Assembly: GCF_036323475.1 (NCBI RefSeq)
Contig: NZ_AP028934.1
Span: 186,001 to 250,000, forward strand
Reading direction: 5' to 3'
Source: Solobacterium moorei
GTDB taxonomy: Bacteria > Bacillota_I > Bacilli_A > Erysipelotrichales > Erysipelotrichaceae
DNA: 64,000 nucleotides
The stretch's first letter is position 1, and the number at the start of each line of letters is the position of its first letter. The notes under the pieces are model-generated. The model did no database searches. It saw only the letters and a program-made list of their open reading frames with translations, and was not told the DNA's origin. Made by a program: the position numbers and the translations under genes. Of this stretch, positions 1 to 64,000 are shown piece after piece.

Positions 1-1029
1 ACAGTCAATAGTAGTTCCGTACAGTTTGCAGTAAAAAACTTGTATACAAATCAAGGTGATGTATTATTGTTAAGTGATTCTTATTTATCGACAGTTTTAG
101 AGACAGATGAGTTCAAGAATTTTAAGACGGATACAAAACTGATTGGTAGTTATTTCCGCAAGGTAGAAACAACCCAAGCAACAGAAGATAAGACAAACCT
201 TGCGAATACACCGTTTACACTCTTTATTGCGGGTAATGACCAGCCAGGTGAGTTAAGCTTGGAGGGTAGAACAGACGTGGATATCGCAGTAACGGTAAAT
301 CCAAATACGCATCAGATTTTGATTACTAACTTGCCACGTGATTCGTATATTCCAAACCCTGCATATAAGAATCAGAAAGATAAATTAACACACCTTGGGT
401 TAAGTGGTATCCAAAATACATTAAAGGGTGCTAGTAACTTACTTGGGGCAGATGTTAATTACTACATGTTAGTAAACTTTACAACGTTTGAGGATATTAT
501 CAACGCAATCGATGGTGTTGATATTGATAACCCATTTGAATTTACAACGCACTTTACTGAACGTACATATCCACAGGGTATATTACATCTTGATGGAGAG
601 TTAGCGTTAGAGTATGTACGTGAGCGTTATAGTTTGCCTAACGGTGACTTTGATCGTAACCTCCACCAACAAATCGTGCTATCAGCGATCATTCATAAGT
701 TGTTGAGTCCTGAGTTAATTAGTTCGTTCAATAATATTCTGAGTGCCTTGCAAGGAAAATTCCTAACCAATGTTTCTACTGATTCTATTTATGCATTATG
801 TAAGAAACAGTTGGATCAGAATATCCAATGGAATATTGTGAAGTATCATCTTGATGGTGATGTTGGTAACGAATACTGTGCATCTGCACCAGATCAAGTA
901 TTATCTGTTGTGTATTTGTATCAAAATCAGGTAGACTTCATTAACGCTGAGATTGATAAAGTAATAAATGATGGAATCATTTCCCAGGAAACACTACCTG
1001 AGGGGATTAACGATCATTCCGCAAACTAG
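1..1029 (+). CDS. LytR-CpsA-Psr (LCP) family protein, 5' end cut by window
   Basis: The reading frame is open from base 1 (TVNSSSVQFAVKN precedes the first internal TTG), so the gene starts upstream of the window. LCP proteins are membrane-anchored enzymes that transfer undecaprenyl-linked glycopolymers such as teichoic acid or capsule to peptidoglycan outside the cell. The catalytic domain is recognisable from DVDIAVTVNP, the arginine motif LPRDSYIP, and the late LEYVRER...GDFDRNLHQQ block. In most family members that block reads R-x-x-R-Q-Q; here the second Arg is His. The N-terminal membrane anchor is not visible. The TAG stop is followed 13 bases later by the start of the next gene, so they probably share a transcript. 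Family assignment is firm; the polymer substrate is unknown. Confidence 0.9.
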   Translation, partial: TVNSSSVQFAVKNLYTNQGDVLLLSDSYLSTVLETDEFKNFKTDTKLIGSYFRKVETTQATEDKTNLANTPFTLFIAGNDQPGELSLEGRTDVDIAVTVNPNTHQILITNLPRDSYIPNPAYKNQKDKLTHLGLSGIQNTLKGASNLLGADVNYYMLVNFTTFEDIINAIDGVDIDNPFEFTTHFTERTYPQGILHLDGELALEYVRERYSLPNGDFDRNLHQQIVLSAIIHKLLSPELISSFNNILSALQGKFLTNVSTDSIYALCKKQLDQNIQWNIVKYHLDGDVGNEYCASAPDQVLSVVYLYQNQVDFINAEIDKVINDGIISQETLPEGINDHSAN

Positions 1030-1042
1030 ACCAGGAGGATTT

Positions 1043-1705
1043 ATGTACCGTATTAATGAGTTGTATGATTTAGAACACACAGTTGCGAAAGACTATTTAT
1101 CACAATTTACGTATCCATGGGAAGCTCTCTCTGGAATCAAGGATTTCATCCTAAAGCTAGGTGAAAGCTTGGACAAGGAAGAATACACAGAGGTATCTGA
1201 ACATGTTTGGATTCACAGGACAGCGACAGTATTTCCGTCTGCGTTTATTGGTGCACCATGCATTATTGGACCACGTACAGAAGTACGTCATTGTGCATTT
1301 GTCAGATCTGCGGCGTTAGTTGGGGCAGATTGTGTGGTTGGAAATAGTTGTGAGTTAAAGAACGTTATTCTGTTCGATCATGTTCAAACACCACACTATA
1401 ACTATGTAGGAGATTCCATCTTAGGATATTATTCTCATATGGGAGCAGGTTCTGTTACATCGAATGTAAAGAGTGATAAGCGACTTGTTACGATTCGAGA
1501 GGAGGATCATCGTATTGATACGGGTCTTAAGAAGTTTGGCGCAATGCTTGGAGACTATGTTGAGGTAGGGTGTAACTCAGTGCTCAATCCAGGCACTGTG
1601 ATTGGTAGACACTCTCGTGTATATCCAACATCTTGTGTAAGAGGTGTGGTACACGAAAATAGTATCTGGAAGAATGATGGTACAGTTATTTCAATTCATG
1701 AATAG
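1043..1705 (+). CDS. Left-handed beta-helix acyltransferase-like protein
   Basis: A 220-residue protein. The start is the ATG at 1043, preceded by AGGAGGA at good spacing; an upstream in-frame extension to 968 overlaps the LCP gene and lacks a ribosome binding site. The middle shows hexapeptide-repeat turns (HRTATVFPSAFIGAPCIIGP, then SAALVGADCVVGNSCELKN), followed by GYYSHMGAGSVTSNVK and CNSVLNPGTVIGRHSRVYP. This is the fold of the C-terminal acetyltransferase half of GlmU. It lacks a nucleotidyltransferase domain, so it is not GlmU itself. Such stand-alone proteins usually acylate sugars or sugar nucleotides. The position behind an LCP gene suggests a cell-envelope role, but the substrate cannot be named. 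Confidence 0.8.
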   Translation: MYRINELYDLEHTVAKDYLSQFTYPWEALSGIKDFILKLGESLDKEEYTEVSEHVWIHRTATVFPSAFIGAPCIIGPRTEVRHCAFVRSAALVGADCVVGNSCELKNVILFDHVQTPHYNYVGDSILGYYSHMGAGSVTSNVKSDKRLVTIREEDHRIDTGLKKFGAMLGDYVEVGCNSVLNPGTVIGRHSRVYPTSCVRGVVHENSIWKNDGTVISIHE

Positions 1706-1744
1706 AAAAAATATAGTTGCGTAGTTATCGCAACTATATTTTTG
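1706..1744. terminator. Bidirectional intrinsic terminator between convergent genes
   Basis: Bases 1711-1721 (ATATAGTTGCG) pair perfectly with 1729-1739 across a 7-base loop. An A run lies on the left and a T run on the right, so the hairpin can end transcription in both directions. It overlaps the stop codon of the minus-strand gene. Confidence 0.85.
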
Positions 1745-2759
1745 TTAGTAAGTATTCAACGTTTTTGCGCTTTGTCGCAAAGGATGTCACAAAGCGTACG
1801 GCTGTATGTGTTTCATCAATCTTTATCCAAGGGGTAAAGGCAAATTCTTGGGATAGTTCTTCTAGCTTTGTGTTTTCAAATATTGGAAATAGTTGATTGG
1901 TTTCAGCAGGGAAGAAGAAGCTATATCCCTTTGATTGAAATCCTTCAGTGAGTATATCTGCCATATCGATAGCGTGTTTTGAGATTGTAAGATAGCGATT
2001 ATCTTTGAAGAGTTCTTCAAATTGGATTCCTAACATTCTACCTTTGGCTAACATTCCACCATGTTGTTTGATGGAGTAGCGGAAATCTTTCTTGTATAAA
2101 TCATTTAAGATGACGATGCATTCTCCAAATAGGGCACCGACTTTTGTGCCACCGATGTAGAATACATCGCATAGATTTGCGATATCTTCAAAGGTCACAT
2201 CATTATTTTTGGCCATAAGGCCATAGCCAAGTCTTGCACCATCAATAAAGAGAGGAGTGTTGTGGGTTTGACATACTGCATATAATTCTGTGAGTTCTTG
2301 TTTGGAATATAGGGTACCGCTTTCTGTAGGAAATGAAATATATACAATACCTGGTTGTACAGTATGTTCAGCGCTTGCGTCATTGTAGTGGTTTTGAATC
2401 AGTGTATCAACTTGTTCGGCTGTGATTTTACCGTTGGGTGTTGGTAGTGTCAGGCATTTATGTCCTACGGCTTCAAGTGCACCTGTTTCATGTGCGTTAA
2501 TATGTCCGCTTTCTGCGCAGATTGCGCCTTGGTGGTGTTTTAGGATGGCTGTGATTACAGCGATATTGGTTTGTGTGCCACCAACCATGAAGTGGATATC
2601 CGCATTATCATGTTTGATTGCCTGTTTGATCAGCTTTGCGGCATTTAAACAATGGTCATCTTTACCATAACCAATTGTTTGTTCATCATTTGAATTTGTT
2701 AAGGCTGTTAAAATTTCAGGGATGCAACCCTCTGTATAGTCACTATCGAATCGAATCAT
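1734..2759 (-). CDS. Threonine aldolase-type PLP-dependent beta-eliminating lyase
   Basis: A 341-residue fold-type I pyridoxal-phosphate enzyme of the low-specificity threonine aldolase family, which splits L-threonine or allo-threonine into glycine and acetaldehyde. The start is ATG at 2759, opening MIRFDSDYTEGC and preceded by GGAGGG; the longer frame to 2891 runs into the divergent gene. Family signs are the N-terminal FDSDYTEG, the cofactor loop MVGGTQTN, FIDGARLGYGLM (the Asp that contacts the pyridine nitrogen) and YIGGTKVGALFGE with the Schiff-base Lys. The exact substrate is uncertain, because related lyases differ. The gene is monocistronic and diverges from the Sua5-type gene. Confidence 0.85.
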   Translation of the reverse strand: MIRFDSDYTEGCIPEILTALTNSNDEQTIGYGKDDHCLNAAKLIKQAIKHDNADIHFMVGGTQTNIAVITAILKHHQGAICAESGHINAHETGALEAVGHKCLTLPTPNGKITAEQVDTLIQNHYNDASAEHTVQPGIVYISFPTESGTLYSKQELTELYAVCQTHNTPLFIDGARLGYGLMAKNNDVTFEDIANLCDVFYIGGTKVGALFGECIVILNDLYKKDFRYSIKQHGGMLAKGRMLGIQFEELFKDNRYLTISKHAIDMADILTEGFQSKGYSFFFPAETNQLFPIFENTKLEELSQEFAFTPWIKIDETHTAVRFVTSFATKRKNVEYLLTKI

Positions 2760-2782
2760 CTGATACCCTCCGTATTTCGCGC

Positions 2783-2792
2783 TATAATTATA
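2783..2792. promoter_or_regulatory. Palindromic -10 region shared by divergent genes
   Basis: TATAATTATA reads as TATAAT on both strands, within the 67 bases between the lyase start (minus strand) and the Sua5-type gene (plus strand). It could serve as -10 element for both genes, which would make their transcription mutually exclusive. No strong -35 box is visible on either side, so the assignment is tentative. Confidence 0.4.
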
Positions 2793-2826
2793 AGGCAAAG
2801 AGATAAAAGTAGAAAAGAGGAAGTAT

Positions 2827-3426
2827 ATGCGTCGTTTTAAAGCAGAAGAGATTCCAGAAATCATCGAGATACTAAAAAAGGATGGGGTCATCAGTGTGCC
2901 GACGGATACGGTATATGGTGTATGTTCACAAGTTTTTAGCCATCAAGCAGAAGAGAACCTCAGAAATGTGAAGCGCCGTCCTTTAACAAAAGCATTTCCA
3001 GTGATGTGTGCAGATCTAGCACAGATTCAAGAGATTGCGGAAGTGAATGAAAGGGCTAAGAAAGTCATTGAAGGCTTTATGCCAGGGCCAATTACTGTCA
3101 TTCTTAAACGTAAAGATGGAGTGAATCTATCGCAAGAGAATTTAGATACAATTGCGATTCGTATGGCTACGTCGAATACACTTGCGAAAATCATTAAAGG
3201 GTTAGGAAGACCAATCTTCATGACAAGTGCGAATCAATCGGGTGAGCCAACTTGTACATCATTAGATGAGATTGAGAAGAGTTGTCCAGATTTGGATGGA
3301 ATGGTAGAAGGTGATGTGTCCTTCGGTGAAGCGAGTACCATCGTAGACTGTACAAAAGAAGAGCTGGCTATTTTAAGACCAGGTCCAATCACCATGCAGG
3401 ACATTACAGGAAAATTATTGAAATAA
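2827..3426 (+). CDS. Threonylcarbamoyl-AMP synthase (Sua5/YciO/YrdC family)
   Basis: A 199-residue YrdC-domain protein. The family makes threonylcarbamoyl-AMP from threonine, bicarbonate and ATP, the first step of the t6A modification at position 37 of ANN-decoding tRNAs. The domain runs the full length: PTDTVYGVC near residue 26, the nucleotide-binding KRRPLTKAFPV near 58, FMPGPITVILKRK near 85, TSANQSGEP near 136, and STIVDC followed by LRPGPI at the end. The C-terminal Sua5 domain of longer relatives is absent, so it is of TsaC length. AGAGGAAG precedes the ATG. A YciO-type paralogue with another role cannot be excluded by eye. Confidence 0.88.
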   Translation: MRRFKAEEIPEIIEILKKDGVISVPTDTVYGVCSQVFSHQAEENLRNVKRRPLTKAFPVMCADLAQIQEIAEVNERAKKVIEGFMPGPITVILKRKDGVNLSQENLDTIAIRMATSNTLAKIIKGLGRPIFMTSANQSGEPTCTSLDEIEKSCPDLDGMVEGDVSFGEASTIVDCTKEELAILRPGPITMQDITGKLLK

Positions 3427-3498
3427 CGCTTGATATCCTTGCATGTATGGGTATCTTCTTATATCATTTAGAACAGGAAATACGGAGGAAAGAAGACA

Positions 3499-4119
3499 AT
3501 GTTAGAAGTATTGAATCATCCCCTAATTACACATAAGTTGACACAAATGCGTCGTAAAGAGTGCGGAACAAAGGATTTCCGTGAGAATCTAGACGAGATT
3601 GCAGAGCTAATGGCATATGAAGTATGCCGTGATTTACCAACAAATCCAATTGAAATTGAAACACCAGTTGCGAAGTGCACTGGCTATGAATTAAGTAAAG
3701 AAGTAGTCATCGTCCCAATCTTGCGTGCAGGTATTGGTTTATTAGATGGTATTAGACGTTTGGTTCCTACAGCTAAGGTAGGCTTCATCGGTATGTACCG
3801 TGATGAGACAACTTTAGAACCTGTAGAATATTTTGCGAAGTTCCCAAGCCATTTAGAAGACGCTATTGTCATGGTTGTTGACCCAATGTTGGCAACTGGT
3901 GGTAGTGCAAAGGATGCAATTGCACAGATCAAGAAGCGTGGCGCAAAGAACATTAAGCTCGTATGCTTAGTAGCTGCACCAGAAGGTGTTAAGGTAATTC
4001 AAAAGACTCATCCAGATGTAGACGTATATATCGCCGCATTAGATGATCATCTCAATGAACAGGGTTATATCGTACCTGGATTAGGAGACGCTGGCGACCG
4101 TATTTTTGGTACAAAGTAA
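3499..4119 (+). CDS. upp: Uracil phosphoribosyltransferase
   Basis: A 206-residue enzyme converting uracil and PRPP to UMP in pyrimidine salvage. Length and sequence match bacterial Upp throughout: N-terminal [30 protein letters not shown] near residue 74, the PRPP-binding [11 protein letters not shown] near residue 130, and the uracil-binding C-terminus [17 protein letters not shown]. It is preceded by GGAGGAAAG. It ends three bases before the DUF1146 gene and is probably co-transcribed with it. Confidence 0.97.
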
Positions 4120-4122
4120 GCC

Positions 4123-4326
4123 ATGGCCAATCTGTATTTTATCTTGCGTTCGGTTGTATATCTATTGATGTTCCTTGTGACGTGGTTTGCGATGGACGCA
4201 ATCAATTATGAAAAGCTATTACGCAAAAATAAGGTGAATCAAGCACAGGCGCTTTACTTCATCCTAGTGATGGCAATCGCATACCTAGCAGGTTCATTTA
4301 TATTAAGTTTTTTCCATTTTGGATAG
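4123..4326 (+). CDS. DUF1146 (YwzB-like) small membrane protein
   Basis: A 67-residue protein with two predicted membrane helices (about residues 6-26 and 45-65) separated by a short charged loop (NYEKLLRKNKVNQAQA). It matches the DUF1146/YwzB pattern of Firmicutes, including W-F-A-M-D-A-I-N-Y-E-K. Family members have no established function and often lie near ATP synthase or cell-wall genes. The start lies three bases after the upp stop, so translation may be coupled. The gene ends at a strong terminator. Confidence 0.8.
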   Translation: MANLYFILRSVVYLLMFLVTWFAMDAINYEKLLRKNKVNQAQALYFILVMAIAYLAGSFILSFFHFG

Positions 4327-4329
4327 AGC

Positions 4330-4366
4330 AAACAGGCAATCACAATGGTTTGTGGTTGCCTGTTTT
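4330..4366 (+). terminator. Intrinsic terminator after upp-DUF1146
   Basis: The stem AAACAGGCAA...CACAA pairs with TTGTG...TTGCCTGTTT around a short loop and ends in a T run. It separates the upp unit from the PemK-like gene. Confidence 0.85.
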
Positions 4367-4455
4367 AATAATATGTATAGATTTTAAATGGAAAGCTAAA
4401 ATGTGGGGAGTTTTCTTTTTATTTTTGAATATAGAAGTAAAGGGGAAACAATTAT

Positions 4456-4983
4456 ATGAAAGATAAGGCACAGAAATATGATTTGTGGCATCATTACATG
4501 TCCTACCGCAAGGATCTCTACCGTATTATACAACCGCATAATATTGAAGCGGGTATGATATCTGAAGCAAACTGGGTGATACGTTCGCGTTATCAATCAG
4601 GGAAGGATATTGGAATCAGTGTGAAACCTGGGGATATCTGTTATATTGAATTTGGCCAATCATACTTAAATGAAATGGGTTATCAACATTTTGGATTGGT
4701 AGTATCTGTATGTGCAAAAAAGGCTTTGGTAGTTCCAATGACTTCAAATGAAGCAACATACCAAAAGGCATATGACTCAATCTATCATCCACAGGGGAAA
4801 TATCATCTCATGAAGATTGGCTTGGTGAGTGGTTTGAATAAACCATCCGTGTTGTTTTTGAACGATATTCGTTTTATCAATACAGCTAGAGTGATTGATA
4901 TTAAAGCACATATTCCTGTTACGGCACCTATGTTTAAAGAGGTACAGAAAAGAATGTTAAGAGTGATGTTCAGCACAGAGTGA
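4456..4983 (+). CDS. Solitary PemK/MazF-like protein with N-terminal extension
   Basis: A 175-residue protein. Residues about 55-170 look like the PemK/MazF barrel: KPGDICYIEFGQ, then HFGLVVSVCAKKALVVPMTS, and a late LNDIRFINTARV strand. MazF family members are mRNA-cleaving endoribonucleases, normally paired with a small antitoxin encoded just upstream. Here the preceding gene is a membrane protein ending at a terminator, and no antitoxin-sized frame is visible. The first 55 residues (rich in His, Tyr and Arg) are an unusual extension that could supply self-control or another activity. The gene lies 22 bases before tilS. The fold assignment is by motif only; toxin activity is not shown. Confidence 0.6.
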   Translation: MKDKAQKYDLWHHYMSYRKDLYRIIQPHNIEAGMISEANWVIRSRYQSGKDIGISVKPGDICYIEFGQSYLNEMGYQHFGLVVSVCAKKALVVPMTSNEATYQKAYDSIYHPQGKYHLMKIGLVSGLNKPSVLFLNDIRFINTARVIDIKAHIPVTAPMFKEVQKRMLRVMFSTE

Positions 4984-5005
4984 TAGGATATGTTATTATA
5001 CTGGC

Positions 5006-6211
5006 ATGGAAAAACTGCAAGGTAAGTGGTTAGTTGCGGTGTCATCTGGACCAGATTCCATGGCACTTTTACAAATGTGTATTGATGCGGGTATTGATTG
5101 TGCGGTAGCGCATGTAAACTATCATCATCGTCCAGAGGCGGATGAAGAAGAAAACTATATCCGCAGTTTTTGTGTGAAAAAAGAAATTCCAATCTTTGTG
5201 CATAATGAGCTATTTACCTATACGGGTAACTTTGAGGCTGCGGCACGTGATTTACGCTATCGTTTTTTTGTGGAGATTGTAAGACATGAAGGCTTTCAAG
5301 GTGTATTGATTGGTCATCATCAAGATGATTTATTAGAGACATATATCATGCAGGAAAGTAAGAACATTGTGCCAGAGTATTATGGCTTGCGTGAAGAGAT
5401 GTTAATGCATGGTGTATTATTTAAACGACCTTTACTGCATGTGGCGAAGGAAGAACTAGTTAGATACTGCAAGGAACATCAATTACACTATTATATCGAT
5501 GTGACAAATCTAAGTGATGAGTATACGCGGAATCAGATTCGCCATCAAATTGTAGAACCGATGACTCCCTTTGAAAGAAACGCATATCTACGTGAAATCA
5601 AACAGAGAAACGCTGTCTTGCAAGAAAGAAGATGTCGTGTTAAAACCTATATTCGACAAGACAAGATTCGACTGGAGACATATCGTACATTACCGCAAGC
5701 TGATAGAGTGACGATGTTGAGAATGTTTGTGGAAGAGACACCACACTATTCTTTAAAGCATCTTCAAGGTATTGATCATACTATCATGCATGCAGGTGAT
5801 TTTATGATACCGTTGGATGAGTTTTCATTAGTGAGTGATGGAACGTATCTTTTGAAGTATATTCCAGAAGAACCATACTGTTATGTGTTTGATTCATTAG
5901 AAGAATTGCGAGATGTTTGTAAAGAACATTTCTATACAGAAAAGGGAAGTCCTAGCGTCTTTGCGCTAACGTTAGAAGAGACAGACTTTCCAATTCGGAT
6001 TCGCTCGTTTCATGCAGGAGATAAGATTCAAATGCGTTTTGGTCGTAAGGAAGTGCATCGGTTTTTTATTGATCGTCATATCCCACAATATCAACGACAA
6101 ACTTGGCCGGTTGTTGAGAATGCTGCAGGAGAGATTATTCTCGTGCCTGGACTTGGTTGTAATGTGCAGCATTACTCTACAATGCCTAATTTGAATGTGA
6201 TACAATACTAA
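5006..6211 (+). CDS. tilS: tRNA(Ile)-lysidine synthase
   Basis: A 401-residue N-type ATP pyrophosphatase that attaches lysine to C34 of the CAT-anticodon tRNA-Ile, turning it into an AUA reader. The P-loop VAVSSGPDSMALL lies at residues 10-22 and GHHQDDLLETYIMQ near 110, followed by YIDVTNLSDEYTRNQIRH. The C-terminal substrate-binding region contains IRSFHAGDKIQ and FIDRHIPQYQR. The chosen ATG is the only one that keeps the P-loop at the usual distance. It has no clear Shine-Dalgarno sequence, so coupling to upstream translation is likely. The tilS-hpt-ftsH order is conserved in Firmicutes. Confidence 0.95.
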   Translation: MEKLQGKWLVAVSSGPDSMALLQMCIDAGIDCAVAHVNYHHRPEADEEENYIRSFCVKKEIPIFVHNELFTYTGNFEAAARDLRYRFFVEIVRHEGFQGVLIGHHQDDLLETYIMQESKNIVPEYYGLREEMLMHGVLFKRPLLHVAKEELVRYCKEHQLHYYIDVTNLSDEYTRNQIRHQIVEPMTPFERNAYLREIKQRNAVLQERRCRVKTYIRQDKIRLETYRTLPQADRVTMLRMFVEETPHYSLKHLQGIDHTIMHAGDFMIPLDEFSLVSDGTYLLKYIPEEPYCYVFDSLEELRDVCKEHFYTEKGSPSVFALTLEETDFPIRIRSFHAGDKIQMRFGRKEVHRFFIDRHIPQYQRQTWPVVENAAGEIILVPGLGCNVQHYSTMPNLNVIQY

Positions 6212-6234
6212 TGTTATAAAAGGAGTTATTTCTC

Positions 6235-6786
6235 ATGTGGGTAGAAAAAGATATAAAGAAAGTGTTAGTTAACGAACAACAGATTAGTGAACGTTCTAAG
6301 GAATTAGGCGCTAAGATTACAGAAGATTATGCTGGAAAACAACCACTATTAGTGGCACTATTACGTGGATCTGTTCCTTTCTTAGCTGAGTTAATTAAAC
6401 ATATTGATTTAGACATTCAGTATGACTTTATGGATGTTAGTAGCTATGAGGGTACAGAATCGATTGGTGATATTAGAATCTTAAAGGATCTAGATACATC
6501 TGTTAAAGGATTGGATATCTTACTTGTAGAGGATATTGTTGATACAGGAAGAACCATTCAGACTGTACGTGAAACACTATTACATAAGGGTGCTAATAGC
6601 GTTAGAATCATTACACTATTAGATAAGCCTAGTCGTCGTGTTGTGGATATTAAAGCGGACTATGTTGGTTTTGAAATCGAAAATGAATTCGTTATTGGGT
6701 TTGGTATGGATTTCAACCAGAGATATCGTTGTCTTCCATACATTGGTGTATTGAAGGACGAATGTTATCAATGCAATGAGGAGTAA
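6235..6786 (+). CDS. hpt: Hypoxanthine (guanine) phosphoribosyltransferase
   Basis: A 183-residue type I phosphoribosyltransferase that salvages hypoxanthine and guanine to IMP and GMP with PRPP. The signature VEDIVDTGRTIQTV lies near residue 98, the flexible-loop region YDFMDVSSYEG near 62, and the base-contacting FVIGFGMDFNQRYRCLPYIG at the C-terminus. AAAGGAG precedes the ATG. Four bases separate it from ftsH, the standard arrangement. Confidence 0.96.
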   Translation: MWVEKDIKKVLVNEQQISERSKELGAKITEDYAGKQPLLVALLRGSVPFLAELIKHIDLDIQYDFMDVSSYEGTESIGDIRILKDLDTSVKGLDILLVEDIVDTGRTIQTVRETLLHKGANSVRIITLLDKPSRRVVDIKADYVGFEIENEFVIGFGMDFNQRYRCLPYIGVLKDECYQCNEE

Positions 6787-6790
6787 ATAA

Positions 6791-8680
6791 ATGCAGAGAA
6801 ATAAATTAGCAAACCTTCTCCCTTATCTTGTGGTCATTCTTGCGATTATCAGCTTATTAGGATTAAACATGGGTGCTTCATCAGAGCGCATCAGTTACTA
6901 TGAGTTGCAGAATGTTATTGAAAAAGAAAAGGTAGATGAAGCATCTGTCTCAATCGGAACAAATGTGACAGTCGTAAAGGGTGTTTACGAAAAGGATAAA
7001 CAAAAAGTAACATTCACTGCGACAATTCCATCTACTTCCGATCAAATCGGAAAGGTGATTAAAAGCCTTGGGAATGAATCTACTAAGTTGACAATTGTTG
7101 ATGCGGATGCATCCAATATCTTCTTGGAAACAGTGGTATCCATTATTCCATTTATTTTATTTGCGGTATTTGCGGTTTGGATGTTAAACCGTATGAATGG
7201 CGCAAACGGAGCCAATGCGAAAGCATTTGAATTCTCAAAATCGAGAGCGAAGTTAGAGGGTAAGATTCGTGTTCGCTTTAGTGATGTGGCAGGCTGCGAT
7301 GAAGAAAAGCAGGAAATGGCAGAAATTATTGACTATCTCAAGTACCCTAAGAAGTTTGAGAAGATGGGTGCTCGTATTCCAAAGGGAATCTTATTAAGTG
7401 GCCATCCAGGTACTGGTAAGACATTGCTTGCCAAGGCAGTTGCAGGTGAAGCCAATGTGCCATTCTATAGTATTTCTGGTTCTGATTTCGTAGAAATGTT
7501 TGTCGGTGTTGGTGCAAGCCGTGTACGTGACATGTTCAAGAAGGCACAACAGACCGCGCCATGCATTATCTTCATCGATGAAATCGATGCGGTAGGTCGT
7601 CAACGTGGAGCTGGCTTTGGTGGTGGACACGATGAACGTGAACAGACATTGAACCAATTACTCGTTGAGATGGATGGTATGGAAGAAAATACAGGTGTTG
7701 TTGTCATTGCCGCAACGAATAGACCTGACGTATTAGACCCTGCATTATTGCGTGCAGGACGTTTCGACCGTCAGATTACAGTGGCTCTTCCGGACCGTAA
7801 GGGTAGAGAAGCAATTCTACATGTACATGCTCGTAATAAGAAGTTTGTAAAGGACTTAGATTTAGGTGCTTTAGCGAAGCGAACTCCAGGTTTCTCTGGA
7901 GCTGATTTAGAAAACGTATTGAATGAATCTGCGATTCTTGCGGTACGTGAAAACAAAGATGAAATCGGCATGAAGCAGATTGATGAAGCAATCGACCGTG
8001 TAATGATGGGACCTGCAAAGGTTAGTCGTACATATGATGATAAGACAAAGCAGTTAGTTGCTTACCACGAAAGTGGGCACGCAATTATCGGCTTGTTCTT
8101 GGAGAATGCACAGATAGTACAGAAAGTCACAATCATTCCTCGCGGCCAAGCAGGTGGATATAACCTCATGACACCGAAGGAAGAAAAGATGATGCATACA
8201 AAGAACGATTTACTTGATACAATCACTTCCTACATGGGTGGACGTACTGCAGAAGAATTATTCTTTGATGACATTACAACTGGAGCAAGTAACGATATTC
8301 AAAATGCGACAAATATCGCAAAGGATATGGTTACACTCTATGGTATGAGTGATCTTGGACCTATCAAATACAACGCTGGTAATGAAAATGTGTTCTTAGG
8401 TAGAGATTATAACCAACCAAATAACGTTTCTGGTGAAGTTGCATATGAAATTGATCAGGAAGTACGTAAGATTATTAATACATGCCACACAAAGGCAAGA
8501 CAAATCATCGAAGCACATAAGACAGAACTCGAAACGATTGCACATGCATTAATGGAGTATGAAACATTAACAGCTGAGCAGATTCAAAGAGTTGTAAAGG
8601 GTGAAGATATTTCTGCAGACTTTAAGTATGAAGAAAAAGACGCATCAGAGCTTGCTACAGAAGAAACAATGAGAGAATAA
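6791..8680 (+). CDS. ftsH: ATP-dependent zinc metalloprotease FtsH
   Basis: A 629-residue membrane-bound AAA+ protease that extracts and degrades misfolded membrane proteins and short-lived regulators. Order: membrane helix at about 10-27, extracytoplasmic domain, second helix at about 112-132, AAA domain with Walker A near 200, Walker B IIFIDEID near 260, second region of homology with LLRAGRFDR, and the zinc protease motif HESGH near 426. Walker A reads GHPGTGKT where nearly all FtsH proteins have GPPGTGKT. The rest of the ATPase core is intact, so activity is expected. The acidic C-terminal tail is typical. Last gene of its operon. Confidence 0.97.
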
Positions 8681-8692
8681 TATAAAATAACT

Positions 8693-8779
8693 GGGCTCTC
8701 CAAAATTAGATGGGGCGAATATTGCCCCCATCCTTCTTTACAATCTATTTTTCGACACCCCATCTAATTTTGGAGCGCC
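8693..8779. repeat. Miniature inverted-repeat element with ISL3-like ends
   Basis: An element of about 87 bp with 22-bp near-perfect terminal inverted repeats: 8694-8715 contains CTCCAAAATTAGATGGGG, and the complement of 8758-8779 reads GGCGCTCCAAAATTAGATGG followed by GG. The ends closely resemble the left end of the ISL3 copy at 17431 (GGCGCTCTAAAATTACTTGG, then GG), so an ISL3-type transposase could mobilise it. It also holds an inner palindrome, GGGGCGAATATTGCCCC, at 8712-8728. A related CAATATTCGCCCCATCC stretch occurs near 19082. No coding sequence and no clear target duplication. It lies 12 bases after ftsH and may act as its terminator. Confidence 0.65.
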
Positions 8780-8784
8780 ATAAA

Positions 8785-8850
8785 AAGGCACGTATCAAGC
8801 AGTTTGGGGGCTGGAGTGTAGAAATTCATCTACTGCTTTTTATGTGCCTT
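8785..8850. repeat. Imperfect inverted repeat at the edge of the IS66 remnant
   Basis: AAGGCACGTATCAAGCAGT (8785-8803) is matched at 15 of 19 positions by the complement of 8832-8850. It can form a stem with a 28-base loop. It lies where the missing tnpC of the IS66 element would be and may be a remnant end of that element. Confidence 0.4.
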
Positions 8851-8900
8851 ATACGCCATCTATAGGCCTATCTTCTTAATAAAAGTTGTGGATAACTTTT

Positions 8901-9260
8901 TTACAGTATCATCTTTCGTTCTACTTTCTGAATTGTCTTCCTCTGTATGATTGCCATGCCTTCAAGCAGCCAATGATACTGTTCGATACTAATGTTCTCT
9001 ATGTCTTCTGTCTTTCTGGGCCATTGGAATCTTCCTTCCTCCAATCGTTTATACAATAATAGGAATCCATCTGCCTCCCAAAGCAGTCCCTTCATACGAT
9101 TAGTCTTTCTTCCACAAAACAAGAATAACGTTCCTTCATCAAAAGGATCTAGGTAGAAATGGTTCTGAATGATCGAAGCCAACCCATCTATTCCATTTCT
9201 TAGATCTGTATATCCACATGCAATATAGATCTTCTTAAAACCACAATACTCTTTAAGCAT
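8901..9260 (-). CDS. tnpB: IS66 family accessory protein TnpB (Orf2)
   Basis: A 119-residue protein with the hallmark IS66 Orf2 sequence: YIACGYTDLRNGIDGLA near residue 12, LFLFCGRKTNRMKGLLWEADGFLLLYKRLEEGRFQWP in the middle. Its biochemical role in IS66 transposition is unresolved. Its start overlaps the 3' end of tnpA by eight bases, as usual in IS66. The transposase gene tnpC, which should follow downstream at lower coordinates, is absent; ftsH and a miniature element lie there instead. This element cannot move by itself. Confidence 0.9.
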   Translation of the reverse strand: MLKEYCGFKKIYIACGYTDLRNGIDGLASIIQNHFYLDPFDEGTLFLFCGRKTNRMKGLLWEADGFLLLYKRLEEGRFQWPRKTEDIENISIEQYHWLLEGMAIIQRKTIQKVERKMIL

Positions 9261-9606
9261 GGGATACCGCCCGAATGATCTTTAGTAATAGCTCATCTGA
9301 AATATCTTCACCGATCTCTATCTGATGATTGCCCAATTGAATGTGTGCAGAACCATGTCGAATAGGTTTCTTCAATTCTTGAAATGTGACATCTGATGAT
9401 GGCGGTAAAGTTGCAGGAAAGATATCCATATGATTACCGACTTCTTGCGCCAAGTGGTTACGCAACTTTCGGTGATAATACCAATATTGTTTTTCGTTGA
9501 TTCCATGTTCGTTACACCACTGTGGAACAGATTGACCACTTGTCTTACATTCCATAATGATCGATACCCATCGCTGTGCCTTTAGCTCTGCCGCTGTTAT
9601 TATCAT
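9253..9606 (-). CDS. tnpA: IS66 family accessory protein TnpA (Orf1), start abutted by ISL3
   Basis: A 117-residue IS66 Orf1 protein with an N-terminal helix-turn-helix-like region (AELKAQRWVSIIMECKTSGQSVPQWCNEHGINEKQYWYYHRKL) and a variable C-terminus. The ATG at 9606 lies inside the 8-bp target duplication of the adjacent ISL3 element. Its native ribosome binding site and promoter have therefore been replaced by ISL3 sequence, and expression is doubtful. The coding frame itself is intact. Confidence 0.85.
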   Translation of the reverse strand: MIITAAELKAQRWVSIIMECKTSGQSVPQWCNEHGINEKQYWYYHRKLRNHLAQEVGNHMDIFPATLPPSSDVTFQELKKPIRHGSAHIQLGNHQIEIGEDISDELLLKIIRAVSHA

Positions 9607-9611
9607 AAAAT

Positions 9612-11215
9612 AGCCATTTAAAATAGCGTGGGGTTTTCAAAAAACACGCAATAAAATCCCATGGGGATAGATTTTATAAAAGACAATTCCAAAGAGTGAT
9701 TCTCTACGGGATTGTCTTTTTGTCTGGAGGGTAACAATATATTTATTATTTTTTCTGTTTACGATTGTATGCTTGAATGTTTGATGTCAATGAGAAGCCA
9801 ATCCTGTAGTTTAGTGCATAAATTACACGTGCTCTGAATCTTTCGAAATTACTGAGACCATTTGATATCATAATAAATTCTCGCATCTTTTGATTAAGGC
9901 TCTCAGCGAGTGCATTAGACTGTTTTCTATCTTCTGTTGGTCTTTGAAATGAATTGCATATTTCTTCAAACCAATTTTCCAATAGATTAATGAACTCGCT
10001 ATAACATACTAGTCTAGATTCTTTAAAATACCTAATTAAATCTGTGAGTTCTTCAATACATTCTGGATAAGTAGAATTTCTATTAAAATATCTATAATCT
10101 TCCTTTAACCCATAGGCCTTTTTGAGTATCGGGTTGAGATTGAGAAGTGCGTCATATAGATCTCGATAGTTCATCTTCTGACGAAAGAAATGATTATATT
10201 TAGGTTCGTTATCCAGAAAGCAATCTGTTTCCAAGAGGTGGTGAAAGTGCTTGAGCAGATAGTAAGCAGGACTTTCTTTAGGAACCTGGTTCATTAAAGA
10301 TACACGTAATGTAGTAAAACCATCAGAAAGATGTTTGACTACATGGAAAGGATCGACGGATATCTTACAGTTTGGAAAGTATTTGAGAGAGACTTGTTTA
10401 TAAGGTTCCCACATATCTATGGTTACATATAAGACACGTTTTCTTTCTTCTAGAGGTATCTTCTCGAGATGTGCTGATAATGTTCGTTTTGAACGATCGG
10501 GTAATAATTCATTAAGAACGCGAGCATCATTATCTACAAAAGAACATAGATATGAACCACCATATTTGGCCATATTAGAATGAAGCTCATCAATTCCTAG
10601 ATTGATCGGTAGAGTTAACCTTGGGACTTGAATGAAACTGTCGGCATATAGTTGGACAGTAGTAACCGAGGTATTATACCTTTCGGCAATATCTTTATAG
10701 GATAGATGTAGATTTTGAAAGTCAGCAGCAATCTTATACAGTACAGCATAGGTTTGATGGAAATATTCAGGCCCAAAAGGATTTTCTTCACAAAATGTTT
10801 TAAAACAATCCTTACAAGTATAGCGTCTACGCTTCCAATGAATAGAAGAAGGTGTATCACCTAAAGGAAGGTGATTATAAGTTCTATGAATATAACCCTT
10901 AGAGACTGTAGGGCCACCACAGTAAGGACAGGTTGGGTGTTGGTTTACCAGTGTGATATATACAAAAAGACGGTCTTCCTTACATATCGCATCGATTTCT
11001 TGAATTGAATCTGATGTTAGATTTAAGGTTGACGTGATAAAATCATGAATAGCCATATAGGGCTACCTCCATTTCTATTTGATTCTCCAGACAAGAAGAT
11101 AATAGCATGGAGGTTTTATTATATTTTGGTCTCCCCACAAAAAATGAGCACGATGATTTTTCGCGCCCACAAAAGTTTATAGCCTATCCCCAACCCCATG
11201 AGATTTTAAAGTGCC
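9612..11215 (-). mobile_element. ISL3 family insertion sequence, copy A, with 8-bp target duplication
   Basis: 1,604 bp bounded by imperfect inverted repeats: the complement from 11215 reads GGCACTTTAAAATCTCATGG then GG; the other end from 9612 reads AGCCATTTAAAATAGCGTGG then GG. Both flanks carry CATAAAAT (9604-9611 and 11216-11223), a perfect 8-bp target duplication as expected for ISL3. It holds one transposase gene followed by a hairpin (9679-9719) with a T run on the minus strand. The target lay between the tnpA start codon of IS66 and the T tract of the glmS terminator. Confidence 0.93.
9746..11056 (-). CDS. ISL3 family transposase (copy A)
   Basis: A 436-residue DDE transposase of the ISL3 family. 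The N-terminus carries a zinc-ribbon pair (CPYCGG near 39 and CKDCFKTFCEENPFGPE near 80), followed by a helix-turn-helix region (LSYKDIAERYNTSVTTVQLY). The catalytic domain begins with NLGIDELHSNMA and continues through VTIDMWEPYKQ and DPFHVVKHLSDGF. The typical SNALAESLNQKMREFIMISNG block closes it. The frame is intact, so the element may be active. It is clearly diverged from the transposases at 15561, 17592 and 60440. Confidence 0.95.
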   Translation of the reverse strand: MAIHDFITSTLNLTSDSIQEIDAICKEDRLFVYITLVNQHPTCPYCGGPTVSKGYIHRTYNHLPLGDTPSSIHWKRRRYTCKDCFKTFCEENPFGPEYFHQTYAVLYKIAADFQNLHLSYKDIAERYNTSVTTVQLYADSFIQVPRLTLPINLGIDELHSNMAKYGGSYLCSFVDNDARVLNELLPDRSKRTLSAHLEKIPLEERKRVLYVTIDMWEPYKQVSLKYFPNCKISVDPFHVVKHLSDGFTTLRVSLMNQVPKESPAYYLLKHFHHLLETDCFLDNEPKYNHFFRQKMNYRDLYDALLNLNPILKKAYGLKEDYRYFNRNSTYPECIEELTDLIRYFKESRLVCYSEFINLLENWFEEICNSFQRPTEDRKQSNALAESLNQKMREFIMISNGLSNFERFRARVIYALNYRIGFSLTSNIQAYNRKQKK

Positions 11216-11220
11216 CATAA

Positions 11221-11250
11221 AATAATCACCCCCAAACCCTCACGATTATT
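11221..11250 (-). terminator. glmS terminator, T tract interrupted by ISL3 insertion
   Basis: AATAATC (11221-11227) pairs with GATTATT (11244-11250). On the minus strand the stem is followed by TTTTATG, which is exactly the duplicated ISL3 target site. The insertion therefore landed in the terminator tail but left a copy of it in place. Confidence 0.5.
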
Positions 11251-13069
11251 CAACGGTAACAGATTTCGCTAAATTTCTTGGCTTATCTATATCACAGCCT
11301 TTTTGTTTAGCAACATAGTACGCTAGTAGTTGTAATGGAATAATTGAAGTAATACCATTTAGAAGCGAAGATATTTCCGGTAACTGAATAACATGCGTTG
11401 AATCCATATTCGTTATTACTTGATTACTTAGAATAATAACTCCAGCACCACGAGAAATCGTTTCCTGTATATTTGATAATGTCTTTTCTAGAGTATTCTT
11501 GTCTGTTGCGATAGCTACTGCAACGCTTCCTTCTTCTATCAACGCAATAGGTCCATGTTTTAATTCCCCACCATAATATGCATCTGCATGAATGTATGAT
11601 ATTTCCTTTAACTTTAGTGCACCTTCTAACGCTGTGGGATAATCCATTTGTCTACCAATAAAGAAAGCATCTAACTTATCCTTAAACAACCTTGATAGTT
11701 CTTCTATATTTTCTTCTTCGATGAATTGTTTCTCTACAACTGAAGGTAATCGTTGAAGATCCCCAATGATCTGATGAGTATCCATCGCAATACAATTTAA
11801 TTTCTCACATAACTTCAATAACATCGTTATCATCAATACCACTTGGGTTGTATATGCTTTGGTTGAAGCTACCGCAATCTCCGGCCCAGCACATGTATAT
11901 AATGTAGTATTTGCATAACGAGTGATTGATGATCCGATTACATTAGTTATCGCAATTGTCGTTGCTTTCTTACCCTTAGCAAGCTTTAAAGCTGCTAATG
12001 TATCCGCTGTTTCTCCAGATTGAGATATAAAGATACATAGCGTATTCTCATCAACTTTAGGATTTCCATATCTAAATTCACTAGCTGGAATGACGATAGA
12101 AGTCACATCAAACATTGCATTGAATATATAGCTTACATATAGTCCGGCATGAAATGCAGTACCACACGCAACAAAGTAAACTCTTTCTAGATGATCCCAT
12201 CGAATATTAAGCTCATCAATTTCAGACATCAAAATATGATCATTTTTATCAAAGCGATTCCGAAGAGTCTCTTTAATCACTTGTGGTTGTTCATGAATCT
12301 CCTTCATCATAAAGGAGTCATATCCTCCCTTTTGGGCAGCTTCTGCACCGTAATTAATATGCAACCAATTCTGATCGATTTCTTTCCCTTGATAGTCAAA
12401 TAATGTGATGGTATTCCCATTTAACTTGGCGATTTGACCGTCTTCCAACATTAATACATCTTTCGTGTAAGTTAATAACGCTGTTGCATCTGATGCACAG
12501 AATGTGTTTCCTTTTGTCTTTCCAATTACCATCGGACTCTCTTTTTTTGCCACAAGTAGCACATTAGGTTCATATTTTGATACTGCGCATACTGCGTAAC
12601 TACCTTCTAAATCATGTATCGTAGCAAAGAAGGCGTGTTCAAAATTATGACTCTTTTGATAATATTCATCTAACTTCAAAGCTATTACTTCACTGTCCGT
12701 ATCAGATTGAAAATGATAGCCTTTAGTTTTTAGCTCATCTTTAAGAGTTGCGAAATTTTCGATGATACCATTATGTACGATTGATATTGTATTATCATCA
12801 TTATTATGAGGATGTGCATTCAATTGGTTAGGAATCCCATGCGTCGCCCATCTTGTATGACCAATTCCTGTAGTTTGGATACATGTATCCTTTTGAATGA
12901 GAGCTTCAAGTTCAGATAATCTACCTTTTGCTTTATATGTCGTTATCTTATCTTGATCAACTAATGCAATGCCTGAGCTGTCATATCCTCGATACTCCAG
13001 CTTCTCTAAACCCTGCATTAAAAATGACAAAGCTGAATCTTTGCCTGTAAAACCTGTAATTCCACACAT
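11246..13069 (-). CDS. glmS: Glutamine-fructose-6-phosphate aminotransferase (isomerizing)
   Basis: A 607-residue enzyme making glucosamine-6-phosphate from fructose-6-phosphate and glutamine, the entry to UDP-GlcNAc and cell-wall synthesis. The ATG at 13069 gives MCGITGF, whose Cys2 becomes the N-terminal nucleophile of the class II glutaminase domain. HTRWATHG and the glutaminase core follow to about residue 215. Two SIS sugar-isomerase domains follow (SQSGETADTL near 355; ASTKAYTTQ near 405), ending in the conserved DKPRNLAKSVTVE. GGAGGAAAG precedes the start. A glmS ribozyme lies just upstream, so product feedback is expected. Confidence 0.97.
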   Translation of the reverse strand: MCGITGFTGKDSALSFLMQGLEKLEYRGYDSSGIALVDQDKITTYKAKGRLSELEALIQKDTCIQTTGIGHTRWATHGIPNQLNAHPHNNDDNTISIVHNGIIENFATLKDELKTKGYHFQSDTDSEVIALKLDEYYQKSHNFEHAFFATIHDLEGSYAVCAVSKYEPNVLLVAKKESPMVIGKTKGNTFCASDATALLTYTKDVLMLEDGQIAKLNGNTITLFDYQGKEIDQNWLHINYGAEAAQKGGYDSFMMKEIHEQPQVIKETLRNRFDKNDHILMSEIDELNIRWDHLERVYFVACGTAFHAGLYVSYIFNAMFDVTSIVIPASEFRYGNPKVDENTLCIFISQSGETADTLAALKLAKGKKATTIAITNVIGSSITRYANTTLYTCAGPEIAVASTKAYTTQVVLMITMLLKLCEKLNCIAMDTHQIIGDLQRLPSVVEKQFIEEENIEELSRLFKDKLDAFFIGRQMDYPTALEGALKLKEISYIHADAYYGGELKHGPIALIEEGSVAVAIATDKNTLEKTLSNIQETISRGAGVIILSNQVITNMDSTHVIQLPEISSLLNGITSIIPLQLLAYYVAKQKGCDIDKPRNLAKSVTVE

Positions 13070-13084
13070 GATTCTTTCCTCCAC

Positions 13085-13236
13085 TATGAAAAGTTGTCAT
13101 GAAGGATACCGAGTGTCTCTGTTCAATTGTCACCAATTGTTTTTACCCACTGCTTAGGTAGTATCTTACCTCCATACCATCCGCCGAACCTTTCGATAAG
13201 TATGGTCCTCGTCGACTTCATAGAAGTTCAGGCGCT
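13085..13236 (-). ncRNA. glmS ribozyme: glmS ribozyme-riboswitch
   Basis: Read on the minus strand, the leader begins A|GCGCCTGAACTTC at 13236/13235, the conserved self-cleavage site. It continues with GTCGACGAGG, then TTATCGAAAGGTTCGGCGGA (the conserved core with the pseudoknot segments), and ends in long pairings such as ACAATTGGTGACAATTGA. These segments match the glmS ribozyme class in order and spacing. The class binds glucosamine-6-phosphate as a cofactor and cleaves its own mRNA, exposing it to decay when the product is abundant. The ribozyme ends about 15 bases before the glmS start codon. The 3' limit is approximate. Confidence 0.95.
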
Positions 13237-13360
13237 ATATTCATTCCGACAACATGACATTGTTATTTTACTTCATTTTATCTAGAAAAGAAAATATTTT
13301 ATCCCACATTATCATCTGCCCCAAGTGAAAAGTTAAATTCCACTTCTAAAGTTGGGTATT

Positions 13361-15264
13361 CCCGTGTTTAGAAGTTAGCACCATTAATCTTTAGGAGCAC
13401 ATTTTTAATAAAGTAATTCAAGTCCAGTATTGATGGGCTTTTCTTATTGTTCAAAAACTTGACAAATTCATTTTTATCTATTCCTTTTAATGGTGTAATG
13501 GTGTATTATATAGGAGGGTGTTTTATGGCTTATTTCCTTAAGGTTGCTAAACAACAAAACAATACGTATCTCGCTGTTTATGAATCTTTTTATTCTCCTG
13601 CTACCAAAGGTACCAAACATCGTTGTATCAGGTCTCTTGGTTCTGTTTCTAAACTGAAAGCTGCCGGTATTGATGATCCTGTTGCTTTCTACAAAGATGA
13701 AGTAGAAAAAATGAATCTGTATAACAAGCAAGATAAGATCAAGAAAATTACTTCCGTTTCTCCAAGAAGATATCTTGGCTATTTCCCTTTGAAATCCATT
13801 CTTGAAGATCTTGATATCAAGAAGTTTATTGATCTGTATAAATTCACTACCGATTTTGAATTTGAACTTTATGAAGTTCTTTCTCTTCTTGTATATGCTC
13901 GTTGTGTTTCTCCCTGCAGTAAATACAAAACATATTATGAAATCCTTCCTCAGCTTCATATTCCTTATGCATTCAACTACGATCAACTATTGAGTGCCCT
14001 GGCATTTTATGGAAATGACTATGAGAAAATTGTTGAACTGTTCACTTCGAGAGTCAAAGACAAATATTCCATAGATACTGCTATCACCTATTTTGACTGT
14101 ACAAACTTCTATTTTGAAATTGACAGAGAAGATGACTTCAGAAGAAAGGGTCCAAGCAAAGAAAACAGGAAAGCTCCTGTCATTGGGCTGGGCTTACTGC
14201 TGGATGCGAATCAAATTCCTGTTGGTATGAAGCTGTATCCTGGAAATGAATCAGAAAAGCCTGTATTGAAAGATGTACTGAAAGACTTGAAGGAAAGACA
14301 TGAAGTACACGGAAAAACGATACGGGTAGCGGACAAGGGACTGAACTGTTCAGAGAATATACTTTCAGCTTTGGCAAACGGCGATGGATATCTCTTTTCC
14401 AAATCAGTCAAGCAGCTGCCTGAAACAGAAAAGGTATGGGTTCTACTACCTAATGACTACAAAGCAATCAAGGACAGAAATGGCAAGATCATTTATTACT
14501 GTAAAGAATGTATCGATGAATTTCCATACACATATACAGATGAAAGCGGAAAAAAGAAAAAAGTAAACATCAAAGAAAAAAGAGTCGTCACATACAATCC
14601 GACACTGGCAAGAAAACACAAATATGAAATAAATAAGCTTGTAGAAAAAGCCAAAGGTCTGTCCGTATCACTTGCAAAGAAAAATGAATATGGGGAAAGC
14701 GCAAAATATGTCACTTTCAGATCTACTTCAAACGGAGAAGAAACAGAAGATAAAGTAAAGGCCATCATCAATCAGGAAACGATAGATAATGACTTGAAGT
14801 TGGCCGGATACAATATGCTTGTCACATCTGAAACAAAGGTGGATGCCAGACAGATATATGAAACATACCACAACCTGTGGAGGATAGAAGAATCATTCAG
14901 AATCATGAAATCAGATCTAGATGCAAGACCTGTTTATTTACAGCTTGAGAATACGATCAAGGGACATTTCTTAATATGTTATCTTACTGTACTGCTGCAG
15001 AGAATATTTCAATTCAAAGTCTTGGAAAACAAATATTCTTCTTCAGAACTGAATGAATTCTACAAAGGATTCCAGTTCGTTGAAGGAGAAGACAGTTATA
15101 CAAACATATCCATAGGAACCAACTTCATTACCGAATTATCAGACATGACAGGATTACCTTTAGACAATTATTTTTTATCTCCAACAAAACTAAAAAAGGT
15201 GTTGAACTATAGATTCTAATCTGTAGTTTTACACCATTTTTTAATGTTTAACTCTAAAGTCAGG
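13361..15264 (+). mobile_element. IS1634-type insertion sequence, ends approximate
   Basis: One transposase gene flanked by related ends: from 13361 CCCGTGTTTAGAAGTTAGC, and from 15264 on the complement CCTGACTTTAGAGTTAAAC. A second, oppositely oriented copy of the same end motif (ACTTCTAAAGTTGGG) adjoins at 13342-13356, so the left boundary may be composite. No target duplication could be recognised. The element sits in the upstream region of glmS, about 125 bp before the ribozyme, oriented away from it. Confidence 0.6.
13525..15219 (+). CDS. IS1634 family transposase
   Basis: A 564-residue DDE transposase of the IS4-related IS1634 type. The ATG at 13525 is preceded by GGAGGG; the longer frame to 13447 lacks a start signal. 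Recognisable segments: TYFDCTNFYFE near residue 192 (first catalytic Asp), VIGLGLLLDANQIPVGMKLYPGNESE near 225, VADKGLNCSENIL near 273 (second Asp), and the Y-(2)-R-(3)-E-(6)-K signature in NLWRIEESFRIMKSDL near 455. The frame is intact and of normal length. No companion gene is present. Confidence 0.92.
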   Translation: MAYFLKVAKQQNNTYLAVYESFYSPATKGTKHRCIRSLGSVSKLKAAGIDDPVAFYKDEVEKMNLYNKQDKIKKITSVSPRRYLGYFPLKSILEDLDIKKFIDLYKFTTDFEFELYEVLSLLVYARCVSPCSKYKTYYEILPQLHIPYAFNYDQLLSALAFYGNDYEKIVELFTSRVKDKYSIDTAITYFDCTNFYFEIDREDDFRRKGPSKENRKAPVIGLGLLLDANQIPVGMKLYPGNESEKPVLKDVLKDLKERHEVHGKTIRVADKGLNCSENILSALANGDGYLFSKSVKQLPETEKVWVLLPNDYKAIKDRNGKIIYYCKECIDEFPYTYTDESGKKKKVNIKEKRVVTYNPTLARKHKYEINKLVEKAKGLSVSLAKKNEYGESAKYVTFRSTSNGEETEDKVKAIINQETIDNDLKLAGYNMLVTSETKVDARQIYETYHNLWRIEESFRIMKSDLDARPVYLQLENTIKGHFLICYLTVLLQRIFQFKVLENKYSSSELNEFYKGFQFVEGEDSYTNISIGTNFITELSDMTGLPLDNYFLSPTKLKKVLNYRF

Positions 15265-15377
15265 TTTCATTCTTAGCAACAGTATAAACCTAATCTAGCA
15301 AAATGGGAGATATAATTTCTCTTGTTTTAATAATGCACAAAACGAAAAAGAAGAAATCACTAAAGATTAGAAATTTC

Positions 15378-17064
15378 GGCACTATAAAATCACTCGGGGT
15401 CGGGGCGACCCTGTACAATCGCTCGGTGTCAAATTTTGGCCTCTTTTTTACAACTCGGGGATACCCTATAAAATCTCACGGGGTATACTATTCATAATAA
15501 AAACTCCTATGCTAAAATTCAGTCTTGCAAGTGATTGAAATGAAACATAGGAGGCGCCATATGGCTATAAATGATTTTATCATATCCACACTTAATGTTA
15601 GTGATGATATGATTTTTTCGATTGATACAAATAAATCATCTGACAAATTACACATCTTAATAAAACTGAATGATACTCACCCTACCTGTCCCTGTTGTGG
15701 AGGTCATACAAAAATAAAGGACTATTCTTCGTACAGCTATAATCACCTTGACGTTGCAGGTATACCATCCATCATTGATTGGACAAGAAGACGCTATGTC
15801 TGTAAAGAATGTGGGAAGTCCTTCTCTGAGCCAAGTCCATTTGGCCCAGAGAACTTCCACCAGTCATACGCAGTACTCAATGCGATTGCCTTAGATCTAC
15901 ATAACGTTCGTATGACATACAAGGATATTGCACTCAAATACCATGTATCCAACACGATTATACAAGTATATGCCGATAGTTTCATCCGTGCACCTAGATT
16001 AACACTTCCTGAGAACCTTGGTATCGATGAGATATCTTCTTCCATGGCGAAATATGGTGGTTCATACTTTTGTGTATTCGTAGATAACAATCACAGGACA
16101 TTAAACGAGATACTGCCAAATCGTTCAAAAGTAACCACTTTGAAATGATCCCACAATCGGAGAGAGACAAAGTAAAGTACGTTACGATTGATATGTGGGA
16201 ACCTTATAGAGATATGTGTAAAAAGTACCTAAGACATTGCGAAATAGCAGTAGACCCTTTCCATGTCATCAAACACCTTACGGAGTGCTTTACACGCATA
16301 CGTGTAGAAATCATGAAACAGTGTGTCTATGATAGTCCCAGTTACTATTTGTTGAAGACCTGGCATAAGTTATTGGAATCTGATTCATTCGTCCTCGATA
16401 ACGAGCCAAGATACAACTCGAAATTTCGCCAGAAGATGAATTACAGGGATCTTTTCAACATGTTGTTGGAGATAAGTCCTAATCTAAAGCTTGCGTATGA
16501 ATTAAAGGAACTATATAGAGACTTCAATAAACGCTGCTCATTTGAAGAAGCTGGTGCACAACTTGATTATCTGATTGAACTATTTGAACACTCTGACTTA
16601 GACTGTTATAAGGAATTCATATCTTTACTAAAACACTGGAAACCAGAAATCATCAACAGTTTCAGAAGACCGTATAACGATAGACGACAATCTAACGCAC
16701 TGGCTGAAAATATCAATCAGAAACTTCGATTACTGATCGAGGTGTCCAATGGATATACAAACCTAGAACGCTTTCATGCACGTGCACTGTACTGCCTTAA
16801 CGACAAACTATTCTATTGCTTGACAACATGTCTATATTCCAGAAAACGAGAGCACAAAAAACGTGGCACATATACCAAACATCTCTCTGATACACTAACT
16901 AACGACTAATAAACTGATACTATCAATCACTCGCACACACAAAAAGGATGACTACATCAGAATGCCACTACTAGCACTCTATAGTCATCCTTCTTTACTA
17001 TCCCAAACCCATTACTGATTTTAGAGGAGAGTTTAATAAAACCCCCGACCGATTTTACTTAAGC
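15378..17064 (+). mobile_element. ISL3 family insertion sequence, copy B, with 8-bp target duplication
   Basis: 1,687 bp flanked by a perfect duplication of GAAATTTC (15370-15377 and 17065-17072). The left end is GGCACTATAAAATCACTCGG then GG; the right end on the complement is GCTTAAGTAAAATCGGTCGG then GGG. The left end carries internal repeats of the same motif (near 15413, 15452 and 15469). A strong hairpin at 16945-16993 (GGATGACTA...TAGTCATCC) follows the transposase. The transposase gene is broken. A shorter deletion derivative of the same element lies at 26309-26878. Confidence 0.92.
15561..16909 (+). pseudogene. ISL3 transposase, inactivated by a small deletion (copy B)
   Basis: The first part (15561-16148) encodes an ISL3 N-terminus with zinc-ribbon CPCCGG and CKECGKSF and the start of the catalytic domain (NLGIDEISSSMA). 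It ends in LPNRSKVTTLK followed by a stop. The remainder continues in another frame (from about 16131, HFEMIPQSERDK, to 16909) with VTIDMWEPYRD, DPFHVIKHLTECF and SNALAENINQKLR. Compared with copies A and C, five bases stand where about fifteen are expected, so roughly ten bases were lost after RSK. ATG at 15561 follows GGAGGCGCC. Outside this lesion the gene looks complete. Confidence 0.9.
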
Positions 17065-17092
17065 GAAATTTCTTCTTGACTTAAGTTATCAA

Positions 17093-17216
17093 GCTTTTAT
17101 GCCTTATACACCATCTATGGGCCTATCTTCTTAATAAAACTTGTGGATAACTTTTTTACAGTATCATCTTTCTTCCATAAAACAAGAATAACGTTCCTTC
17201 ATCAGAAAGGTCTAGG
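17093..17216 (-). mobile_element. Internally deleted IS66 remnant
   Basis: The stretch GCCTTATACACCATCTATGG...ACTTTTTTACAGTATCATC matches 8846-8930 almost base for base. At TCTTTC it jumps to sequence equal to 9104-9155 (CCATAAAACAAGAATAACG, then TTCCTTCATC). It is thus a second IS66 copy with about 170 bp removed within the tnpB 3' region, at a TCTTTC microhomology present on both sides. Nothing in it can be translated usefully. Confidence 0.75.
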
Positions 17217-17271
17217 GGGATTATGACATGACTTATGATTGATATACAGGTACTACCTATTTAGTGTTTAC

Positions 17272-17380
17272 GGTAGAAACCGTAGACAAGAGACATTACA
17301 CTCATCTACTATTTCTACCTTTTTACCCCATGTGATTTTAAAGCAGTTTTTTCTAAAACCCCAAGTTATTTTACATTACG
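17272..17380 (+). mobile_element. Orphan right end of an ISL3 copy-C-type element
   Basis: GGTAGAAACCGTAGACAAGAG...ATTTCTACC followed by TTTTACCCCATGTGATTTTA and CCCCAAGTTATTTTACATTA repeats the right end of the intact copy at 18957-19066 with scattered differences. It lies in the same orientation, 50 bp upstream of the left end of that copy. The differences show that it is older. It retains the hairpin and the terminal repeat but no coding sequence. Confidence 0.75.
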
Positions 17381-17430
17381 ACAAAAACCATACACTTGCG
17401 CACATGGTTCATGATGGGCAAAGAAAGATG

Positions 17431-19067
17431 GGCGCTCTAAAATTACTTGGGGTTGGGGTACCGCAATGAGAAGACTTGGGGTGCCTTTTTGATACTTCTT
17501 CAGAAAACTTGGGGTACCTTCAAAAATAAAAAAACCTCTCATGTTATTATCTTTTTGCTATGAAAGAAAATGTCTTGAGAGGAGGCCATAAATGGCTATT
17601 GATTATATTATCACATCTGCTTTGAACTTGTCCCAAGATCAAGTTCAAAGTCTATCTACATATCGCAATCATGATACCTTGAATATTTATCTTCTACTGA
17701 TAAATAAACACCCCATTTGCCCTTACTGTGGTGCTGATACATCTAGCAAAGGACTTCTAACATATACATTCAAAACGCAAGACATCGCTGGTCTAAAAAC
17801 GATTGTCAATTGGAAACGTAGACGATATAAGTGTCGTGACTGTCATCGTACTTTTAGTGAAGACAATATCTTTACCCCTGATGGTATGCACTCCACCTTC
17901 TCTATGGTCGATCAAATCATGAAAGATCTAGGTGATATCTCCATTAACTTAAAGACAATTGCACTAAGAGCACATGTATCTATTCCTACGGTAGAACTCT
18001 ATGCCGATAGTTACTTGAGAATTCCAAGGCAGTTCTTACCCGAGTATCTAGGAATTGATGAACTATATTCTGACATGGCGTTAAAAAACAGTTCTTACTT
18101 ATGTGTCATGGTCGATAATAAAGCTCGTGTTCTAAACGAAGTCATACAGTCTCGTTCAAAAAAGGAACTCAGCACTTACTTTGAAAATATCCCATTAAGT
18201 GAGAGACAAAGAGTGAAGATTGTGACCATGGATATGTGGCAGCCATACAAAGATGTTGTAAAGAAATATCTGCCCAACGCCATCGTCGCTGTAGATCCTT
18301 TCCATGTCATCGAGCATCTTACATCTGGATTCTCACGTCTACGTATCGATATCATGAATCATTATGAAAAAGGAAGTAGAGCTTATTATCTTCTTAAAAC
18401 ATGGCATAAATTACTGGAAACCGACTACAACTTAGATAACGAGCCGAAATATAACAGTTTCTTTAGGCAAAAATTGAATTATCGAAATTTATATGATCAG
18501 TTATTGGAGATTGATCCAGTTTTAACGCTTGCCTACCACTTAAAAGAATTATTTCGCAACTTTAATAGAACTGCTATTTACCCATCTTGTACAATCGAAA
18601 TTACCTCCATACTAGATGCGTTTATTTCTGCTGATATACCTGCGTACGAAGACTTTTTGACATCTATCACAAACTGGAAAGAGGAGTATCTCAACTCGTT
18701 TAGAAGACCGTATGATGACAGAAAACAATCGAATGCACTATCAGAATATATGAATAGTAGATTACGTGTACTGATCAATGTTTCTAATGGTCTTTCAAAC
18801 TTTCCAAGATTCCGTGCTAGAGTGCTCTACGCGTTAAACAGAAAACTATATTACACAATTACGGATCACCTTCAATCCAACAAAAGGATTGGAAAGAAGC
18901 GTGGTTCATACAAAAAATAATTAACAATAAAACATTTCTTTCTTAGCACATATAAAAGGTAGAAATCGTAGACAAGAGACATTATTCTCATCTACAATTT
19001 CTACCTTTTTACCCCCATGTAATTTTAAAGCGGTTTTTTCTAAAACCCCAAGTTATTTTACATTAGG
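17431..19067 (+). mobile_element. ISL3 family insertion sequence, copy C, with 8-bp target duplication
   Basis: 1,637 bp flanked by GAAAGATG on both sides (17423-17430 and 19068-19075). The left end is GGCGCTCTAAAATTACTTGG then GG; the right end on the complement is CCTAATGTAAAATAACTTGG then GG. It holds one intact transposase gene followed by a hairpin (18957-19006). The element at 60293-61929 has the same length and encodes the same protein residue for residue, so one was copied recently from the other or both from a common source. Confidence 0.95.
17592..18920 (+). CDS. ISL3 family transposase (copy C)
   Basis: A 442-residue intact ISL3 transposase: zinc-ribbon CPYCGA near 39 and CRDCHRTFSEDN near 80, helix-turn-helix around LKTIALRAHVSIPTVELY, catalytic region from YLGIDELYSDMA through VTMDMWQPYKD and DPFHVIEHLTSGF to SNALSEYMNSRLRVLINVSNG. 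GAGAGGAGG precedes the ATG. The amino-acid sequence is identical to the minus-strand transposase at 60440-61768. Confidence 0.96.
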   Translation: MAIDYIITSALNLSQDQVQSLSTYRNHDTLNIYLLLINKHPICPYCGADTSSKGLLTYTFKTQDIAGLKTIVNWKRRRYKCRDCHRTFSEDNIFTPDGMHSTFSMVDQIMKDLGDISINLKTIALRAHVSIPTVELYADSYLRIPRQFLPEYLGIDELYSDMALKNSSYLCVMVDNKARVLNEVIQSRSKKELSTYFENIPLSERQRVKIVTMDMWQPYKDVVKKYLPNAIVAVDPFHVIEHLTSGFSRLRIDIMNHYEKGSRAYYLLKTWHKLLETDYNLDNEPKYNSFFRQKLNYRNLYDQLLEIDPVLTLAYHLKELFRNFNRTAIYPSCTIEITSILDAFISADIPAYEDFLTSITNWKEEYLNSFRRPYDDRKQSNALSEYMNSRLRVLINVSNGLSNFPRFRARVLYALNRKLYYTITDHLQSNKRIGKKRGSYKK

Positions 19068-19180
19068 GAAAGATGAGGTCAATATTCGCCCCATCCTGGA
19101 TTATCAATTCTCGATACTACTATTTCTGAATGACTTACTTTCGCTTTATTTTTTATCCTTTAGAAGTCGAATTTAATTTT

Positions 19181-22100
19181 TCACTTGAGCGAGAATTTCT
19201 TTTTATTTGTAATCACAACAATTGCAAGCATCACAGAAATACTCATGATCAAACCATACAACATAATATGGTTACTGTCATTTGTCTTTGGTGTGTTCGC
19301 TGTTGTAGGTTCTTCATACACATTGGTGAATACAACCTCATTTACTGCTACGCCATCTTCCTTCTCAATGTGTGTATCTGCAACCAGTTGTCCTCCCACA
19401 TCTTTTACCTCAAATGTGATCATGTAGCGAGTGCTGTCGTATATATAGTTCTTGATACCATCGTTAATCTCACTTATACGATATTTATATGTGCCTTCTT
19501 CCGTGATTTCAAAACTGCCAAATTCCACTTTCCCACTACCTGTGACCGTTGCTTCCTTCATGCCTCCCGTGCTTCCTATCGGCATCGGTTGGTTTAGATC
19601 ATCAGCAATCATATGGAATCTGAATGTAGATGCATTGCTTGGATTACCTTCTATTACTTTCTTCACTGGTGGATCCACCTCTGCAGGTGTTGGTACATAA
19701 GTGTTAGTGATCTTCAATCCTATATCTGCATCACCAGTATATTCTGCTATATACTTATCTACTTCGCCCTCCTTGACCGTATATTCGATTTTTTTACCGT
19801 TGCTATACTTCGGAAGACCGGTAAATATATGCTTCCAGTCCTCATCGCCTACCAGATCATATACCGCCTTCTGTTGCCCATTGGCATACAGTGTTACATG
19901 TACACTTGCAGGGCGCATGTCCTTGGCATCATTGTTATCTATCCAAATCTTTTCAACAGCTACATCAATAACTTCCGGTATGTGCTTGTTGGTAACCGTC
20001 GTCCCGTTAATGACCGGTGCTTCATAATCCGCCACCCGGTCTTCCTGCACTGTATAAGTAATCACATCGCCATTTATATCATATGTATCTAATTGGTCAA
20101 ATGTATAGTTCCAATTGCTGTTTTCACTTGCCTTGGCAACTTTGCCTGTATCTGTTCCATCGGCATATAGGTGAATTATCACTTCGCTTGGTCGCTTGCC
20201 ATCTTGATCATTAGCATCGTCCCACATCTTTGTGCCGGATACGGAGATCTTCGGATTCACCAACATATTGATAATCTTTGCACCATCGTAGTGTACCTTA
20301 TACTCTTTACTGTTGAGAGTGACAATATCGCCCTCATCAAGTGCAGTACCGTTTGTGTCAATCTCCTTGATACTATAAACATTCTTTGGACCGGCAACTG
20401 TATCGGTATCAGGTAGATTCATAAATGTCGTTGTAAAGTGATTATTTACATCCAACAATGCTGTTTCAGACGTTGCAACACCATTCTTATACAATCTTAC
20501 TGTCACAGATTGTGCATCAATATTTGTCAGTGACAGACCTTGCCACTCTTTGGTGACTGTTTTACTTGTCGTTGCCGGAGTCAACGGTTCCCATGGCATT
20601 GATTTTTTATTTGTAATTGTAAATCCGTTGTTTGCATCGCCGGATACTGACGCGGTGTACCATGAACCTGCAAGATTAATCTTATTCGAACCATCAAGCC
20701 CGGTTTCCTTCACAGTATATTGGTACTCATTCCCAGTATCCGGATTAATCTGCTCAATATTGTCAAATGAAACTGTCCAGTTATCTGCAGCAGTTATATT
20801 TTTCTTTTCAACTGATGTGCCATCGTGGAATAATTCCACTTCAACCTGATTTACAGGTGCTGCAATTACGGTATCATCATGATTTTTCCATTCTTTCTTA
20901 ACTGTGATCATGAAAGTGCGGAAACTAATTGCGGCAGGTTGCAATGTCAATGTAGAACGATTACCGTTAATGTCATAATCCAATGCAGGCATAATGATAT
21001 CTGCCTTATCGTTATATGCCATTGTCAACGTGTTTTCAGCTTTGTAAGTTACATCAACTCTTCCGCCATCACCGCTTCCAAGTGACGTCTTTGATAAAAG
21101 CATCAACATGTTTGCATCTGCAGGATCAGTAACAACATCATAATCTGACGGTTGTGGAACATGGTTTAAGGCAAATGTTTTGTTTGGTTTGACTTTGATG
21201 TATTTAATCTCAAAATTTGATGTAGTTTCAACTTTATCAAGTTTCAGCGGTAATTTATTTTCACCCTCCGGCATAAATGACTCACCGAAGTTAAGATTTT
21301 CATTTAACAGCGGAATAAATAAACTTGCATGATTGATCGGTCGCCCGCTGTTATTTCTGACTCTGATACGTACTGTCGCTGTTTCACCGTTAGTTAATAC
21401 CACTGTTGTATTTTTCTTTGTATCTTCAGACGTGTTATCATATTCAAAACTTATTCCTGACTTTGTTTCAATGAGAGTGGAGTGGGCTCCGACCGACACC
21501 GCTTGTGTCACTTTGATTCCCGGGCGCTCAGATAGAGAAACCATTGCTTTACCGGAGTTTACGGAATTTCCGAAAACCGCTGTATATTGGTCTGTATTCC
21601 AATTACTTCTGTCCCATTTTTCCGGTTTGATAATTGCTCCGATTTCCGCAAAATCTTTTGTTGTAAATCCAAAGAAATCATTGATATGATATGTTGCAGT
21701 TTTGACCGTTTGATTCGTCTGTACGTCGAATTTCACCGTCATATTCTTACTTGTGAAGTCAGGCTGATATTGACCTCTTGTTCCCTCACCAATATCAACA
21801 GAATATTTCCAAACTTTGATTCGTTCTCCGTCTTTTTCAAATTCACCGACATACGACGGTGCGCTTAAAGTTCCTTCGGTAATCTGTAAGTTAGAATAAC
21901 TAAAGCCTTCTGGCATCATCATGTATAAGACGGGTTCTTGCAATGGATTCCAATCCCAGTTTGCATCATCAATACGTCCGGAAACCCGAAATGTATCTCC
22001 ACCCATGATCTGCTCTTTATTGATCGACCCAACACCATTCTTAATTTCAGGCGCCTTTGATTTACCGACCAAATTATATGTTTCAGCTGCTGTTGCAGTT

Positions 22101-23731
22101 TCTCCTGTCGTATATAATTTCACTGTTGTTTTAACATCAGCATCTGTACCTTTTTTCCAACTTCCGAATACACCGTTAGAGATATATGACCAACCATAGA
22201 ATTCTCCATCCGCAATAAACTTATTGTTTGGATTCCATGTATCCAATAAATCCTGTTGTGGACGAATGCCGTCATAACTTGCAGGTATCGTTCCCAAATC
22301 AATCTTGATGGATTTGATCGAATCATTAATATCCAATCCTAATGCAGTATTTGTAATTAATGCAGAAACACCTGATTTCTGTAAGACGCTTGCATCAGCC
22401 GCGCCACTCGCCCCACTTGCAGATGTCCAATGAATATCTCCATATACAAAGTCCCGGTGATACGGAATCGTAACACCACGAATAATCGCCGTATCTGTTT
22501 CATCGATATTCATTTCAAGTGTCTTCGGTTTTGTAGGAATTGCCAATTCATTCTTTATCAATAAAGACCCTAAACGAACATTATATGAATCGTACTTTTT
22601 CAATGCCCAGTTAGCAGCACTGTCAACCAACGCATGCGTTGTGATCTTTTCCGGCACACTTCCATCAATGATTGTTACCGTTAAATTGGCTTCATTACTT
22701 GAAGTGCGATCTGCATTTGGAGTATCATTCCAAATTGTCTTTTTAAGATTCTTCAAAACAACATTAAAAGAAGATCCATTTGCTCGCGCACTGTTTACCG
22801 GCACTTTAAGATAAGGCTTAAATGCGGGCGCGCCAGAATACGAACCAGGTTCATCCCATTCAACGGTTGTGGTTTTTAAACCGCCGCTTTCAGTAGTAGA
22901 AACAACCGTTCCGTTTTGATGATAAACTCTTACTTCTTCAAGTGACACAAACTCAATATCGCTTGGATAAACAATATCTAACGTAGTCTTACTGCCTGCT
23001 TCTGTCAGGGATTTTCCACCGGTAGTTGATGCAAGCAATGTACTCGTTACACCACCTTTGGAAACGACCTCAGTTGCTTGATCAACCCAAAAATTATATC
23101 TAAATGCCTCTATAGATTTAACATTATAAGAATGTACATCCACATTTGCAGTGGAATCTGTACTCAGTTTCACCTGTATCAAATTTGCCAAAATTTGATT
23201 TGAGTCTTGGTTAAGATAAGCACTATCTATAGTAAAACTGATTTCACCTTGTGACGATACATTTGTCAAAGAATTCTTTGACTTATAAATCAATTCTCCG
23301 TTTCTGGATTCATCAGAACCTGCTGCCGGATACCCATATGGTGATGTTCCCGTTCCAGTAGGTGTTTTCATCAATTCTTCAAAACCTGTTGCAGAAATAG
23401 AGCCTTCCGTAAAAGTTGCCCCAGGCAGAGTTTTGATATATGCACCATCGCCTAAGTTCAAATGAAAATATGTATTAGAAAACTGCAGTGATGAAGGAAT
23501 TGAATATTCTACATCTAATGTATAAATGATACCTGTTTTAAGTTCAGGAACTTCACCACTCAGCAAATCTGCAACTTTTGTTCCTGAACCAGATTCTCTA
23601 ACAATCAGCTTATTAAATTTAAATCCGGCAGTATCTTCAGCATGTACAACGGACCTCCCCGGAATAAAACTTGCAACAGCAATCATGATTGACATTAAGT
23701 ACACAAATAGTCTCTGCCATCGTTTCATCAT
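19181..23731 (-). CDS. Large Cna-B/pilin-type cell-wall-anchored surface protein
   Basis: About 1,516 residues. The signal peptide (KRWQRLFVYLMSIMIAVASF...VVHAE) covers residues 1-33. A long N-terminal region of unrecognised beta-rich sequence follows to about 930. Then come four Cna-B-like repeats (about 940-1045, 1060-1150, 1158-1250, 1257-1345, with KKEW, TKEW, TKMWDD and EKIWIDNND openings and ending in TN-K/T motifs). An FctA/Spy0128-type isopeptide domain follows (PPVKKVIEGN...FTNVYEE). The C-terminus has NTPKTND, a hydrophobic helix and a basic tail, a sortase signal with Asn where Gly is usual. Starts at 23731 and 23728 are both possible. Probably an adhesin or pilus subunit; no sortase gene is nearby. 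Confidence 0.88.
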   Translation of the reverse strand: MMKRWQRLFVYLMSIMIAVASFIPGRSVVHAEDTAGFKFNKLIVRESGSGTKVADLLSGEVPELKTGIIYTLDVEYSIPSSLQFSNTYFHLNLGDGAYIKTLPGATFTEGSISATGFEELMKTPTGTGTSPYGYPAAGSDESRNGELIYKSKNSLTNVSSQGEISFTIDSAYLNQDSNQILANLIQVKLSTDSTANVDVHSYNVKSIEAFRYNFWVDQATEVVSKGGVTSTLLASTTGGKSLTEAGSKTTLDIVYPSDIEFVSLEEVRVYHQNGTVVSTTESGGLKTTTVEWDEPGSYSGAPAFKPYLKVPVNSARANGSSFNVVLKNLKKTIWNDTPNADRTSSNEANLTVTIIDGSVPEKITTHALVDSAANWALKKYDSYNVRLGSLLIKNELAIPTKPKTLEMNIDETDTAIIRGVTIPYHRDFVYGDIHWTSASGASGAADASVLQKSGVSALITNTALGLDINDSIKSIKIDLGTIPASYDGIRPQQDLLDTWNPNNKFIADGEFYGWSYISNGVFGSWKKGTDADVKTTVKLYTTGETATAAETYNLVGKSKAPEIKNGVGSINKEQIMGGDTFRVSGRIDDANWDWNPLQEPVLYMMMPEGFSYSNLQITEGTLSAPSYVGEFEKDGERIKVWKYSVDIGEGTRGQYQPDFTSKNMTVKFDVQTNQTVKTATYHINDFFGFTTKDFAEIGAIIKPEKWDRSNWNTDQYTAVFGNSVNSGKAMVSLSERPGIKVTQAVSVGAHSTLIETKSGISFEYDNTSEDTKKNTTVVLTNGETATVRIRVRNNSGRPINHASLFIPLLNENLNFGESFMPEGENKLPLKLDKVETTSNFEIKYIKVKPNKTFALNHVPQPSDYDVVTDPADANMLMLLSKTSLGSGDGGRVDVTYKAENTLTMAYNDKADIIMPALDYDINGNRSTLTLQPAAISFRTFMITVKKEWKNHDDTVIAAPVNQVEVELFHDGTSVEKKNITAADNWTVSFDNIEQINPDTGNEYQYTVKETGLDGSNKINLAGSWYTASVSGDANNGFTITNKKSMPWEPLTPATTSKTVTKEWQGLSLTNIDAQSVTVRLYKNGVATSETALLDVNNHFTTTFMNLPDTDTVAGPKNVYSIKEIDTNGTALDEGDIVTLNSKEYKVHYDGAKIINMLVNPKISVSGTKMWDDANDQDGKRPSEVIIHLYADGTDTGKVAKASENSNWNYTFDQLDTYDINGDVITYTVQEDRVADYEAPVINGTTVTNKHIPEVIDVAVEKIWIDNNDAKDMRPASVHVTLYANGQQKAVYDLVGDEDWKHIFTGLPKYSNGKKIEYTVKEGEVDKYIAEYTGDADIGLKITNTYVPTPAEVDPPVKKVIEGNPSNASTFRFHMIADDLNQPMPIGSTGGMKEATVTGSGKVEFGSFEITEEGTYKYRISEINDGIKNYIYDSTRYMITFEVKDVGGQLVADTHIEKEDGVAVNEVVFTNVYEEPTTANTPKTNDSNHIMLYGLIMSISVMLAIVVITNKKKFSLK

Positions 23732-23735
23732 AAAT

Positions 23736-23743
23736 CCCCCCCC
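23736..23743 (-). promoter_or_regulatory. G8 homopolymer in the ribosome-binding region of the adhesin
   Basis: On the minus strand eight consecutive G residues stand four bases before the first ATG (23731) and seven before the second (23728). They occupy the Shine-Dalgarno position and no other GGAGG is present. Length changes by slipped-strand replication would alter both the pairing to 16S rRNA and its spacing. Confidence 0.6.
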
Positions 23744-24022
23744 ATTAGTTATTTGCAAATATATGGAATATCGAAAATGAAATAGCACTATTCCTTACGG
23801 TCACAACTCTCACTTACGTTATTTTTATTTAACGTCAAATTGACTACAACATCTTCTGAGAATTACCATCCATCTTTAGTATAATATATAATCCCCAACT
23901 TTAGAAGTTACAAACATGCAAAATATCGAATAATGGCTTAACAGCCTCTTTTTTCGTTTAAAATAATTGTTAAATTACAACTGTAAAACTCCCGAAAAGT
24001 AGATGAATTTCTTGCAATTTAA

Positions 24023-24062
24023 TAGTATTATGTATAATATTTAGTAGTATTATGTATAATAT
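24023..24062 (+). repeat. Tandem 22-bp repeat carrying two -10-like boxes
   Basis: TAGTATTATGTATAATAT occurs at 24023-24040 and again at 24045-24062. Each copy contains TATAAT (24033-24038 and 24055-24060). TTGCAA at 24012-24017 could be a -35 for the first. The whole gap from 23744 to 24130 is AT-rich and non-coding. It also holds an orphan IS1634-type end (CCCCAACTTTAGAAGTTAC near 23893) and presumably the promoters of both surface-protein genes. Confidence 0.55.
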
Positions 24063-24130
24063 AAAAAAGACTTTATTATATTTATATATGTAGACTATAT
24101 CAATAAAGTTTGAAAGAGGTGGAGAATAGT

Positions 24131-26299
24131 ATGAGAAACAAAAGTGGGTTATTTAAACAAATTATATCCTTTCTGACAGCATTAGTAGTTATGTGTGGTA
24201 TGGTACTGCCAAGTACAATTACGGCAAATGCGGCAAACGCATTACCTATTGCACAGTACATTACTGTGAGCGGTACTGTCAGTGGTGTGGCAGGAAGTAA
24301 TAATGGTACTTACAATGGGGAATGGAAAGCATCCATTCCAATGGCTGATGTCATGTCTGCATTTGAAACGGAAATGCGCAGTGAAGCATCAGCTGGACAT
24401 TTCCCATGGGATATAGAAACCGTTAGTACAAGTGCATCTATTTATTATGATGTTACTTTCCCAGCAGGAGCAACAATAGGGACACCAACTATAGGCAGTA
24501 CTACGAGCATTATTCCAGCATCTACTATTACATCTTCTGTTGCAGGGAATACAGTTAAGATGAAGTTTAAGTTGGCAGATGTTAACTGGCAGACTATTGC
24601 GAACTATTATGATGCAGAAAAAGGAACGGCAAATCATACAGTAGATATTACGATTCCATATACAGTCTCTGCAAATGGATATGGTGATGCTAAAAATATT
24701 GATGATAGCAAGCAAATTACAAGTAGCGGTTATTTTGCATTCTATCCAAGTGGAAGTTGGGGTAGATGGGGAATTGGTAAACAAACATTCAATTCTGATA
24801 AATCTACGTTGCCTCTAACAGCTGATTTTGCGACAAGTACTGTATTTACGCAGCCGTCAGTCACTAACACATCTGCAACAGTAAATGTTGATGCAGATTT
24901 GATGTTAGATTCAGACACTGGAACACATGCAATTACAAAGCAAAAGACAGATGCGTTGAATTTTGTTGGTGTATTCCATGCTAAGACAATCAAAGATCAA
25001 ATGGCATCTATTGAAGCAAGTTATTCAGCACAAGCCAATCAAATTGGTTTGAGCAACTTGCAGACACAATTCAAAGCAACTATAAATTTACCTGCCGGTG
25101 TAAGTTTTACAGATATACCGTCTCCGGCAAATACTTCATTAGAAGGTAGCAATGGCTCATTTGTGGTGAGTGATGTTACAGGAGATGCCCATACGGCAAC
25201 TGTGACATTTGAACTTGTCAATGCGAACAATATAACTTTATTTTCACAGTTAAAAGATGCGGTTAATGCAGTTGATGATGATATGAAAGTACGTGTTCCT
25301 GCTGCTAAGTTTGATGCGGATGCTGTAGGTGGAACAGATTATGAAATTACAGGTGAGGTTTCCGGTGGCTTAACTGCAACAGCTACTAATAATGTTTCTC
25401 GGAATGTTATTAATTTTGACTTGAAATGGAATGGTAAACAGATACCGTCCGGTGCAAGTGTTAACAATCCAAGCATCATTGCGTTATCTGTAAATTATCC
25501 TGCTCCTATTGAGAAGAATTTTAATGAAACTTTGACTTTACCTGGAGATATTTTGGTTGGAACTGATACTCAGCATGATCATGTGTATGAAACTGCTAAA
25601 GATGCTAAAATTGCTTTTACAGGTTCGCTAGATGTTTCTTCTGTTAAAACACAGATGCGTCAAATTGAAGATACATACCACAGAGCGAATGTTGACCCAA
25701 CAACAATTGCACTTACAAATTATAATTCTGAATTTATAGCAACATTAACCCTCCCTGACGAGATGGATTTTGATACAAATCCAACAGTCTCTCTATTACA
25801 TGATAATGGCAAGTATAGAATTATCAGTCAGACGGTAAGTGGTAAGACAATCACAGTCAAGATGACTGTTGCAGCACCAGTTACAACGTTTGCAGATTTG
25901 AAAGATGCTGTACTTGGTATGGATGATACATTAGATGTTACTGTAAATGGGGCACACTTTAATAACAGTGCAAAACTGAATACAAATTATACTGTACGTG
26001 GTGCAATGGCAGGTCAACTTGCTGCTAAGGCTACAGATGTAAATAGTGGCAATGTTGTTAATTTTGTATTAAAGTGGAATGCTGAACAATCACCATCTGG
26101 GGCAGATTCTACAAATCCAACAAGTACTAATATTACCTTCACGTTGAAGTATCTTGACACAGCAACTCCAGAAGTTGCTAAATCAAACACACCTAAAACG
26201 GGTGATACCTCAAATCTCTCCCTTTATATTGGTGCAGTTATTGTAGCTTTCGCAGCATTTGGATTTATGATTACAAAGAGATTTAAGTTGAATAAGTAA
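24131..26299 (+). CDS. Repeat-containing cell-wall-anchored surface protein
   Basis: 722 residues, ATG at 24131 after AGAGGTGGAG. A signal peptide covers about residues 1-37 (KQIISFLTALVVMCGMVLPS...ANAA). A unique N-terminal domain is followed by two related segments of about 200 residues (about 260-456 and 476-673). Each contains D-x-T/D-HAITKQK-like or HVYETAKDA openings, V-x-x-QM-x-x-IE, L-x-D-x-K-DAV-x-x-x-D and a closing VI/VNF-x-LKWN-x-x-x-x-PSGA. The C-terminus carries NTPKTGDTSN, a membrane helix and the tail KRFKLNK, a TPKTG-type sortase signal. No known ligand-binding domain is recognised. It diverges from the Cna-B protein, with which it shares the sorting-signal style. Confidence 0.85.
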   Translation: MRNKSGLFKQIISFLTALVVMCGMVLPSTITANAANALPIAQYITVSGTVSGVAGSNNGTYNGEWKASIPMADVMSAFETEMRSEASAGHFPWDIETVSTSASIYYDVTFPAGATIGTPTIGSTTSIIPASTITSSVAGNTVKMKFKLADVNWQTIANYYDAEKGTANHTVDITIPYTVSANGYGDAKNIDDSKQITSSGYFAFYPSGSWGRWGIGKQTFNSDKSTLPLTADFATSTVFTQPSVTNTSATVNVDADLMLDSDTGTHAITKQKTDALNFVGVFHAKTIKDQMASIEASYSAQANQIGLSNLQTQFKATINLPAGVSFTDIPSPANTSLEGSNGSFVVSDVTGDAHTATVTFELVNANNITLFSQLKDAVNAVDDDMKVRVPAAKFDADAVGGTDYEITGEVSGGLTATATNNVSRNVINFDLKWNGKQIPSGASVNNPSIIALSVNYPAPIEKNFNETLTLPGDILVGTDTQHDHVYETAKDAKIAFTGSLDVSSVKTQMRQIEDTYHRANVDPTTIALTNYNSEFIATLTLPDEMDFDTNPTVSLLHDNGKYRIISQTVSGKTITVKMTVAAPVTTFADLKDAVLGMDDTLDVTVNGAHFNNSAKLNTNYTVRGAMAGQLAAKATDVNSGNVVNFVLKWNAEQSPSGADSTNPTSTNITFTLKYLDTATPEVAKSNTPKTGDTSNLSLYIGAVIVAFAAFGFMITKRFKLNK

Positions 26300-26308
26300 T
26301 CATATAAA

Positions 26309-26878
26309 GCTTAAGTAAAATAGTCGGTATGGTTTCGTGAAACCCGCTCTAAAATAAGCAATGAGTTTTGAATAGTGAAATAGGATGACTATAGAGTGCT
26401 AGTATTGGCATTCTGATGTAGTCATCCTTTTGTGTACAAGTGATTGATGGTATTACATTGATTAGCTGTCCGTAAGTTAATGTGATAGATTGTCGTCTAT
26501 ATGGACTTGGCTCAGAGAAGGACTTCCCACATTCTTTACAGACATAGCGTCTTCTTGTCCAATCAATGATGGATGGTATACCTGCAACGTCAAGGTGGTT
26601 ATAGCTGTACGAAGAATAATCCTTTATTTTTGTATAACCTCCACAACAGGGACAGATAGGGTGAGTATCATTCAGTTTTATTAAGATGTGTAATTTGTCA
26701 GATGATTTATTTGTATCAATCGAAAAAATCATATCATCACTAACATTAAGTGTGGATATGATAAAATCATTTATAGCCATATGGCGCCTCCTATGTTTCA
26801 TTTCAATCACTTGCAAGACTGAATTTTAGCATAGGAGTTTTTATTATGAATAGTATACCCCGTGAGATTTTATAGTGC
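26309..26878 (-). mobile_element. Internally deleted derivative of ISL3 copy B
   Basis: The left side (GCTTAAGTAAAATAGTCGG from 26309) equals the right end of copy B, and the complement of the right side (GCACTATAAAATCTCACGGG then G from 26878) equals its left end. Between them remain the transposase 5' third, a short piece around ATAGACGACAATCT and the 3' hairpin (26382-26429). At least two internal deletions have removed the catalytic core. About 570 bp long, it behaves like a miniature element that only a related transposase could move. The expected 8-bp duplication is not visible. Confidence 0.8.
26349..26780 (-). pseudogene. Truncated ISL3 transposase fragment
   Basis: Starts MAINDFIISTLNVSDDMIF, nearly identical to copy B for about 94 residues (through both zinc-ribbon halves, CPCCGG and CKECGKSFSEPSP). 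It then joins YRRQS, a short piece of the C-terminal SNALAE region, and runs out of homology. It has the DNA-binding N-terminus without a catalytic domain. If translated it might bind ISL3 ends as a competitor, but that is speculation. Confidence 0.8.
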
Positions 26879-26980
26879 AAAAAAGAAGTAAAGTTTCCTA
26901 GCATGCGGCAGATAAATTAAGGAATACGAGTTGGATTTGCGATTAACATAATGATAGAACGATAGAAAGGAGGGGGAGTT

Positions 26981-27319
26981 ATGCATAAAATCTATCTATT
27001 CTGTAGTGCGGGGATGTCTACTTCTATGATGGCAAGTAAAATGCAGAAGGTTGCGGATCAACATACTTTAGATATTGAAGTAAAAGCATTCTCTGATAAT
27101 TTATTAGATAAAATCATTACGGAACAAAATCCAGATGCCATTCTTTTAGGACCACAGGTTAAATATTTATATGACAAGGTAGTCGATCGTTATGGACATC
27201 TAGGAAAACCAATTTTCGTTATCGATACAGAAGAGTACGGTAACATGGACGGAGAGAGAGTTCTCAAACGTGCAATTTTAGAAATTAAAAAGAAGAAAGC
27301 AGAAAGCGAAGGTAAATAA
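26981..27319 (+). CDS. PTS lactose/cellobiose-family EIIB component
   Basis: A 112-residue cytoplasmic phosphocarrier. The phosphorylated Cys lies in the N-terminal loop FCSAGMSTSMM (Cys8), typical of the lactose/chitobiose EIIB fold; ILLGPQVKYLYD near residue 50 is also characteristic. It passes phosphate from EIIA to the sugar moved by EIIC. AAAGGAGGGGG precedes the ATG, predicting strong translation. Six bases separate it from EIIC. It opens a cluster with a GrdB-like protein, an M20 peptidase and a DUF871 glycosidase. The EIIA partner lies at 36249. Confidence 0.95.
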   Translation: MHKIYLFCSAGMSTSMMASKMQKVADQHTLDIEVKAFSDNLLDKIITEQNPDAILLGPQVKYLYDKVVDRYGHLGKPIFVIDTEEYGNMDGERVLKRAILEIKKKKAESEGK

Positions 27320-27324
27320 TTATT

Positions 27325-28674
27325 ATGATTAAGGCTTTAGAAAAGTTCCTTATCCCAATCGCTGATACCTTATCAAAGAATAAGGTATTAGTGGCTATCC
27401 GCGATGGCTTTATGTATGCAGTACCAGTAGTTATCGTTGGATCCATTTTCCTATTAATCTCCAACTTCCCAATTGAGGGTTGGTCAGAGATGATTGCTAC
27501 ATTTGCTGGTGAAGGATGGGAAAAATATTTTGATGCAGTAACTGCAGTTACATTTGATTGCTATGCATTACTATCTGTTATGGGCATTGCATATGCATAT
27601 GCACGAGAAAAGGGTGTTGATAAGATTGAATCTGCGGTTGTTGCACTTGTTACATTCTTGATGATTACACCAATGAAACATGCTGCATTCTTGAATGCAG
27701 ATGGCAAAATGTTCTCTGGTTTTTCGTTTGGTCATTTAGGTACAAAGGGTATCTTCTTGGCAATGATTGTAGCAATTATTTCTACAGAAATTTTTGCATT
27801 TGCAATTAAGAAAAAACTTGTTATTAAGTTACCTGATGGTGTCCCACCAGCAGTTATGGATTCATTTGCTGCGTTAATTCCTGCAGGATTATCAATGCTT
27901 GTATTCTTCTTTATCAACATGATCTTCGTTAATACTCCATTTGGAAATGTACATTCATTTATTTATCAAGTACTACAGGCTCCATTAGTTGGTTTAGGTA
28001 AGTCTCAAGCATTTGAAGTTATCTATCAGTTCTTAAGTACATTGTTCTGGTTCTTTGGTATCAATGGACCTGCTGTTACAAATACAATCTTCTCTCCAAT
28101 TCATAAGGCATTAACATTAGAGAACTATGAATTGGCTAAGGCTGGTTTACCAATGACAAATGTATTTACATCAGCATTCTCAGACTTCTTCTGCAACTTC
28201 GGTGGTGGTGGATCTACATTAGGTCTTGTATTAATGATGACATTTATTGCAAAGTCCAAGCGTTTAAAGACATTAGGAAGAATGGCACTTCCTGCTGGTA
28301 TCTTCGGTATCAATGAACCAATTATCTTTGGCTTCCCAATGGTATTGAATGTTATCATGGTAATTCCATTTATCCTTGCACCTGTAATGAATACAATTAT
28401 TGGACAGCTTGCAACAGCAGTAGGATTCATTCCAGTTACATCTGGTGTTCAGTTATCATGGACAACACCAATCTTTATTTCAGGTTATCTGACGACTGGT
28501 TCAATTAATGCTGTAATCTTACAGTTGTTTATGCTACTTGCAGATATGGCTCTCTACTATCCATTCTTCAAGATGCAAGATAGTAAGTATCTAGAGGAAG
28601 AAGAGAAGTTAGCGAAGGAAGAGAAGAAGGATGAAATTGATGAATTGTCCTTCGATGATTTGAAGTTAGACTAA
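27325..28674 (+). CDS. PTS lactose/cellobiose-family EIIC permease
   Basis: A 449-residue membrane permease with about ten helices, from MIKALEKFLIPIADTLSKNK and AIRDGFMYAVPVVIVGSIFLL to a charged C-terminal tail. Family landmarks are FFWFFGINGPAVTN near 235, NFGGGGSTLGL near 290 and FGINEPIIFGFPMVLNVIMVIPFI near 330, the substrate-binding region of CelB/ChbC-type EIIC. It imports and phosphorylates a beta-linked disaccharide or aminosugar. The actual substrate cannot be read from sequence; the neighbouring genes favour an amino-sugar conjugate. Confidence 0.95.
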   Translation: MIKALEKFLIPIADTLSKNKVLVAIRDGFMYAVPVVIVGSIFLLISNFPIEGWSEMIATFAGEGWEKYFDAVTAVTFDCYALLSVMGIAYAYAREKGVDKIESAVVALVTFLMITPMKHAAFLNADGKMFSGFSFGHLGTKGIFLAMIVAIISTEIFAFAIKKKLVIKLPDGVPPAVMDSFAALIPAGLSMLVFFFINMIFVNTPFGNVHSFIYQVLQAPLVGLGKSQAFEVIYQFLSTLFWFFGINGPAVTNTIFSPIHKALTLENYELAKAGLPMTNVFTSAFSDFFCNFGGGGSTLGLVLMMTFIAKSKRLKTLGRMALPAGIFGINEPIIFGFPMVLNVIMVIPFILAPVMNTIIGQLATAVGFIPVTSGVQLSWTTPIFISGYLTTGSINAVILQLFMLLADMALYYPFFKMQDSKYLEEEEKLAKEEKKDEIDELSFDDLKLD

Positions 28675-28675
28675 T

Positions 28676-29200
28676 ATGAAAGTAATATTGATTTTTGATT
28701 CCGGCTTAGCTGGAGCAGGTGGTAAGAGCAACCCTGATTGCACACTAAGTGCAACGCGCGAGATTGCTGGGACTGCAATGCTTTTAGAACCATATTTGAA
28801 AGAGATAGGCGGTCAGATTAGTGCAACACTTTACTGTGGAATGGATTACTACAAGCAGAATAAAGATGAAGTGGTTATGAAGATGACTGCGATGGTGAAG
28901 AAATTGGAACCAGATTTTGTCTTGTGTGGACCATGCTTTAACTTCCCTGAGTACAGTGAAATGGCAGCTCGTTGTGCAAAATTAATTGCAGAAAAAACAA
29001 CAGCAAAAGTCGCAAGTATGATGGCAATTGAAAATCAAGAAGTGATTGCACAATATAAGAATGATATTACGATTCTAAAGATGCCTAAGAAAGGCGGAAC
29101 AGGGTTAAGTGAGTCATTTGAAAATATGGCAAAGTTCATTGATGCATCCGTAAATCATCCGGAAAATCTTGAAGCTTTAAAAGAAACAATTTGTTATTAG
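28676..29200 (+). CDS. GrdB-like protein (glycine/sarcosine reductase B family, short)
   Basis: 174 residues, starting one base after the EIIC stop. The middle resembles the N-terminal part of reductase protein B of the glycine/betaine/sarcosine/D-proline systems: LYCGMDYYKQNKDEVVMKM followed by LEPDFVLCGPCFNFPEYSEMAARCAKLI. The large rest of GrdB, including the selenocysteine, is absent; there is no in-frame TGA to reinterpret. Complete Stickland reductase genes are not nearby. It is therefore unlikely to be a classical reductase and more likely a small enzyme acting in the PTS pathway. Function unknown. Confidence 0.65.
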   Translation: MKVILIFDSGLAGAGGKSNPDCTLSATREIAGTAMLLEPYLKEIGGQISATLYCGMDYYKQNKDEVVMKMTAMVKKLEPDFVLCGPCFNFPEYSEMAARCAKLIAEKTTAKVASMMAIENQEVIAQYKNDITILKMPKKGGTGLSESFENMAKFIDASVNHPENLEALKETICY

Positions 29201-29209
29201 AATAAGTCA

Positions 29210-29244
29210 AGCCCGGACAAAAGCTAACTGTTCGGGCTGATTTT
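29210..29244 (+). terminator. Intrinsic terminator after the PTS IIB-IIC-GrdB-like unit
   Basis: AGCCCGGACA (29210-29219) pairs with TGTTCGGGCT (29229-29238) and is followed by GATTTT. It separates the first transcription unit from the peptidase-DUF871 pair, or allows partial read-through into it. Confidence 0.75.
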
Positions 29245-29305
29245 AAAAATTAGAGAAAAATATAAACATACATGTTTATTGAATTAAAAAGAAAAGAGAT
29301 TAATT

Positions 29306-30439
29306 GTGAATAAGGAAGAGATATTTGCGCAGGTTGAAAGACGGAAACAAGATATGATTGATGACATTTGTACAATGGTACAAATTGATTCAAGACGTGG
29401 TGAGCCACAAGAGAAAAAGCCTTTCGGAATTGGGCCTGCAAATGCTTTGGAAAAAGCACTTGAAATTTGTAGACGAGAGGGACTGCCAACGAAAAATGTA
29501 GATGGTTATATGGGCTATGGCAGTTTCGGTAATAGTGAGGAATATATTGGTATTATTGGGCATGTAGATGTTGTTGAAGTTGGTGATGGTTGGATTGATC
29601 CGCCTTTTTCCGCTGCAATCCATGATGGAAGAATTTGGGGACGTGGAGCGTTAGATGATAAGGGCCCACTCTTTGCGGCAATGTATGGCATGCTTGCATT
29701 AAAAGATTTAGGGGTGCAGCCAAAGACAGCGATACATATCATCTTTGGAACAAATGAAGAAACTGGCATGGAAGATATGCATTACTTCTTGCAACATGAG
29801 AAAAAACCACTTGTAGGTTTTACACCGGATAATAAATTTCCTGCTATTTATGGTGAACGTGGTAGAGCGGTCATTGAAGTCTGGGGTGATGAACAGAAAG
29901 TAATTGAATTTGCGAATGAGTATTTCATGAATGCGAATGTCAATGGTGATAGATTGGGTATTGCTGTAAAGGATGAGCATTTTGGTGAGATGAAGATTCG
30001 CAATAAATTGTTATTGCATGCTAAGGATAAGATGGGTATTCGCTTCTCACTTAGCTATCCAACTTGTGATATGGATAAGATCATGCAGCAAATTCAAATA
30101 AAAGCAGTAGATTTAGAAGTGAGATTGGTATCCAATTCCCCCGTAGTGCTACACCATAAAAATTCGTGGCTAGTAAAGACAATGCAGAAGGCGTATGAAG
30201 AGGCAACAGATACAAGCGCACAACCAACTACAACAACAGGCGGAACATATGCTCACGTTTGTGATTCCATTATTCCGTATGGACCAAGTTTCCCAGGACA
30301 AAATGGAATTGCCCATCAGCCAAATGAATGGGTCAATATTGATGATTTGGTTGCGTGTGCAAAAATATATGCATGGACACTATATAAATTGTGTACAGAG
30401 CAAATACCTGAAAATCCATTAGAGGAGGAAAAATTATGA
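29306..30439 (+). CDS. M20 family metallo-dipeptidase (PepV/Sapep-like)
   Basis: 377 residues with a GTG start at 29306 and only a weak AAGAAAAGAG site upstream. Dinuclear metal ligands are recognisable: GHVDVVEVGDGW near residue 91, GRGALDDKGP near 113, the catalytic NEETGMED near 151, TPDNKFP near 173 and the C-terminal GIAHQPNEW near 346. PepV/Sapep enzymes hydrolyse dipeptides in the cytoplasm. This one is about 90 residues shorter than usual PepV, mainly in the lid domain. Its stop overlaps the start of the DUF871 gene (ATGA), implying coupled translation. In this context it may trim a peptide part of an imported conjugate. Confidence 0.85.
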   Translation: MNKEEIFAQVERRKQDMIDDICTMVQIDSRRGEPQEKKPFGIGPANALEKALEICRREGLPTKNVDGYMGYGSFGNSEEYIGIIGHVDVVEVGDGWIDPPFSAAIHDGRIWGRGALDDKGPLFAAMYGMLALKDLGVQPKTAIHIIFGTNEETGMEDMHYFLQHEKKPLVGFTPDNKFPAIYGERGRAVIEVWGDEQKVIEFANEYFMNANVNGDRLGIAVKDEHFGEMKIRNKLLLHAKDKMGIRFSLSYPTCDMDKIMQQIQIKAVDLEVRLVSNSPVVLHHKNSWLVKTMQKAYEEATDTSAQPTTTTGGTYAHVCDSIIPYGPSFPGQNGIAHQPNEWVNIDDLVACAKIYAWTLYKLCTEQIPENPLEEEKL

Positions 30440-31524
30440 GAAAACTAGGAGTTTCTATTTACCCAGAAAAAAGTAGTATTGAAGAGATCTTTGCATATCT
30501 AAAAGAAATGAGTGAAATCGGTGCAAAGAGAATTTTCTCTTGCTTATTATCTGTAAGAAAACCGGCAAATGAAATCAAAGAAGAGTTTACAAAGATTCAT
30601 GATTACGCAAAGAGTCTTGGTTATGAAATCATCTTAGATGTAAATCCGTCTGTATTTAAAGAATTGGGTGTCAGTTATACAGATTTGAAATTTTTCCATG
30701 ATATTCATGCGGATGGTATCCGCATGGATGGTGGTTTTAGTGGTTTTGAAGAAGCACTTATGACATATAATCCATATGGGTTGAAAGTAGAAATTAACAT
30801 GAGTTCAAGTACACATACAATTGATACAATCATGGACTATAAACCAAATCGTTATCAGTTGTGCGCATGTCATAATTTTTATCCACATGACTATACGGGA
30901 TTGGATTTGGATTTCTTCTTAAAGTGTTCTGAAAAGTTTAGTCACTATGGACTAAGAACAGCTGCGTTTATCGGCTCTTTGGAAAAGGCTGCGTATGGAC
31001 CATGGCCTACAACGGATGGTTTATGTACATTAGAAATGCATCGTCATATGCCGATTGATATTCAACTAAAACATCTAGTCGTATTAGATTTAATTGATGA
31101 TATTATTATCGCAAACTGTTATCCAAGTGCTGCAGAAAAGGAAGCGTTAAAGCATGTTTGCTTAGATGTTGTAAATTTCAAAGTTGTACTAGAAGCGAAT
31201 ATTCCGGAAACAGAAAAGAAGATTGTATTAGAAGAACTTCATTTAAATCGAGGAGATTTAAATCCATGCATGATTCGTTCAAGCCAAAGTAGAGTGAAAT
31301 ACAGGGGTCATCATTTTGATGTGTTCCATGCTCCGGATATGATTCATCGTGGCGATGTATTGATTGATAGTAGTGAATATGGAACATATGCTGGTGAACT
31401 ACAGATTGCATTACAGGATATGAAGAATAGTGGAAGAACCAATGTTGTTGGACATATTCGTGAAGAGGAACTCTTTATCCTTGATAGTCTAAAGCCTTGG
31501 CAGAAGTTTAAATTTACATTGTAG
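30436..31524 (+). CDS. DUF871 / MupG-like 6-phospho-glycosidase
   Basis: 362 residues of the DUF871 family: N-terminal TIM barrel opening with RKLGVSIYPEKSSIEEI, then IFSCLLSV, DVNPSVFKELG, DGIRMDGGFSGFEEA and ACHNFYPHDYTGLD, followed by a cyclophilin-like C-terminal domain from about residue 240. The characterised member, Staphylococcus aureus MupG, is a 6-phospho-N-acetylmuramidase (GH170) that splits MurNAc-6-phosphate-GlcNAc after PTS import. Here it lies with a PTS and a dipeptidase, so a related intracellular phospho-glycosidase role is likely. It overlaps the peptidase stop by four bases. Substrate specificity is not established. Confidence 0.85.
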   Translation: MRKLGVSIYPEKSSIEEIFAYLKEMSEIGAKRIFSCLLSVRKPANEIKEEFTKIHDYAKSLGYEIILDVNPSVFKELGVSYTDLKFFHDIHADGIRMDGGFSGFEEALMTYNPYGLKVEINMSSSTHTIDTIMDYKPNRYQLCACHNFYPHDYTGLDLDFFLKCSEKFSHYGLRTAAFIGSLEKAAYGPWPTTDGLCTLEMHRHMPIDIQLKHLVVLDLIDDIIIANCYPSAAEKEALKHVCLDVVNFKVVLEANIPETEKKIVLEELHLNRGDLNPCMIRSSQSRVKYRGHHFDVFHAPDMIHRGDVLIDSSEYGTYAGELQIALQDMKNSGRTNVVGHIREEELFILDSLKPWQKFKFTL

Positions 31525-31583
31525 TATCCTAAATTATATTTCTGAATGACAGGGCTATTGATGTCTGTAAATATAATGATAAA

Positions 31584-31634
31584 AGAAAAGAAGATGAAAC
31601 AGGACGAGCTATCCTAAAGACATCTTCTTTTTTG
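31584..31634. terminator. Bidirectional terminator between DUF871 gene and PRD regulator
   Basis: AAAAGAAGATG (31586-31596) pairs with CATCTTCTTTT (31621-31631), with A and T runs outside the stem. The genes on both sides converge on it. Confidence 0.75.
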
Positions 31635-31637
31635 ACT

Positions 31638-33545
31638 CTATGAAATGAGATAACTAATGAATTCCTCATATGTGTTGCTCGAAATTAAGTGAGATAGCTT
31701 TTCATAATCTTCTGTAAGAGAGGCGACCCAATCGAAGAATGGTTTGAGAGTTGTGGTATCGGGTTTATCAATTGCTAGTAGGAAAATAAGCTGTACCTCA
31801 TACTTGCCCCATAGTACTGGTTTGTCTAATAGCATGATTGAGATTGCGGATTTAAGACAAGAGGAATCAATTGGGTGTGGTGTTGCAAAGTTAAAATTAA
31901 ACGATGTTGGTGATAGTGCTTCACGCCGCATCACGGACGGATAGAATGCATCAGTCACAATAGAAGCCTTTTGGAGTTCTTTTGACATGAACTGTAGAAT
32001 CTCTTGTGGTGTATTAAAGAGTTGATGATTATAGAAGAACTCTTTTGAAATTAATCCTTTTAGATTTGTATAGAACTCTTTTTGTGTACGCGTTCTTTCA
32101 ATTTCATGAATCATTTCGAAAAGTTTAGCTTCATCATCTTTACTGCAGAGCAATGAAACTTCGACCGTTGGAATCTCGAGCTTATGACGTAATGGAATTG
32201 AACATATTAATAAGTCTGGTTCATCCGCAAGGATGAGTTCCTCTTGAAAGTATGCATATACTTTGACAATCTCAATATGTTCATAGAATATCGTTTCAAT
32301 CTTTTTACGTTGTGTATAGAAGGCTGTTTCACCTAACGGATAAATCCATATCGCTCTGAGTTTTTTGGAATGATAGATACGCTCGTATGCAAGTCCTAGA
32401 TGTAAAGTAATAAAGCCAATTTCATCTTCAGTGATATTGATGTGTAGCCTATTTGCAAGGAAGGTTGCAGTACTTACCCCTACTTCAAAAATCAGTGGAA
32501 ACTTACGTTTAATTTCTTGTAGGTATAAGTTGGCTGTATGGGTTTGACTAATACTGCGCTCAATTAACGATTGGAGATGGAGTGTTAAACCGAGCTTAAA
32601 GTCATCATCTTTAGAGAAGTCGATACCGTGATGACCGTATATAAAAGCAATCAATTCATTGACGATGTCACTGCAGAGTAACCCATCGGGCATATAGTTG
32701 GAGATTTCTGCATCACTGATTTGTGCTGGATTGTTTCCCATCAGTAATAATGCAAGGATATTGACTTCACTTTCAATGACCTGCGCTTGATATAATATTG
32801 CAATTTGTTCGTAGAATTCTTTGGCAATTTTATATTCAATGGCATTGTGAATCTTGGAACTTGTGTATGTTGACTCAATGTATTTCCCACTTAGAATACG
32901 ATCAATAGAAATACTGATATGCAATAATATGGATGGCAATGCATTTGCGTTAATTACATACTTGTGTTCTTGCAGTAAGTTTTCTAACTCGCTTTTGCAT
33001 CTGAGTAAATCAAAGTTTTGATATAGATTTGCTAGCTCGTTGATATTTAAGAAATTCTGCTTGGTCTCGTCCATGAGAAGATGTTTGTATAATTTGCGTA
33101 GTTCATTTTCAGAGCCTAATAGGACGAGATGGTTTGATGATTTCTTGAGTTTGAGATTTTGATAATTTGCTAATTGTTTACGGATCTCTTTAAGATGTGC
33201 ATCAAGAGTATATTCGGAGATGCATAACTGTTCTAATAAATCAGGGATATAGATAGAATCACGTGATAAAAGAAGGGACTTTAGAATATACAAATTTCTT
33301 TCGAATGAGCTCTGCAATAAGTTCTGTCGTTTCGATTGAAATTGTTTATAGTTTTCAGGGATGAGAGCATATCCACTTCGAAGATTTGAGGTAATTAGCT
33401 TCTCAGAATAAACTTTATTGATTGTATCAATATCAGAACGAATCGTACGATTAGATACAGATAATAATTTGGCGAGTTCGTTAGCAGTGAACCATTTGTT
33501 TTCTTCACGTAGAATGTGAAGAATCTTTTCTTGTCGTTTATTCAT
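31638..33545 (-). CDS. PRD-containing PTS-controlled transcription activator (LicR/MtlR type)
   Basis: 635 residues. The start MNKRQEKILHIL at 33545 follows AAAGGTGAT; the frame extends further but without a site. Domains in order: HTH at 1-60 (ELAKLLSVSNRTIRSDI), second HTH near 100-125, PRD1 at about 170-280 and PRD2 at about 285-395 (with EDEIGFITLHLGLAYER), an EIIB-like segment near 400-475, and a mannitol-type EIIA domain to the end with FATPHPIDSS. Such regulators sense PTS phosphorylation and activate their sugar operons. It is encoded between the two halves of the PTS locus and very probably controls both. Confidence 0.9.
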   Translation of the reverse strand: MNKRQEKILHILREENKWFTANELAKLLSVSNRTIRSDIDTINKVYSEKLITSNLRSGYALIPENYKQFQSKRQNLLQSSFERNLYILKSLLLSRDSIYIPDLLEQLCISEYTLDAHLKEIRKQLANYQNLKLKKSSNHLVLLGSENELRKLYKHLLMDETKQNFLNINELANLYQNFDLLRCKSELENLLQEHKYVINANALPSILLHISISIDRILSGKYIESTYTSSKIHNAIEYKIAKEFYEQIAILYQAQVIESEVNILALLLMGNNPAQISDAEISNYMPDGLLCSDIVNELIAFIYGHHGIDFSKDDDFKLGLTLHLQSLIERSISQTHTANLYLQEIKRKFPLIFEVGVSTATFLANRLHINITEDEIGFITLHLGLAYERIYHSKKLRAIWIYPLGETAFYTQRKKIETIFYEHIEIVKVYAYFQEELILADEPDLLICSIPLRHKLEIPTVEVSLLCSKDDEAKLFEMIHEIERTRTQKEFYTNLKGLISKEFFYNHQLFNTPQEILQFMSKELQKASIVTDAFYPSVMRREALSPTSFNFNFATPHPIDSSCLKSAISIMLLDKPVLWGKYEVQLIFLLAIDKPDTTTLKPFFDWVASLTEDYEKLSHLISSNTYEEFISYLIS

Positions 33546-33655
33546 AATAATCACCTTTCGTAGCATGGAATAATATTTTCCTAATAGTAGGAAAACAAAA
33601 CATAGGAATCTATATGATAATTTATTAAAATAGTAATATAAAAAAGAGGGGTAGA

Positions 33656-34537
33656 ATGAAAGAGAAACTCATCGATTTTAAGCAGAAACAATCGATCCGT
33701 TTAGTGTTCAGTATTCTCTGTGTCATCTTTTCGGCTTTGTTGCAAACTTATGCCTTAAAAGTTTTTTTAAGACCTGCCGGATTGTTGTCGAGTGGATTTA
33801 CGGGTCTTGCAATATTAATAAATGTTATAGGCAGTCAACATCAAATACAAATACCAGTTGCGCTAATGATTGTATTACTGAATGTACCAGTAGCGATACT
33901 GTGTGGTAAGTCTATTTCAACAAAGTTTACTATACTATCATCATTGCAATTTGCATGTGTGTCAATATTCTTAACGGTATTTCAATTTGATATTTTGTTT
34001 GATGATATCATGTTAAACATCGTTATTGGTGGTGTGGTGTATGGCTTAGGAATTGTGGCTGCGTTAGTAGGCAATGCAAGTACGGGTGGTACAGATTTTA
34101 TTGCATTATATGTTTCAAATAAGACGGGTAAGAGTATTTGGACATATGTCTTTGTATATAACTGTATCTTGTTATGTATCTTTGGTTTTGTGTCGGGTTG
34201 GGAGCGTGCAGGATATTCCATTATCATGCAGTTTGTATCGACTAAAGTTATTGAAAGCTTGTATCGAAGATATGATCGAAGCACGATACAGATAACAAGT
34301 AAGATGCCTGAAGAAATCGTAGCTGTCTATACAAAGAAATATCGTCATGGTATTTCGGTTTGGGAAAGCTATGGAGGATATTCTCATCAAAAGAATTACA
34401 TGTTGAATACTGTTGTTTCGACATTAGAAGTGAAGGAGATTGCACATTTGATATTAAATGTTGATCCTCGTGCAATCATAAATGTATATAGAACTGATGA
34501 TTTCTATGGCGGTTTTTATCGGAAACCGATAGACTAG
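33656..34537 (+). CDS. YitT family membrane protein (DUF161/DUF2179)
   Basis: 293 residues. Five to six hydrophobic helices cover residues 15-205 (VFSILCVIFSALLQTYALKVFLRPAGLLSSGFTGLAIL; GLGIVAALVGNASTGGTDFIALYVS). A soluble C-terminal DUF2179 domain follows (STIQITSKMPEEIVAVYTKKYRHGISVWESYGGYS...VLRTVVSTLEVKEI-like). The family is very common in Firmicutes and its transport role is unproven. It is divergent from the PRD regulator and 16 bases upstream of the aspartylglucosaminidase-like gene, so it probably belongs to the same operon and could be an extra transporter for it. Confidence 0.88.
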   Translation: MKEKLIDFKQKQSIRLVFSILCVIFSALLQTYALKVFLRPAGLLSSGFTGLAILINVIGSQHQIQIPVALMIVLLNVPVAILCGKSISTKFTILSSLQFACVSIFLTVFQFDILFDDIMLNIVIGGVVYGLGIVAALVGNASTGGTDFIALYVSNKTGKSIWTYVFVYNCILLCIFGFVSGWERAGYSIIMQFVSTKVIESLYRRYDRSTIQITSKMPEEIVAVYTKKYRHGISVWESYGGYSHQKNYMLNTVVSTLEVKEIAHLILNVDPRAIINVYRTDDFYGGFYRKPID

Positions 34538-34553
34538 ACGGGAGGATATTTTG

Positions 34554-35507
34554 ATGTGGGCGATAATTGCGACTTGGCGAATGGCACTTGAAGGGGTACA
34601 GGAGGCAGGTAACTTATTAAAAGAAGGTAAGAGCAGCGGGGAAGCGGTTGAACATGCAATACGCTGTGTAGAGGATTTCCCATACTATAAATCTGTTGGA
34701 TATGGTGGTTTACCAAATGAAGAGATGATTGTTGAACTCGATGCAGGATATATGGATGGAAATACAATGGCTATGGGGGCTGTAGCTGGTATTAAAGATT
34801 TCGCAAATCCTATTTCCATTGCCAAAGAGTTATCAAAAGATACTGTCAATTGTGTACTTGTAGCAGAGGGTGCTGAAAAGTATGCTAGCAAAAAAGGTTT
34901 TGAAAGAAAGACAATGTTAACAGATCGGGCCAAGCAACATTATCGTAAACGTGTAAAAGAAGTTCGCGAGCAGGAGCTAAAACCATATGATGGCCATGAT
35001 ACTGTTGGTGAAGTTGCACTAGATAGTGCAGGAAAGATTGTTGCAGGAACTTCTACGAGTGGTTTATTTATGAAGAAGGCTGGACGTATTGGTGATTCTC
35101 CTATCGTTGGGGGTGGCTTCTACGCTGACTCTGAGGTTGGTGGAGCTACCGCGACTGGTCTTGGCGAAGATTTGATGAAGGGATGTATCTCTTATGAAAT
35201 CGTACGTAAGATGAAAGAAGGAATGGACCCACAAGAAGCTTGCCAAAGAACAGTAGATGAGTTAGATGCGAAACTAAAAAAGAGCCGCGGCTTTGCAGGT
35301 GATCTTAGTGTTGTGGCAATTGATAAAGATGGTAATTACGGTTGTGCTACGAATATTCAAAACTTCTCATTTGTTATATATCGCGAAAACGAAGAAGCCA
35401 AAGTTTATCTAGCAAATTGTATCGATGGTAAGACAGTGATTACAGCTGCTAGTCAAGAGTGGATGGACCAATACATGCAAGAAAGGATGGCACCGATTCA
35501 AGAATGA
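34554..35507 (+). CDS. N4-(beta-N-acetylglucosaminyl)-L-asparaginase-like Ntn hydrolase
   Basis: 317 residues; the ATG at 34554 follows GGGAGGATAT. It belongs to the self-processing asparaginase-2/aspartylglucosaminidase family. The cleavage site lies in PYDGHDTVGEVALD; Thr150 becomes the N-terminal nucleophile of the beta chain. GTSTSGLFMKKAGRIGDSPIVGGG and ATATGLGEDLMKG follow in the expected order, and VGYGGLPNEE stands in the alpha chain. The family cleaves the GlcNAc-Asn bond of glycoasparagines, releasing aspartate and a 1-amino-sugar. No signal peptide is present, so it acts in the cytoplasm, presumably on an imported, possibly phosphorylated substrate. It overlaps cutC by four bases. 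Confidence 0.88.
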   Translation: MWAIIATWRMALEGVQEAGNLLKEGKSSGEAVEHAIRCVEDFPYYKSVGYGGLPNEEMIVELDAGYMDGNTMAMGAVAGIKDFANPISIAKELSKDTVNCVLVAEGAEKYASKKGFERKTMLTDRAKQHYRKRVKEVREQELKPYDGHDTVGEVALDSAGKIVAGTSTSGLFMKKAGRIGDSPIVGGGFYADSEVGGATATGLGEDLMKGCISYEIVRKMKEGMDPQEACQRTVDELDAKLKKSRGFAGDLSVVAIDKDGNYGCATNIQNFSFVIYRENEEAKVYLANCIDGKTVITAASQEWMDQYMQERMAPIQE

Positions 35508-36247
35508 AAATAGATATCTTTGAAGTGTGTGCTGGAAGTGTGCAGGATTGTATCAATGCGCAACTTGGCGGTGCAGATCGTGTTGAACTAAATAGTGCTT
35601 TATATCTTGGTGGACTAACTCCTAGTCTTGCGATGTTAAAGCTTGTAAAAGAAAGGACGTCACTCAAGGTTATCTGTATGGATAGACCTCGGGCAGCTGG
35701 CTTTTGTTATGATGATGTCGAAATAGAGACAATGCTTGAAGATGCCAAAATCTTATTAGAAAATGGGGCAGATGGAATTTCCTTTGGTTTTCTGAATTCT
35801 GATGCGACAATCAATGTAACCGAAACAAAAAAGATGGTTGAATTAATCCATCGCTATCAAAAGGAAGCCGTGTTCCATCGTGCGTTTGATTGTGTGGCTG
35901 ACCCTATACAGGCAATCAAACTATTAATTGCTTGTGGTGTTGATCGTATCTTGACAAGTGGTTTACAGCCAACCGCACTACAGGGCATCTCAGCAATTGC
36001 AAAATTACAAAGTGAATTTGGCAATCAGATTGAGCTACTTGCGGGTAGCGGTATTCATGCGGATAATATTAGAACATTAAAAGAACAAACAGGAATTCAT
36101 CAATTCCATGGTAGTTGTAAGGAATGGTGTAAAGATCCCACCACAACAGTTGGAAATGTGAGTTATGCCTATCACGAAAGTGATGACTATGATTGCGTTA
36201 GTTTGGAAAAGGTAAAATGTATCGTACAGGAATTGAGAGGTAAGTAA
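35504..36247 (+). CDS. cutC: CutC family protein
   Basis: 247 residues; ATG at 35504 overlaps the upstream TGA (ATGA), so translation is coupled. It is a TIM-barrel CutC: IFEVCAGSVQDCINAQLGGADRVELN at the N-terminus, LYLGGLTPSLAML, GADGISFGFL near 90, VFHRAFDCV near 125, RILTSGLQPTALQG near 150, LLAGSGIHADNI and HGSCKEW. CutC was named for copper homeostasis, but the biochemical activity is unsettled. Its tight coupling here to an aspartylglucosaminidase-like gene and a PTS EIIA gene points to sugar metabolism rather than metal handling. Confidence 0.9.
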   Translation: MKIDIFEVCAGSVQDCINAQLGGADRVELNSALYLGGLTPSLAMLKLVKERTSLKVICMDRPRAAGFCYDDVEIETMLEDAKILLENGADGISFGFLNSDATINVTETKKMVELIHRYQKEAVFHRAFDCVADPIQAIKLLIACGVDRILTSGLQPTALQGISAIAKLQSEFGNQIELLAGSGIHADNIRTLKEQTGIHQFHGSCKEWCKDPTTTVGNVSYAYHESDDYDCVSLEKVKCIVQELRGK

Positions 36248-36248
36248 A

Positions 36249-36554
36249 ATGGAAGGCTTAGAGTTAATCTGCTTTAAAATTATTGCGTCGGTAGGAGAAG
36301 CGAGAAATTCCCTTTTGAATGCATATCGACATGCAAAAAGAAAAAATGTGGAAGAAGCGAAAAAGTGTATGCAGGAGGCAGAGGAGTTCTTCAATAAAGC
36401 ACACCAAGCTCATGCGGAACTGATTACACAGGAAGCGAGTGGCGAAAATATCAGTGTGAATCTATTATTGGTTCATGCGGAAGATCAGCTAATGAGTATT
36501 GAAACACTTAAGATCATCGTAGAAGAGGAGATCTTATTTGCGGAAGGATTGTAG
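36249..36554 (+). CDS. PTS lactose/cellobiose-family EIIA component
   Basis: A 101-residue all-helical EIIA of the lactose/chitobiose family: ELICFKIIASVGEARNSLLNAYRHAKRKN at the N-terminus and LLLVHAEDQLMS near residue 76, whose His is the phosphorylation site. It starts one base after the cutC stop. It is the obvious partner of the EIIB and EIIC encoded at 26981-28674, which have no EIIA of their own. Placing EIIA behind the amidase and CutC ties both gene groups to one transport system. Confidence 0.95.
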   Translation: MEGLELICFKIIASVGEARNSLLNAYRHAKRKNVEEAKKCMQEAEEFFNKAHQAHAELITQEASGENISVNLLLVHAEDQLMSIETLKIIVEEEILFAEGL

Positions 36555-36556
36555 GC

Positions 36557-37177
36557 ATGAGTAAAAATAAGCAATTAAGAAAGAAAATAACTGAAAATAC
36601 ACAGAATAATCAAAATGCTTTTCTTGCTAGAAGAGGATTCGCGTTTATAATTGATTTTATTATTACAAATCGTTTGTCACTCTTTGTGACAGGAATTGTA
36701 TATGGATTGATGAATAACGGAAATATTCAGATTCTCAACGGGTTTGAAGGTATACAGCCAACACAGATTATCGTGTTATTGTTAAGTGTGCTTGTCACAC
36801 ATGGATTCTACTTTGTCTTTGTGCCTGCCAAGATTACGGGTGGTTCAACGGTGATGCAGAAGGTAATGCAGATTAAAGTTGTGCGTGAGAATGGTGAACC
36901 AGCTACGTTGAAGGACTTTGCGTTACGTTACTTCGTAGGATCAGTATTATGCGAAGGCTTGTTCTATGATGCTTTTGGTGTCATTCTGAGCGGTATCTTA
37001 TTTGGCATCTTTATGGCTGAGGATATTAGTCGTATCATTTATATCGTAAGTGCGATCAGTAGCATTCTTTCGCTAATTATGGCATTGATGGATAAAGGAA
37101 AATATCGATTCTTCCATGACAAGATTTCTAAGACAATCATGAAGGATGAATATGTTGCAGGTGGCAAGGTACTATAA
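36557..37177 (+). CDS. RDD family membrane protein
   Basis: 206 residues. LARRGFAFIIDFIITNRLSLFVTGIVYGLM near residue 24 holds the R-x-x-A-x-x-I-D signature of RDD proteins, and a further helix covers 70-90. GGSTVMQKVMQIKVVRENGEPATLKDFALRYFVGSVL near 100 is also typical. About four membrane helices in all. RDD proteins have been linked to small-molecule or ion transport, without a general function. It begins two bases after the EIIA stop and is the last gene of the operon. Confidence 0.85.
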   Translation: MSKNKQLRKKITENTQNNQNAFLARRGFAFIIDFIITNRLSLFVTGIVYGLMNNGNIQILNGFEGIQPTQIIVLLLSVLVTHGFYFVFVPAKITGGSTVMQKVMQIKVVRENGEPATLKDFALRYFVGSVLCEGLFYDAFGVILSGILFGIFMAEDISRIIYIVSAISSILSLIMALMDKGKYRFFHDKISKTIMKDEYVAGGKVL

Positions 37178-37305
37178 AGCTAGTGAAATTATCCCATTCT
37201 AATACAAATAATAGGTCTTTATATGCGTGCATGTTTGCGATGTATGAAAAGCAATCATAAAATATCCATTATTAGATAGTGAGTTATTCAACCTTGTATG
37301 AGGGA

Positions 37306-37334
37306 TTGAAATGAAAGTCGAGGTTTGCTATACT
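37306..37334 (+). promoter_or_regulatory. Sigma-A promoter of the AEC carrier gene
   Basis: TTGAAA (37306-37311) and TATACT (37329-37334) are separated by 17 bases, about 48 bases before the start codon. The rest of the gap 37178-37381 shows no clear riboswitch or terminator. Confidence 0.7.
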
Positions 37335-37381
37335 AAGTCGCGTAAATATTGAAATATATATTTGAAAGAGGGGACTATCAC

Positions 37382-38452
37382 ATGAATTTCTTTGATATCT
37401 TTGTAAAGACATTATCAAATGAAAAGATCAGTTCGGCTATCGTTTCTAGCATAGCGATTATCCTATTAGGTTATGTTATGCGTCGTAAGAAGGTATTCGA
37501 TGATCACACGGCGAAAGTATTAACACAGGTTGTACTTTCTGTATCAGTTGCAGCGCTAGCATTTAAGTCATTTATGGCACCAATCAAACCAGAAACATTT
37601 ACACAGGGTTTAAATGTATTAATCTGGGGTATCGTAATTTACATCTTACTCATCTTCTTAACAATTCCGCTCTATGCGAAGTTTGAAGGTGACGAACAGG
37701 ATGCTTTACGCGTACTAAGTATCTTTGGTTCTACAACCTTCTTTGGAATTCCTATCGTAAGTGCAATTTATGGTGCAGAAGGTGCGTTATATGCGTCTAT
37801 CTTCAACATTGGTTACAGAATCTTCTTATATTCTTATGGATATATCAAGATGAGTGGATTAAAGATGACATCTAAGAATATCAAGTCTATGTTCTTAAAT
37901 CCAATCGTTATTGCTACATTCTTAGGTCTATTCTTATGGTTAGCACAAGCATATTTACCACAGGTTACTGTAGCTGTTAAGGATGCGGCATCAGGTGAAA
38001 TGGTTAATAAGTCTGTTTCATTCATGCGTTTAGACCTTACATCTCCACAGATTACTCAGATTTTAACTTACTTAGCTGGTTTAGCTTCTCCACTTGCTTG
38101 GTTAGCAATTGGTTCTACACTTGGTTCAGTAAGCTTCAAGGATGCAATGACAGACAAGAAGGCAGTTTACTATACATTCATTAAGTTATTGATTATCCCT
38201 GCATTCAACATCGTTGTATTAGCAATTTTAACAGTAACTCATATCTTACCAGTTAACCTTGTTTCTTTAGGTACAACAGTTATTATGATGGCTACACCTC
38301 CAGCAACAGTTGCGGCTTCTTATGCAATTCGTTTTGACAAGGGTGCTCTCGTTGCGTCTAACACTTCATTGATTGCAACATTAGCAGCTGTTATTATGGC
38401 TCCTATTTGGATTGTTATCGTTGAATTAATTGGACATTTAGGAATCTTTTAA
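37382..38452 (+). CDS. AEC (auxin efflux carrier) family transporter
   Basis: 356 residues; ATG at 37382 follows GAAAGAGGGG. About ten membrane helices in the two-bundle AEC pattern, with SAIVSSIAIILLGYVMRRKKVFDD at the N-terminus and TTVIMMATPPATVAASYAIRFDKGALVASNTSLIATL near the end, where the conserved Pro-rich helix lies. Bacterial members often move malate, lactate or other organic acids. It is followed by D-lactate dehydrogenase, so an organic-acid role is plausible. The hairpin between them may reduce rather than block read-through. Confidence 0.88.
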   Translation: MNFFDIFVKTLSNEKISSAIVSSIAIILLGYVMRRKKVFDDHTAKVLTQVVLSVSVAALAFKSFMAPIKPETFTQGLNVLIWGIVIYILLIFLTIPLYAKFEGDEQDALRVLSIFGSTTFFGIPIVSAIYGAEGALYASIFNIGYRIFLYSYGYIKMSGLKMTSKNIKSMFLNPIVIATFLGLFLWLAQAYLPQVTVAVKDAASGEMVNKSVSFMRLDLTSPQITQILTYLAGLASPLAWLAIGSTLGSVSFKDAMTDKKAVYYTFIKLLIIPAFNIVVLAILTVTHILPVNLVSLGTTVIMMATPPATVAASYAIRFDKGALVASNTSLIATLAAVIMAPIWIVIVELIGHLGIF

Positions 38453-38471
38453 ATAAGAATAGTATTATAAT

Positions 38472-38495
38472 AAAGCGGGATGAGTGTCCCGCTTT
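38472..38495 (+). terminator. Hairpin between AEC carrier and D-lactate dehydrogenase genes
   Basis: AAAGCGGGA pairs with TCCCGCTTT around a short loop. Only three Ts end the stem before CATAA, so it may be a partial terminator or an mRNA processing or stabilising structure. Confidence 0.55.
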
Positions 38496-38524
38496 CATAA
38501 ATAATAAACAGAAGGAGTAGAATT

Positions 38525-39541
38525 ATGTCATTTAAAGTAGTATGTTATGGTGTTCGACCAAATGAAGTAGATTTTTTCCACAAGTACAATAAGTATAACT
38601 ATGACTTAAAGCTTGTTGAGGGTTTAACAACTCATGAGAATATCACTGAGTGTGAAGGCGCTGACGCGGTCTTATTGCGTGGTAACTGTGTTGCGGACCG
38701 TCAGAACTTAGAAAAGTTAAAGGGCTATGGAATTAAGTATGTATTTACACGTACAGTAGGTTTCAACCATATTGATTTACAGGCTGCTGCAGATTTAGGT
38801 TTAATCGTTGCACGTGTTCCTGGTTACTCTCCAAATGCTATCGCTGAGTTATCCTTAACATTAGGTATGATGTTATTACGTCATATGGCTGCTGCTACTA
38901 GCGCAACTGCTTCTGGTGACTTCGTTGTTTCACCAACATATTTCTCTAAGGAAATTCGTAACTGTACAGTAGGAATCATCGGTACAGGTAGAATTGGTTT
39001 CACAGAAGCTAAGATGTATAAGGGCTTAGGCGCTAAGGTGATTGGTTATGATGTGTATGAAAATGATGCATGCAGAGAAGTACTTGACTATGTAACTCTT
39101 GATGAATTACTTGCACAGTCTGATATCGTAAGCTTGCACGTTCCTTACTTCCCTGGTCAGAACGATAAGATGGCTAACGCTGAATTCTTTAGTAAGATGA
39201 AGGATGGCTCAATCTTCTTAAATACTGCTCGTGGTGAATTACAGGATAACGAAGCAATCTTAGCTGCTCTTAAGTCTGGTAAGCTAGATGGATATGGGAC
39301 AGATGTATTCGCTAACGAAACATCATTTTTCTTCAAGAAGCTAGCTAGTGCTGCAGAGATTTCTGATCCTACTGTTCGTGAACTAGTACAGATGTATCCA
39401 AAGGTATTGGTAACACCACATATCGGTTCTAATACAGATGAAGCTTTAGCAAACATGATTGAATACTCAATGGATAACTTCAATGAGATTCTAACTACAG
39501 GTACTACAAAGAATCTTATAGCTCTTCCTGAAGCTAAATAA
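38525..39541 (+). CDS. D-lactate dehydrogenase-type D-2-hydroxyacid dehydrogenase
   Basis: 338 residues; AGAAGGAG precedes the ATG. The NAD-binding site is GIIGTGRIGFTEAKMYKGLGAKVIGYD near residue 150. Catalytic residues are seen as NTARGELQDN (Arg, near 236), DVFANE (Glu, near 262) and TPHIGSNTDEA (His, near 297). The family reduces pyruvate or related 2-oxo acids with NADH, regenerating NAD+ in fermentation. HicDH-type activity on longer branched 2-oxo acids is an alternative. Its codon use and neighbours are those of a core metabolic gene. Confidence 0.9.
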   Translation: MSFKVVCYGVRPNEVDFFHKYNKYNYDLKLVEGLTTHENITECEGADAVLLRGNCVADRQNLEKLKGYGIKYVFTRTVGFNHIDLQAAADLGLIVARVPGYSPNAIAELSLTLGMMLLRHMAAATSATASGDFVVSPTYFSKEIRNCTVGIIGTGRIGFTEAKMYKGLGAKVIGYDVYENDACREVLDYVTLDELLAQSDIVSLHVPYFPGQNDKMANAEFFSKMKDGSIFLNTARGELQDNEAILAALKSGKLDGYGTDVFANETSFFFKKLASAAEISDPTVRELVQMYPKVLVTPHIGSNTDEALANMIEYSMDNFNEILTTGTTKNLIALPEAK

Positions 39542-39552
39542 TCATCTTACTT

Positions 39553-39580
39553 AAGATACTCGAGAGAGTATCTTTTGTTT
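39553..39580 (+). terminator. Intrinsic terminator after D-lactate dehydrogenase
   Basis: AAGATACTC pairs with GAGTATCTT across a GAGA loop and is followed by TTGTTTT. Confidence 0.85.
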
Positions 39581-39622
39581 TCCTGGGAAATGATATAATT
39601 TGAATATACAGGAGAATTTATT

Positions 39623-40090
39623 ATGAACACAAAACAAGCTGCTCAGAAATGGGAATGTTCTGCAAAGACAGTAACGAAGTTATGTGCGGATGGCGTGATA
39701 CCATTAGCAGAGAAGGATGAAAGAGGTAGGTGGGTGATTCCTGATGAATGTGAAAAACCACCAGTTTCCCGCTTTCGACTTTGTTATCTGATGGATATGA
39801 TCAACCAACTCAAAGAAGGCGTTGTATATAAAAAGGTAAAATGGGGTATTGGTGAGAAAGAATTACAGGATGGTTATCAGTATCTCATTGAGAATGCGAT
39901 GGTTTCTTCTTTTGATATACATCAATTGGAGAAAGAACTTCCAAATGTCACAATTACATCACGAGGCAAAGCACTCATGGAAAGGGAAAATAAAGAAGGC
40001 AAAAGCCAGCGTAAGTTCAACGCAAACTTTAAAATCAATACAGGTATCTTCAGCTTTGAGACTGGCTATGAAAGTGCGAAAGGGAAGTAA
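39623..40090 (+). CDS. Helix-turn-helix protein of unknown function
   Basis: 155 residues. The first 50 residues (NTKQAAQKWECSAKTVTKLC...GVIPLAEKDERGRWVIPDE) have the winged-helix form of MerR/excisionase-type DNA-binding domains. The rest (ELQDGYQYLIENAMVSSFDIHQLEKEL...VTITSRGKALMERE) is helical with no family I recognise, ending in a charged tail. GGAGAA precedes the ATG. The gene after it, an acetyltransferase, starts one base beyond its stop. It may be a regulator of this short operon or the descendant of a mobile-element protein. Confidence 0.6.
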   Translation: MNTKQAAQKWECSAKTVTKLCADGVIPLAEKDERGRWVIPDECEKPPVSRFRLCYLMDMINQLKEGVVYKKVKWGIGEKELQDGYQYLIENAMVSSFDIHQLEKELPNVTITSRGKALMERENKEGKSQRKFNANFKINTGIFSFETGYESAKGK

Positions 40091-40091
40091 T

Positions 40092-40610
40092 ATGGATAGA
40101 ATTGAAACGGAGCGTTTAATTCTACGCAAGTTTGAATTCTCTGACAAAGATGGTTTATTTGAGATTATGTCTGATGAACAGACAAGTTTAGATGATGGTG
40201 GTTATCATGCGAGTAAATCGCAGGATAACCAGTATCTAGCGTTAATGGAAATCCTATGTAAGCAACAACGGTTTAGTATCATCTTGAAGGAAAATCAAAA
40301 GATGATAGGAATGATTAACCTTCAAGATGATGATAGAGCAGTTTCTTCTTATGAGTTAGGATTTGTGATGAATCCAAGCTATCGTAGAAAAGGATATACA
40401 TACGAAGCGGTGCAGGCATTGATAAACTATTATTTTGAACATGATTTGGTACAGATGTTTAGTGTATCCTGTTTTCCTTACAACAAAGCCTCGCAGAAAT
40501 TAATTGAAAAGCTAGGCTTTGTATATGAAGGAAAGGAACATAAAGGATTACATCATGCGGTATATGGTCCGATTGATTTATTATGTTATTATAAGGACCG
40601 GGATGAGTAG
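40092..40610 (+). CDS. GNAT family N-acetyltransferase (RimJ/RimL-like)
   Basis: 172 residues. The ATG at 40092 opens MDRIETERLILRKFEFSDKDGLFEIMSDEQ, the standard start of RimJ/RimL-type acetyltransferases; the longer frame overlaps the HTH gene. YELGFVMNPSYRRKGYTYEAVQALINY near residue 97 is the acetyl-CoA-binding motif A (R-x-x-G-x-x), and NKASQKLIEKLGFVYEG follows. It transfers an acetyl group to an amine of an unknown substrate, often a protein N-terminus or an antibiotic. Confidence 0.9.
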   Translation: MDRIETERLILRKFEFSDKDGLFEIMSDEQTSLDDGGYHASKSQDNQYLALMEILCKQQRFSIILKENQKMIGMINLQDDDRAVSSYELGFVMNPSYRRKGYTYEAVQALINYYFEHDLVQMFSVSCFPYNKASQKLIEKLGFVYEGKEHKGLHHAVYGPIDLLCYYKDRDE

Positions 40611-40615
40611 GTAGG

Positions 40616-41104
40616 ATGAAGAAAGTAATTGTAATTGGATGCTGTGGCAGTGGTAAAAGTACATTCGCAAGACACCTGCATGCATGTACTGGGATTCCAC
40701 TATTTCACTTGGATCAGTTAAACTGGAATGCAGATAAAACAACAGTGGAGAAAGTTGTATTCTTGAAGCGGGTTCGTGAAGTGATTAAAAAAGATGCGTG
40801 GATCATAGATGGGAATTATGGCTCTTCTATGGAAATGCGCATGCAAGCATGTGATACTATTTTCTTTTTGGATTATCCAGTAGACGTATGTATTCAAGGA
40901 ATTTATGAACGGGTTGGTAAGGTTCGTACAGACATGCCGTGGGTAGAAGATGAAATAGATGAAGATCTGATTGAATTTGTAAAAAATTATGAGAAGGAAG
41001 ATAGACCAGAAGTTTTAGAACTTCTTTCGAAATATAAGGGAAAGGATATCCATATCTTCCATACTCGTAAGGATGCGAAGACGTATTTAGAGTCATTAAA
41101 ATAG
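40616..41104 (+). CDS. P-loop kinase-like protein (FlaR/adenylate-kinase-like)
   Basis: 162 residues. KKVIVIGCCGSGKSTFARHL forms the P-loop at residues 1-20, followed by TGIPLFHLDQLNWNADKTTVEK, WIIDGNYGSSMEMRMQACDTIFFLDYP and a C-terminal HTRKDAKTYLESL. This is the pattern of proteins annotated as topology modulation protein FlaR, small nucleoside-kinase-like enzymes of unknown substrate. It begins five bases after the acetyltransferase stop and ends at a strong terminator. Confidence 0.85.
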   Translation: MKKVIVIGCCGSGKSTFARHLHACTGIPLFHLDQLNWNADKTTVEKVVFLKRVREVIKKDAWIIDGNYGSSMEMRMQACDTIFFLDYPVDVCIQGIYERVGKVRTDMPWVEDEIDEDLIEFVKNYEKEDRPEVLELLSKYKGKDIHIFHTRKDAKTYLESLK

Positions 41105-41114
41105 CTGTTATTTG

Positions 41115-41138
41115 TCACAACTTTGTTGTGATTTTTTT
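41115..41138 (+). terminator. Intrinsic terminator after the P-loop kinase gene
   Basis: TCACAAC and GTTGTGA pair around TTT and are followed by seven Ts. Confidence 0.92.
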
Positions 41139-41151
41139 GATGGAATATTCA

Positions 41152-41180
41152 TTGACGTATCCTGTGATAGTAACTAAGAT
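41152..41180 (+). promoter_or_regulatory. Promoter of the Mg2+ P-type ATPase gene
   Basis: TTGACG (41152-41157) and TAAGAT (41175-41180) are 17 bases apart, just after the upstream terminator. The transcript leader would be only about 25 bases, leaving no space for a magnesium riboswitch. Confidence 0.65.
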
Positions 41181-41211
41181 TGTTGTGTAAATGAAAGAGG
41201 AGGTGAGGGAT

Positions 41212-43899
41212 ATGATTCTAAATAATAATAAGAAGTTAGGTCCTATGCCTAAGTCAATTGGTGTTGAACAAGAGTTTCAACAAATAGCGAAAACAGAGGA
41301 ATCGAATCTTCTACAGGAATTAGCTTGTACACGAAATGGTATTAACGATGAAGAAAGAGAAGAGAGATTAGAGAAGTATGGCTATAATGATTTATCTGCA
41401 ATGCAGAAACATAGCTGGGTATATTTCCTTGTACATAGTTTTGCAGATGCGTTTATTGTCGTTTTACTTGTGCTAGCAATTGTGACTTTTGTTGTGGAGT
41501 CGGATATCTTATCTGGATCAATTATTCTTGCATTGGCGTGTATGAGTGCCGTAATTCGTTTCTTCCAAGACTATGGTTCCTACCGTGATATGCAGAAGTT
41601 AAAAGAGATGGAGCACGATACGGTTAGAATTCAGGTTCCAGGAAAAGATGGCACAGAAGTTCGAGAAGTACCAGTGGAAGAAGTAGTTCCTGGTGATATT
41701 CAATTGATTGGGTCTGGTGATATTGTCAGTGGTGACTTATACCTTCTTGAAAGTAAGGACTTATTCGTTTCTGTTTCTGCCTTTACAGGGGAATCCATTC
41801 CGGTAGAGAAATATAAAGGTGTTGATGATAGAATTGTCAATGCGGCAGAATTAAACAATATCTGTTTGGGTGGCTCCACTGTGAATTCCGGTACGGGTGT
41901 TGGTGTTGTGGTACGTACCGGTACGAGTTCTTATCTAGGTAAGATTTCTTCTACAATTCATACAAAGAAGAAAGAAACAGATTTTGATAAGAGCTTATCG
42001 AAGATTACAAGGATCTTAATTACCTACATGATTGTGGTGGTTATCTTCGTGTTATTAATCAATGGTTTGGTTAAGAAGAATTGGTTAGAGGCTTTCTTAT
42101 TCTCTATCTCTGTTGCGGTAGGTATTACACCGGGAATGTTACCGATGATTGTCAACGGAACACTTGCTAAGGGTGCAAAATTCCTAGCAAAGAAGAAGAC
42201 AATTGTTAAGAACATGTCTGCGATTCAAAATCTAGGTGCCATTGATGTTCTATGTACCGATAAGACCGGGACACTAACGATGGACCATGTTGTTCTTCAA
42301 AAATATCTTGATGTAAATGGTGAGGATTCACATTTAGTATTGAATTATGCATGGATGAATGCATACTATTCAACGGGAGTTAAGAATCTGATTGACCAAG
42401 CAATTTTAGCGTATGGGGAAGAGAGTAATGCGCAAAAATATGCTGGTGGGTATGTGAAGTCTGATGAAATTCCATATGACTTTGAACGTCGCAGAATGAG
42501 TGTGTTAATTTCTAATCCAGGTGGTGAGCACTTGGGTGGAGATGTCGAAGAAATCCTTCCAATGCCAAAGGATGAAGTGCTTATTACAAAGGGTGCTTTA
42601 GAGTCTGTATTAGAGTGCTGTAGTCGTATTCGTGTGAAGAAAGAATATATGGATATTCACGAAGAAGATCTTGCGAAAATCAACGCACTTGCAGAACAGT
42701 TAAATAAGGAAGGCATGCATGTGATTGGCGTTGCCGCAAAGAAGAAGAGTGTAGGTGATACAACAGCCTTCCATGCGGAAGATGAAACGAATATGACATT
42801 CTTAGGAATCATTGCCTTCCTAGATCCGCCAAAACCAGATGCGAAAGAAGCGATTCGTGGTTTGTATGATGCTGGTGTTCATGTGAAGGTTATTTCTGGT
42901 GATGCGCCTGTTGTTGTTGAACATGTATGCAAGCTTGTTGGTATGAAGGTTGGTGATCAGAGTGCTGTTACAGGTTCTGATTTAGAGAATATGAGTGATG
43001 CGGAATTATCTTCTGTTGTAGAGAAGAATGATATCTTTGCTCGCTTATCTCCAATGCAAAAGAAACGTGTTGTCGATGCGTTACGCAATAATGGTCATGT
43101 AGTTGGTTATATGGGTGATGGTGTGAATGATGCGCCAAGTCTACACGATGCGGATGTTGGTATCTCGGTTGATAATGCGACGGACGTTGCTAAAGCTAGT
43201 GCGGATATTATCCTGTTGGAGAAGAGCTTGACAGTTATTCTCAATGGTATTTATGAAGGTAGGCGTATTTATGGAAACATTTTGAAGTATATGAAGATGG
43301 CATTATCTAGTAACTTTGGTAATGTCTTCTCTGTACTCATTGCGTCGATCTTCTTGCCATTCTTACCGATGCTACCATTACAGATTTTGATTCAGAATTT
43401 GATTTATGACTTCACACAGATTGCGATTCCATGGGATAACGTCGATGACGAATTTCTACAGACACCGCATAAGTGGAATAGTGCTTCACTTGTTTCATTC
43501 ATGAATGTTATAGGTGGCTTCTCATCTGTCTTTGATGTACTGACGTTCTTAGTATTATGGTTTATCTTAGGATATAATACATTGGCTATGCAGAATTACT
43601 TCCAGACAGGTTGGTTCATTGAAGGTCTGATTTCTCAGATTTTGATTGTACAGTTTATTCGTACATCGAAACGTCCAATCATTGATTCGAAGTGTGATTC
43701 TAGATTAGCTCTAGCATCTGCATTTGGTATCTTTGTAGGTATTTCAATTCCAGATTTATTTGATAATCTAAAGAATACTGTATTTACAGAAATGCCATTT
43801 GAATACTTTATGTATTTGATTATTATCTTGGCACTCTACAGTACTACGATTGAAATCGTAAAGAAGTCCTATATCAAGAAATATGGTTCTTGGTTATAA
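41212..43899 (+). CDS. mgtA: Magnesium-translocating P-type ATPase
   Basis: 895 residues of the P3B (MgtA/MgtB) type. The ATG at 41212 has GAGGAGGTGAGG directly before it; an ATG at 41191 would lie inside that site. The N-terminal region contains GPMPKSIG and a cation-ATPase N domain (LACTRNGINDEEREERLEKYGYND). The actuator motif is FTGESIPVEK, the phosphorylation site CTDKTGTLTMD, the hinge MGDGVNDAPSL. VGITPGMLPMIVNG in a transmembrane helix is the MgtA-type ion pathway. It imports Mg2+ down its gradient with ATP use when supply is low. Confidence 0.93.
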   Translation: MILNNNKKLGPMPKSIGVEQEFQQIAKTEESNLLQELACTRNGINDEEREERLEKYGYNDLSAMQKHSWVYFLVHSFADAFIVVLLVLAIVTFVVESDILSGSIILALACMSAVIRFFQDYGSYRDMQKLKEMEHDTVRIQVPGKDGTEVREVPVEEVVPGDIQLIGSGDIVSGDLYLLESKDLFVSVSAFTGESIPVEKYKGVDDRIVNAAELNNICLGGSTVNSGTGVGVVVRTGTSSYLGKISSTIHTKKKETDFDKSLSKITRILITYMIVVVIFVLLINGLVKKNWLEAFLFSISVAVGITPGMLPMIVNGTLAKGAKFLAKKKTIVKNMSAIQNLGAIDVLCTDKTGTLTMDHVVLQKYLDVNGEDSHLVLNYAWMNAYYSTGVKNLIDQAILAYGEESNAQKYAGGYVKSDEIPYDFERRRMSVLISNPGGEHLGGDVEEILPMPKDEVLITKGALESVLECCSRIRVKKEYMDIHEEDLAKINALAEQLNKEGMHVIGVAAKKKSVGDTTAFHAEDETNMTFLGIIAFLDPPKPDAKEAIRGLYDAGVHVKVISGDAPVVVEHVCKLVGMKVGDQSAVTGSDLENMSDAELSSVVEKNDIFARLSPMQKKRVVDALRNNGHVVGYMGDGVNDAPSLHDADVGISVDNATDVAKASADIILLEKSLTVILNGIYEGRRIYGNILKYMKMALSSNFGNVFSVLIASIFLPFLPMLPLQILIQNLIYDFTQIAIPWDNVDDEFLQTPHKWNSASLVSFMNVIGGFSSVFDVLTFLVLWFILGYNTLAMQNYFQTGWFIEGLISQILIVQFIRTSKRPIIDSKCDSRLALASAFGIFVGISIPDLFDNLKNTVFTEMPFEYFMYLIIILALYSTTIEIVKKSYIKKYGSWL

Positions 43900-43907
43900 A
43901 TAAACGA

Positions 43908-43946
43908 GAGAATATTGGAATCTATTGTTTTCAATATTCTTTTTTG
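43908..43946 (+). terminator. Intrinsic terminator after mgtA
   Basis: AGAATATTG and CAATATTCT pair and are followed by six Ts. Confidence 0.88.
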
Positions 43947-44019
43947 TTGATGCTTGATGGGTATCGGACGTGGTAGGAAGATAACCAAATATGTTAAAAT
44001 ACAACTATCAGGAGAATTT

Positions 44020-44553
44020 ATGCAACAGGAACAACAAAATGCATTCAATCGTCAGTGTATTAGTGAAGCACTGATACGTTTGATGGAAACCAAAGCGTAT
44101 GATGATATTACAGTAACAGAAATCTGCCGTATAGCAGGTGTATCACGCATGACGTATTATCGAAACTATAGTAGTAAGCGTGAGATATTCAGCGATTATA
44201 TGAAGATGATTGTTGATGAATTTGTTCGCGTACAACGAGCAAAGGATTTAAAAGTACGTTCGTATGAAATGATTCTTGCAGGTTTTTTATATTTCTGTAA
44301 TTATGAACGCTTCATTGAATGTTTAGACCAATCGAATTTATCCTCTATCCTACAGGATGGATTGAATTACTATATCGATAGCTACGTATTTGAGCAGGGT
44401 GAAGATGAGTTACGTAGATATCACTTGTATTATTATTCAGGTGCGTTATTTAACATCTATACTGTGTGGATGCGCAATGGCAAAAAAGAAAATGTTGAGG
44501 ATGTAGCGAAAATTGTTTACGAACATGTAAAACGTGAACATCAAACACTTTAA
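44020..44553 (+). CDS. TetR/AcrR family transcriptional regulator
   Basis: 177 residues; ATG at 44020 follows CAGGAG. The N-terminal HTH reads EALIRLMETKAYDDITVTEICRIAGVSRMTYYRNYSSKREIF at about residues 14-55, the standard TetR pattern. The C-terminal ligand domain is all-helical with many aromatic residues and no recognisable ligand class. It stands alone between mgtA and the DUF349 gene and may act on either or on a distant target. Confidence 0.9.
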   Translation: MQQEQQNAFNRQCISEALIRLMETKAYDDITVTEICRIAGVSRMTYYRNYSSKREIFSDYMKMIVDEFVRVQRAKDLKVRSYEMILAGFLYFCNYERFIECLDQSNLSSILQDGLNYYIDSYVFEQGEDELRRYHLYYYSGALFNIYTVWMRNGKKENVEDVAKIVYEHVKREHQTL

Positions 44554-44613
44554 TTATCATGTATAATATTTATTAGGGATTTTCGTATTACACGACAAAT
44601 AGGAGGAAATACA

Positions 44614-45963
44614 ATGAATTGGAAAACGTTAGAAGGATTTGATGAGAAATTAGCAAAGGTCAGCTTTAAAGCACACAAGACTTTTGATGGTAAGGTTGTG
44701 GAAGTCCTATACGGTGCCAAGGACGAAAATGGCAATTTTGTATTACCAAAAGAGGATCAAAACGATGGTCATGGTAGATGGTTTGGTATTGAGACAAATG
44801 GGGAATACAGAATGTTCTCTTGGCGCAAGCCAGCATATTTAGGAGGTGGCGTAGAATACGGTACTTCTCATAATGATACTGCACTTGAAGATATGGAAAA
44901 TGATCTTCGTAAGAAGCAGGAATTATGTCGTCAAGCAGAGAATATTTCTACTGTAGAAGAGTTTGAAGAAGTTCGTAAGCAATTCGAAGCAATCGAAAAC
45001 TGGAATACTCCAAAGGATGAGGAGTATGCTATCTGGTTTGGTAAGACGTTAGAAAAGTTCAACGCTAGAAGCGAGCGTCAAAGTCTAAATGCAGAAGAGA
45101 AGAAAAAGTTAATTGAAAAGGCTGCTAGTTTAGCAGATTCCACAAACTGGAAGGAAACACAAGCAGAATTTAGAAATCTACAGGATGAATGGGAAACACT
45201 TGGCAATGCAGGTGTGGAAGATGATTCCTTATGGAAACAGTTTAAGGGCTATCGTAACCAATTCAATGATAAACGTCGCAACTATTTTGATAATCTAACC
45301 CAAGTACATGCCGAAAATGAAGGGAAGAAACTTGATTTAATCAAGCAGGCAAAGGAACTTGCAAAGAAGACTGACAACTTCCGTGAAACATCTGAGAAGA
45401 TGAACGGCCTCATGGACGCATGGAAGGCAATCGGTAGTGCAGGTCGTGGTAAGGATGATGAACTTTGGAATGAGTTTAACGCATCACGTCAGGGCTTCTA
45501 TGATGAAAGAACAGCGTTCTTTACAGAGCGTGATGAAAAGCAGAAGGAAAGTATCCGTATCAAGAATGCCTTAATCGAAGAAGCGAAGACAATCGCTGCT
45601 GAAAAGGATTATGGTCGTGAGAAGACTGATCGTATGAAGGCACTTGATAAGGAGTGGCGTGCTGCTGGATATTCTGGAAGTGAACAGAATGATGCATTGT
45701 GGGAAACATTCACACAGGCAAAAGAAGTATTCTGGAATGGTAAGCGTGAAGATAGTCAAAAGCGTCTTCAGGAAGCCTTTGACTACAAGAAATCACAACT
45801 TCCAATTGTAAGAGAAGAAATCAATAGACTTCAAGAACAGGAATATGAAACAAGTGACTATGAACGAATTCGCGGTATTCAGCGTCAGGTTGAAGAAAAG
45901 AAGGCTTTCTTAGAGAAGTTAAAGAACGATATCGAAGATATTGAAAAGAAATTAAATGCATAA
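44614..45963 (+). CDS. DUF349 domain repeat protein
   Basis: 449 residues after AGGAGGAA. The first 100 residues form a separate small domain (LAKVSFKAHKTFDGKVVEVLYGAKDE...GRWFGIETNGEYRMFSWRKP). Then at least three DUF349 helical repeats of about 70 residues follow, each with a W-K-x-x-G-x-x-G/D-D-x-LW-x-x-F pattern (near 195, 270 and 345). A coiled coil closes the protein (QLPIVREEINRLQEQEYE...DIEDIEKKLNA). The family has no settled function. It is likely a soluble, extended, charged scaffold. The hairpin after it ends the unit. Confidence 0.8.
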   Translation: MNWKTLEGFDEKLAKVSFKAHKTFDGKVVEVLYGAKDENGNFVLPKEDQNDGHGRWFGIETNGEYRMFSWRKPAYLGGGVEYGTSHNDTALEDMENDLRKKQELCRQAENISTVEEFEEVRKQFEAIENWNTPKDEEYAIWFGKTLEKFNARSERQSLNAEEKKKLIEKAASLADSTNWKETQAEFRNLQDEWETLGNAGVEDDSLWKQFKGYRNQFNDKRRNYFDNLTQVHAENEGKKLDLIKQAKELAKKTDNFRETSEKMNGLMDAWKAIGSAGRGKDDELWNEFNASRQGFYDERTAFFTERDEKQKESIRIKNALIEEAKTIAAEKDYGREKTDRMKALDKEWRAAGYSGSEQNDALWETFTQAKEVFWNGKREDSQKRLQEAFDYKKSQLPIVREEINRLQEQEYETSDYERIRGIQRQVEEKKAFLEKLKNDIEDIEKKLNA

Positions 45964-45964
45964 T

Positions 45965-45998
45965 TGAAAACCTCACTTCATTTGGAGTGAGGTTTCAA
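45965..45998 (+). terminator. Hairpin after the DUF349 gene
   Basis: GAAAACCTCACT pairs with AGTGAGGTTTC; the T run is short (TTTC), so termination may be incomplete and the MATE gene could receive read-through. Confidence 0.65.
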
Positions 45999-46017
45999 GT
46001 CAATGGGGGAATGAGAA

Positions 46018-47367
46018 ATGTTGAAGAATATCGCCAGAGAACATTATATAGAAGCGATACGTATGGCATGGCCAGCTGTGCTGGAAAGTGTTTTTGTGTC
46101 TCTTGCGGGTATTATCGATACACTCATGGTTTCCTCTATGGGTACATATGCAGTAGCGGCTACAGGGTTGATCCTTCAACCAAAGTATCTAAGTCTTAGC
46201 TTCTTCTTTGCGATTAACGTAGCAGTATCTGCCTTAGTTGCGCGAAGACTTGGACAGAATAATCGTCGAAACGCAAATCAGGTATTAGTGACTGCACTAG
46301 TAATCGTATTGTTGTTGTGTATTGTGTTAACAGTTTTGACAGTGATTTTTGCCGATCCGTTAATTGCGATATGTGGTTCGAATGTGGATACGCATGAGAG
46401 TGCAGTGATTTACTTTAGGGTGATACAGATCGGAATGATCTTCAATGTATTATCACTGGTAATCAATGCGGCACAACGTGGTGCAGGTAACACGAAGATT
46501 GCGATGGTCACAAATGTTACATCATCCATCGTGAATATTATCTTCAATTATCTATTGATTGGTGGTAACTTTGGGTTTCCTAAATGGGGGCTATTTGGCG
46601 CAGCATTTGCGACGGTACTAGGTACTGTTTTTGCGTGTGGTATGAGTATTCACTCGCTATTTAAGAAAGATAGTTATGTATCGATACCTTATATTCTTGA
46701 AGAGAAAATCAAACCGAATTTTTGGTCATTCAATGCGATTCAAAAGTTGGGTGCGAATATTCTCTTTGAAAACTGGGCCATGCGTGTAGGCTTTATGACG
46801 ACTGCTGTGCTTGCGGCAAGACTGGGTACTGACCAGTTTGCGGCATATCAGGTTGGTATGAATATCTTGTCGTTGGGCTTTGCGTTTGGTGATGGTATGC
46901 AAGTGGCAGCGGTATCGTTAATTGGTAAGAGTCTTGGACAACAGAAACCAGACCTTGCGAAGACCTATGGGCATGCATGTCAGTTAATCGGTGTGGTAAT
47001 ATCGGTTGTATTTGCGGTGGTCTTGTTAGTGGGCGGAAGAACACTGAATCAGTTCTTCTTTGCGGATGAAACCGTAATCGAGATGGGTGTTATGATTGCT
47101 CGCTTTGTGGCAATTATTGTACTATTTCAGATATCACAAATTATTTATGGTGGATGCTTAAGAGGTGCAGGTGATGTAAAATATACATTGTTTGTGGCAC
47201 TGATTAGTGTCGCTATCATCCGACCAATTTTAACCTGGGTATTAACCTCCGTATTCTCACTTGGCTTGGTGGGCATTTGGTTGGGTGTATTATCGGATCA
47301 GTTGACAAGATTTACGTTACTACGAATTCGTTTCCATCAAGGGAAATGGGTAGAGTATAAGATATAG
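46018..47367 (+). CDS. MATE family efflux transporter
   Basis: 449 residues with twelve hydrophobic segments arranged as two related bundles. Typical landmarks are AWPAVLESVFVSLAGIIDTLMVSSMG at the start, QPKYLSLSFFFAINVAVSALVARRLGQNN near 60, NAAQRGAGNTKIAMVTNV near 148 and GGCLRGAGDVKYTLFVALISV near 380. MATE carriers export cationic drugs or metabolites in exchange for H+ or Na+. The specific substrate cannot be told. The gene is followed 12 bases later by the ECF S component gene. Confidence 0.93.
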   Translation: MLKNIAREHYIEAIRMAWPAVLESVFVSLAGIIDTLMVSSMGTYAVAATGLILQPKYLSLSFFFAINVAVSALVARRLGQNNRRNANQVLVTALVIVLLLCIVLTVLTVIFADPLIAICGSNVDTHESAVIYFRVIQIGMIFNVLSLVINAAQRGAGNTKIAMVTNVTSSIVNIIFNYLLIGGNFGFPKWGLFGAAFATVLGTVFACGMSIHSLFKKDSYVSIPYILEEKIKPNFWSFNAIQKLGANILFENWAMRVGFMTTAVLAARLGTDQFAAYQVGMNILSLGFAFGDGMQVAAVSLIGKSLGQQKPDLAKTYGHACQLIGVVISVVFAVVLLVGGRTLNQFFFADETVIEMGVMIARFVAIIVLFQISQIIYGGCLRGAGDVKYTLFVALISVAIIRPILTWVLTSVFSLGLVGIWLGVLSDQLTRFTLLRIRFHQGKWVEYKI

Positions 47368-47379
47368 AGAGGCATTCAA

Positions 47380-48003
47380 ATGGGTAATAAAACAAGAATT
47401 CAAAAAATGACAATTCTGAGTATGTTTATTGCGATTGAGCTCATCATGGCAATGACACCTATTGGTTATCTTAGCTTAGGTGCGATTTCCATTACTACAA
47501 TGCATATACCAGTCATCTTTGCGGGTATCTTACTGGGACCATCAGAAGGCGCAATCTTGGGCTTTGTATTTGGGATGACTAGCTTTTTAAAGGCAACCTT
47601 CGCACCAACGATTACGAGTTTCTGCTTTTCACCATTCTATTCAGTAGGTGATATTCATGGGAATTTCTGGAGTTTACTCATTGCGTTTGCGCCACGTATC
47701 CTATTAGGATATCTTTCTGGTTTGTTGTATACCACATTTAAGAAAGCTAAGAAGAATAACTTTATCGCAGAATCTATCGTTGCGATTGGTATGACCTTAT
47801 TGCATACGCTTATGGTCATGGGGATGATATGGTTCTTCTTCGGTCAGGTTTACGCAAATGTAACGGGATTGGCCGTATCAACAGTAATTATTACTGTAAT
47901 TACAAGCAATGGTATCTTAGAGATGATTGTGGCAGGCATTATCATTCCTACAATGATGCGTGTTCTTCGTCCAGTATTAGATAAATTAGAGTTAGGAAAA
48001 TAA
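47380..48003 (+). CDS. ECF transporter S component, substrate unknown
   Basis: 207 residues with about five to six membrane helices. The N-terminus KMTILSMFIAIELIMAMTPIGYL and GPSEGAILGFVFGMTSFLKATFAP near residue 47 are typical of substrate-binding S subunits of energy-coupling-factor vitamin importers. S subunits work with a shared ATPase-T module encoded elsewhere, which explains the absence of ABC genes here. Pantothenate- or folate-type specificity is possible; sequence alone does not decide. It is followed four bases later by a methyltransferase. Confidence 0.8.
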   Translation: MGNKTRIQKMTILSMFIAIELIMAMTPIGYLSLGAISITTMHIPVIFAGILLGPSEGAILGFVFGMTSFLKATFAPTITSFCFSPFYSVGDIHGNFWSLLIAFAPRILLGYLSGLLYTTFKKAKKNNFIAESIVAIGMTLLHTLMVMGMIWFFFGQVYANVTGLAVSTVIITVITSNGILEMIVAGIIIPTMMRVLRPVLDKLELGK

Positions 48004-48007
48004 GTGC

Positions 48008-48808
48008 ATGTATAATGAACAATCATACTATGCACGCATGCGTTCAACGATGAGTGATAAGTTAAGTGCTTTGGATGGTCAAGTTCAAAAAGGGATGTGT
48101 GTATTGGACTTTGGATCAGGGCCAAGTGAAGATGTATATGAATATGTACGTTATTTTGAAGCGAATTATTATGCGCTAGATAATTCGAGACAGGTACAGA
48201 TGTTACTGGAAGAAAAGGGGATTCGTTGTATTGATCTTGCGTTTTTGAAGAGTACGGATATGAAATTCGATATTATCTTTATGTCGAGTGTATTCCATGA
48301 ATTACTTTCGTATCTTTCACGTAACGAAGCAGCGAACACAATGAATGTGGTGCTTTCCCATTTGAGTGAAAATGGAAAGCTAATTATTCGGGATTGGTGT
48401 GCACCTGAAGATAAAACCCTTGCTAGAGTTGAAGTGATTCCGACAAAGATAGAAGAAGTGAAACAATGGATCAAGGAGCTTTCTGAACACGCAATCTTTT
48501 TATCTGAAGTTGTTGTGAAAGGAAACACAATCCAAGCAAGTGTAGATGATTTGTACAATATCTTATTACACGTAACTTGGGGACAGCAGTCCATCTTACG
48601 TGAGAGCAATGAATCCTATTTGGTTGATAGTGCATCGATCAAACAGTTTATTCTAAATGGCAATCAGAATATTAAGCTAGTAAGTCAACAAGCATATTAC
48701 CAATCGGATTATACAAATTATTTGTTAAACTATTTTAAGGATGTAGAGATATTTGTAAAACAATATCATATTTGTACAAAACAAGTTTTAGTTCTCCAGA
48801 AAGCATGA
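48008..48808 (+). CDS. Class I SAM-dependent methyltransferase-like protein
   Basis: 266 residues. GMCVLDFGSGPSEDVYEYVRYF near 30 is the S-adenosylmethionine motif I, followed by ALDNSRQVQMLLEEKG (motif II) and FDIIFMSSVFHELLSYL (motif post-I/IV). LSENGKLIIRDW resembles motif VI. The C-terminal 120 residues contain no family I can name. The acceptor is unknown. Four bases separate it from the S component gene, suggesting a shared transcript. Confidence 0.8.
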   Translation: MYNEQSYYARMRSTMSDKLSALDGQVQKGMCVLDFGSGPSEDVYEYVRYFEANYYALDNSRQVQMLLEEKGIRCIDLAFLKSTDMKFDIIFMSSVFHELLSYLSRNEAANTMNVVLSHLSENGKLIIRDWCAPEDKTLARVEVIPTKIEEVKQWIKELSEHAIFLSEVVVKGNTIQASVDDLYNILLHVTWGQQSILRESNESYLVDSASIKQFILNGNQNIKLVSQQAYYQSDYTNYLLNYFKDVEIFVKQYHICTKQVLVLQKA

Positions 48809-48890
48809 GCATATATTTTGCAAAGATTCATGAGTAATGGTACGTTATAGACATCAGTTAGTGATAACAAACAAAAAGGAGAAATATAAA

Positions 48891-49253
48891 ATGAAAATCG
48901 TTTTTGCGACAAGAATGGGAAATACAGATGAATTAGTAAGACAGAAGTTAGGCTATACAGATGCGATGTTAATCGTGGACGGTAGTGAAAAGGTTGATGG
49001 AGATTATGTACTCTTCACATATACGGATGGTTATGGGGAAGTTCCAGGTGTAGTTGAAAGCTTCCTAGAAAACAATAAGGCTGGCCTAAAGGGTGTTGTG
49101 GCGACTGGTTCTATGGCTCGTCATGCGGACACATTCGCTGCGGCTGGTGATAAGATTGTGAAGGACTTTGGTGGTGTATTAATTGCTAAGGTTGATGTTC
49201 AGGGAACTGAAGAAGACCACGCTAAGATCAAGTCTGCGATTGCGGCTTTATAA
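48891..49253 (+). CDS. NrdI-like flavodoxin
   Basis: 120 residues; ATG at 48891 follows AAAGGAG. KIVFATRMGNTDELV at the start replaces the usual S-x-T-G-N-T phosphate loop with T-R-M-G-N-T. The rest follows NrdI closely: VLFTYTDGYGEVPGVVESFLENNKAGLKGVVATGSMARHADTFAAAGDKIVKDFGG and VQGTEEDHAKIKSAI. NrdI is the flavodoxin that activates the dimanganese cofactor of class Ib ribonucleotide reductase (NrdEF). Neither nrdE nor nrdF is in this window. It could serve a distant nrdEF or be a specialised flavodoxin. Confidence 0.8.
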   Translation: MKIVFATRMGNTDELVRQKLGYTDAMLIVDGSEKVDGDYVLFTYTDGYGEVPGVVESFLENNKAGLKGVVATGSMARHADTFAAAGDKIVKDFGGVLIAKVDVQGTEEDHAKIKSAIAAL

Positions 49254-49260
49254 CGAAAAG

Positions 49261-49282
49261 AAAACATCGGTTTGCCGATGTT

Positions 49283-49284
<2 letters not shown>
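49261..49284. terminator. Bidirectional terminator between the NrdI-like gene and pyrR
   Basis: AAAACATCGG and CCGATGTTTT pair around TTTG; A and T runs on both sides serve the two converging genes. Confidence 0.88.
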
Positions 49285-50356
<1,072 letters not shown>

Positions 50357-50556
50357 CGCTCTTTTCAACGATTTAGTTGATATTCTCAGTATTTAGAATA
50401 TCGCTGTTGTGTTGGAAGTGAACCAGCTAAGTGATTTGTAAATTGTATTGTTGAGTAAGTCATCATTCGTTTATATCAAATGAGTTACACATATTGTACC
50501 TTATAATTCTTGACATTATCATAACTTTTTTATTAACAACATTTTATGCTTTTCAT

Positions 50557-50590
50557 ATAAAAATACCTGTGCTGTATGCGCACAGGTATA
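50557..50590 (-). terminator. Intrinsic terminator after the class I aldolase gene
   Basis: ATACCTGTGC and GCGCACAGGTAT pair around a short loop, followed on the minus strand by TTTTTAT. The 200 bases before it (50357-50556) hold nothing recognisable. Confidence 0.85.
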
Positions 50591-50610
50591 GAGTATATGA
50601 TATTTATGGT

Positions 50611-51501
50611 TTATGCGATAGAAGCTGCGTAGATTTTGGCGATAGCTGCTTTTACAGTTGCATCAAATTCTTCGTCTGTCTGTTGGTAGCGTAGATCTTG
50701 TGCAAAGGCACGTGAGAAGGACGCAATCATACCGTGGTTGAGTGAGAGTAAGTGGCAAGCTTCCTCTTGTGAGTATCCACCAGATAGTGCAACGACACGT
50801 ACTACATGTGGATCCTTCATTAAATCAGCGTATAAGTTATTCACAGTTGGAATTGTCAACTTAAACATCACTTTTACATCAGAATCCAATTTTGCAAGAT
50901 GTTCCTTGATGACTTCTAACATAAAGGCTTCAGATTCTGCCTTGTGTGGATTATGGATATCTACTTCCGGTTCAATAATTGCGACTGCACCAGCATGCCA
51001 TACCTGTAGGGCAATATCAAACTGTTGAGCGATGATATCGCGAATACCTTGTTCATCGTAATCGTAGATAACAGAACGCTCTTTCGTCCCAAAGATATGA
51101 CGATCTTCGACGGCGTGTTTGAGTGTTTCCGCAAGATTTGGGATTGGCTTCATCAGTTTGACGTGGTTCTTTTCTTCAGCCAAACCTTTGTCGATCTTTA
51201 AGATTGGAACAATTCCTTTCTCTTGCCATAAATAGTCAGCGGTATATTTGCCATCAATTGTACGATCCATTGTATTCTCGAATAGAATTGCGGCTAAGAT
51301 ACCGTCTTTGTTGAAGGATGGTGTTTTGATGATACGTGTACGCATTTGATGTACACAGTCAAACATCTCCTCGTCATTTGCATAAGCTGTCTGGTCTAAT
51401 CCATATGCGAGTAAAGCTTTTGGTGTTGATCCACCAGATTGGTCCAAGGCAGCAATAAATCCTAAATCTGAATGCATTCGTTTTAATTGTTGTTGATTCA
51501 T
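50611..51501 (-). CDS. fda: Fructose-bisphosphate aldolase, class I
   Basis: 296 residues with the bacterial class I aldolase pattern: GFIAALDQSGGSTPKAL near residue 14, ILFENTMDR near 67, GIVPILKIDKGL near 95, AIIEPEVDIH near 170, and VMFKLTIPT near 205, whose Lys forms the Schiff base. SGGYSQEEACHLL near 241 binds phosphate. It interconverts fructose-1,6-bisphosphate with dihydroxyacetone phosphate and glyceraldehyde-3-phosphate. GGAGGTAAG precedes the ATG. Single-gene unit with its own promoter and terminator. Confidence 0.95.
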   Translation of the reverse strand: MNQQQLKRMHSDLGFIAALDQSGGSTPKALLAYGLDQTAYANDEEMFDCVHQMRTRIIKTPSFNKDGILAAILFENTMDRTIDGKYTADYLWQEKGIVPILKIDKGLAEEKNHVKLMKPIPNLAETLKHAVEDRHIFGTKERSVIYDYDEQGIRDIIAQQFDIALQVWHAGAVAIIEPEVDIHNPHKAESEAFMLEVIKEHLAKLDSDVKVMFKLTIPTVNNLYADLMKDPHVVRVVALSGGYSQEEACHLLSLNHGMIASFSRAFAQDLRYQQTDEEFDATVKAAIAKIYAASIA

Positions 51502-51541
51502 TATCTTACCTCCTGGTTAGTAATGGCTAACCCCTATACAT

Positions 51542-51572
51542 ATTATAGTCCTTTTTTTGTAAAATAGTTCAA
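51542..51572 (-). promoter_or_regulatory. Probable promoter of the class I aldolase gene
   Basis: On the minus strand TTGAAC (51572-51567) and TATAAT (51547-51542) are 19 bases apart, about 40 bases before the start codon. The spacing is longer than ideal. Confidence 0.5.
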
Positions 51573-51706
51573 AATATGTGATGACAGTGGGAAACATGTG
51601 AAAATATGCAAAAAAATAATATTTTTTCAGTAGAAAATAGTGTAATTTTGTAAAACTACTTTATAATATTGAATGTTATTTTGTAGGAATAGAAAGATAT
51701 TAACTT

Positions 51707-53248
51707 ATGAATTTATCGTATAACGCTTTAGGTTATTTAGTTATATTTCTGCCGATTACGATGTTGTTATATCAGATTATGAAACAGAAGTATCGATGGA
51801 TTGTGCTGTTACTGGCAAATCTGGTCTTCTTTGGAGTCTGGTCGCAGTGGTTGGTAGTATATTGTTTGGCTACAACCCTGATTACCTTCTTCATCGGTAA
51901 GAAGTTAGGTGCGATGAAAAAGGCACCGGATGGTGTAGATAAAAAGGTATTTAAGAAACAGAAGAGACGTATTTTAACAGCTGGAATCTTGTTGAACTTT
52001 GCGGTGTTATTAGGACTCAAGTATACAAACTTTTTTGCGACAGGAATCTTTGCGGTGTTCCAGCAATCATTTACACCGTTAAAGATTTTGGTTCCAATTG
52101 GAATTAGTTACTATACATTACAGCTTGTTTCGTATCTTGCGGATATTAATAGTGGAAAGATTGAACCAGTACAGTGCTACGCAAAGTTATTGTTGTTTGC
52201 GACATTTTTTCCAACACTGGTGGAAGGTCCTATTGCTCGTTTCTCTGAGATTGGTGAAGCTTTGACAGAAGGAAAGCCGATTGAACAGGAGAATATGATT
52301 ATTGGATTTGAGCGTATTCTGTGGGGATTATTCAAGAAAGTTGCGATTGCGGACCATTTGGCACCTGTCGTATCTTCAATCTTTTCATCACATGATTCAT
52401 CAGGTGGACTTGTGCTTGTTGTCGCAATCTTTTGTACGATTCAGCTCTATATGGATTTTTCAGGATCCATCGATATTGCGATTGGTAGTGCAAGAATCTT
52501 CGGTATCGTATTACCAGAGAACTTTACACAGCCTTTCTTTGCCAAAGGGGCATCGGATTTCTGGCATCGTTGGCATATTACATTAGGTACATTCTTTAGA
52601 GATTATATCTTCTATCCAGTATCACTCTCGAAGCCTGTGATGAAGTTGACCAAGTGGTGTAAAAAGCATCTCGGTAAGACAGTCGCGAAGTATATTGGAC
52701 CTGCAATTGCATTGTTCTGTGTATGGATATCAAATGGTTTGTGGCATGGTCCACAGTGGAATTACATTCTGTATGGTATTTACTACTTCATCTTGATATT
52801 CGTAGAATTATTTATGGAGAAACCAACCGAGAACTTCTGCAAGAAGTTCCATATTAACCAAAACGGATTTGGTTATCGTATCTTCCGTTTTGTAAAGTTA
52901 ATGTTTATTGTATGTTTTGGTGAGATGGTCTTTGCGGCTTCTTCTGGAGAACAGATTGTCACGATGATACAATCCCTATTTACACGCTTTGATTGGGCGG
53001 ATGCCTGGTCAACTATTCCGTATCTTGGTATGGATGCGTGGGATTACATTACAGTTGGGGTTGCGTTTGTGATTGTGGTGATTGTGGATGTCTTAAAAGA
53101 AATCGGTTATCCAATTCGCAAAGTATTTGAATCAAAACCACTCGTTATACGGTGGAGTATTCTGTATCTTGTGATATTCTATATTATATTCTTCGGTGCG
53201 TATGGACCGGGATATGATATTATCAAAATGATGTACGCTGGATTCTAG
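51707..53248 (+). CDS. MBOAT family O-acyltransferase (DltB/AlgI-like)
   Basis: 513 residues, about eleven membrane helices. LVPIGISYYTLQLVSYLADI near 125, FATFFPTLVEGPIARFSE near 165, PFFAKGASDFWHRWHITLGTFFRDYIFYPV near 280 and SNGLWHGPQWNYILYGIYYF near 345, with the catalytic His, define the membrane-bound O-acyltransferase family. It moves an acyl group across or at the membrane to an extracellular polymer, with an acyl carrier protein as donor in the Dlt case. Its partners follow immediately: an acyl carrier protein and an SGNH protein. There is no DltA-type adenylation enzyme next to it. Confidence 0.93.
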   Translation: MNLSYNALGYLVIFLPITMLLYQIMKQKYRWIVLLLANLVFFGVWSQWLVVYCLATTLITFFIGKKLGAMKKAPDGVDKKVFKKQKRRILTAGILLNFAVLLGLKYTNFFATGIFAVFQQSFTPLKILVPIGISYYTLQLVSYLADINSGKIEPVQCYAKLLLFATFFPTLVEGPIARFSEIGEALTEGKPIEQENMIIGFERILWGLFKKVAIADHLAPVVSSIFSSHDSSGGLVLVVAIFCTIQLYMDFSGSIDIAIGSARIFGIVLPENFTQPFFAKGASDFWHRWHITLGTFFRDYIFYPVSLSKPVMKLTKWCKKHLGKTVAKYIGPAIALFCVWISNGLWHGPQWNYILYGIYYFILIFVELFMEKPTENFCKKFHINQNGFGYRIFRFVKLMFIVCFGEMVFAASSGEQIVTMIQSLFTRFDWADAWSTIPYLGMDAWDYITVGVAFVIVVIVDVLKEIGYPIRKVFESKPLVIRWSILYLVIFYIIFFGAYGPGYDIIKMMYAGF

Positions 53249-53267
53249 CGTCAAAAGGAGAAAAAAC

Positions 53268-53495
53268 ATGGAAGAACTATTAGAAATTTTAAACGATATT
53301 AAAGATGATGCGGATTTTGAACACTGCACAACATTGATTGATGATGCTGTATTAGATTCATTTGATATTTTATCAATCATCAGTGCTTTGAATGATCATT
53401 ATGACATTCAGATTCCAGCATCTGATATTGTACCAGCAAACTTCAATAGTGCTGCTGCGTTACTTGCAATGGTACAAAGATTACAAGCTGAATAA
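53268..53495 (+). CDS. Acyl carrier protein (DltC-like)
   Basis: 75 residues; AAAAGGAG precedes the ATG. The phosphopantetheine serine lies in AVLDSFDILSIISALND near residue 31, as in acyl and D-alanyl carrier proteins. Ser is followed by Phe, as in DltC, whereas fatty-acid ACP usually has DSL. The length and acidic composition fit. It lies 19 bases after the MBOAT gene, which probably receives its acyl cargo. What loads it is not encoded nearby. Confidence 0.9.
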   Translation: MEELLEILNDIKDDADFEHCTTLIDDAVLDSFDILSIISALNDHYDIQIPASDIVPANFNSAAALLAMVQRLQAE

Positions 53496-53530
53496 GTTTG
53501 CATCATATTTTAAAAAAGTGAGGAGTATGT

Positions 53531-54487
53531 ATGAAGAAAGCATTAAAACCAGTTGCGTTTCTATTGGTTTTGATATGTTTACTGATGGTTACATCATATC
53601 TCGTAACACCAAAGGGATATGAAAATGTATATGACATTCAGTTGGTAAATCGAAAAATTGATGCAGTGAGCCAAGAAAAAGAGAATACGCTGGATGTCCT
53701 ATTTACAGGTGACAGTGAGGCCAGTAATACATTCTCTCCTTTCCAGTATTGGAAAGAACAGGGTATCGCTTCCTATAATCTAGGTGGTAGTGCACAGCGC
53801 TTAAATGACTGTTATACCGTTCTAGAAGAGGTGTTAAAGCATCAGAAACCAAAAGTATTGGTGTTAGAAGCCAACACTTTATTCCGCAAGAATGCGGTTT
53901 ATAACAAGGATGATTCTGTGTTGATGTGGGCAGAACGGTTATTCCCTGTGCTACACCATCACAATATCTATAAGACAATCAATCTCAGTGTTAATTTACT
54001 TGGTGCAACCAAGGAAAACGCATATGCAGATCAATGTAAAGGCTATTATGCACGTGTAAGAATTCGTCCATATCGTGGCTCTGATCAGTATATGAAGACC
54101 AACAAACGTGACACGACACTCTATCCGGAAACGCTAGAATACTTTGAAAAGATTGTACAGTTATGCAAAGAAAAAAACGTTGAACTTGTGGTGGCAAGTA
54201 TGCCATCTCCAAAGAACTGGAGTGACGCAAGACATGATACAGTTCAAGCGTTATGTAATCGATATGATATTACATATTATGACTTAAATAAATTGGATAA
54301 CGTACTCTCTCTCGATTGGACAACAGATACTTTAGACCGTGGAGACCATTTGAATATGAATGGCTCAAAGAAGGTTAATGCTTATTTCGGTAAGATTTTA
54401 AAGGAGAAGTATCATATTCCTGATCATCGTGGAGAAGTGGATTACGCTATCTGGGATAAGCAAGAAGCTGAACTGAAGTTATATTAA
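53531..54487 (+). CDS. Membrane-anchored SGNH/GDSL-like protein (DltD-like role)
   Basis: 318 residues; GTGAGGAG precedes the ATG. A membrane anchor at about 7-27 is followed by an extracytoplasmic domain. VLFTGDSEASNTFSP near 55 supplies the SGNH block I Ser, GGSAQRL near 82 the block II Gly, and the late GDHLNMNGSKKVNAYF near 280 the Asp/His pair. This is the topology of DltD, which finishes D-alanine transfer to teichoic acid outside the membrane. Sequence similarity to DltD itself is not obvious, so another acyl transfer reaction is possible. Confidence 0.8.
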   Translation: MKKALKPVAFLLVLICLLMVTSYLVTPKGYENVYDIQLVNRKIDAVSQEKENTLDVLFTGDSEASNTFSPFQYWKEQGIASYNLGGSAQRLNDCYTVLEEVLKHQKPKVLVLEANTLFRKNAVYNKDDSVLMWAERLFPVLHHHNIYKTINLSVNLLGATKENAYADQCKGYYARVRIRPYRGSDQYMKTNKRDTTLYPETLEYFEKIVQLCKEKNVELVVASMPSPKNWSDARHDTVQALCNRYDITYYDLNKLDNVLSLDWTTDTLDRGDHLNMNGSKKVNAYFGKILKEKYHIPDHRGEVDYAIWDKQEAELKLY

Positions 54488-54510
54488 AAGTTCTCATGAT
54501 GAGAGCTTTT
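54486..54510 (+). terminator. Intrinsic terminator after the MBOAT-ACP-SGNH operon
   Basis: AAAAG-TTCTCA pairs with TGAGAG-CTTTT and ends in a T run. Confidence 0.75.
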
Positions 54511-54523
54511 AATTATGGGAAAT

Positions 54524-54551
54524 AAAAAATACCACTGTGTAGTGGCATTTA
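54524..54551 (-). terminator. Intrinsic terminator after the L,D-transpeptidase gene
   Basis: On the minus strand GCCACTA pairs with TAGTGGC-type sequence around ACACAG and is followed by TATTTTTTATT, just beyond the stop codon. Confidence 0.7.
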
Positions 54552-54553
54552 TA

Positions 54554-56017
54554 CTATCCGTGATAAGAATATGCGTTTGAGTTAGCGTTTGCGGCACCTG
54601 TTAGATTCACTGGATAACGATAGTACGCCACAACCGCAATATCATCTGGGACATTCGCATTCATATATGCGGCGGAGTCATTTGGTAAGTTGATACAGCC
54701 ATGTGATCCTGCATATGTATAGCGGTTACCACCGAACCATGGTTGCCATGGGGCATCGTGGAAGCCGATGTTGTATGCGAATACGATGAAGTAATTGACA
54801 GGTGAGTCATATTCTGAGCCATCGTAATTTGTACCTTTTAATCTTGTGTTTGTGACACGGTACTTGATGCGGAAGACTCCATCTGGAGAACCGCTGCCCA
54901 TGTTGATATTTCCAGATACGATATCGGATGTAAATACACGTTCGCCATGTAGTACGTAGTACAGTACTTGGTTTGTGTAATCAAGCTCTACGTAAGTATC
55001 ACCAATATCATTTTCTAAAGTGCCTTGTGCCGTTTGTGACCACATTGGTTGTCTTTCAACCATTTTTCCGGATTCAAGATCGGACTTTAATTGTGTAAAT
55101 TCTGAATCTTTATCTAGAATATAGCCGTAGTCACCACCACCGATTTGAATGTCATCGCCAGCTTGTGTTCTAAATGTACGAACTTTACCATAGGTATTAA
55201 AGCTTGTGGCAAGTTCTTCTATATATGACTGTAGCTTTGCGTCATCGACAGTTACATCGTATGTATCAGAAATACTTAATACTTTTAGCACAGATGCTTT
55301 ATCCATGACTTTCTTAGAAGAACCGATTGTATAGGAAACGGTACTCTTCAAGTAACTTTCAATCTTCTTTACTGCATTTGTAATCTGTTCAGAGTTTGAT
55401 GTGATTTCTGGGGCAGTAAAGTTTGCGGTATTTAATGTCAATTGATAATTTTGGCTATTGATGGCATTATCAATTTCTTTTTGTACAGCTGCTGTATCAG
55501 CACCATACTTGGCTTCAACGACCTTGTAGCTATCGTCGTTAATCGTAATCATTGCGTTAACTGGATCTTTTGTTAGTGACAACAAGTCTTCTAATTGTTT
55601 GTGAAGCTTTGATTCACTGTATTCTACTTGAATCTCTTTGTGCTCTGGCTGTATTAAAGAGAGTGGCCAAGTGAATACATTTTGTGATTTGATTTCTTTT
55701 TCAACAGAAGCCTTCGCATTACTTGCAAGACTGAGTGAGATATCTTTACCCTTTACTTCGTAAACCTTATCTTCAGGGGCAATGATTTTAATTTTATATG
55801 TGTTTGTGGCATTGGTAAGTGTACTAACACTTGTGTCTATATCCATGAAACTGACATCTGTATTACCAACTGTTGTACGGTAGAAGAAGTGTTGTTGGAA
55901 ATAGATAACACCTGCTATGTAAACACCAATAGCGATAATACCCACAGCTGCTAGGAGTATGAGTAAGACCTTACCGACGCCACCTTTCTTTTTTTCTTGT
56001 TTTAATCTGGTAGACAT
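54554..56017 (-). CDS. L,D-transpeptidase with peptidoglycan-binding repeats (Ldt-fm-like architecture)
   Basis: 487 residues; GAGGTGAAT precedes the ATG. A positively charged start (STRLKQEKKKGG) and one membrane helix (about 15-38) are followed by two peptidoglycan-binding type 4 domains (about 45-210 and 215-320). A YkuD catalytic domain follows at about 340-470, with YVELDYTNQVLYYVLHGE and the active site SHGCINLPNDSAAYM, whose Cys attacks the donor stem. L,D-transpeptidases make 3-3 cross-links and are little affected by most penicillins. The same layout is seen in Enterococcus faecium Ldt-fm. The D-Asp ligase operon close by fits this comparison. Confidence 0.93.
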   Translation of the reverse strand: MSTRLKQEKKKGGVGKVLLILLAAVGIIAIGVYIAGVIYFQQHFFYRTTVGNTDVSFMDIDTSVSTLTNATNTYKIKIIAPEDKVYEVKGKDISLSLASNAKASVEKEIKSQNVFTWPLSLIQPEHKEIQVEYSESKLHKQLEDLLSLTKDPVNAMITINDDSYKVVEAKYGADTAAVQKEIDNAINSQNYQLTLNTANFTAPEITSNSEQITNAVKKIESYLKSTVSYTIGSSKKVMDKASVLKVLSISDTYDVTVDDAKLQSYIEELATSFNTYGKVRTFRTQAGDDIQIGGGDYGYILDKDSEFTQLKSDLESGKMVERQPMWSQTAQGTLENDIGDTYVELDYTNQVLYYVLHGERVFTSDIVSGNINMGSGSPDGVFRIKYRVTNTRLKGTNYDGSEYDSPVNYFIVFAYNIGFHDAPWQPWFGGNRYTYAGSHGCINLPNDSAAYMNANVPDDIAVVAYYRYPVNLTGAANANSNAYSYHG

Positions 56018-56154
56018 ATATTCACCTCATGCATCTCAATATTCTTTAAATATACAGGACAAGTATAGCATAGATGTATAAAAATATCTCTGCTAATAAC
56101 TATGAAACAAAGGCATAATACTGATAAAATAGAAGAGATGATTATGGAGGAATT

Positions 56155-56700
56155 ATGAAGACTCTAGCGATATTAACATTGGCAGTAGGCATATTGTGTC
56201 TGATTGGCACAATTGTGCTTGTAATACGTTTAAAAATATTTGGAAAGAGTATTTTTGAAATGCAAGCTTCACTTGATTGTGATGAGTTTACAATCACTGA
56301 ACAAGGTAGCTATGCGATTTGGTTCAGGGTACCAATCGGAAGATTCTCCTATCCAAGATTGAATATTGTGGTAAACGAAGCTGAAACTGGTAGAGAAATC
56401 CCTGTAAATCACACGACGTTCAAAGTAAAAAGAAGATCATTTTCATATTATGATAGACAATACTTCTGGTTTGATGCAGAACCAGGTAACTACCTAATGA
56501 GTATTCAGCGTAATACAGATTTAGAGAATGCCCCTTTGATTGATGGTTTATTTAAGATGAATGAACAGCAATTAGATTATTGTAGCGTATTTATCACAAA
56601 GAGAGTAAATCCTACTATGATTGTGGTTGGTATCGTAGTACTCATCATGAGTATGAATGCGATTGTATTTTCAATACTCATGATTTCTGGTGTGTTTTAA
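56155..56700 (+). CDS. Membrane protein of unknown function with two helices
   Basis: 181 residues after ATGGAGGAATT. Hydrophobic helices lie at about 3-25 (LAILTLAVGILCLIGTIVLV) and 152-178. Between them is an extracytoplasmic domain of about 120 residues, probably beta-rich (FTITEQGSYAIWFRVPIGRFSYPRLNIVV; WFDAEPGNYLMSIQRNTDLENAP). No family recognised. It stands between the L,D-transpeptidase and the D-Asp ligase gene, so a cell-wall role is possible. Confidence 0.6.
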   Translation: MKTLAILTLAVGILCLIGTIVLVIRLKIFGKSIFEMQASLDCDEFTITEQGSYAIWFRVPIGRFSYPRLNIVVNEAETGREIPVNHTTFKVKRRSFSYYDRQYFWFDAEPGNYLMSIQRNTDLENAPLIDGLFKMNEQQLDYCSVFITKRVNPTMIVVGIVVLIMSMNAIVFSILMISGVF

Positions 56701-56759
56701 GCAACAAAATAACTGTGTAGTATAATAAACAAAGTACATTGAAAGAAAAGAGGCTATTT

Positions 56760-57968
56760 ATGAAGGAAAAAATCTATCCATTGTTATTTGGTGGTGATAT
56801 AAACGTATATTCTGTCGCAAGAGCATTCCATGAAGCGTATGGCTTACGTTCTACATGCTTTGGTAAATATTTATCTGGACCTGCATATCGCAGTTCTATC
56901 ATTGATTATCATGCATGTGAAAATAATGAAGATGCGGATGCGTATGTAAAGAATGTTGTAACTTTTGCAAACGGCCATCAAGATGGAAAAGTGTTTGTGA
57001 TTGGTTGTGGTGACGCATATGTAAAGTTGGCTGCTGAAAATAAGCATCTATTTCCAAAGAACTGTATCGTTGCAGGGATTGACGCTGAACTTTTAAATAC
57101 TCTCATTAATAAAGAAAAGTTCTATGAGATGTGTGATAAGTATGGCTTAGACCATCCTGCAACCTTTATCTATCACAAAGAGATGGGTCATGATTTTACC
57201 CTGCCATTTACAGGATCATTTATTTGTAAACCTTCCAATTCTGTAACCTATTGGGAGCATCCATTTGAAGGCAATGACAAGGTGTTTCTCCTACAGACAA
57301 TGGAAGAATTATATGATGTATTAGACCGTTGTTATGCGGCTGGTTATCCAGATACGATGATCATTCAGGATTGTATTCCTGGGGATGATTCCTATATGCG
57401 TGTCTTGACGAACTATTCTGATAAGAATGGACAAGTAAAGATGATGTGCTTAGGCCATGTCCTACTGGAAGAACATACACCACATGGATTGGGAAACCAC
57501 GCGGTTATCATGACAGAGAAGAATGAAGAAATTTGTATGAAGCTTAAGAGGTTCTTAGAGGATATTCATTATGTTGGATTCTCTAACTTTGATATGAAAT
57601 ATGACGAGCGTGATGGAAAGTTAAAACTATTTGAAATCAACTGCCGGCAAGGTAGAAGTAATTACTATGTAACAGGTGCAGGCTTTAATATCGCTCGCTA
57701 TCTTGTGGAAGATTACATCGAAAATAAAGAGCTTCCATTTGAAATCTGTGAGAATGAAAGCTTATGGCAGGTTGTACCCTCTGCTGTTGCAAGAGACTTT
57801 ATCGTATCTTCTTACCACGATAAGATGAAACAACTAGAAAAAGAAGGCAGGATGACAAACTCCCTTGTATACAAGGGAGAAAAGAATCTCTTTCATCGTT
57901 TATGGGTTTGGTATGACTTAAAGCGACAAAGAAAGAATTACGAGACATACGCAGTAAAGAAATCTTAG
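56760..57968 (+). CDS. D-aspartate ligase (ATP-grasp), peptidoglycan cross-bridge
   Basis: 402 residues; ATG at 56760 follows AAAGAGG. The sequence follows the Enterococcus faecium D-aspartate ligase Asl-fm along its length: LLFGGDINVYSVARAFHEAYG at the start, FVIGCGDAYVKL near 80, LINKEKFYEMCDKYGL near 115, IIQDCIPGDDSYMRVL near 200, MMCLGHVLLEEHTPHGLGN and NFDMKYDERDGKLKLFEINCRQGRS, which holds the metal-binding Glu/Asn of ATP-grasp enzymes. The known enzyme adds D-Asp through its beta-carboxylate to the Lys epsilon-amine of the precursor. The next gene encodes an aspartate racemase. Confidence 0.9.
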   Translation: MKEKIYPLLFGGDINVYSVARAFHEAYGLRSTCFGKYLSGPAYRSSIIDYHACENNEDADAYVKNVVTFANGHQDGKVFVIGCGDAYVKLAAENKHLFPKNCIVAGIDAELLNTLINKEKFYEMCDKYGLDHPATFIYHKEMGHDFTLPFTGSFICKPSNSVTYWEHPFEGNDKVFLLQTMEELYDVLDRCYAAGYPDTMIIQDCIPGDDSYMRVLTNYSDKNGQVKMMCLGHVLLEEHTPHGLGNHAVIMTEKNEEICMKLKRFLEDIHYVGFSNFDMKYDERDGKLKLFEINCRQGRSNYYVTGAGFNIARYLVEDYIENKELPFEICENESLWQVVPSAVARDFIVSSYHDKMKQLEKEGRMTNSLVYKGEKNLFHRLWVWYDLKRQRKNYETYAVKKS

Positions 57969-57979
57969 AGGTGTCATGT

Positions 57980-58690
57980 ATGGAACAAACAAAAGATAAA
58001 TTAGGTATCTTAGGTGGAATGGGCCCACAGGCAACGCAAATCTTATATCAGTGGATTCTTGATCGTACAGATGCGGTTTGTGACCAAGACCATATTCCAA
58101 CGATGATTCTGTCTGATACAAAGATGCCGGATCGTACAGCAGCGATTTTATCTGGAAATGAGAATGCTGTATATGAACGCATGTTGCACGATTGTCATTT
58201 ATTAGAAAGCTGTGGTAGCTGTTGTATTGCGATTCCATGCAATACATCACACTACTTCGCAGATCGTTTGCAGAAGGAAATCTCTATTCCAATTATTCAC
58301 ATGCCACGTGAAACGGTAAAACGCTTGGTAAAGACAAATCACAAGAAGGTTGCGATTCTTGCGACTGACGGCACAATCATGACAGGTGTGTATCGTTGTG
58401 AAATTGAAGCAGCAGGTATGCAAGCATGGAAACCAGACGCTGAGATACAAAAGAAGGTTATGTCTTTGATTTACGATGAAATTAAACGTGGTGAAAAGGG
58501 TAACCGTCATACCTTTGCGGCAATCGATAGAGCAGTCAGAGATGCTGGCTGTGATTGTGCGATTCTTGGTTGTACAGAATTATCTGTATATCGTGAATAT
58601 CATGGATTACCTTCATTCTATATCGATGCAATGGAGGTTCTAGCAGAGGAATGCATTCGCTTCTTTGATCGTGAACCACTGCATGTATAG
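57980..58690 (+). CDS. Aspartate/glutamate racemase family protein (aspartate racemase)
   Basis: 236 residues; ATG at 57980 with TAGAGGTG upstream. It is a PLP-independent two-cysteine racemase: LGILGGMGPQATQILYQWIL at the start, IAIPCNTSHYFAD with Cys near residue 82, LATDGTIMTGVYRCEIEAAG near 133 and ILGCTELSV with the second Cys near 198. Aspartate racemases make D-Asp from L-Asp. Its place right behind the D-aspartate ligase gene gives the substrate supply, as with Rac-fm and Asl-fm in Enterococcus faecium. Confidence 0.93.
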   Translation: MEQTKDKLGILGGMGPQATQILYQWILDRTDAVCDQDHIPTMILSDTKMPDRTAAILSGNENAVYERMLHDCHLLESCGSCCIAIPCNTSHYFADRLQKEISIPIIHMPRETVKRLVKTNHKKVAILATDGTIMTGVYRCEIEAAGMQAWKPDAEIQKKVMSLIYDEIKRGEKGNRHTFAAIDRAVRDAGCDCAILGCTELSVYREYHGLPSFYIDAMEVLAEECIRFFDREPLHV

Positions 58691-58699
58691 GAGGCTTTG

Positions 58700-60220
58700 A
58701 TGAAGAAATATTTATTAAAAGACTATATCTCTTTTTTACAGGAGAAGAATGTATTAGGGGATGTCAATCTATCTGATACATGCATGAATACTGTTGTGGA
58801 GCTTGTATCCTGTGATTCACAACAGGTTGTTCGTAATACATTATTCTTGTGCAAAGGCGTACACTTTAAAGCACAGTACCTACAGGATGCGGTGAATAAG
58901 GGAGCCTTTGCATATCTAAGTGAAGTAGAATATCCGGAAGTAAATATTCCATGGATCCCACTAACGAATGTACGTTACGCAATGGCAAATCTTGCGACGA
59001 TGTACTACAACGATCCATGGAAGGAACTGAATGTGATTGGACTTACTGGTACCAAAGGAAAGTCCACAACGACATATTATGTAAAGGCAATTCTAGATAC
59101 ATATCTTGAACGTGTTGGTAAAAACGAAAGTGCAGTGATTTCTTCGATTGGCACCTATGATGGTGTTGAACGTTTTGAATCACACTTAACAACACCAGAG
59201 CCACTCGATTTAGAAAGACATTTCTCAAATGCAGTTGAATCTAAGATTGATTTTGTGACGATGGAAGTATCCTCACAAGCGTTAAAGTATGATCGTGTAC
59301 TTGGTGTAAACTTTTCCGTTGCCGCATTCTTAAATATCGGCTATGATCACATATCTTCTGTAGAACATCCTACATGGGAAGATTACTTTGCCTCTAAACT
59401 GCGTATCTTTGAACAGTGCACATATGGACTTGTTAATCTAGATTCGGATCACTGTGATGAAATTCTAGATGCGGCCAAAGCTGCAAAGAAAGTAATTACA
59501 TTCTCAGAGGCGAATGATACCGCCGACTTCTATGGCTACGATGTTCATAAAGTCGGAAATGATATTGTCTTTAAAGTACGTGGAAGTGACTTTGATGAAG
59601 AGTTTAAGCTATCAATGCCAGGATTATTCAATGTATCTAATGCGTTATGTGCGATTGCGATAGCACGTTTGTATGATATTCCTGTTCGTGATATTCAAGC
59701 CGGTCTCTATCATGCGAAGGTTCCGGGACGTATGGAAATCTATACATCGAATGATAAAAAGATAACCGCAATTGTGGACTATGCACATAACCAATTATCC
59801 TTTCAGAAATTATTTGAATCTGTACGAAGTGAATATCCTGGATATCGTGCAACGATTATCTTTGGCTGTCCTGGTAAGAAGGCAAAAGATCGTCGTCATG
59901 ACTTAGGTGAAATTGCAGGTAAGAACGCTGATTACATCTACTTAACAGAAGAGGATGCAGGGGAAGAAGATCCACTCGCAATTGCCCATGAAATCGCAAG
60001 AGCTGTTGAAAAAGAAAAGGCACCATACGAAATCATTATCGACCGTGAAAAAGCCATTGCACGTGCAGTAGAGGATGCCGCAAATGTGCAAGGGAATACA
60101 GTCATCTTGATTACAGGTAAAGGTGCAGAAACACGTCAAAAACGTGGTACAGAGTACATTCCGGTGATGTCGGATGTCGAGTGTGTCAATCTTGAATTAA
60201 AGAAGTATAACGAGAAATAA
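58700..60220 (+). CDS. murE: UDP-N-acetylmuramyl-tripeptide synthetase (MurE type, probably L-Lys-adding)
   Basis: 506 residues; ATG at 58700 follows AGGAGG. Mur ligase domains in order: N-terminal UDP-sugar domain (VVRNTLFLCKGVHFKAQYL), central ATPase with VIGLTGTKGKSTTTYYVKAIL near 113 and MEVSSQALKYDRV near 195, and the C-terminal domain with MEIYTSNDKKITAIVDYAHN. The region that carries D-N-P-R in diaminopimelate-adding MurE reads TEEDAGEEDP, so diaminopimelate is unlikely; L-Lys is the best guess. Together with the two genes before it, it forms a stem-peptide and cross-bridge operon. Confidence 0.92.
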   Translation: MKKYLLKDYISFLQEKNVLGDVNLSDTCMNTVVELVSCDSQQVVRNTLFLCKGVHFKAQYLQDAVNKGAFAYLSEVEYPEVNIPWIPLTNVRYAMANLATMYYNDPWKELNVIGLTGTKGKSTTTYYVKAILDTYLERVGKNESAVISSIGTYDGVERFESHLTTPEPLDLERHFSNAVESKIDFVTMEVSSQALKYDRVLGVNFSVAAFLNIGYDHISSVEHPTWEDYFASKLRIFEQCTYGLVNLDSDHCDEILDAAKAAKKVITFSEANDTADFYGYDVHKVGNDIVFKVRGSDFDEEFKLSMPGLFNVSNALCAIAIARLYDIPVRDIQAGLYHAKVPGRMEIYTSNDKKITAIVDYAHNQLSFQKLFESVRSEYPGYRATIIFGCPGKKAKDRRHDLGEIAGKNADYIYLTEEDAGEEDPLAIAHEIARAVEKEKAPYEIIIDREKAIARAVEDAANVQGNTVILITGKGAETRQKRGTEYIPVMSDVECVNLELKKYNEK

Positions 60221-60226
60221 AATAGT

Positions 60227-60279
60227 AAGCATCTTCCATGTGCTACGCATGTTAGGCATATAGAGAAAGATGCTTTTTA
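60227..60279 (+). terminator. Intrinsic terminator after murE
   Basis: AAGCATCTT (60227-60235) pairs with AAGATGCTT (60267-60275), with a small inner hairpin in the loop and TTTTT at the end. The ISL3 element begins 14 bases later. Confidence 0.75.
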
Positions 60280-60292
60280 TATGGGATATAAA

Positions 60293-61929
60293 CCTAATGT
60301 AAAATAACTTGGGGTTTTAGAAAAAACCGCTTTAAAATTACATGGGGGTAAAAAGGTAGAAATTGTAGATGAGAATAATGTCTCTTGTCTACGATTTCTA
60401 CCTTTTATATGTGCTAAGAAAGAAATGTTTTATTGTTAATTATTTTTTGTATGAACCACGCTTCTTTCCAATCCTTTTGTTGGATTGAAGGTGATCCGTA
60501 ATTGTGTAATATAGTTTTCTGTTTAACGCGTAGAGCACTCTAGCACGGAATCTTGGAAAGTTTGAAAGACCATTAGAAACATTGATCAGTACACGTAATC
60601 TACTATTCATATATTCTGATAGTGCATTCGATTGTTTTCTGTCATCATACGGTCTTCTAAACGAGTTGAGATACTCCTCTTTCCAGTTTGTGATAGATGT
60701 CAAAAAGTCTTCGTACGCAGGTATATCAGCAGAAATAAACGCATCTAGTATGGAGGTAATTTCGATTGTACAAGATGGGTAAATAGCAGTTCTATTAAAG
60801 TTGCGAAATAATTCTTTTAAGTGGTAGGCAAGCGTTAAAACTGGATCAATCTCCAATAACTGATCATATAAATTTCGATAATTCAATTTTTGCCTAAAGA
60901 AACTGTTATATTTCGGCTCGTTATCTAAGTTGTAGTCGGTTTCCAGTAATTTATGCCATGTTTTAAGAAGATAATAAGCTCTACTTCCTTTTTCATAATG
61001 ATTCATGATATCGATACGTAGACGTGAGAATCCAGATGTAAGATGCTCGATGACATGGAAAGGATCTACAGCGACGATGGCGTTGGGCAGATATTTCTTT
61101 ACAACATCTTTGTATGGCTGCCACATATCCATGGTCACAATCTTCACTCTTTGTCTCTCACTTAATGGGATATTTTCAAAGTAAGTGCTGAGTTCCTTTT
61201 TTGAACGAGACTGTATGACTTCGTTTAGAACACGAGCTTTATTATCGACCATGACACATAAGTAAGAACTGTTTTTTAACGCCATGTCAGAATATAGTTC
61301 ATCAATTCCTAGATACTCGGGTAAGAACTGCCTTGGAATTCTCAAGTAACTATCGGCATAGAGTTCTACCGTAGGAATAGATACATGTGCTCTTAGTGCA
61401 ATTGTCTTTAAGTTAATGGAGATATCACCTAGATCTTTCATGATTTGATCGACCATAGAGAAGGTGGAGTGCATACCATCAGGGGTAAAGATATTGTCTT
61501 CACTAAAAGTACGATGACAGTCACGACACTTATATCGTCTACGTTTCCAATTGACAATCGTTTTTAGACCAGCGATGTCTTGCGTTTTGAATGTATATGT
61601 TAGAAGTCCTTTGCTAGATGTATCAGCACCACAGTAAGGGCAAATGGGGTGTTTATTTATCAGTAGAAGATAAATATTCAAGGTATCATGATTGCGATAT
61701 GTAGATAGACTTTGAACTTGATCTTGGGACAAGTTCAAAGCAGATGTGATAATATAATCAATAGCCATTTATGGCCTCCTCTCAAGACATTTTCTTTCAT
61801 AGCAAAAAGATAATAACATGAGAGGTTTTTTTATTTTTGAAGGTACCCCAAGTTTTCTGAAGAAGTATCAAAAAGGCACCCCAAGTCTTCTCATTGCGGT
61901 ACCCCAACCCCAAGTAATTTTAGAGCGCC
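60293..61929 (-). mobile_element. ISL3 family insertion sequence, copy D, matching copy C, with 8-bp target duplication
   Basis: 1,637 bp, inverted relative to copy C (17431-19067), of the same length and encoding an identical transposase. It is flanked by GATATAAA at 60285-60292 and 61930-61937. The duplication differs from that of copy C, so each arrived by its own transposition. It lies between the murE terminator and tRNA-Thr and disrupts no gene. Confidence 0.96.
60440..61768 (-). CDS. ISL3 family transposase (copy D)
   Basis: 442 residues, identical to the protein at 17592-18920 from start to end, including the zinc ribbon (CPYCGA, CRDCHRTF) and the DDE domain landmarks. Intact start with GAGAGGAGG and intact stop followed by the hairpin at 60354-60402. 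Probably an active element given the lack of decay. Confidence 0.96.
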   Translation of the reverse strand: MAIDYIITSALNLSQDQVQSLSTYRNHDTLNIYLLLINKHPICPYCGADTSSKGLLTYTFKTQDIAGLKTIVNWKRRRYKCRDCHRTFSEDNIFTPDGMHSTFSMVDQIMKDLGDISINLKTIALRAHVSIPTVELYADSYLRIPRQFLPEYLGIDELYSDMALKNSSYLCVMVDNKARVLNEVIQSRSKKELSTYFENIPLSERQRVKIVTMDMWQPYKDVVKKYLPNAIVAVDPFHVIEHLTSGFSRLRIDIMNHYEKGSRAYYLLKTWHKLLETDYNLDNEPKYNSFFRQKLNYRNLYDQLLEIDPVLTLAYHLKELFRNFNRTAIYPSCTIEITSILDAFISADIPAYEDFLTSITNWKEEYLNSFRRPYDDRKQSNALSEYMNSRLRVLINVSNGLSNFPRFRARVLYALNRKLYYTITDHLQSNKRIGKKRGSYKK

Positions 61930-61967
61930 GATATAAAAAGCCCTTTGATCAGGGCATATCAGGATCA

Positions 61968-62043
61968 TGGTGCCGACAACAGGAATTGAACCTGCGACCT
62001 ACGCGTTACGAGTGCGTTGCTCTACCAACTGAGCTATGTCGGC
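61968..62043 (-). tRNA. tRNA-Thr (anticodon CGT)
   Basis: The minus strand folds as a tRNA: acceptor GCCGACA/TGTCGGC, D-arm GCTC...GAGC, anticodon loop CTCGTAA with CGT at 34-36, T-arm GCAGG-TTCAATT-CCTGT, discriminator A and an encoded CCA. It reads ACG threonine codons. The pair 31-39 is A-C, a small irregularity. The ISL3 copy D ends about 39 bases beyond its 3' end. Confidence 0.95.
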
Positions 62044-62135
62044 GATGTAATTATTATACGTAATATCGATACTGAATTCAAATCATATTAGGCAAAAATA
62101 TGATACAGTAGAATACAGAAAATGTGAGGTACAGT

Positions 62136-62771
62136 ATGAAATTTACAAAGTTAATGTTGGCAATATTATTGGTATTAGCAGGTTGCGGTAAGTCAACACC
62201 AGAAGCACAGGCTAAGAAAACAGCAGAAACATTTATAAACGCACTAGACTCTGGAGATACAGAAAAAGCGAAGGAACAATCTAGTGAGAATGTTCAAAAG
62301 ATGTGCGATGCGATTGAAGCTTCCTTTAAGACACCAGCTAGTTTTTCATCAACAGATTTATCTGATGACGCTAAGAAAAAGTTGGCTGAAATTGAAAAAC
62401 AAATTAGAACTTCCTCATTTGAAAACCCAAAAATCAAAGATGTAAAAGAAGTAAATGAGAGAAAGTATGAAGTGACCTTCTCAATGGATTTTTTGGATAT
62501 AGCTGAAATTAGAAAGTACTTTACAGGTGAGGAGTATAAGGCATTAATTTCTACACTATCTGTTGAAGCAACTGAAATACAAAAGAAAGATGGTGATGAA
62601 GCTGCCAAAAAGTATATGATGGAACAACTTATAGATAAGATTTATTCTGTTTATACAGAACGGTTAAAAGACAAGAAGTATCACAATGAGGATTCTATTA
62701 TCACTCTTGAACAACAAGATGATGGTAAGTGGTTTGTGACAGATATTAAAGACGTAAAACAAGAAAAATAA
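62136..62771 (+). CDS. Lipoprotein of unknown function
   Basis: 211 residues; ATG at 62136 follows GTGAGGT. A type II signal peptide ends in LLVLAGC at residues 14-20, so the mature protein is lipid-anchored at Cys20. The extracellular part is charged and starts with KKTAETFINALDSGDTEKAKEQSSENV, like the helical start of DUF4878-type lipoproteins that share the NTF2-like fold, and ends with a strand pattern ITLEQQDDGKWFVTDIKDV. No enzymatic motif is seen. Confidence 0.8.
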   Translation: MKFTKLMLAILLVLAGCGKSTPEAQAKKTAETFINALDSGDTEKAKEQSSENVQKMCDAIEASFKTPASFSSTDLSDDAKKKLAEIEKQIRTSSFENPKIKDVKEVNERKYEVTFSMDFLDIAEIRKYFTGEEYKALISTLSVEATEIQKKDGDEAAKKYMMEQLIDKIYSVYTERLKDKKYHNEDSIITLEQQDDGKWFVTDIKDVKQEK

Positions 62772-62790
62772 GAAACTAGAGGAATAAACG

Positions 62791-63723
62791 ATGGCAAAGA
62801 AGAGAATTGCGTATATTGGTGCAGGACCTGCAACTTTATATAGTATTCAGACACTTTTAAAGCTTGGTGAATACGATGTTGAAGTATTTGATATGAATGA
62901 ACGTGCTGGTGGTGCTTGCTATACAGGTATCCCACAGTTTCGCTTCAATACAAGCTTTATCGATAAGCTGATGGATGAACTAACAGCAGCTGGTGTTCAG
63001 TTTCATTTCCAAACGACAATTGGAAAAGATATCCCATTTTGTGACTTACAGAAGAAGTTTGACCGTATTGTAGTCGCAATCGGTGCTCAAGTGGAGAACA
63101 TGTTCGGTCTAGAAGCTAAGGGTGGCTGTATCGCAGGCCTTAGCTTACTACATGATTTAAATATCAAACACATGCATGATTTTTATAAAGAGAATTATAA
63201 ACACGCTGTTGTATGGGGTGGTGGTAACGTTGCGATGGATTGCTCAAGAAGTCTTGTGCGTATCATGGATGATGTAAAAATTATTTATCGTCGTAGCGAA
63301 GCGGAGATGCCAGCGCATAAAGGAGAAATCAAAGATGCACGTGACGAAGGTGTCATATTCCATTTCCTAGAGAATATTAAAGAAGTATTGCGTGATGAGG
63401 CTGGAAAAGTAACTGGTGTTAAGGCCATTACAATGGAGCTTGGTGAGCCAGATGCGAGTGGAAGAAGATCAACCCATGAAGTAGAAGGCAGTGAACATAT
63501 CATTCCATGTGATTTGGTTGTTGCGGCAATCGGACAAAAAGTGGACTTCAGTATTCTCGATGAAAATCTAAATTTGACTTCCGGTCAACATCAGAGTACA
63601 ATAGGAAATGTACTAATAACAGGGGATGCTTATTTAGGCCCTCAATCGATCGCAGCTGCAATTAAAGACGGGCGAGAAGTTGCGAAAGAGGTATATGAAT
63701 CGTTCATTGAAACAGAAAGATAG
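62791..63723 (+). CDS. FAD-dependent NAD(P) oxidoreductase, GltD-like without Fe-S domain
   Basis: 310 residues. KRIAYIGAGPATLYSIQTLLKLGEYDVEVFDMNERAGGACYTGIPQFRF at the start is the FAD-binding Rossmann region, similar to that of glutamate synthase small subunit-type proteins. VVWGGGNVAMDCSRSLVRI near 150 is the NAD(P) site, and IGNVLITGDAYLGPQSIAAAIKDGREVAKEV near 270 the C-terminal FAD contact. The cysteine-rich 4Fe-4S N-terminus of GltD is absent, and no partner large subunit is encoded in the window. The electron acceptor is unknown. Confidence 0.85.
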   Translation: MAKKRIAYIGAGPATLYSIQTLLKLGEYDVEVFDMNERAGGACYTGIPQFRFNTSFIDKLMDELTAAGVQFHFQTTIGKDIPFCDLQKKFDRIVVAIGAQVENMFGLEAKGGCIAGLSLLHDLNIKHMHDFYKENYKHAVVWGGGNVAMDCSRSLVRIMDDVKIIYRRSEAEMPAHKGEIKDARDEGVIFHFLENIKEVLRDEAGKVTGVKAITMELGEPDASGRRSTHEVEGSEHIIPCDLVVAAIGQKVDFSILDENLNLTSGQHQSTIGNVLITGDAYLGPQSIAAAIKDGREVAKEVYESFIETER

Positions 63724-63733
63724 AGGAAATGAT

Positions 63734-64000
63734 ATGGATAAATATCGTGTAGGAATTAATATGTTGGTTGCTTCCGCAATCGTTAGAGCAGTTATATTAT
63801 GTACACCATTAGGCTGGTTAGCAATCGTTAGATTGTTATTAAATCTTGCTTGTTTAGCAGTTGCGATTGGTGGTTTATGGTATCTATACCAAGCAACTGG
63901 TGGACAGAAGGTTACAAACGGTTTGATTTACACAGCTATTGCGATGGTAGCGTATCGCATTGTGTTAGGAATCATCCATGGTTTCTTCGGAAGTATTATC
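63734..64000 (+). CDS. Small membrane protein, 3' end cut by window
   Basis: ATG at 63734, preceded by AGAGGAA; the frame is open through base 64000, giving at least 89 residues. Two to three hydrophobic segments are visible (MLVASAIVRAVILCTPLGWLAI, LLNLACLAVAIGGLWYLYQ, GLIYTAIAMVAYRIVLGIIHGFF). No family recognised. It follows the oxidoreductase stop by ten bases and is probably in the same operon. Confidence 0.7.
   Translation, partial: MDKYRVGINMLVASAIVRAVILCTPLGWLAIVRLLLNLACLAVAIGGLWYLYQATGGQKVTNGLIYTAIAMVAYRIVLGIIHGFFGSII

What the first reader, a model, noticed from the sequence alone, without database searches (positions are those of the whole stretch)
26981..37177. Split PTS locus that may catabolise a glycopeptide or amino-sugar-amino-acid conjugate
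One PTS is split: IIB-IIC at 26981-28674 and the only matching IIA at 36249-36554. Between them lie a GrdB-like protein, an M20 dipeptidase, a DUF871 (MupG/GH170-type) phospho-glycosidase, a PRD regulator, YitT, a cytoplasmic aspartylglucosaminidase-like amidase and CutC. The spacings (1 base after IIC, ATGA between peptidase and DUF871, ATGA between amidase and cutC, 1 base before IIA) show tight coupling. Known: MupG splits MurNAc-6P-GlcNAc, and aspartylglucosaminidase splits GlcNAc-Asn. Inferred: a single pathway that imports and phosphorylates a sugar-amino-acid or muropeptide compound and cleaves it by steps. The combination with GrdB-like and CutC proteins is, as far as I know, undescribed as a pathway.
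Basis: partly seen in the sequence, partly recalled or inferred. Interest (0 to 1): 0.82.

Follow-up and report, generated by a model that had tools for sequence, protein, structure and literature searches.

The report
Gut bacterial sugar-asparagine scavenging operon
This bacterium carries a widely conserved set of genes that most likely imports the sugar-asparagine stubs left over from digested glycoproteins and breaks them into usable sugar and amino acid, and it hints that the puzzling 'copper protein' CutC really belongs to amino-sugar metabolism.

Summary
All named genes are there, and the split PTS is one system: in 80 loci that encode the same GrdB-like protein the genes form one module, usually PRD regulator-(RDD)-IIA-IIB-IIC-GrdB-like-glycosylasparaginase-M20-CutC-YitT, with DUF871 in 44. 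The window shows a local rearrangement of it, beside a transposase remnant. A palindrome, TTCCTA-N4/5-TAGGAA, lies upstream of both window halves (one copy degenerate) and upstream of module genes in 53 of 82 loci, also before separately placed DUF871 genes, so this looks like one regulon. The amidase is closest to true glycosylasparaginases. Best reading: PTS uptake of GlcNAc-Asn or chitobiosyl-Asn (from glycopeptides), trimming by peptidases, cleavage to Asp and GlcNAc-6P, then NagA/NagB. The pathway class is already described: E. faecalis ega (PTS, dipeptidase, glycosylasparaginase, putative oxidoreductase) and L. casei alf-2. New here: the PRD/palindrome-controlled module, the exchange of DUF871 for ChbG-like plus GH4 enzymes in three loci, and a tie of CutC to glycosylasparaginase and amino-sugar genes in several phyla. 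The muropeptide version is less likely. The roles of the GrdB-like protein, CutC and YitT remain unproven.

The parts
26894..26911 (.). degenerate copy of the shared operator-like palindrome (TTTCCTAGCATGCGGCAG), about 70 bp upstream of IIB
   Evidence: better-preserved equivalents upstream of IIB in L014 and L017
26981..27319 (+). PTS IIB, lactose/cellobiose/chitobiose family
   Evidence: PF02302; 45% identical to IIB of the E. raffinosus ega-type locus
27325..28674 (+). PTS IIC, lactose/cellobiose/chitobiose family
   Evidence: lacE subfamily over cut-off; solved relative 3qnq E 2.4e-96; 44% identical to E. raffinosus IIC
28676..29200 (+). GrdB-like protein without the selenocysteine half; accessory function unknown
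   Evidence: NF041545; 80 of 80 loci have IIC nearby; model pLDDT 97
29204..29243 (+). hairpin ending in a U-run between GrdB-like and M20 genes: terminator- or attenuator-like
29306..30439 (+). M20 (Sapep/PepV-like) peptidase with short lid region
30436..31524 (+). DUF871 / GH170 (MupG-ChbE type) probable 6-phospho-glycosidase
   Evidence: MupG_N and MupG_C; 1x7f E 2e-107
31638..33566 (-). PRD-containing transcription regulator with EIIA domain
33577..33594 (.). perfect palindrome TTTCCTA-ATAG-TAGGAAA in the PRD/YitT intergenic region, probable operator
33656..34537 (+). YitT membrane protein (YitT + DUF2179), role unknown
   Evidence: in 62 of 80 loci
34554..35507 (+). probable cytoplasmic glycosylasparaginase (AsnA2/EgaG type; no signal peptide by eye)
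   Evidence: PF01112; 1p4k E 9.8e-54 against 9.4e-36 for the best L-asparaginase/isoaspartyl-peptidase chain; HDTVG with Thr at 151 of the listed ORF
35504..36247 (+). CutC TIM-barrel protein, possible amino-sugar enzyme
   Evidence: PF03932; contexts; fold
36249..36554 (+). PTS IIA, lactose/cellobiose/chitobiose family
   Evidence: PF02255
36557..37177 (+). RDD family membrane protein, frequent member of the module
   Evidence: PF06271; in 54 of 80 loci by a loose profile

Best explanation
One inducible catabolic regulon for the sugar-asparagine stubs of N-glycoproteins. The PTS (IIA-IIB-IIC) imports GlcNAc-Asn, or GlcNAc-GlcNAc-Asn, alone or on a short peptide, and puts a phosphate on the outer GlcNAc. 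The M20 peptidase (in some other genomes also M42 aminopeptidases) trims neighbouring amino acids so that the asparagine has free amino and carboxyl groups. DUF871 (in a few genomes ChbG-like plus GH4 enzymes) cuts the phosphorylated GlcNAc from a chitobiosyl form. The glycosylasparaginase cuts sugar from asparagine, giving aspartate and a 1-amino sugar (phosphate), which becomes GlcNAc-6-phosphate plus ammonia, by itself or with help from CutC. NagA and NagB, encoded elsewhere in this genome, finish the job. A PRD regulator, itself a PTS sensor, acts at the shared palindrome. Shown here: the gene families, conserved clustering, palindrome and presence of nagA and nagB. Inferred: the substrate, its phosphorylation, the order of steps, binding of the regulator, and the roles of CutC, YitT and the GrdB-like protein.
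For: Conserved module in 80 loci from genome contigs: IIC 80, AsnA2 75, M20 75, IIB 75, PRD 72, IIA 70, CutC 66, YitT 62, RDD 54, DUF871 44 of 80; of 49 loci with at least 8 kb on each side AsnA2, M20 and IIC 49, CutC 44, YitT 43, DUF871 27. Palindrome: 90 sites in 82 loci, 87 next to a module gene, four control dyads 3, 0, 1, 0. AsnA2 is glycosylasparaginase-like. IIC belongs with the chitobiose/cellobiose group. GH4 and ChbG-like genes in three loci that lack DUF871 (L063, L065, L072). NagA-type and glucose/GlcNAc-type PTS genes near the module in some loci. nagA and nagB intact in this genome. E. raffinosus ega-type locus with homologous IIB, IIC, IIA, M20 and AsnA2. Literature: PMC6960285 (results and discussion), PMC11160706 and PMC12791066 (passages).
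Against: No substrate was tested. The set of 80 loci was gathered through the GrdB-like protein, so counts are conditional on it. In one locus (L077) IIABC, GrdB-like and DUF871 stand without AsnA2, M20 or CutC (10 kb upstream and about 7 kb downstream held); L027 also lacks AsnA2. 9 of 13 GrdB-less AsnA2 loci examined have no CutC beside AsnA2. The palindrome core is not commoner than its reversed control over 24 whole genomes (93 against 96; own genome 2 against 4); only its placement is special, and 29 of 82 loci lack it, among them the GH4/ChbG loci L063 and L065 and the Enterococcus locus. Own genome has no GH18 match, so the stubs would have to come from other organisms or from enzymes not sought. 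Phosphorylation of GlcNAc-Asn, and action of AsnA2 on a phosphorylated substrate, are assumptions.
Confidence: 0.7

Rival explanations
1. Peptidoglycan salvage: the PTS takes up MurNAc-GlcNAc or a muropeptide, DUF871 works as MupG, and the amidase and M20 enzyme remove peptide parts.
For: Pfam names DUF871 MupG. In one GrdB-less relative (L098) the module lies beside genes that read as MurQ, AnmK, MurR and a DUF871-IIC pair (the first three named by eye). murQ is in this genome.
Against: The amidase is of the glycosylasparaginase kind, not a MurNAc-L-Ala amidase. murQ is about 0.2 Mb away from the module. DUF871 was not found in 36 of 80 loci, 22 of the 49 with full flanks, and GH4 6-phospho-beta-glucosidase plus ChbG-like genes occur in three of those without it. 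A DUF871/GH170 relative, ChbE, is needed for diacetylchitobiose in L. paracasei (PMC12791066, passages).
Confidence: 0.1
2. Plain chitobiose uptake with separate peptide scavenging: the PTS and DUF871 serve diacetylchitobiose, and the amidase and peptidases serve peptide nitrogen under the same regulator.
For: IIC and IIB belong with the chitobiose/cellobiose group. L077 has IIABC, GrdB-like and DUF871 without the asparaginase. ChbG-like plus GH4 genes occur in L063, L065 and L072.
Against: AsnA2 and M20 are in 49 of 49 loci with full flanks whereas DUF871 is in 27; the E. faecalis ega locus couples a similar set to GlcNAc-Asn use (PMC11160706 passage).
Confidence: 0.12
3. The amidase is a beta-aspartyl (isoaspartyl) peptidase and the locus handles damaged or branched peptides rather than sugar-asparagine.
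For: Same superfamily; NCBIfam gives beta-aspartyl-peptidase well under its cut-off (130 against 567 bits); peptidases nearby.
Against: Best solved relatives are glycosylasparaginases by 18 orders of magnitude in E-value; near-constant pairing with a sugar PTS in the GrdB-selected loci.
Confidence: 0.06

Closest known systems
Enterococcal glycosylasparaginase locus (ega), E. faecalis (passage in PMC11160706; original study by title only)
   Same: Glycosylasparaginase, lactose/cellobiose EIIB and EIIC, dipeptidase, and a gene for a putative oxidoreductase (pseudogene in OG1RF) that the passage cites together with a glycine-reductase selenoprotein B paper, so I take it for the GrdB-like gene.
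   Different: GntR regulator there, PRD regulator and TTCCTA palindrome here; the passage read names no CutC, YitT, RDD or DUF871; gene order differs.
L. casei alf-2 cluster for fucosyl-GlcNAc-Asn (PMC6960285; results and discussion read)
   Same: Cytoplasmic AsnA2 and PepV-type M20 peptidase; GlcNAc-Asn as central intermediate.
   Different: MFS permease, fucosidase, aspartate decarboxylase and sugar kinase there; PTS here, so no kinase would be needed; pepV was dispensable for the tested substrate there.
L. paracasei chb operon for diacetylchitobiose (PMC12791066; abstract and passages read)
   Same: Cellobiose-type PTS plus a GH170 (DUF871-family) enzyme, ending in NagA/NagB.
   Different: The abstract lists no glycosylasparaginase or peptidase in the cluster; DUF3284 protein present.
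S. aureus MupG / MurP (PMC6262408; seen as search listing and abstract start only)
   Same: DUF871 family enzyme with a PTS.
   Different: MurNAc-GlcNAc recycling; absence of an asparaginase there is recalled, not checked.

Membership tests
E. faecalis ega-type GlcNAc-Asn locus | glycosylasparaginase with lactose/cellobiose IIB and IIC | tested here: met
   homologous to the E. raffinosus locus
E. faecalis ega-type GlcNAc-Asn locus | M20 dipeptidase in the locus | tested here: met
   (31% identity; central region shorter)
E. faecalis ega-type GlcNAc-Asn locus | GntR regulator | tested here: not met
   PRD-EIIA regulator instead; so not filed as ega itself
E. faecalis ega-type GlcNAc-Asn locus | growth on GlcNAc-Asn that depends on the locus | not testable with these tools
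   needs growth tests
L. casei alf-2 | MFS permease, fucosidase and sugar kinase in the cluster | tested here: not met
   none among the module proteins and near neighbours scanned
Glycosylasparaginase (EC 3.5.1.26) | autoproteolytic Thr and closest kinship to known glycosylasparaginases | tested here: met
   HDTVG motif and 1p4k alignment
Glycosylasparaginase (EC 3.5.1.26) | activity on GlcNAc-Asn | not testable with these tools
   needs enzyme assay
GrdB selenoprotein (glycine/betaine/sarcosine reductase) | full-length protein with the selenocysteine half | tested here: not met
   174 aa; matches profile positions 3-168 of 347 and NCBIfam 'no_Se'
GH170 / MupG | both MupG domains | tested here: met
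GH170 / MupG | 6-phospho-N-acetylmuramidase activity | not testable with these tools
   GH170 also holds ChbE, genetically tied to chitobiose (PMC12791066)
CutC family | sequence and TIM-barrel fold of CutC | tested here: met
   PF03932; model against human CutC 3iwp Z 36.2, rmsd 1.6, 242 aligned
CutC family | role in copper homeostasis | tested here: inconclusive
   many gene contexts point to amino sugars, some do not; copper binding not tested

The most novel reading that the evidence does not exclude
CutC, a family also found in humans and named for copper, is an amino-sugar enzyme: it handles the product of glycosylasparaginase (1-amino-GlcNAc or its 6-phosphate) or GlcNAc(-6-phosphate) itself, for instance by hydrolysing the glycosylamine or converting its anomer or epimer. 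The module would then hold an enzymatic route for the unstable glycosylamine, with the GrdB-like protein as a selenium-free binding or deaminating partner.
Probability: 0.4. Interest if true: 0.85.

Novelty: new variant of a known kind. Interest (0 to 1): 0.6.

Why it matters
It suggests that PTS-driven salvage of glycoprotein sugar-asparagine stubs is not an enterococcal oddity but a conserved, separately regulated module in many Erysipelotrichaceae, Clostridia and Collinsella. It gives a candidate operator, a set of enzymes and clear substrates to test. It also offers a concrete, testable setting for three orphan families (CutC, YitT, selenium-free GrdB-like).

Tried and rejected
Sequence search of the GrdB-like profile against the PDB gave nothing convincing (best E 0.014). 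Foldseek gave no match at E of 0.001 or below. VIA-align gave only receiver-domain, Rossmann-like and other alpha/beta folds at Z about 9-11 (for example CheY 1tmy Z 10.8, rmsd 2.5, 114 aligned), a common arrangement that says nothing of function. No GrdB structure was among the 50 rows shown.

I considered DUF871 as a fixed member and dropped that: it is in 44 of 80 loci. tblastn found no DUF871 in the six relatives' loci, but five of these six are the same contigs as loci in the set of 80 (equal contig lengths), so they are not independent. IIA was not found in one of the six (G059).

I looked for regulon members elsewhere through the palindrome (matches listed in part): over 24 whole genomes the 12-base dyad has 93 sites against 96 for its reversed control (summed; own genome 2 against 4, G050 5 against 10, but G307 7 against 1). 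G296 and G297 have only two sites each, both inside the module. No outside member was established. The own-genome third site for the stricter pattern lies near a gene that reads as ParA-like (by eye) and was not taken as a member. The stricter pattern was designed from the window itself, so its two window hits are not a test; the genome-wide rarity and the other loci are.

CutC contexts: 18 plasmid records were opened out of 60 listed (67 with a match). 13 of 18 had AGA, ROK or BadF kinase-type genes, nagA/nagB, GH20 or murQ within 5-6 kb; 5 did not (Parabacteroides, Cetobacterium, E. gallinarum, E. faecalis, Entomospira). Two of the 13 rest on a BadF-type ATPase alone, and Palleronia on a ROK gene alone. 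Six arbitrary control stretches on six of the same plasmids had none of these, though one (Qingshengfaniella) holds MurA/MurB-type biosynthesis genes (Fisher p 0.003, records not independent). Records with an annotated CutC were chosen by me, not at random. AsnA2 hits on Sphingomonas and Thermomicrobium plasmids had no CutC beside them; Persicobacter carries no annotation. In L. sakei asnA2 (LSA1693) and cutC (LSA1440) bear distant locus numbers (tables in PMC3146418, passages).

The RDD counts come from a loose transmembrane profile and may include strays. The GH4 protein of L063 matched the NCBIfam alpha-galactosidase subfamily below its cut-off; PDB kinship (1s6y, E 2e-191) made it a 6-phospho-beta-glucosidase. 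In L065 the GH4 reading falls in two ORFs. Pfam was run on GH4 of L063 and YdjC of L065 only; the other copies are by blastp clustering.
Full report
What is there. Two additions: an RDD membrane-protein gene follows IIA, and a strong hairpin ending in a U-run separates the GrdB-like gene from the M20 gene, so those two are less tightly coupled than the rest. The genome is a single 2.6-Mb contig; the nearest named match to its GrdB-like protein is an Erysipelotrichaceae MAG (80% identity).

One module, not two. Seven of 60 genomes (own included) have the GrdB-like family, and the six others carry PRD, IIB, IIC, GrdB-like, AsnA2, M20, CutC and YitT in one cluster, with IIA found in five and DUF871 in none. 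A scan of genome contigs with the GrdB-like alignment returned 80 loci, equal to the cap, from Erysipelotrichaceae, Clostridia, Collinsella, an Enterococcus and a Streptococcus MAG. In the 80 loci: IIC 80, IIB 75, AsnA2 75, M20 75, PRD 72, IIA 70, CutC 66, YitT 62, RDD 54, DUF871 44. In the 49 loci with at least 8 kb on both sides: IIC, AsnA2 and M20 49, IIB 48, PRD 46, IIA 46, CutC 44, YitT 43, RDD 34, DUF871 27. The commonest order (12 loci) is PRD-RDD-IIA-IIB-IIC-GrdB-AsnA2-M20-CutC-YitT-DUF871. L014, the nearest relative, has the window's order. L017 has PRD', YitT-AsnA2-CutC-IIA-RDD-IIB-IIC-GrdB, then two M42-like genes and M20. The split PTS is thus a lineage-level rearrangement; an ISL3 transposase remnant stands just upstream of IIB, so an insertion-sequence cause is possible but not shown. 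The counts are conditional on the GrdB-like query.

One regulon. A perfect palindrome, TTTCCTA-ATAG-TAGGAAA, lies between the PRD and YitT genes, and a degenerate copy about 70 bp upstream of IIB. The pattern covering both has three sites in the whole genome, two of them here. In 82 loci (the window, L010 and the 80) the core dyad TTCCTA-N3..6-TAGGAA has 90 sites, 87 of them next to a module gene; four control dyads have 3, 0, 1 and 0. 53 of 82 loci have at least one and 33 at least two; 29 have none, among them several short contigs, all eight Collinsella-type (Coriobacteriia) loci, L063, L065 and the Enterococcus locus. Eight sites lie upstream of DUF871 genes that stand ahead of the PRD gene, and one more between divergent DUF871 and PRD genes, which puts DUF871 in the regulon there. 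Over 24 whole genomes the dyad is not commoner than its reversed control (93 against 96), so placement, not number, is the evidence. That the PRD protein binds it is inferred.

The amidase and the substrate. AsnA2 is closest to glycosylasparaginases (1p4k E 9.8e-54) and farther from L-asparaginase/isoaspartyl-peptidase chains (2zak 9.4e-36), with the Thr of HDTVG in place. IIC matches the solved family member 3qnq (E 2.4e-96). Peptidases vary: M20 is almost constant and in the window short by about 94 residues of the central region; M42-like aminopeptidases join in 13 of the 80 loci (by clustering, one member checked by Pfam). Three loci without DUF871, Romboutsia L063, Terrisporobacter MAG L065 and Clostridium sartagoforme L072, carry GH4 and ChbG-like (YdjC) genes; in L063 and L065 these stand between PRD and IIA, in L072 at the two ends of the module. 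The L063 GH4 protein is a 6-phospho-beta-glucosidase by kinship (1s6y). Together with the finding that ChbE, a GH170 relative of DUF871, is needed for diacetylchitobiose in L. paracasei (PMC12791066, passages), this makes a chitobiose-type phosphorylated unit likely for part of the substrates. nagA and nagB are intact elsewhere in the genome, and murQ is there too; GH18 was not found.

What is known. In E. [quoted passage not shown] The original study, on N-acetylglucosamine-L-asparagine, is not held; I know its title only. In L. casei the alf-2 cluster does the job with an MFS permease and a kinase (PMC6960285, results and discussion); there glycosylasparaginase activity was shown, its product is said to break down by itself in acid, and the closest pepV relatives are linked to asnA2. 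An E. raffinosus plasmid has GntR-Sapep-AsnA2-IIB-IIC-IIA with no CutC or GrdB-like gene annotated; its proteins are 31-56% identical to the window's. E. canis (L033) has YitT, GntR, M20, AsnA2, IIC, GrdB-like and two M42-like genes, with no IIA, IIB or CutC found. The window system is therefore a variant of a known kind of pathway, with different regulation and extra members.

CutC. Among 245 genomes drawn from the phylum, 21 have Asparaginase_2 (one only a partial match) and all 21 have CutC, against 77 with CutC overall (Fisher p 3e-12 without correction for kinship); in 9 of the 21 the two genes lie within about 2 kb, in 12 they do not (read from the tables). Of 28 GrdB-less relatives with Asparaginase_2 I opened 13: CutC stands beside AsnA2 in four (two with only that pair, one as YitT-CutC-M20-AsnA2 without PTS genes, one as the module without GrdB-like), and nine have no CutC there. 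In Bacteroidota, three Hymenobacter plasmids have glycosylasparaginase overlapping CutC by four bases, with GH92 genes nearby. In all, 13 of 18 opened plasmid contexts of CutC hold amino-sugar or ROK/BadF genes, against 0 of 6 control stretches; the 18 were not chosen at random. The nearest non-CutC folds of the CutC model are mostly phosphate-binding barrels (MJ1099 4rc1 Z 21.8, rmsd 2.7, 216 aligned; then hexulose-phosphate synthase, DERA, PdxJ, TrpF-type enzymes at Z 17-20). A shared fold shows no function, but context and fold together make a phosphorylated amino sugar a good first substrate to try. No listing showed a paper making this link (one search listed 15 of 24; only PMC3146418 was opened, and there the two genes are far apart).

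GrdB-like and YitT. The GrdB-like protein matches only the first half of GrdB (profile 3-168 of 347) and NCBIfam names it selenium-free. The model is confident (pLDDT 97) but its fold matches are generic. The family was not found in G047, whose locus is L098; it is not annotated in the E. raffinosus locus and, if the E. faecalis oxidoreductase pseudogene is its counterpart, it is broken in OG1RF, so it is probably an accessory part. YitT was not found in 18 of 80 loci, 6 of the 49 with full flanks. Their roles are open.

Noticed in passing
window 26349-26816 (-): Fragment of an ISL3-type transposase (zinc-ribbon part only, 155 aa) directly upstream of the IIB half; possible cause of the local rearrangement.
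   Followed up: partly
window 29204-29243: Strong hairpin ending in a U-run between the GrdB-like and M20 genes (-19.3 kcal/mol, z -4.95), likely a terminator or attenuator.
   Followed up: partly
window 19181-23788 (-) and 24110-26299 (+): Large surface protein with four Cna_B domains and an isopeptide (FctA) domain, next to a protein ending in an LPxTG-like tail (NTPKTG); no Pfam family for the second.
   Followed up: no
window 13447-15219 (+): DDE_Tnp_1 transposase.
   Followed up: no
window 37349-38452 (+): Mem_trans (AEC-type) carrier downstream of RDD; kept in L014 (86% identity) and weakly similar carriers near the module in L015 and L017.
   Followed up: partly
L098 1-12775: GrdB-less module beside genes that read as MurQ, AnmK and MurR (by eye) and a DUF871-IIC pair: sugar-asparagine and MurNAc salvage side by side.
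   Followed up: partly
L077 10001-11706: Streptococcus MAG with PRD-RDD-IIA-IIB-IIC-GrdB-DUF871 and no asparaginase, M20 or CutC found in the locus; a natural test of what DUF871 alone does.
   Followed up: partly
L113, L151, L152: Hymenobacter plasmids with glycosylasparaginase-CutC pairs overlapping by four bases, with GH92 genes nearby.
   Followed up: partly
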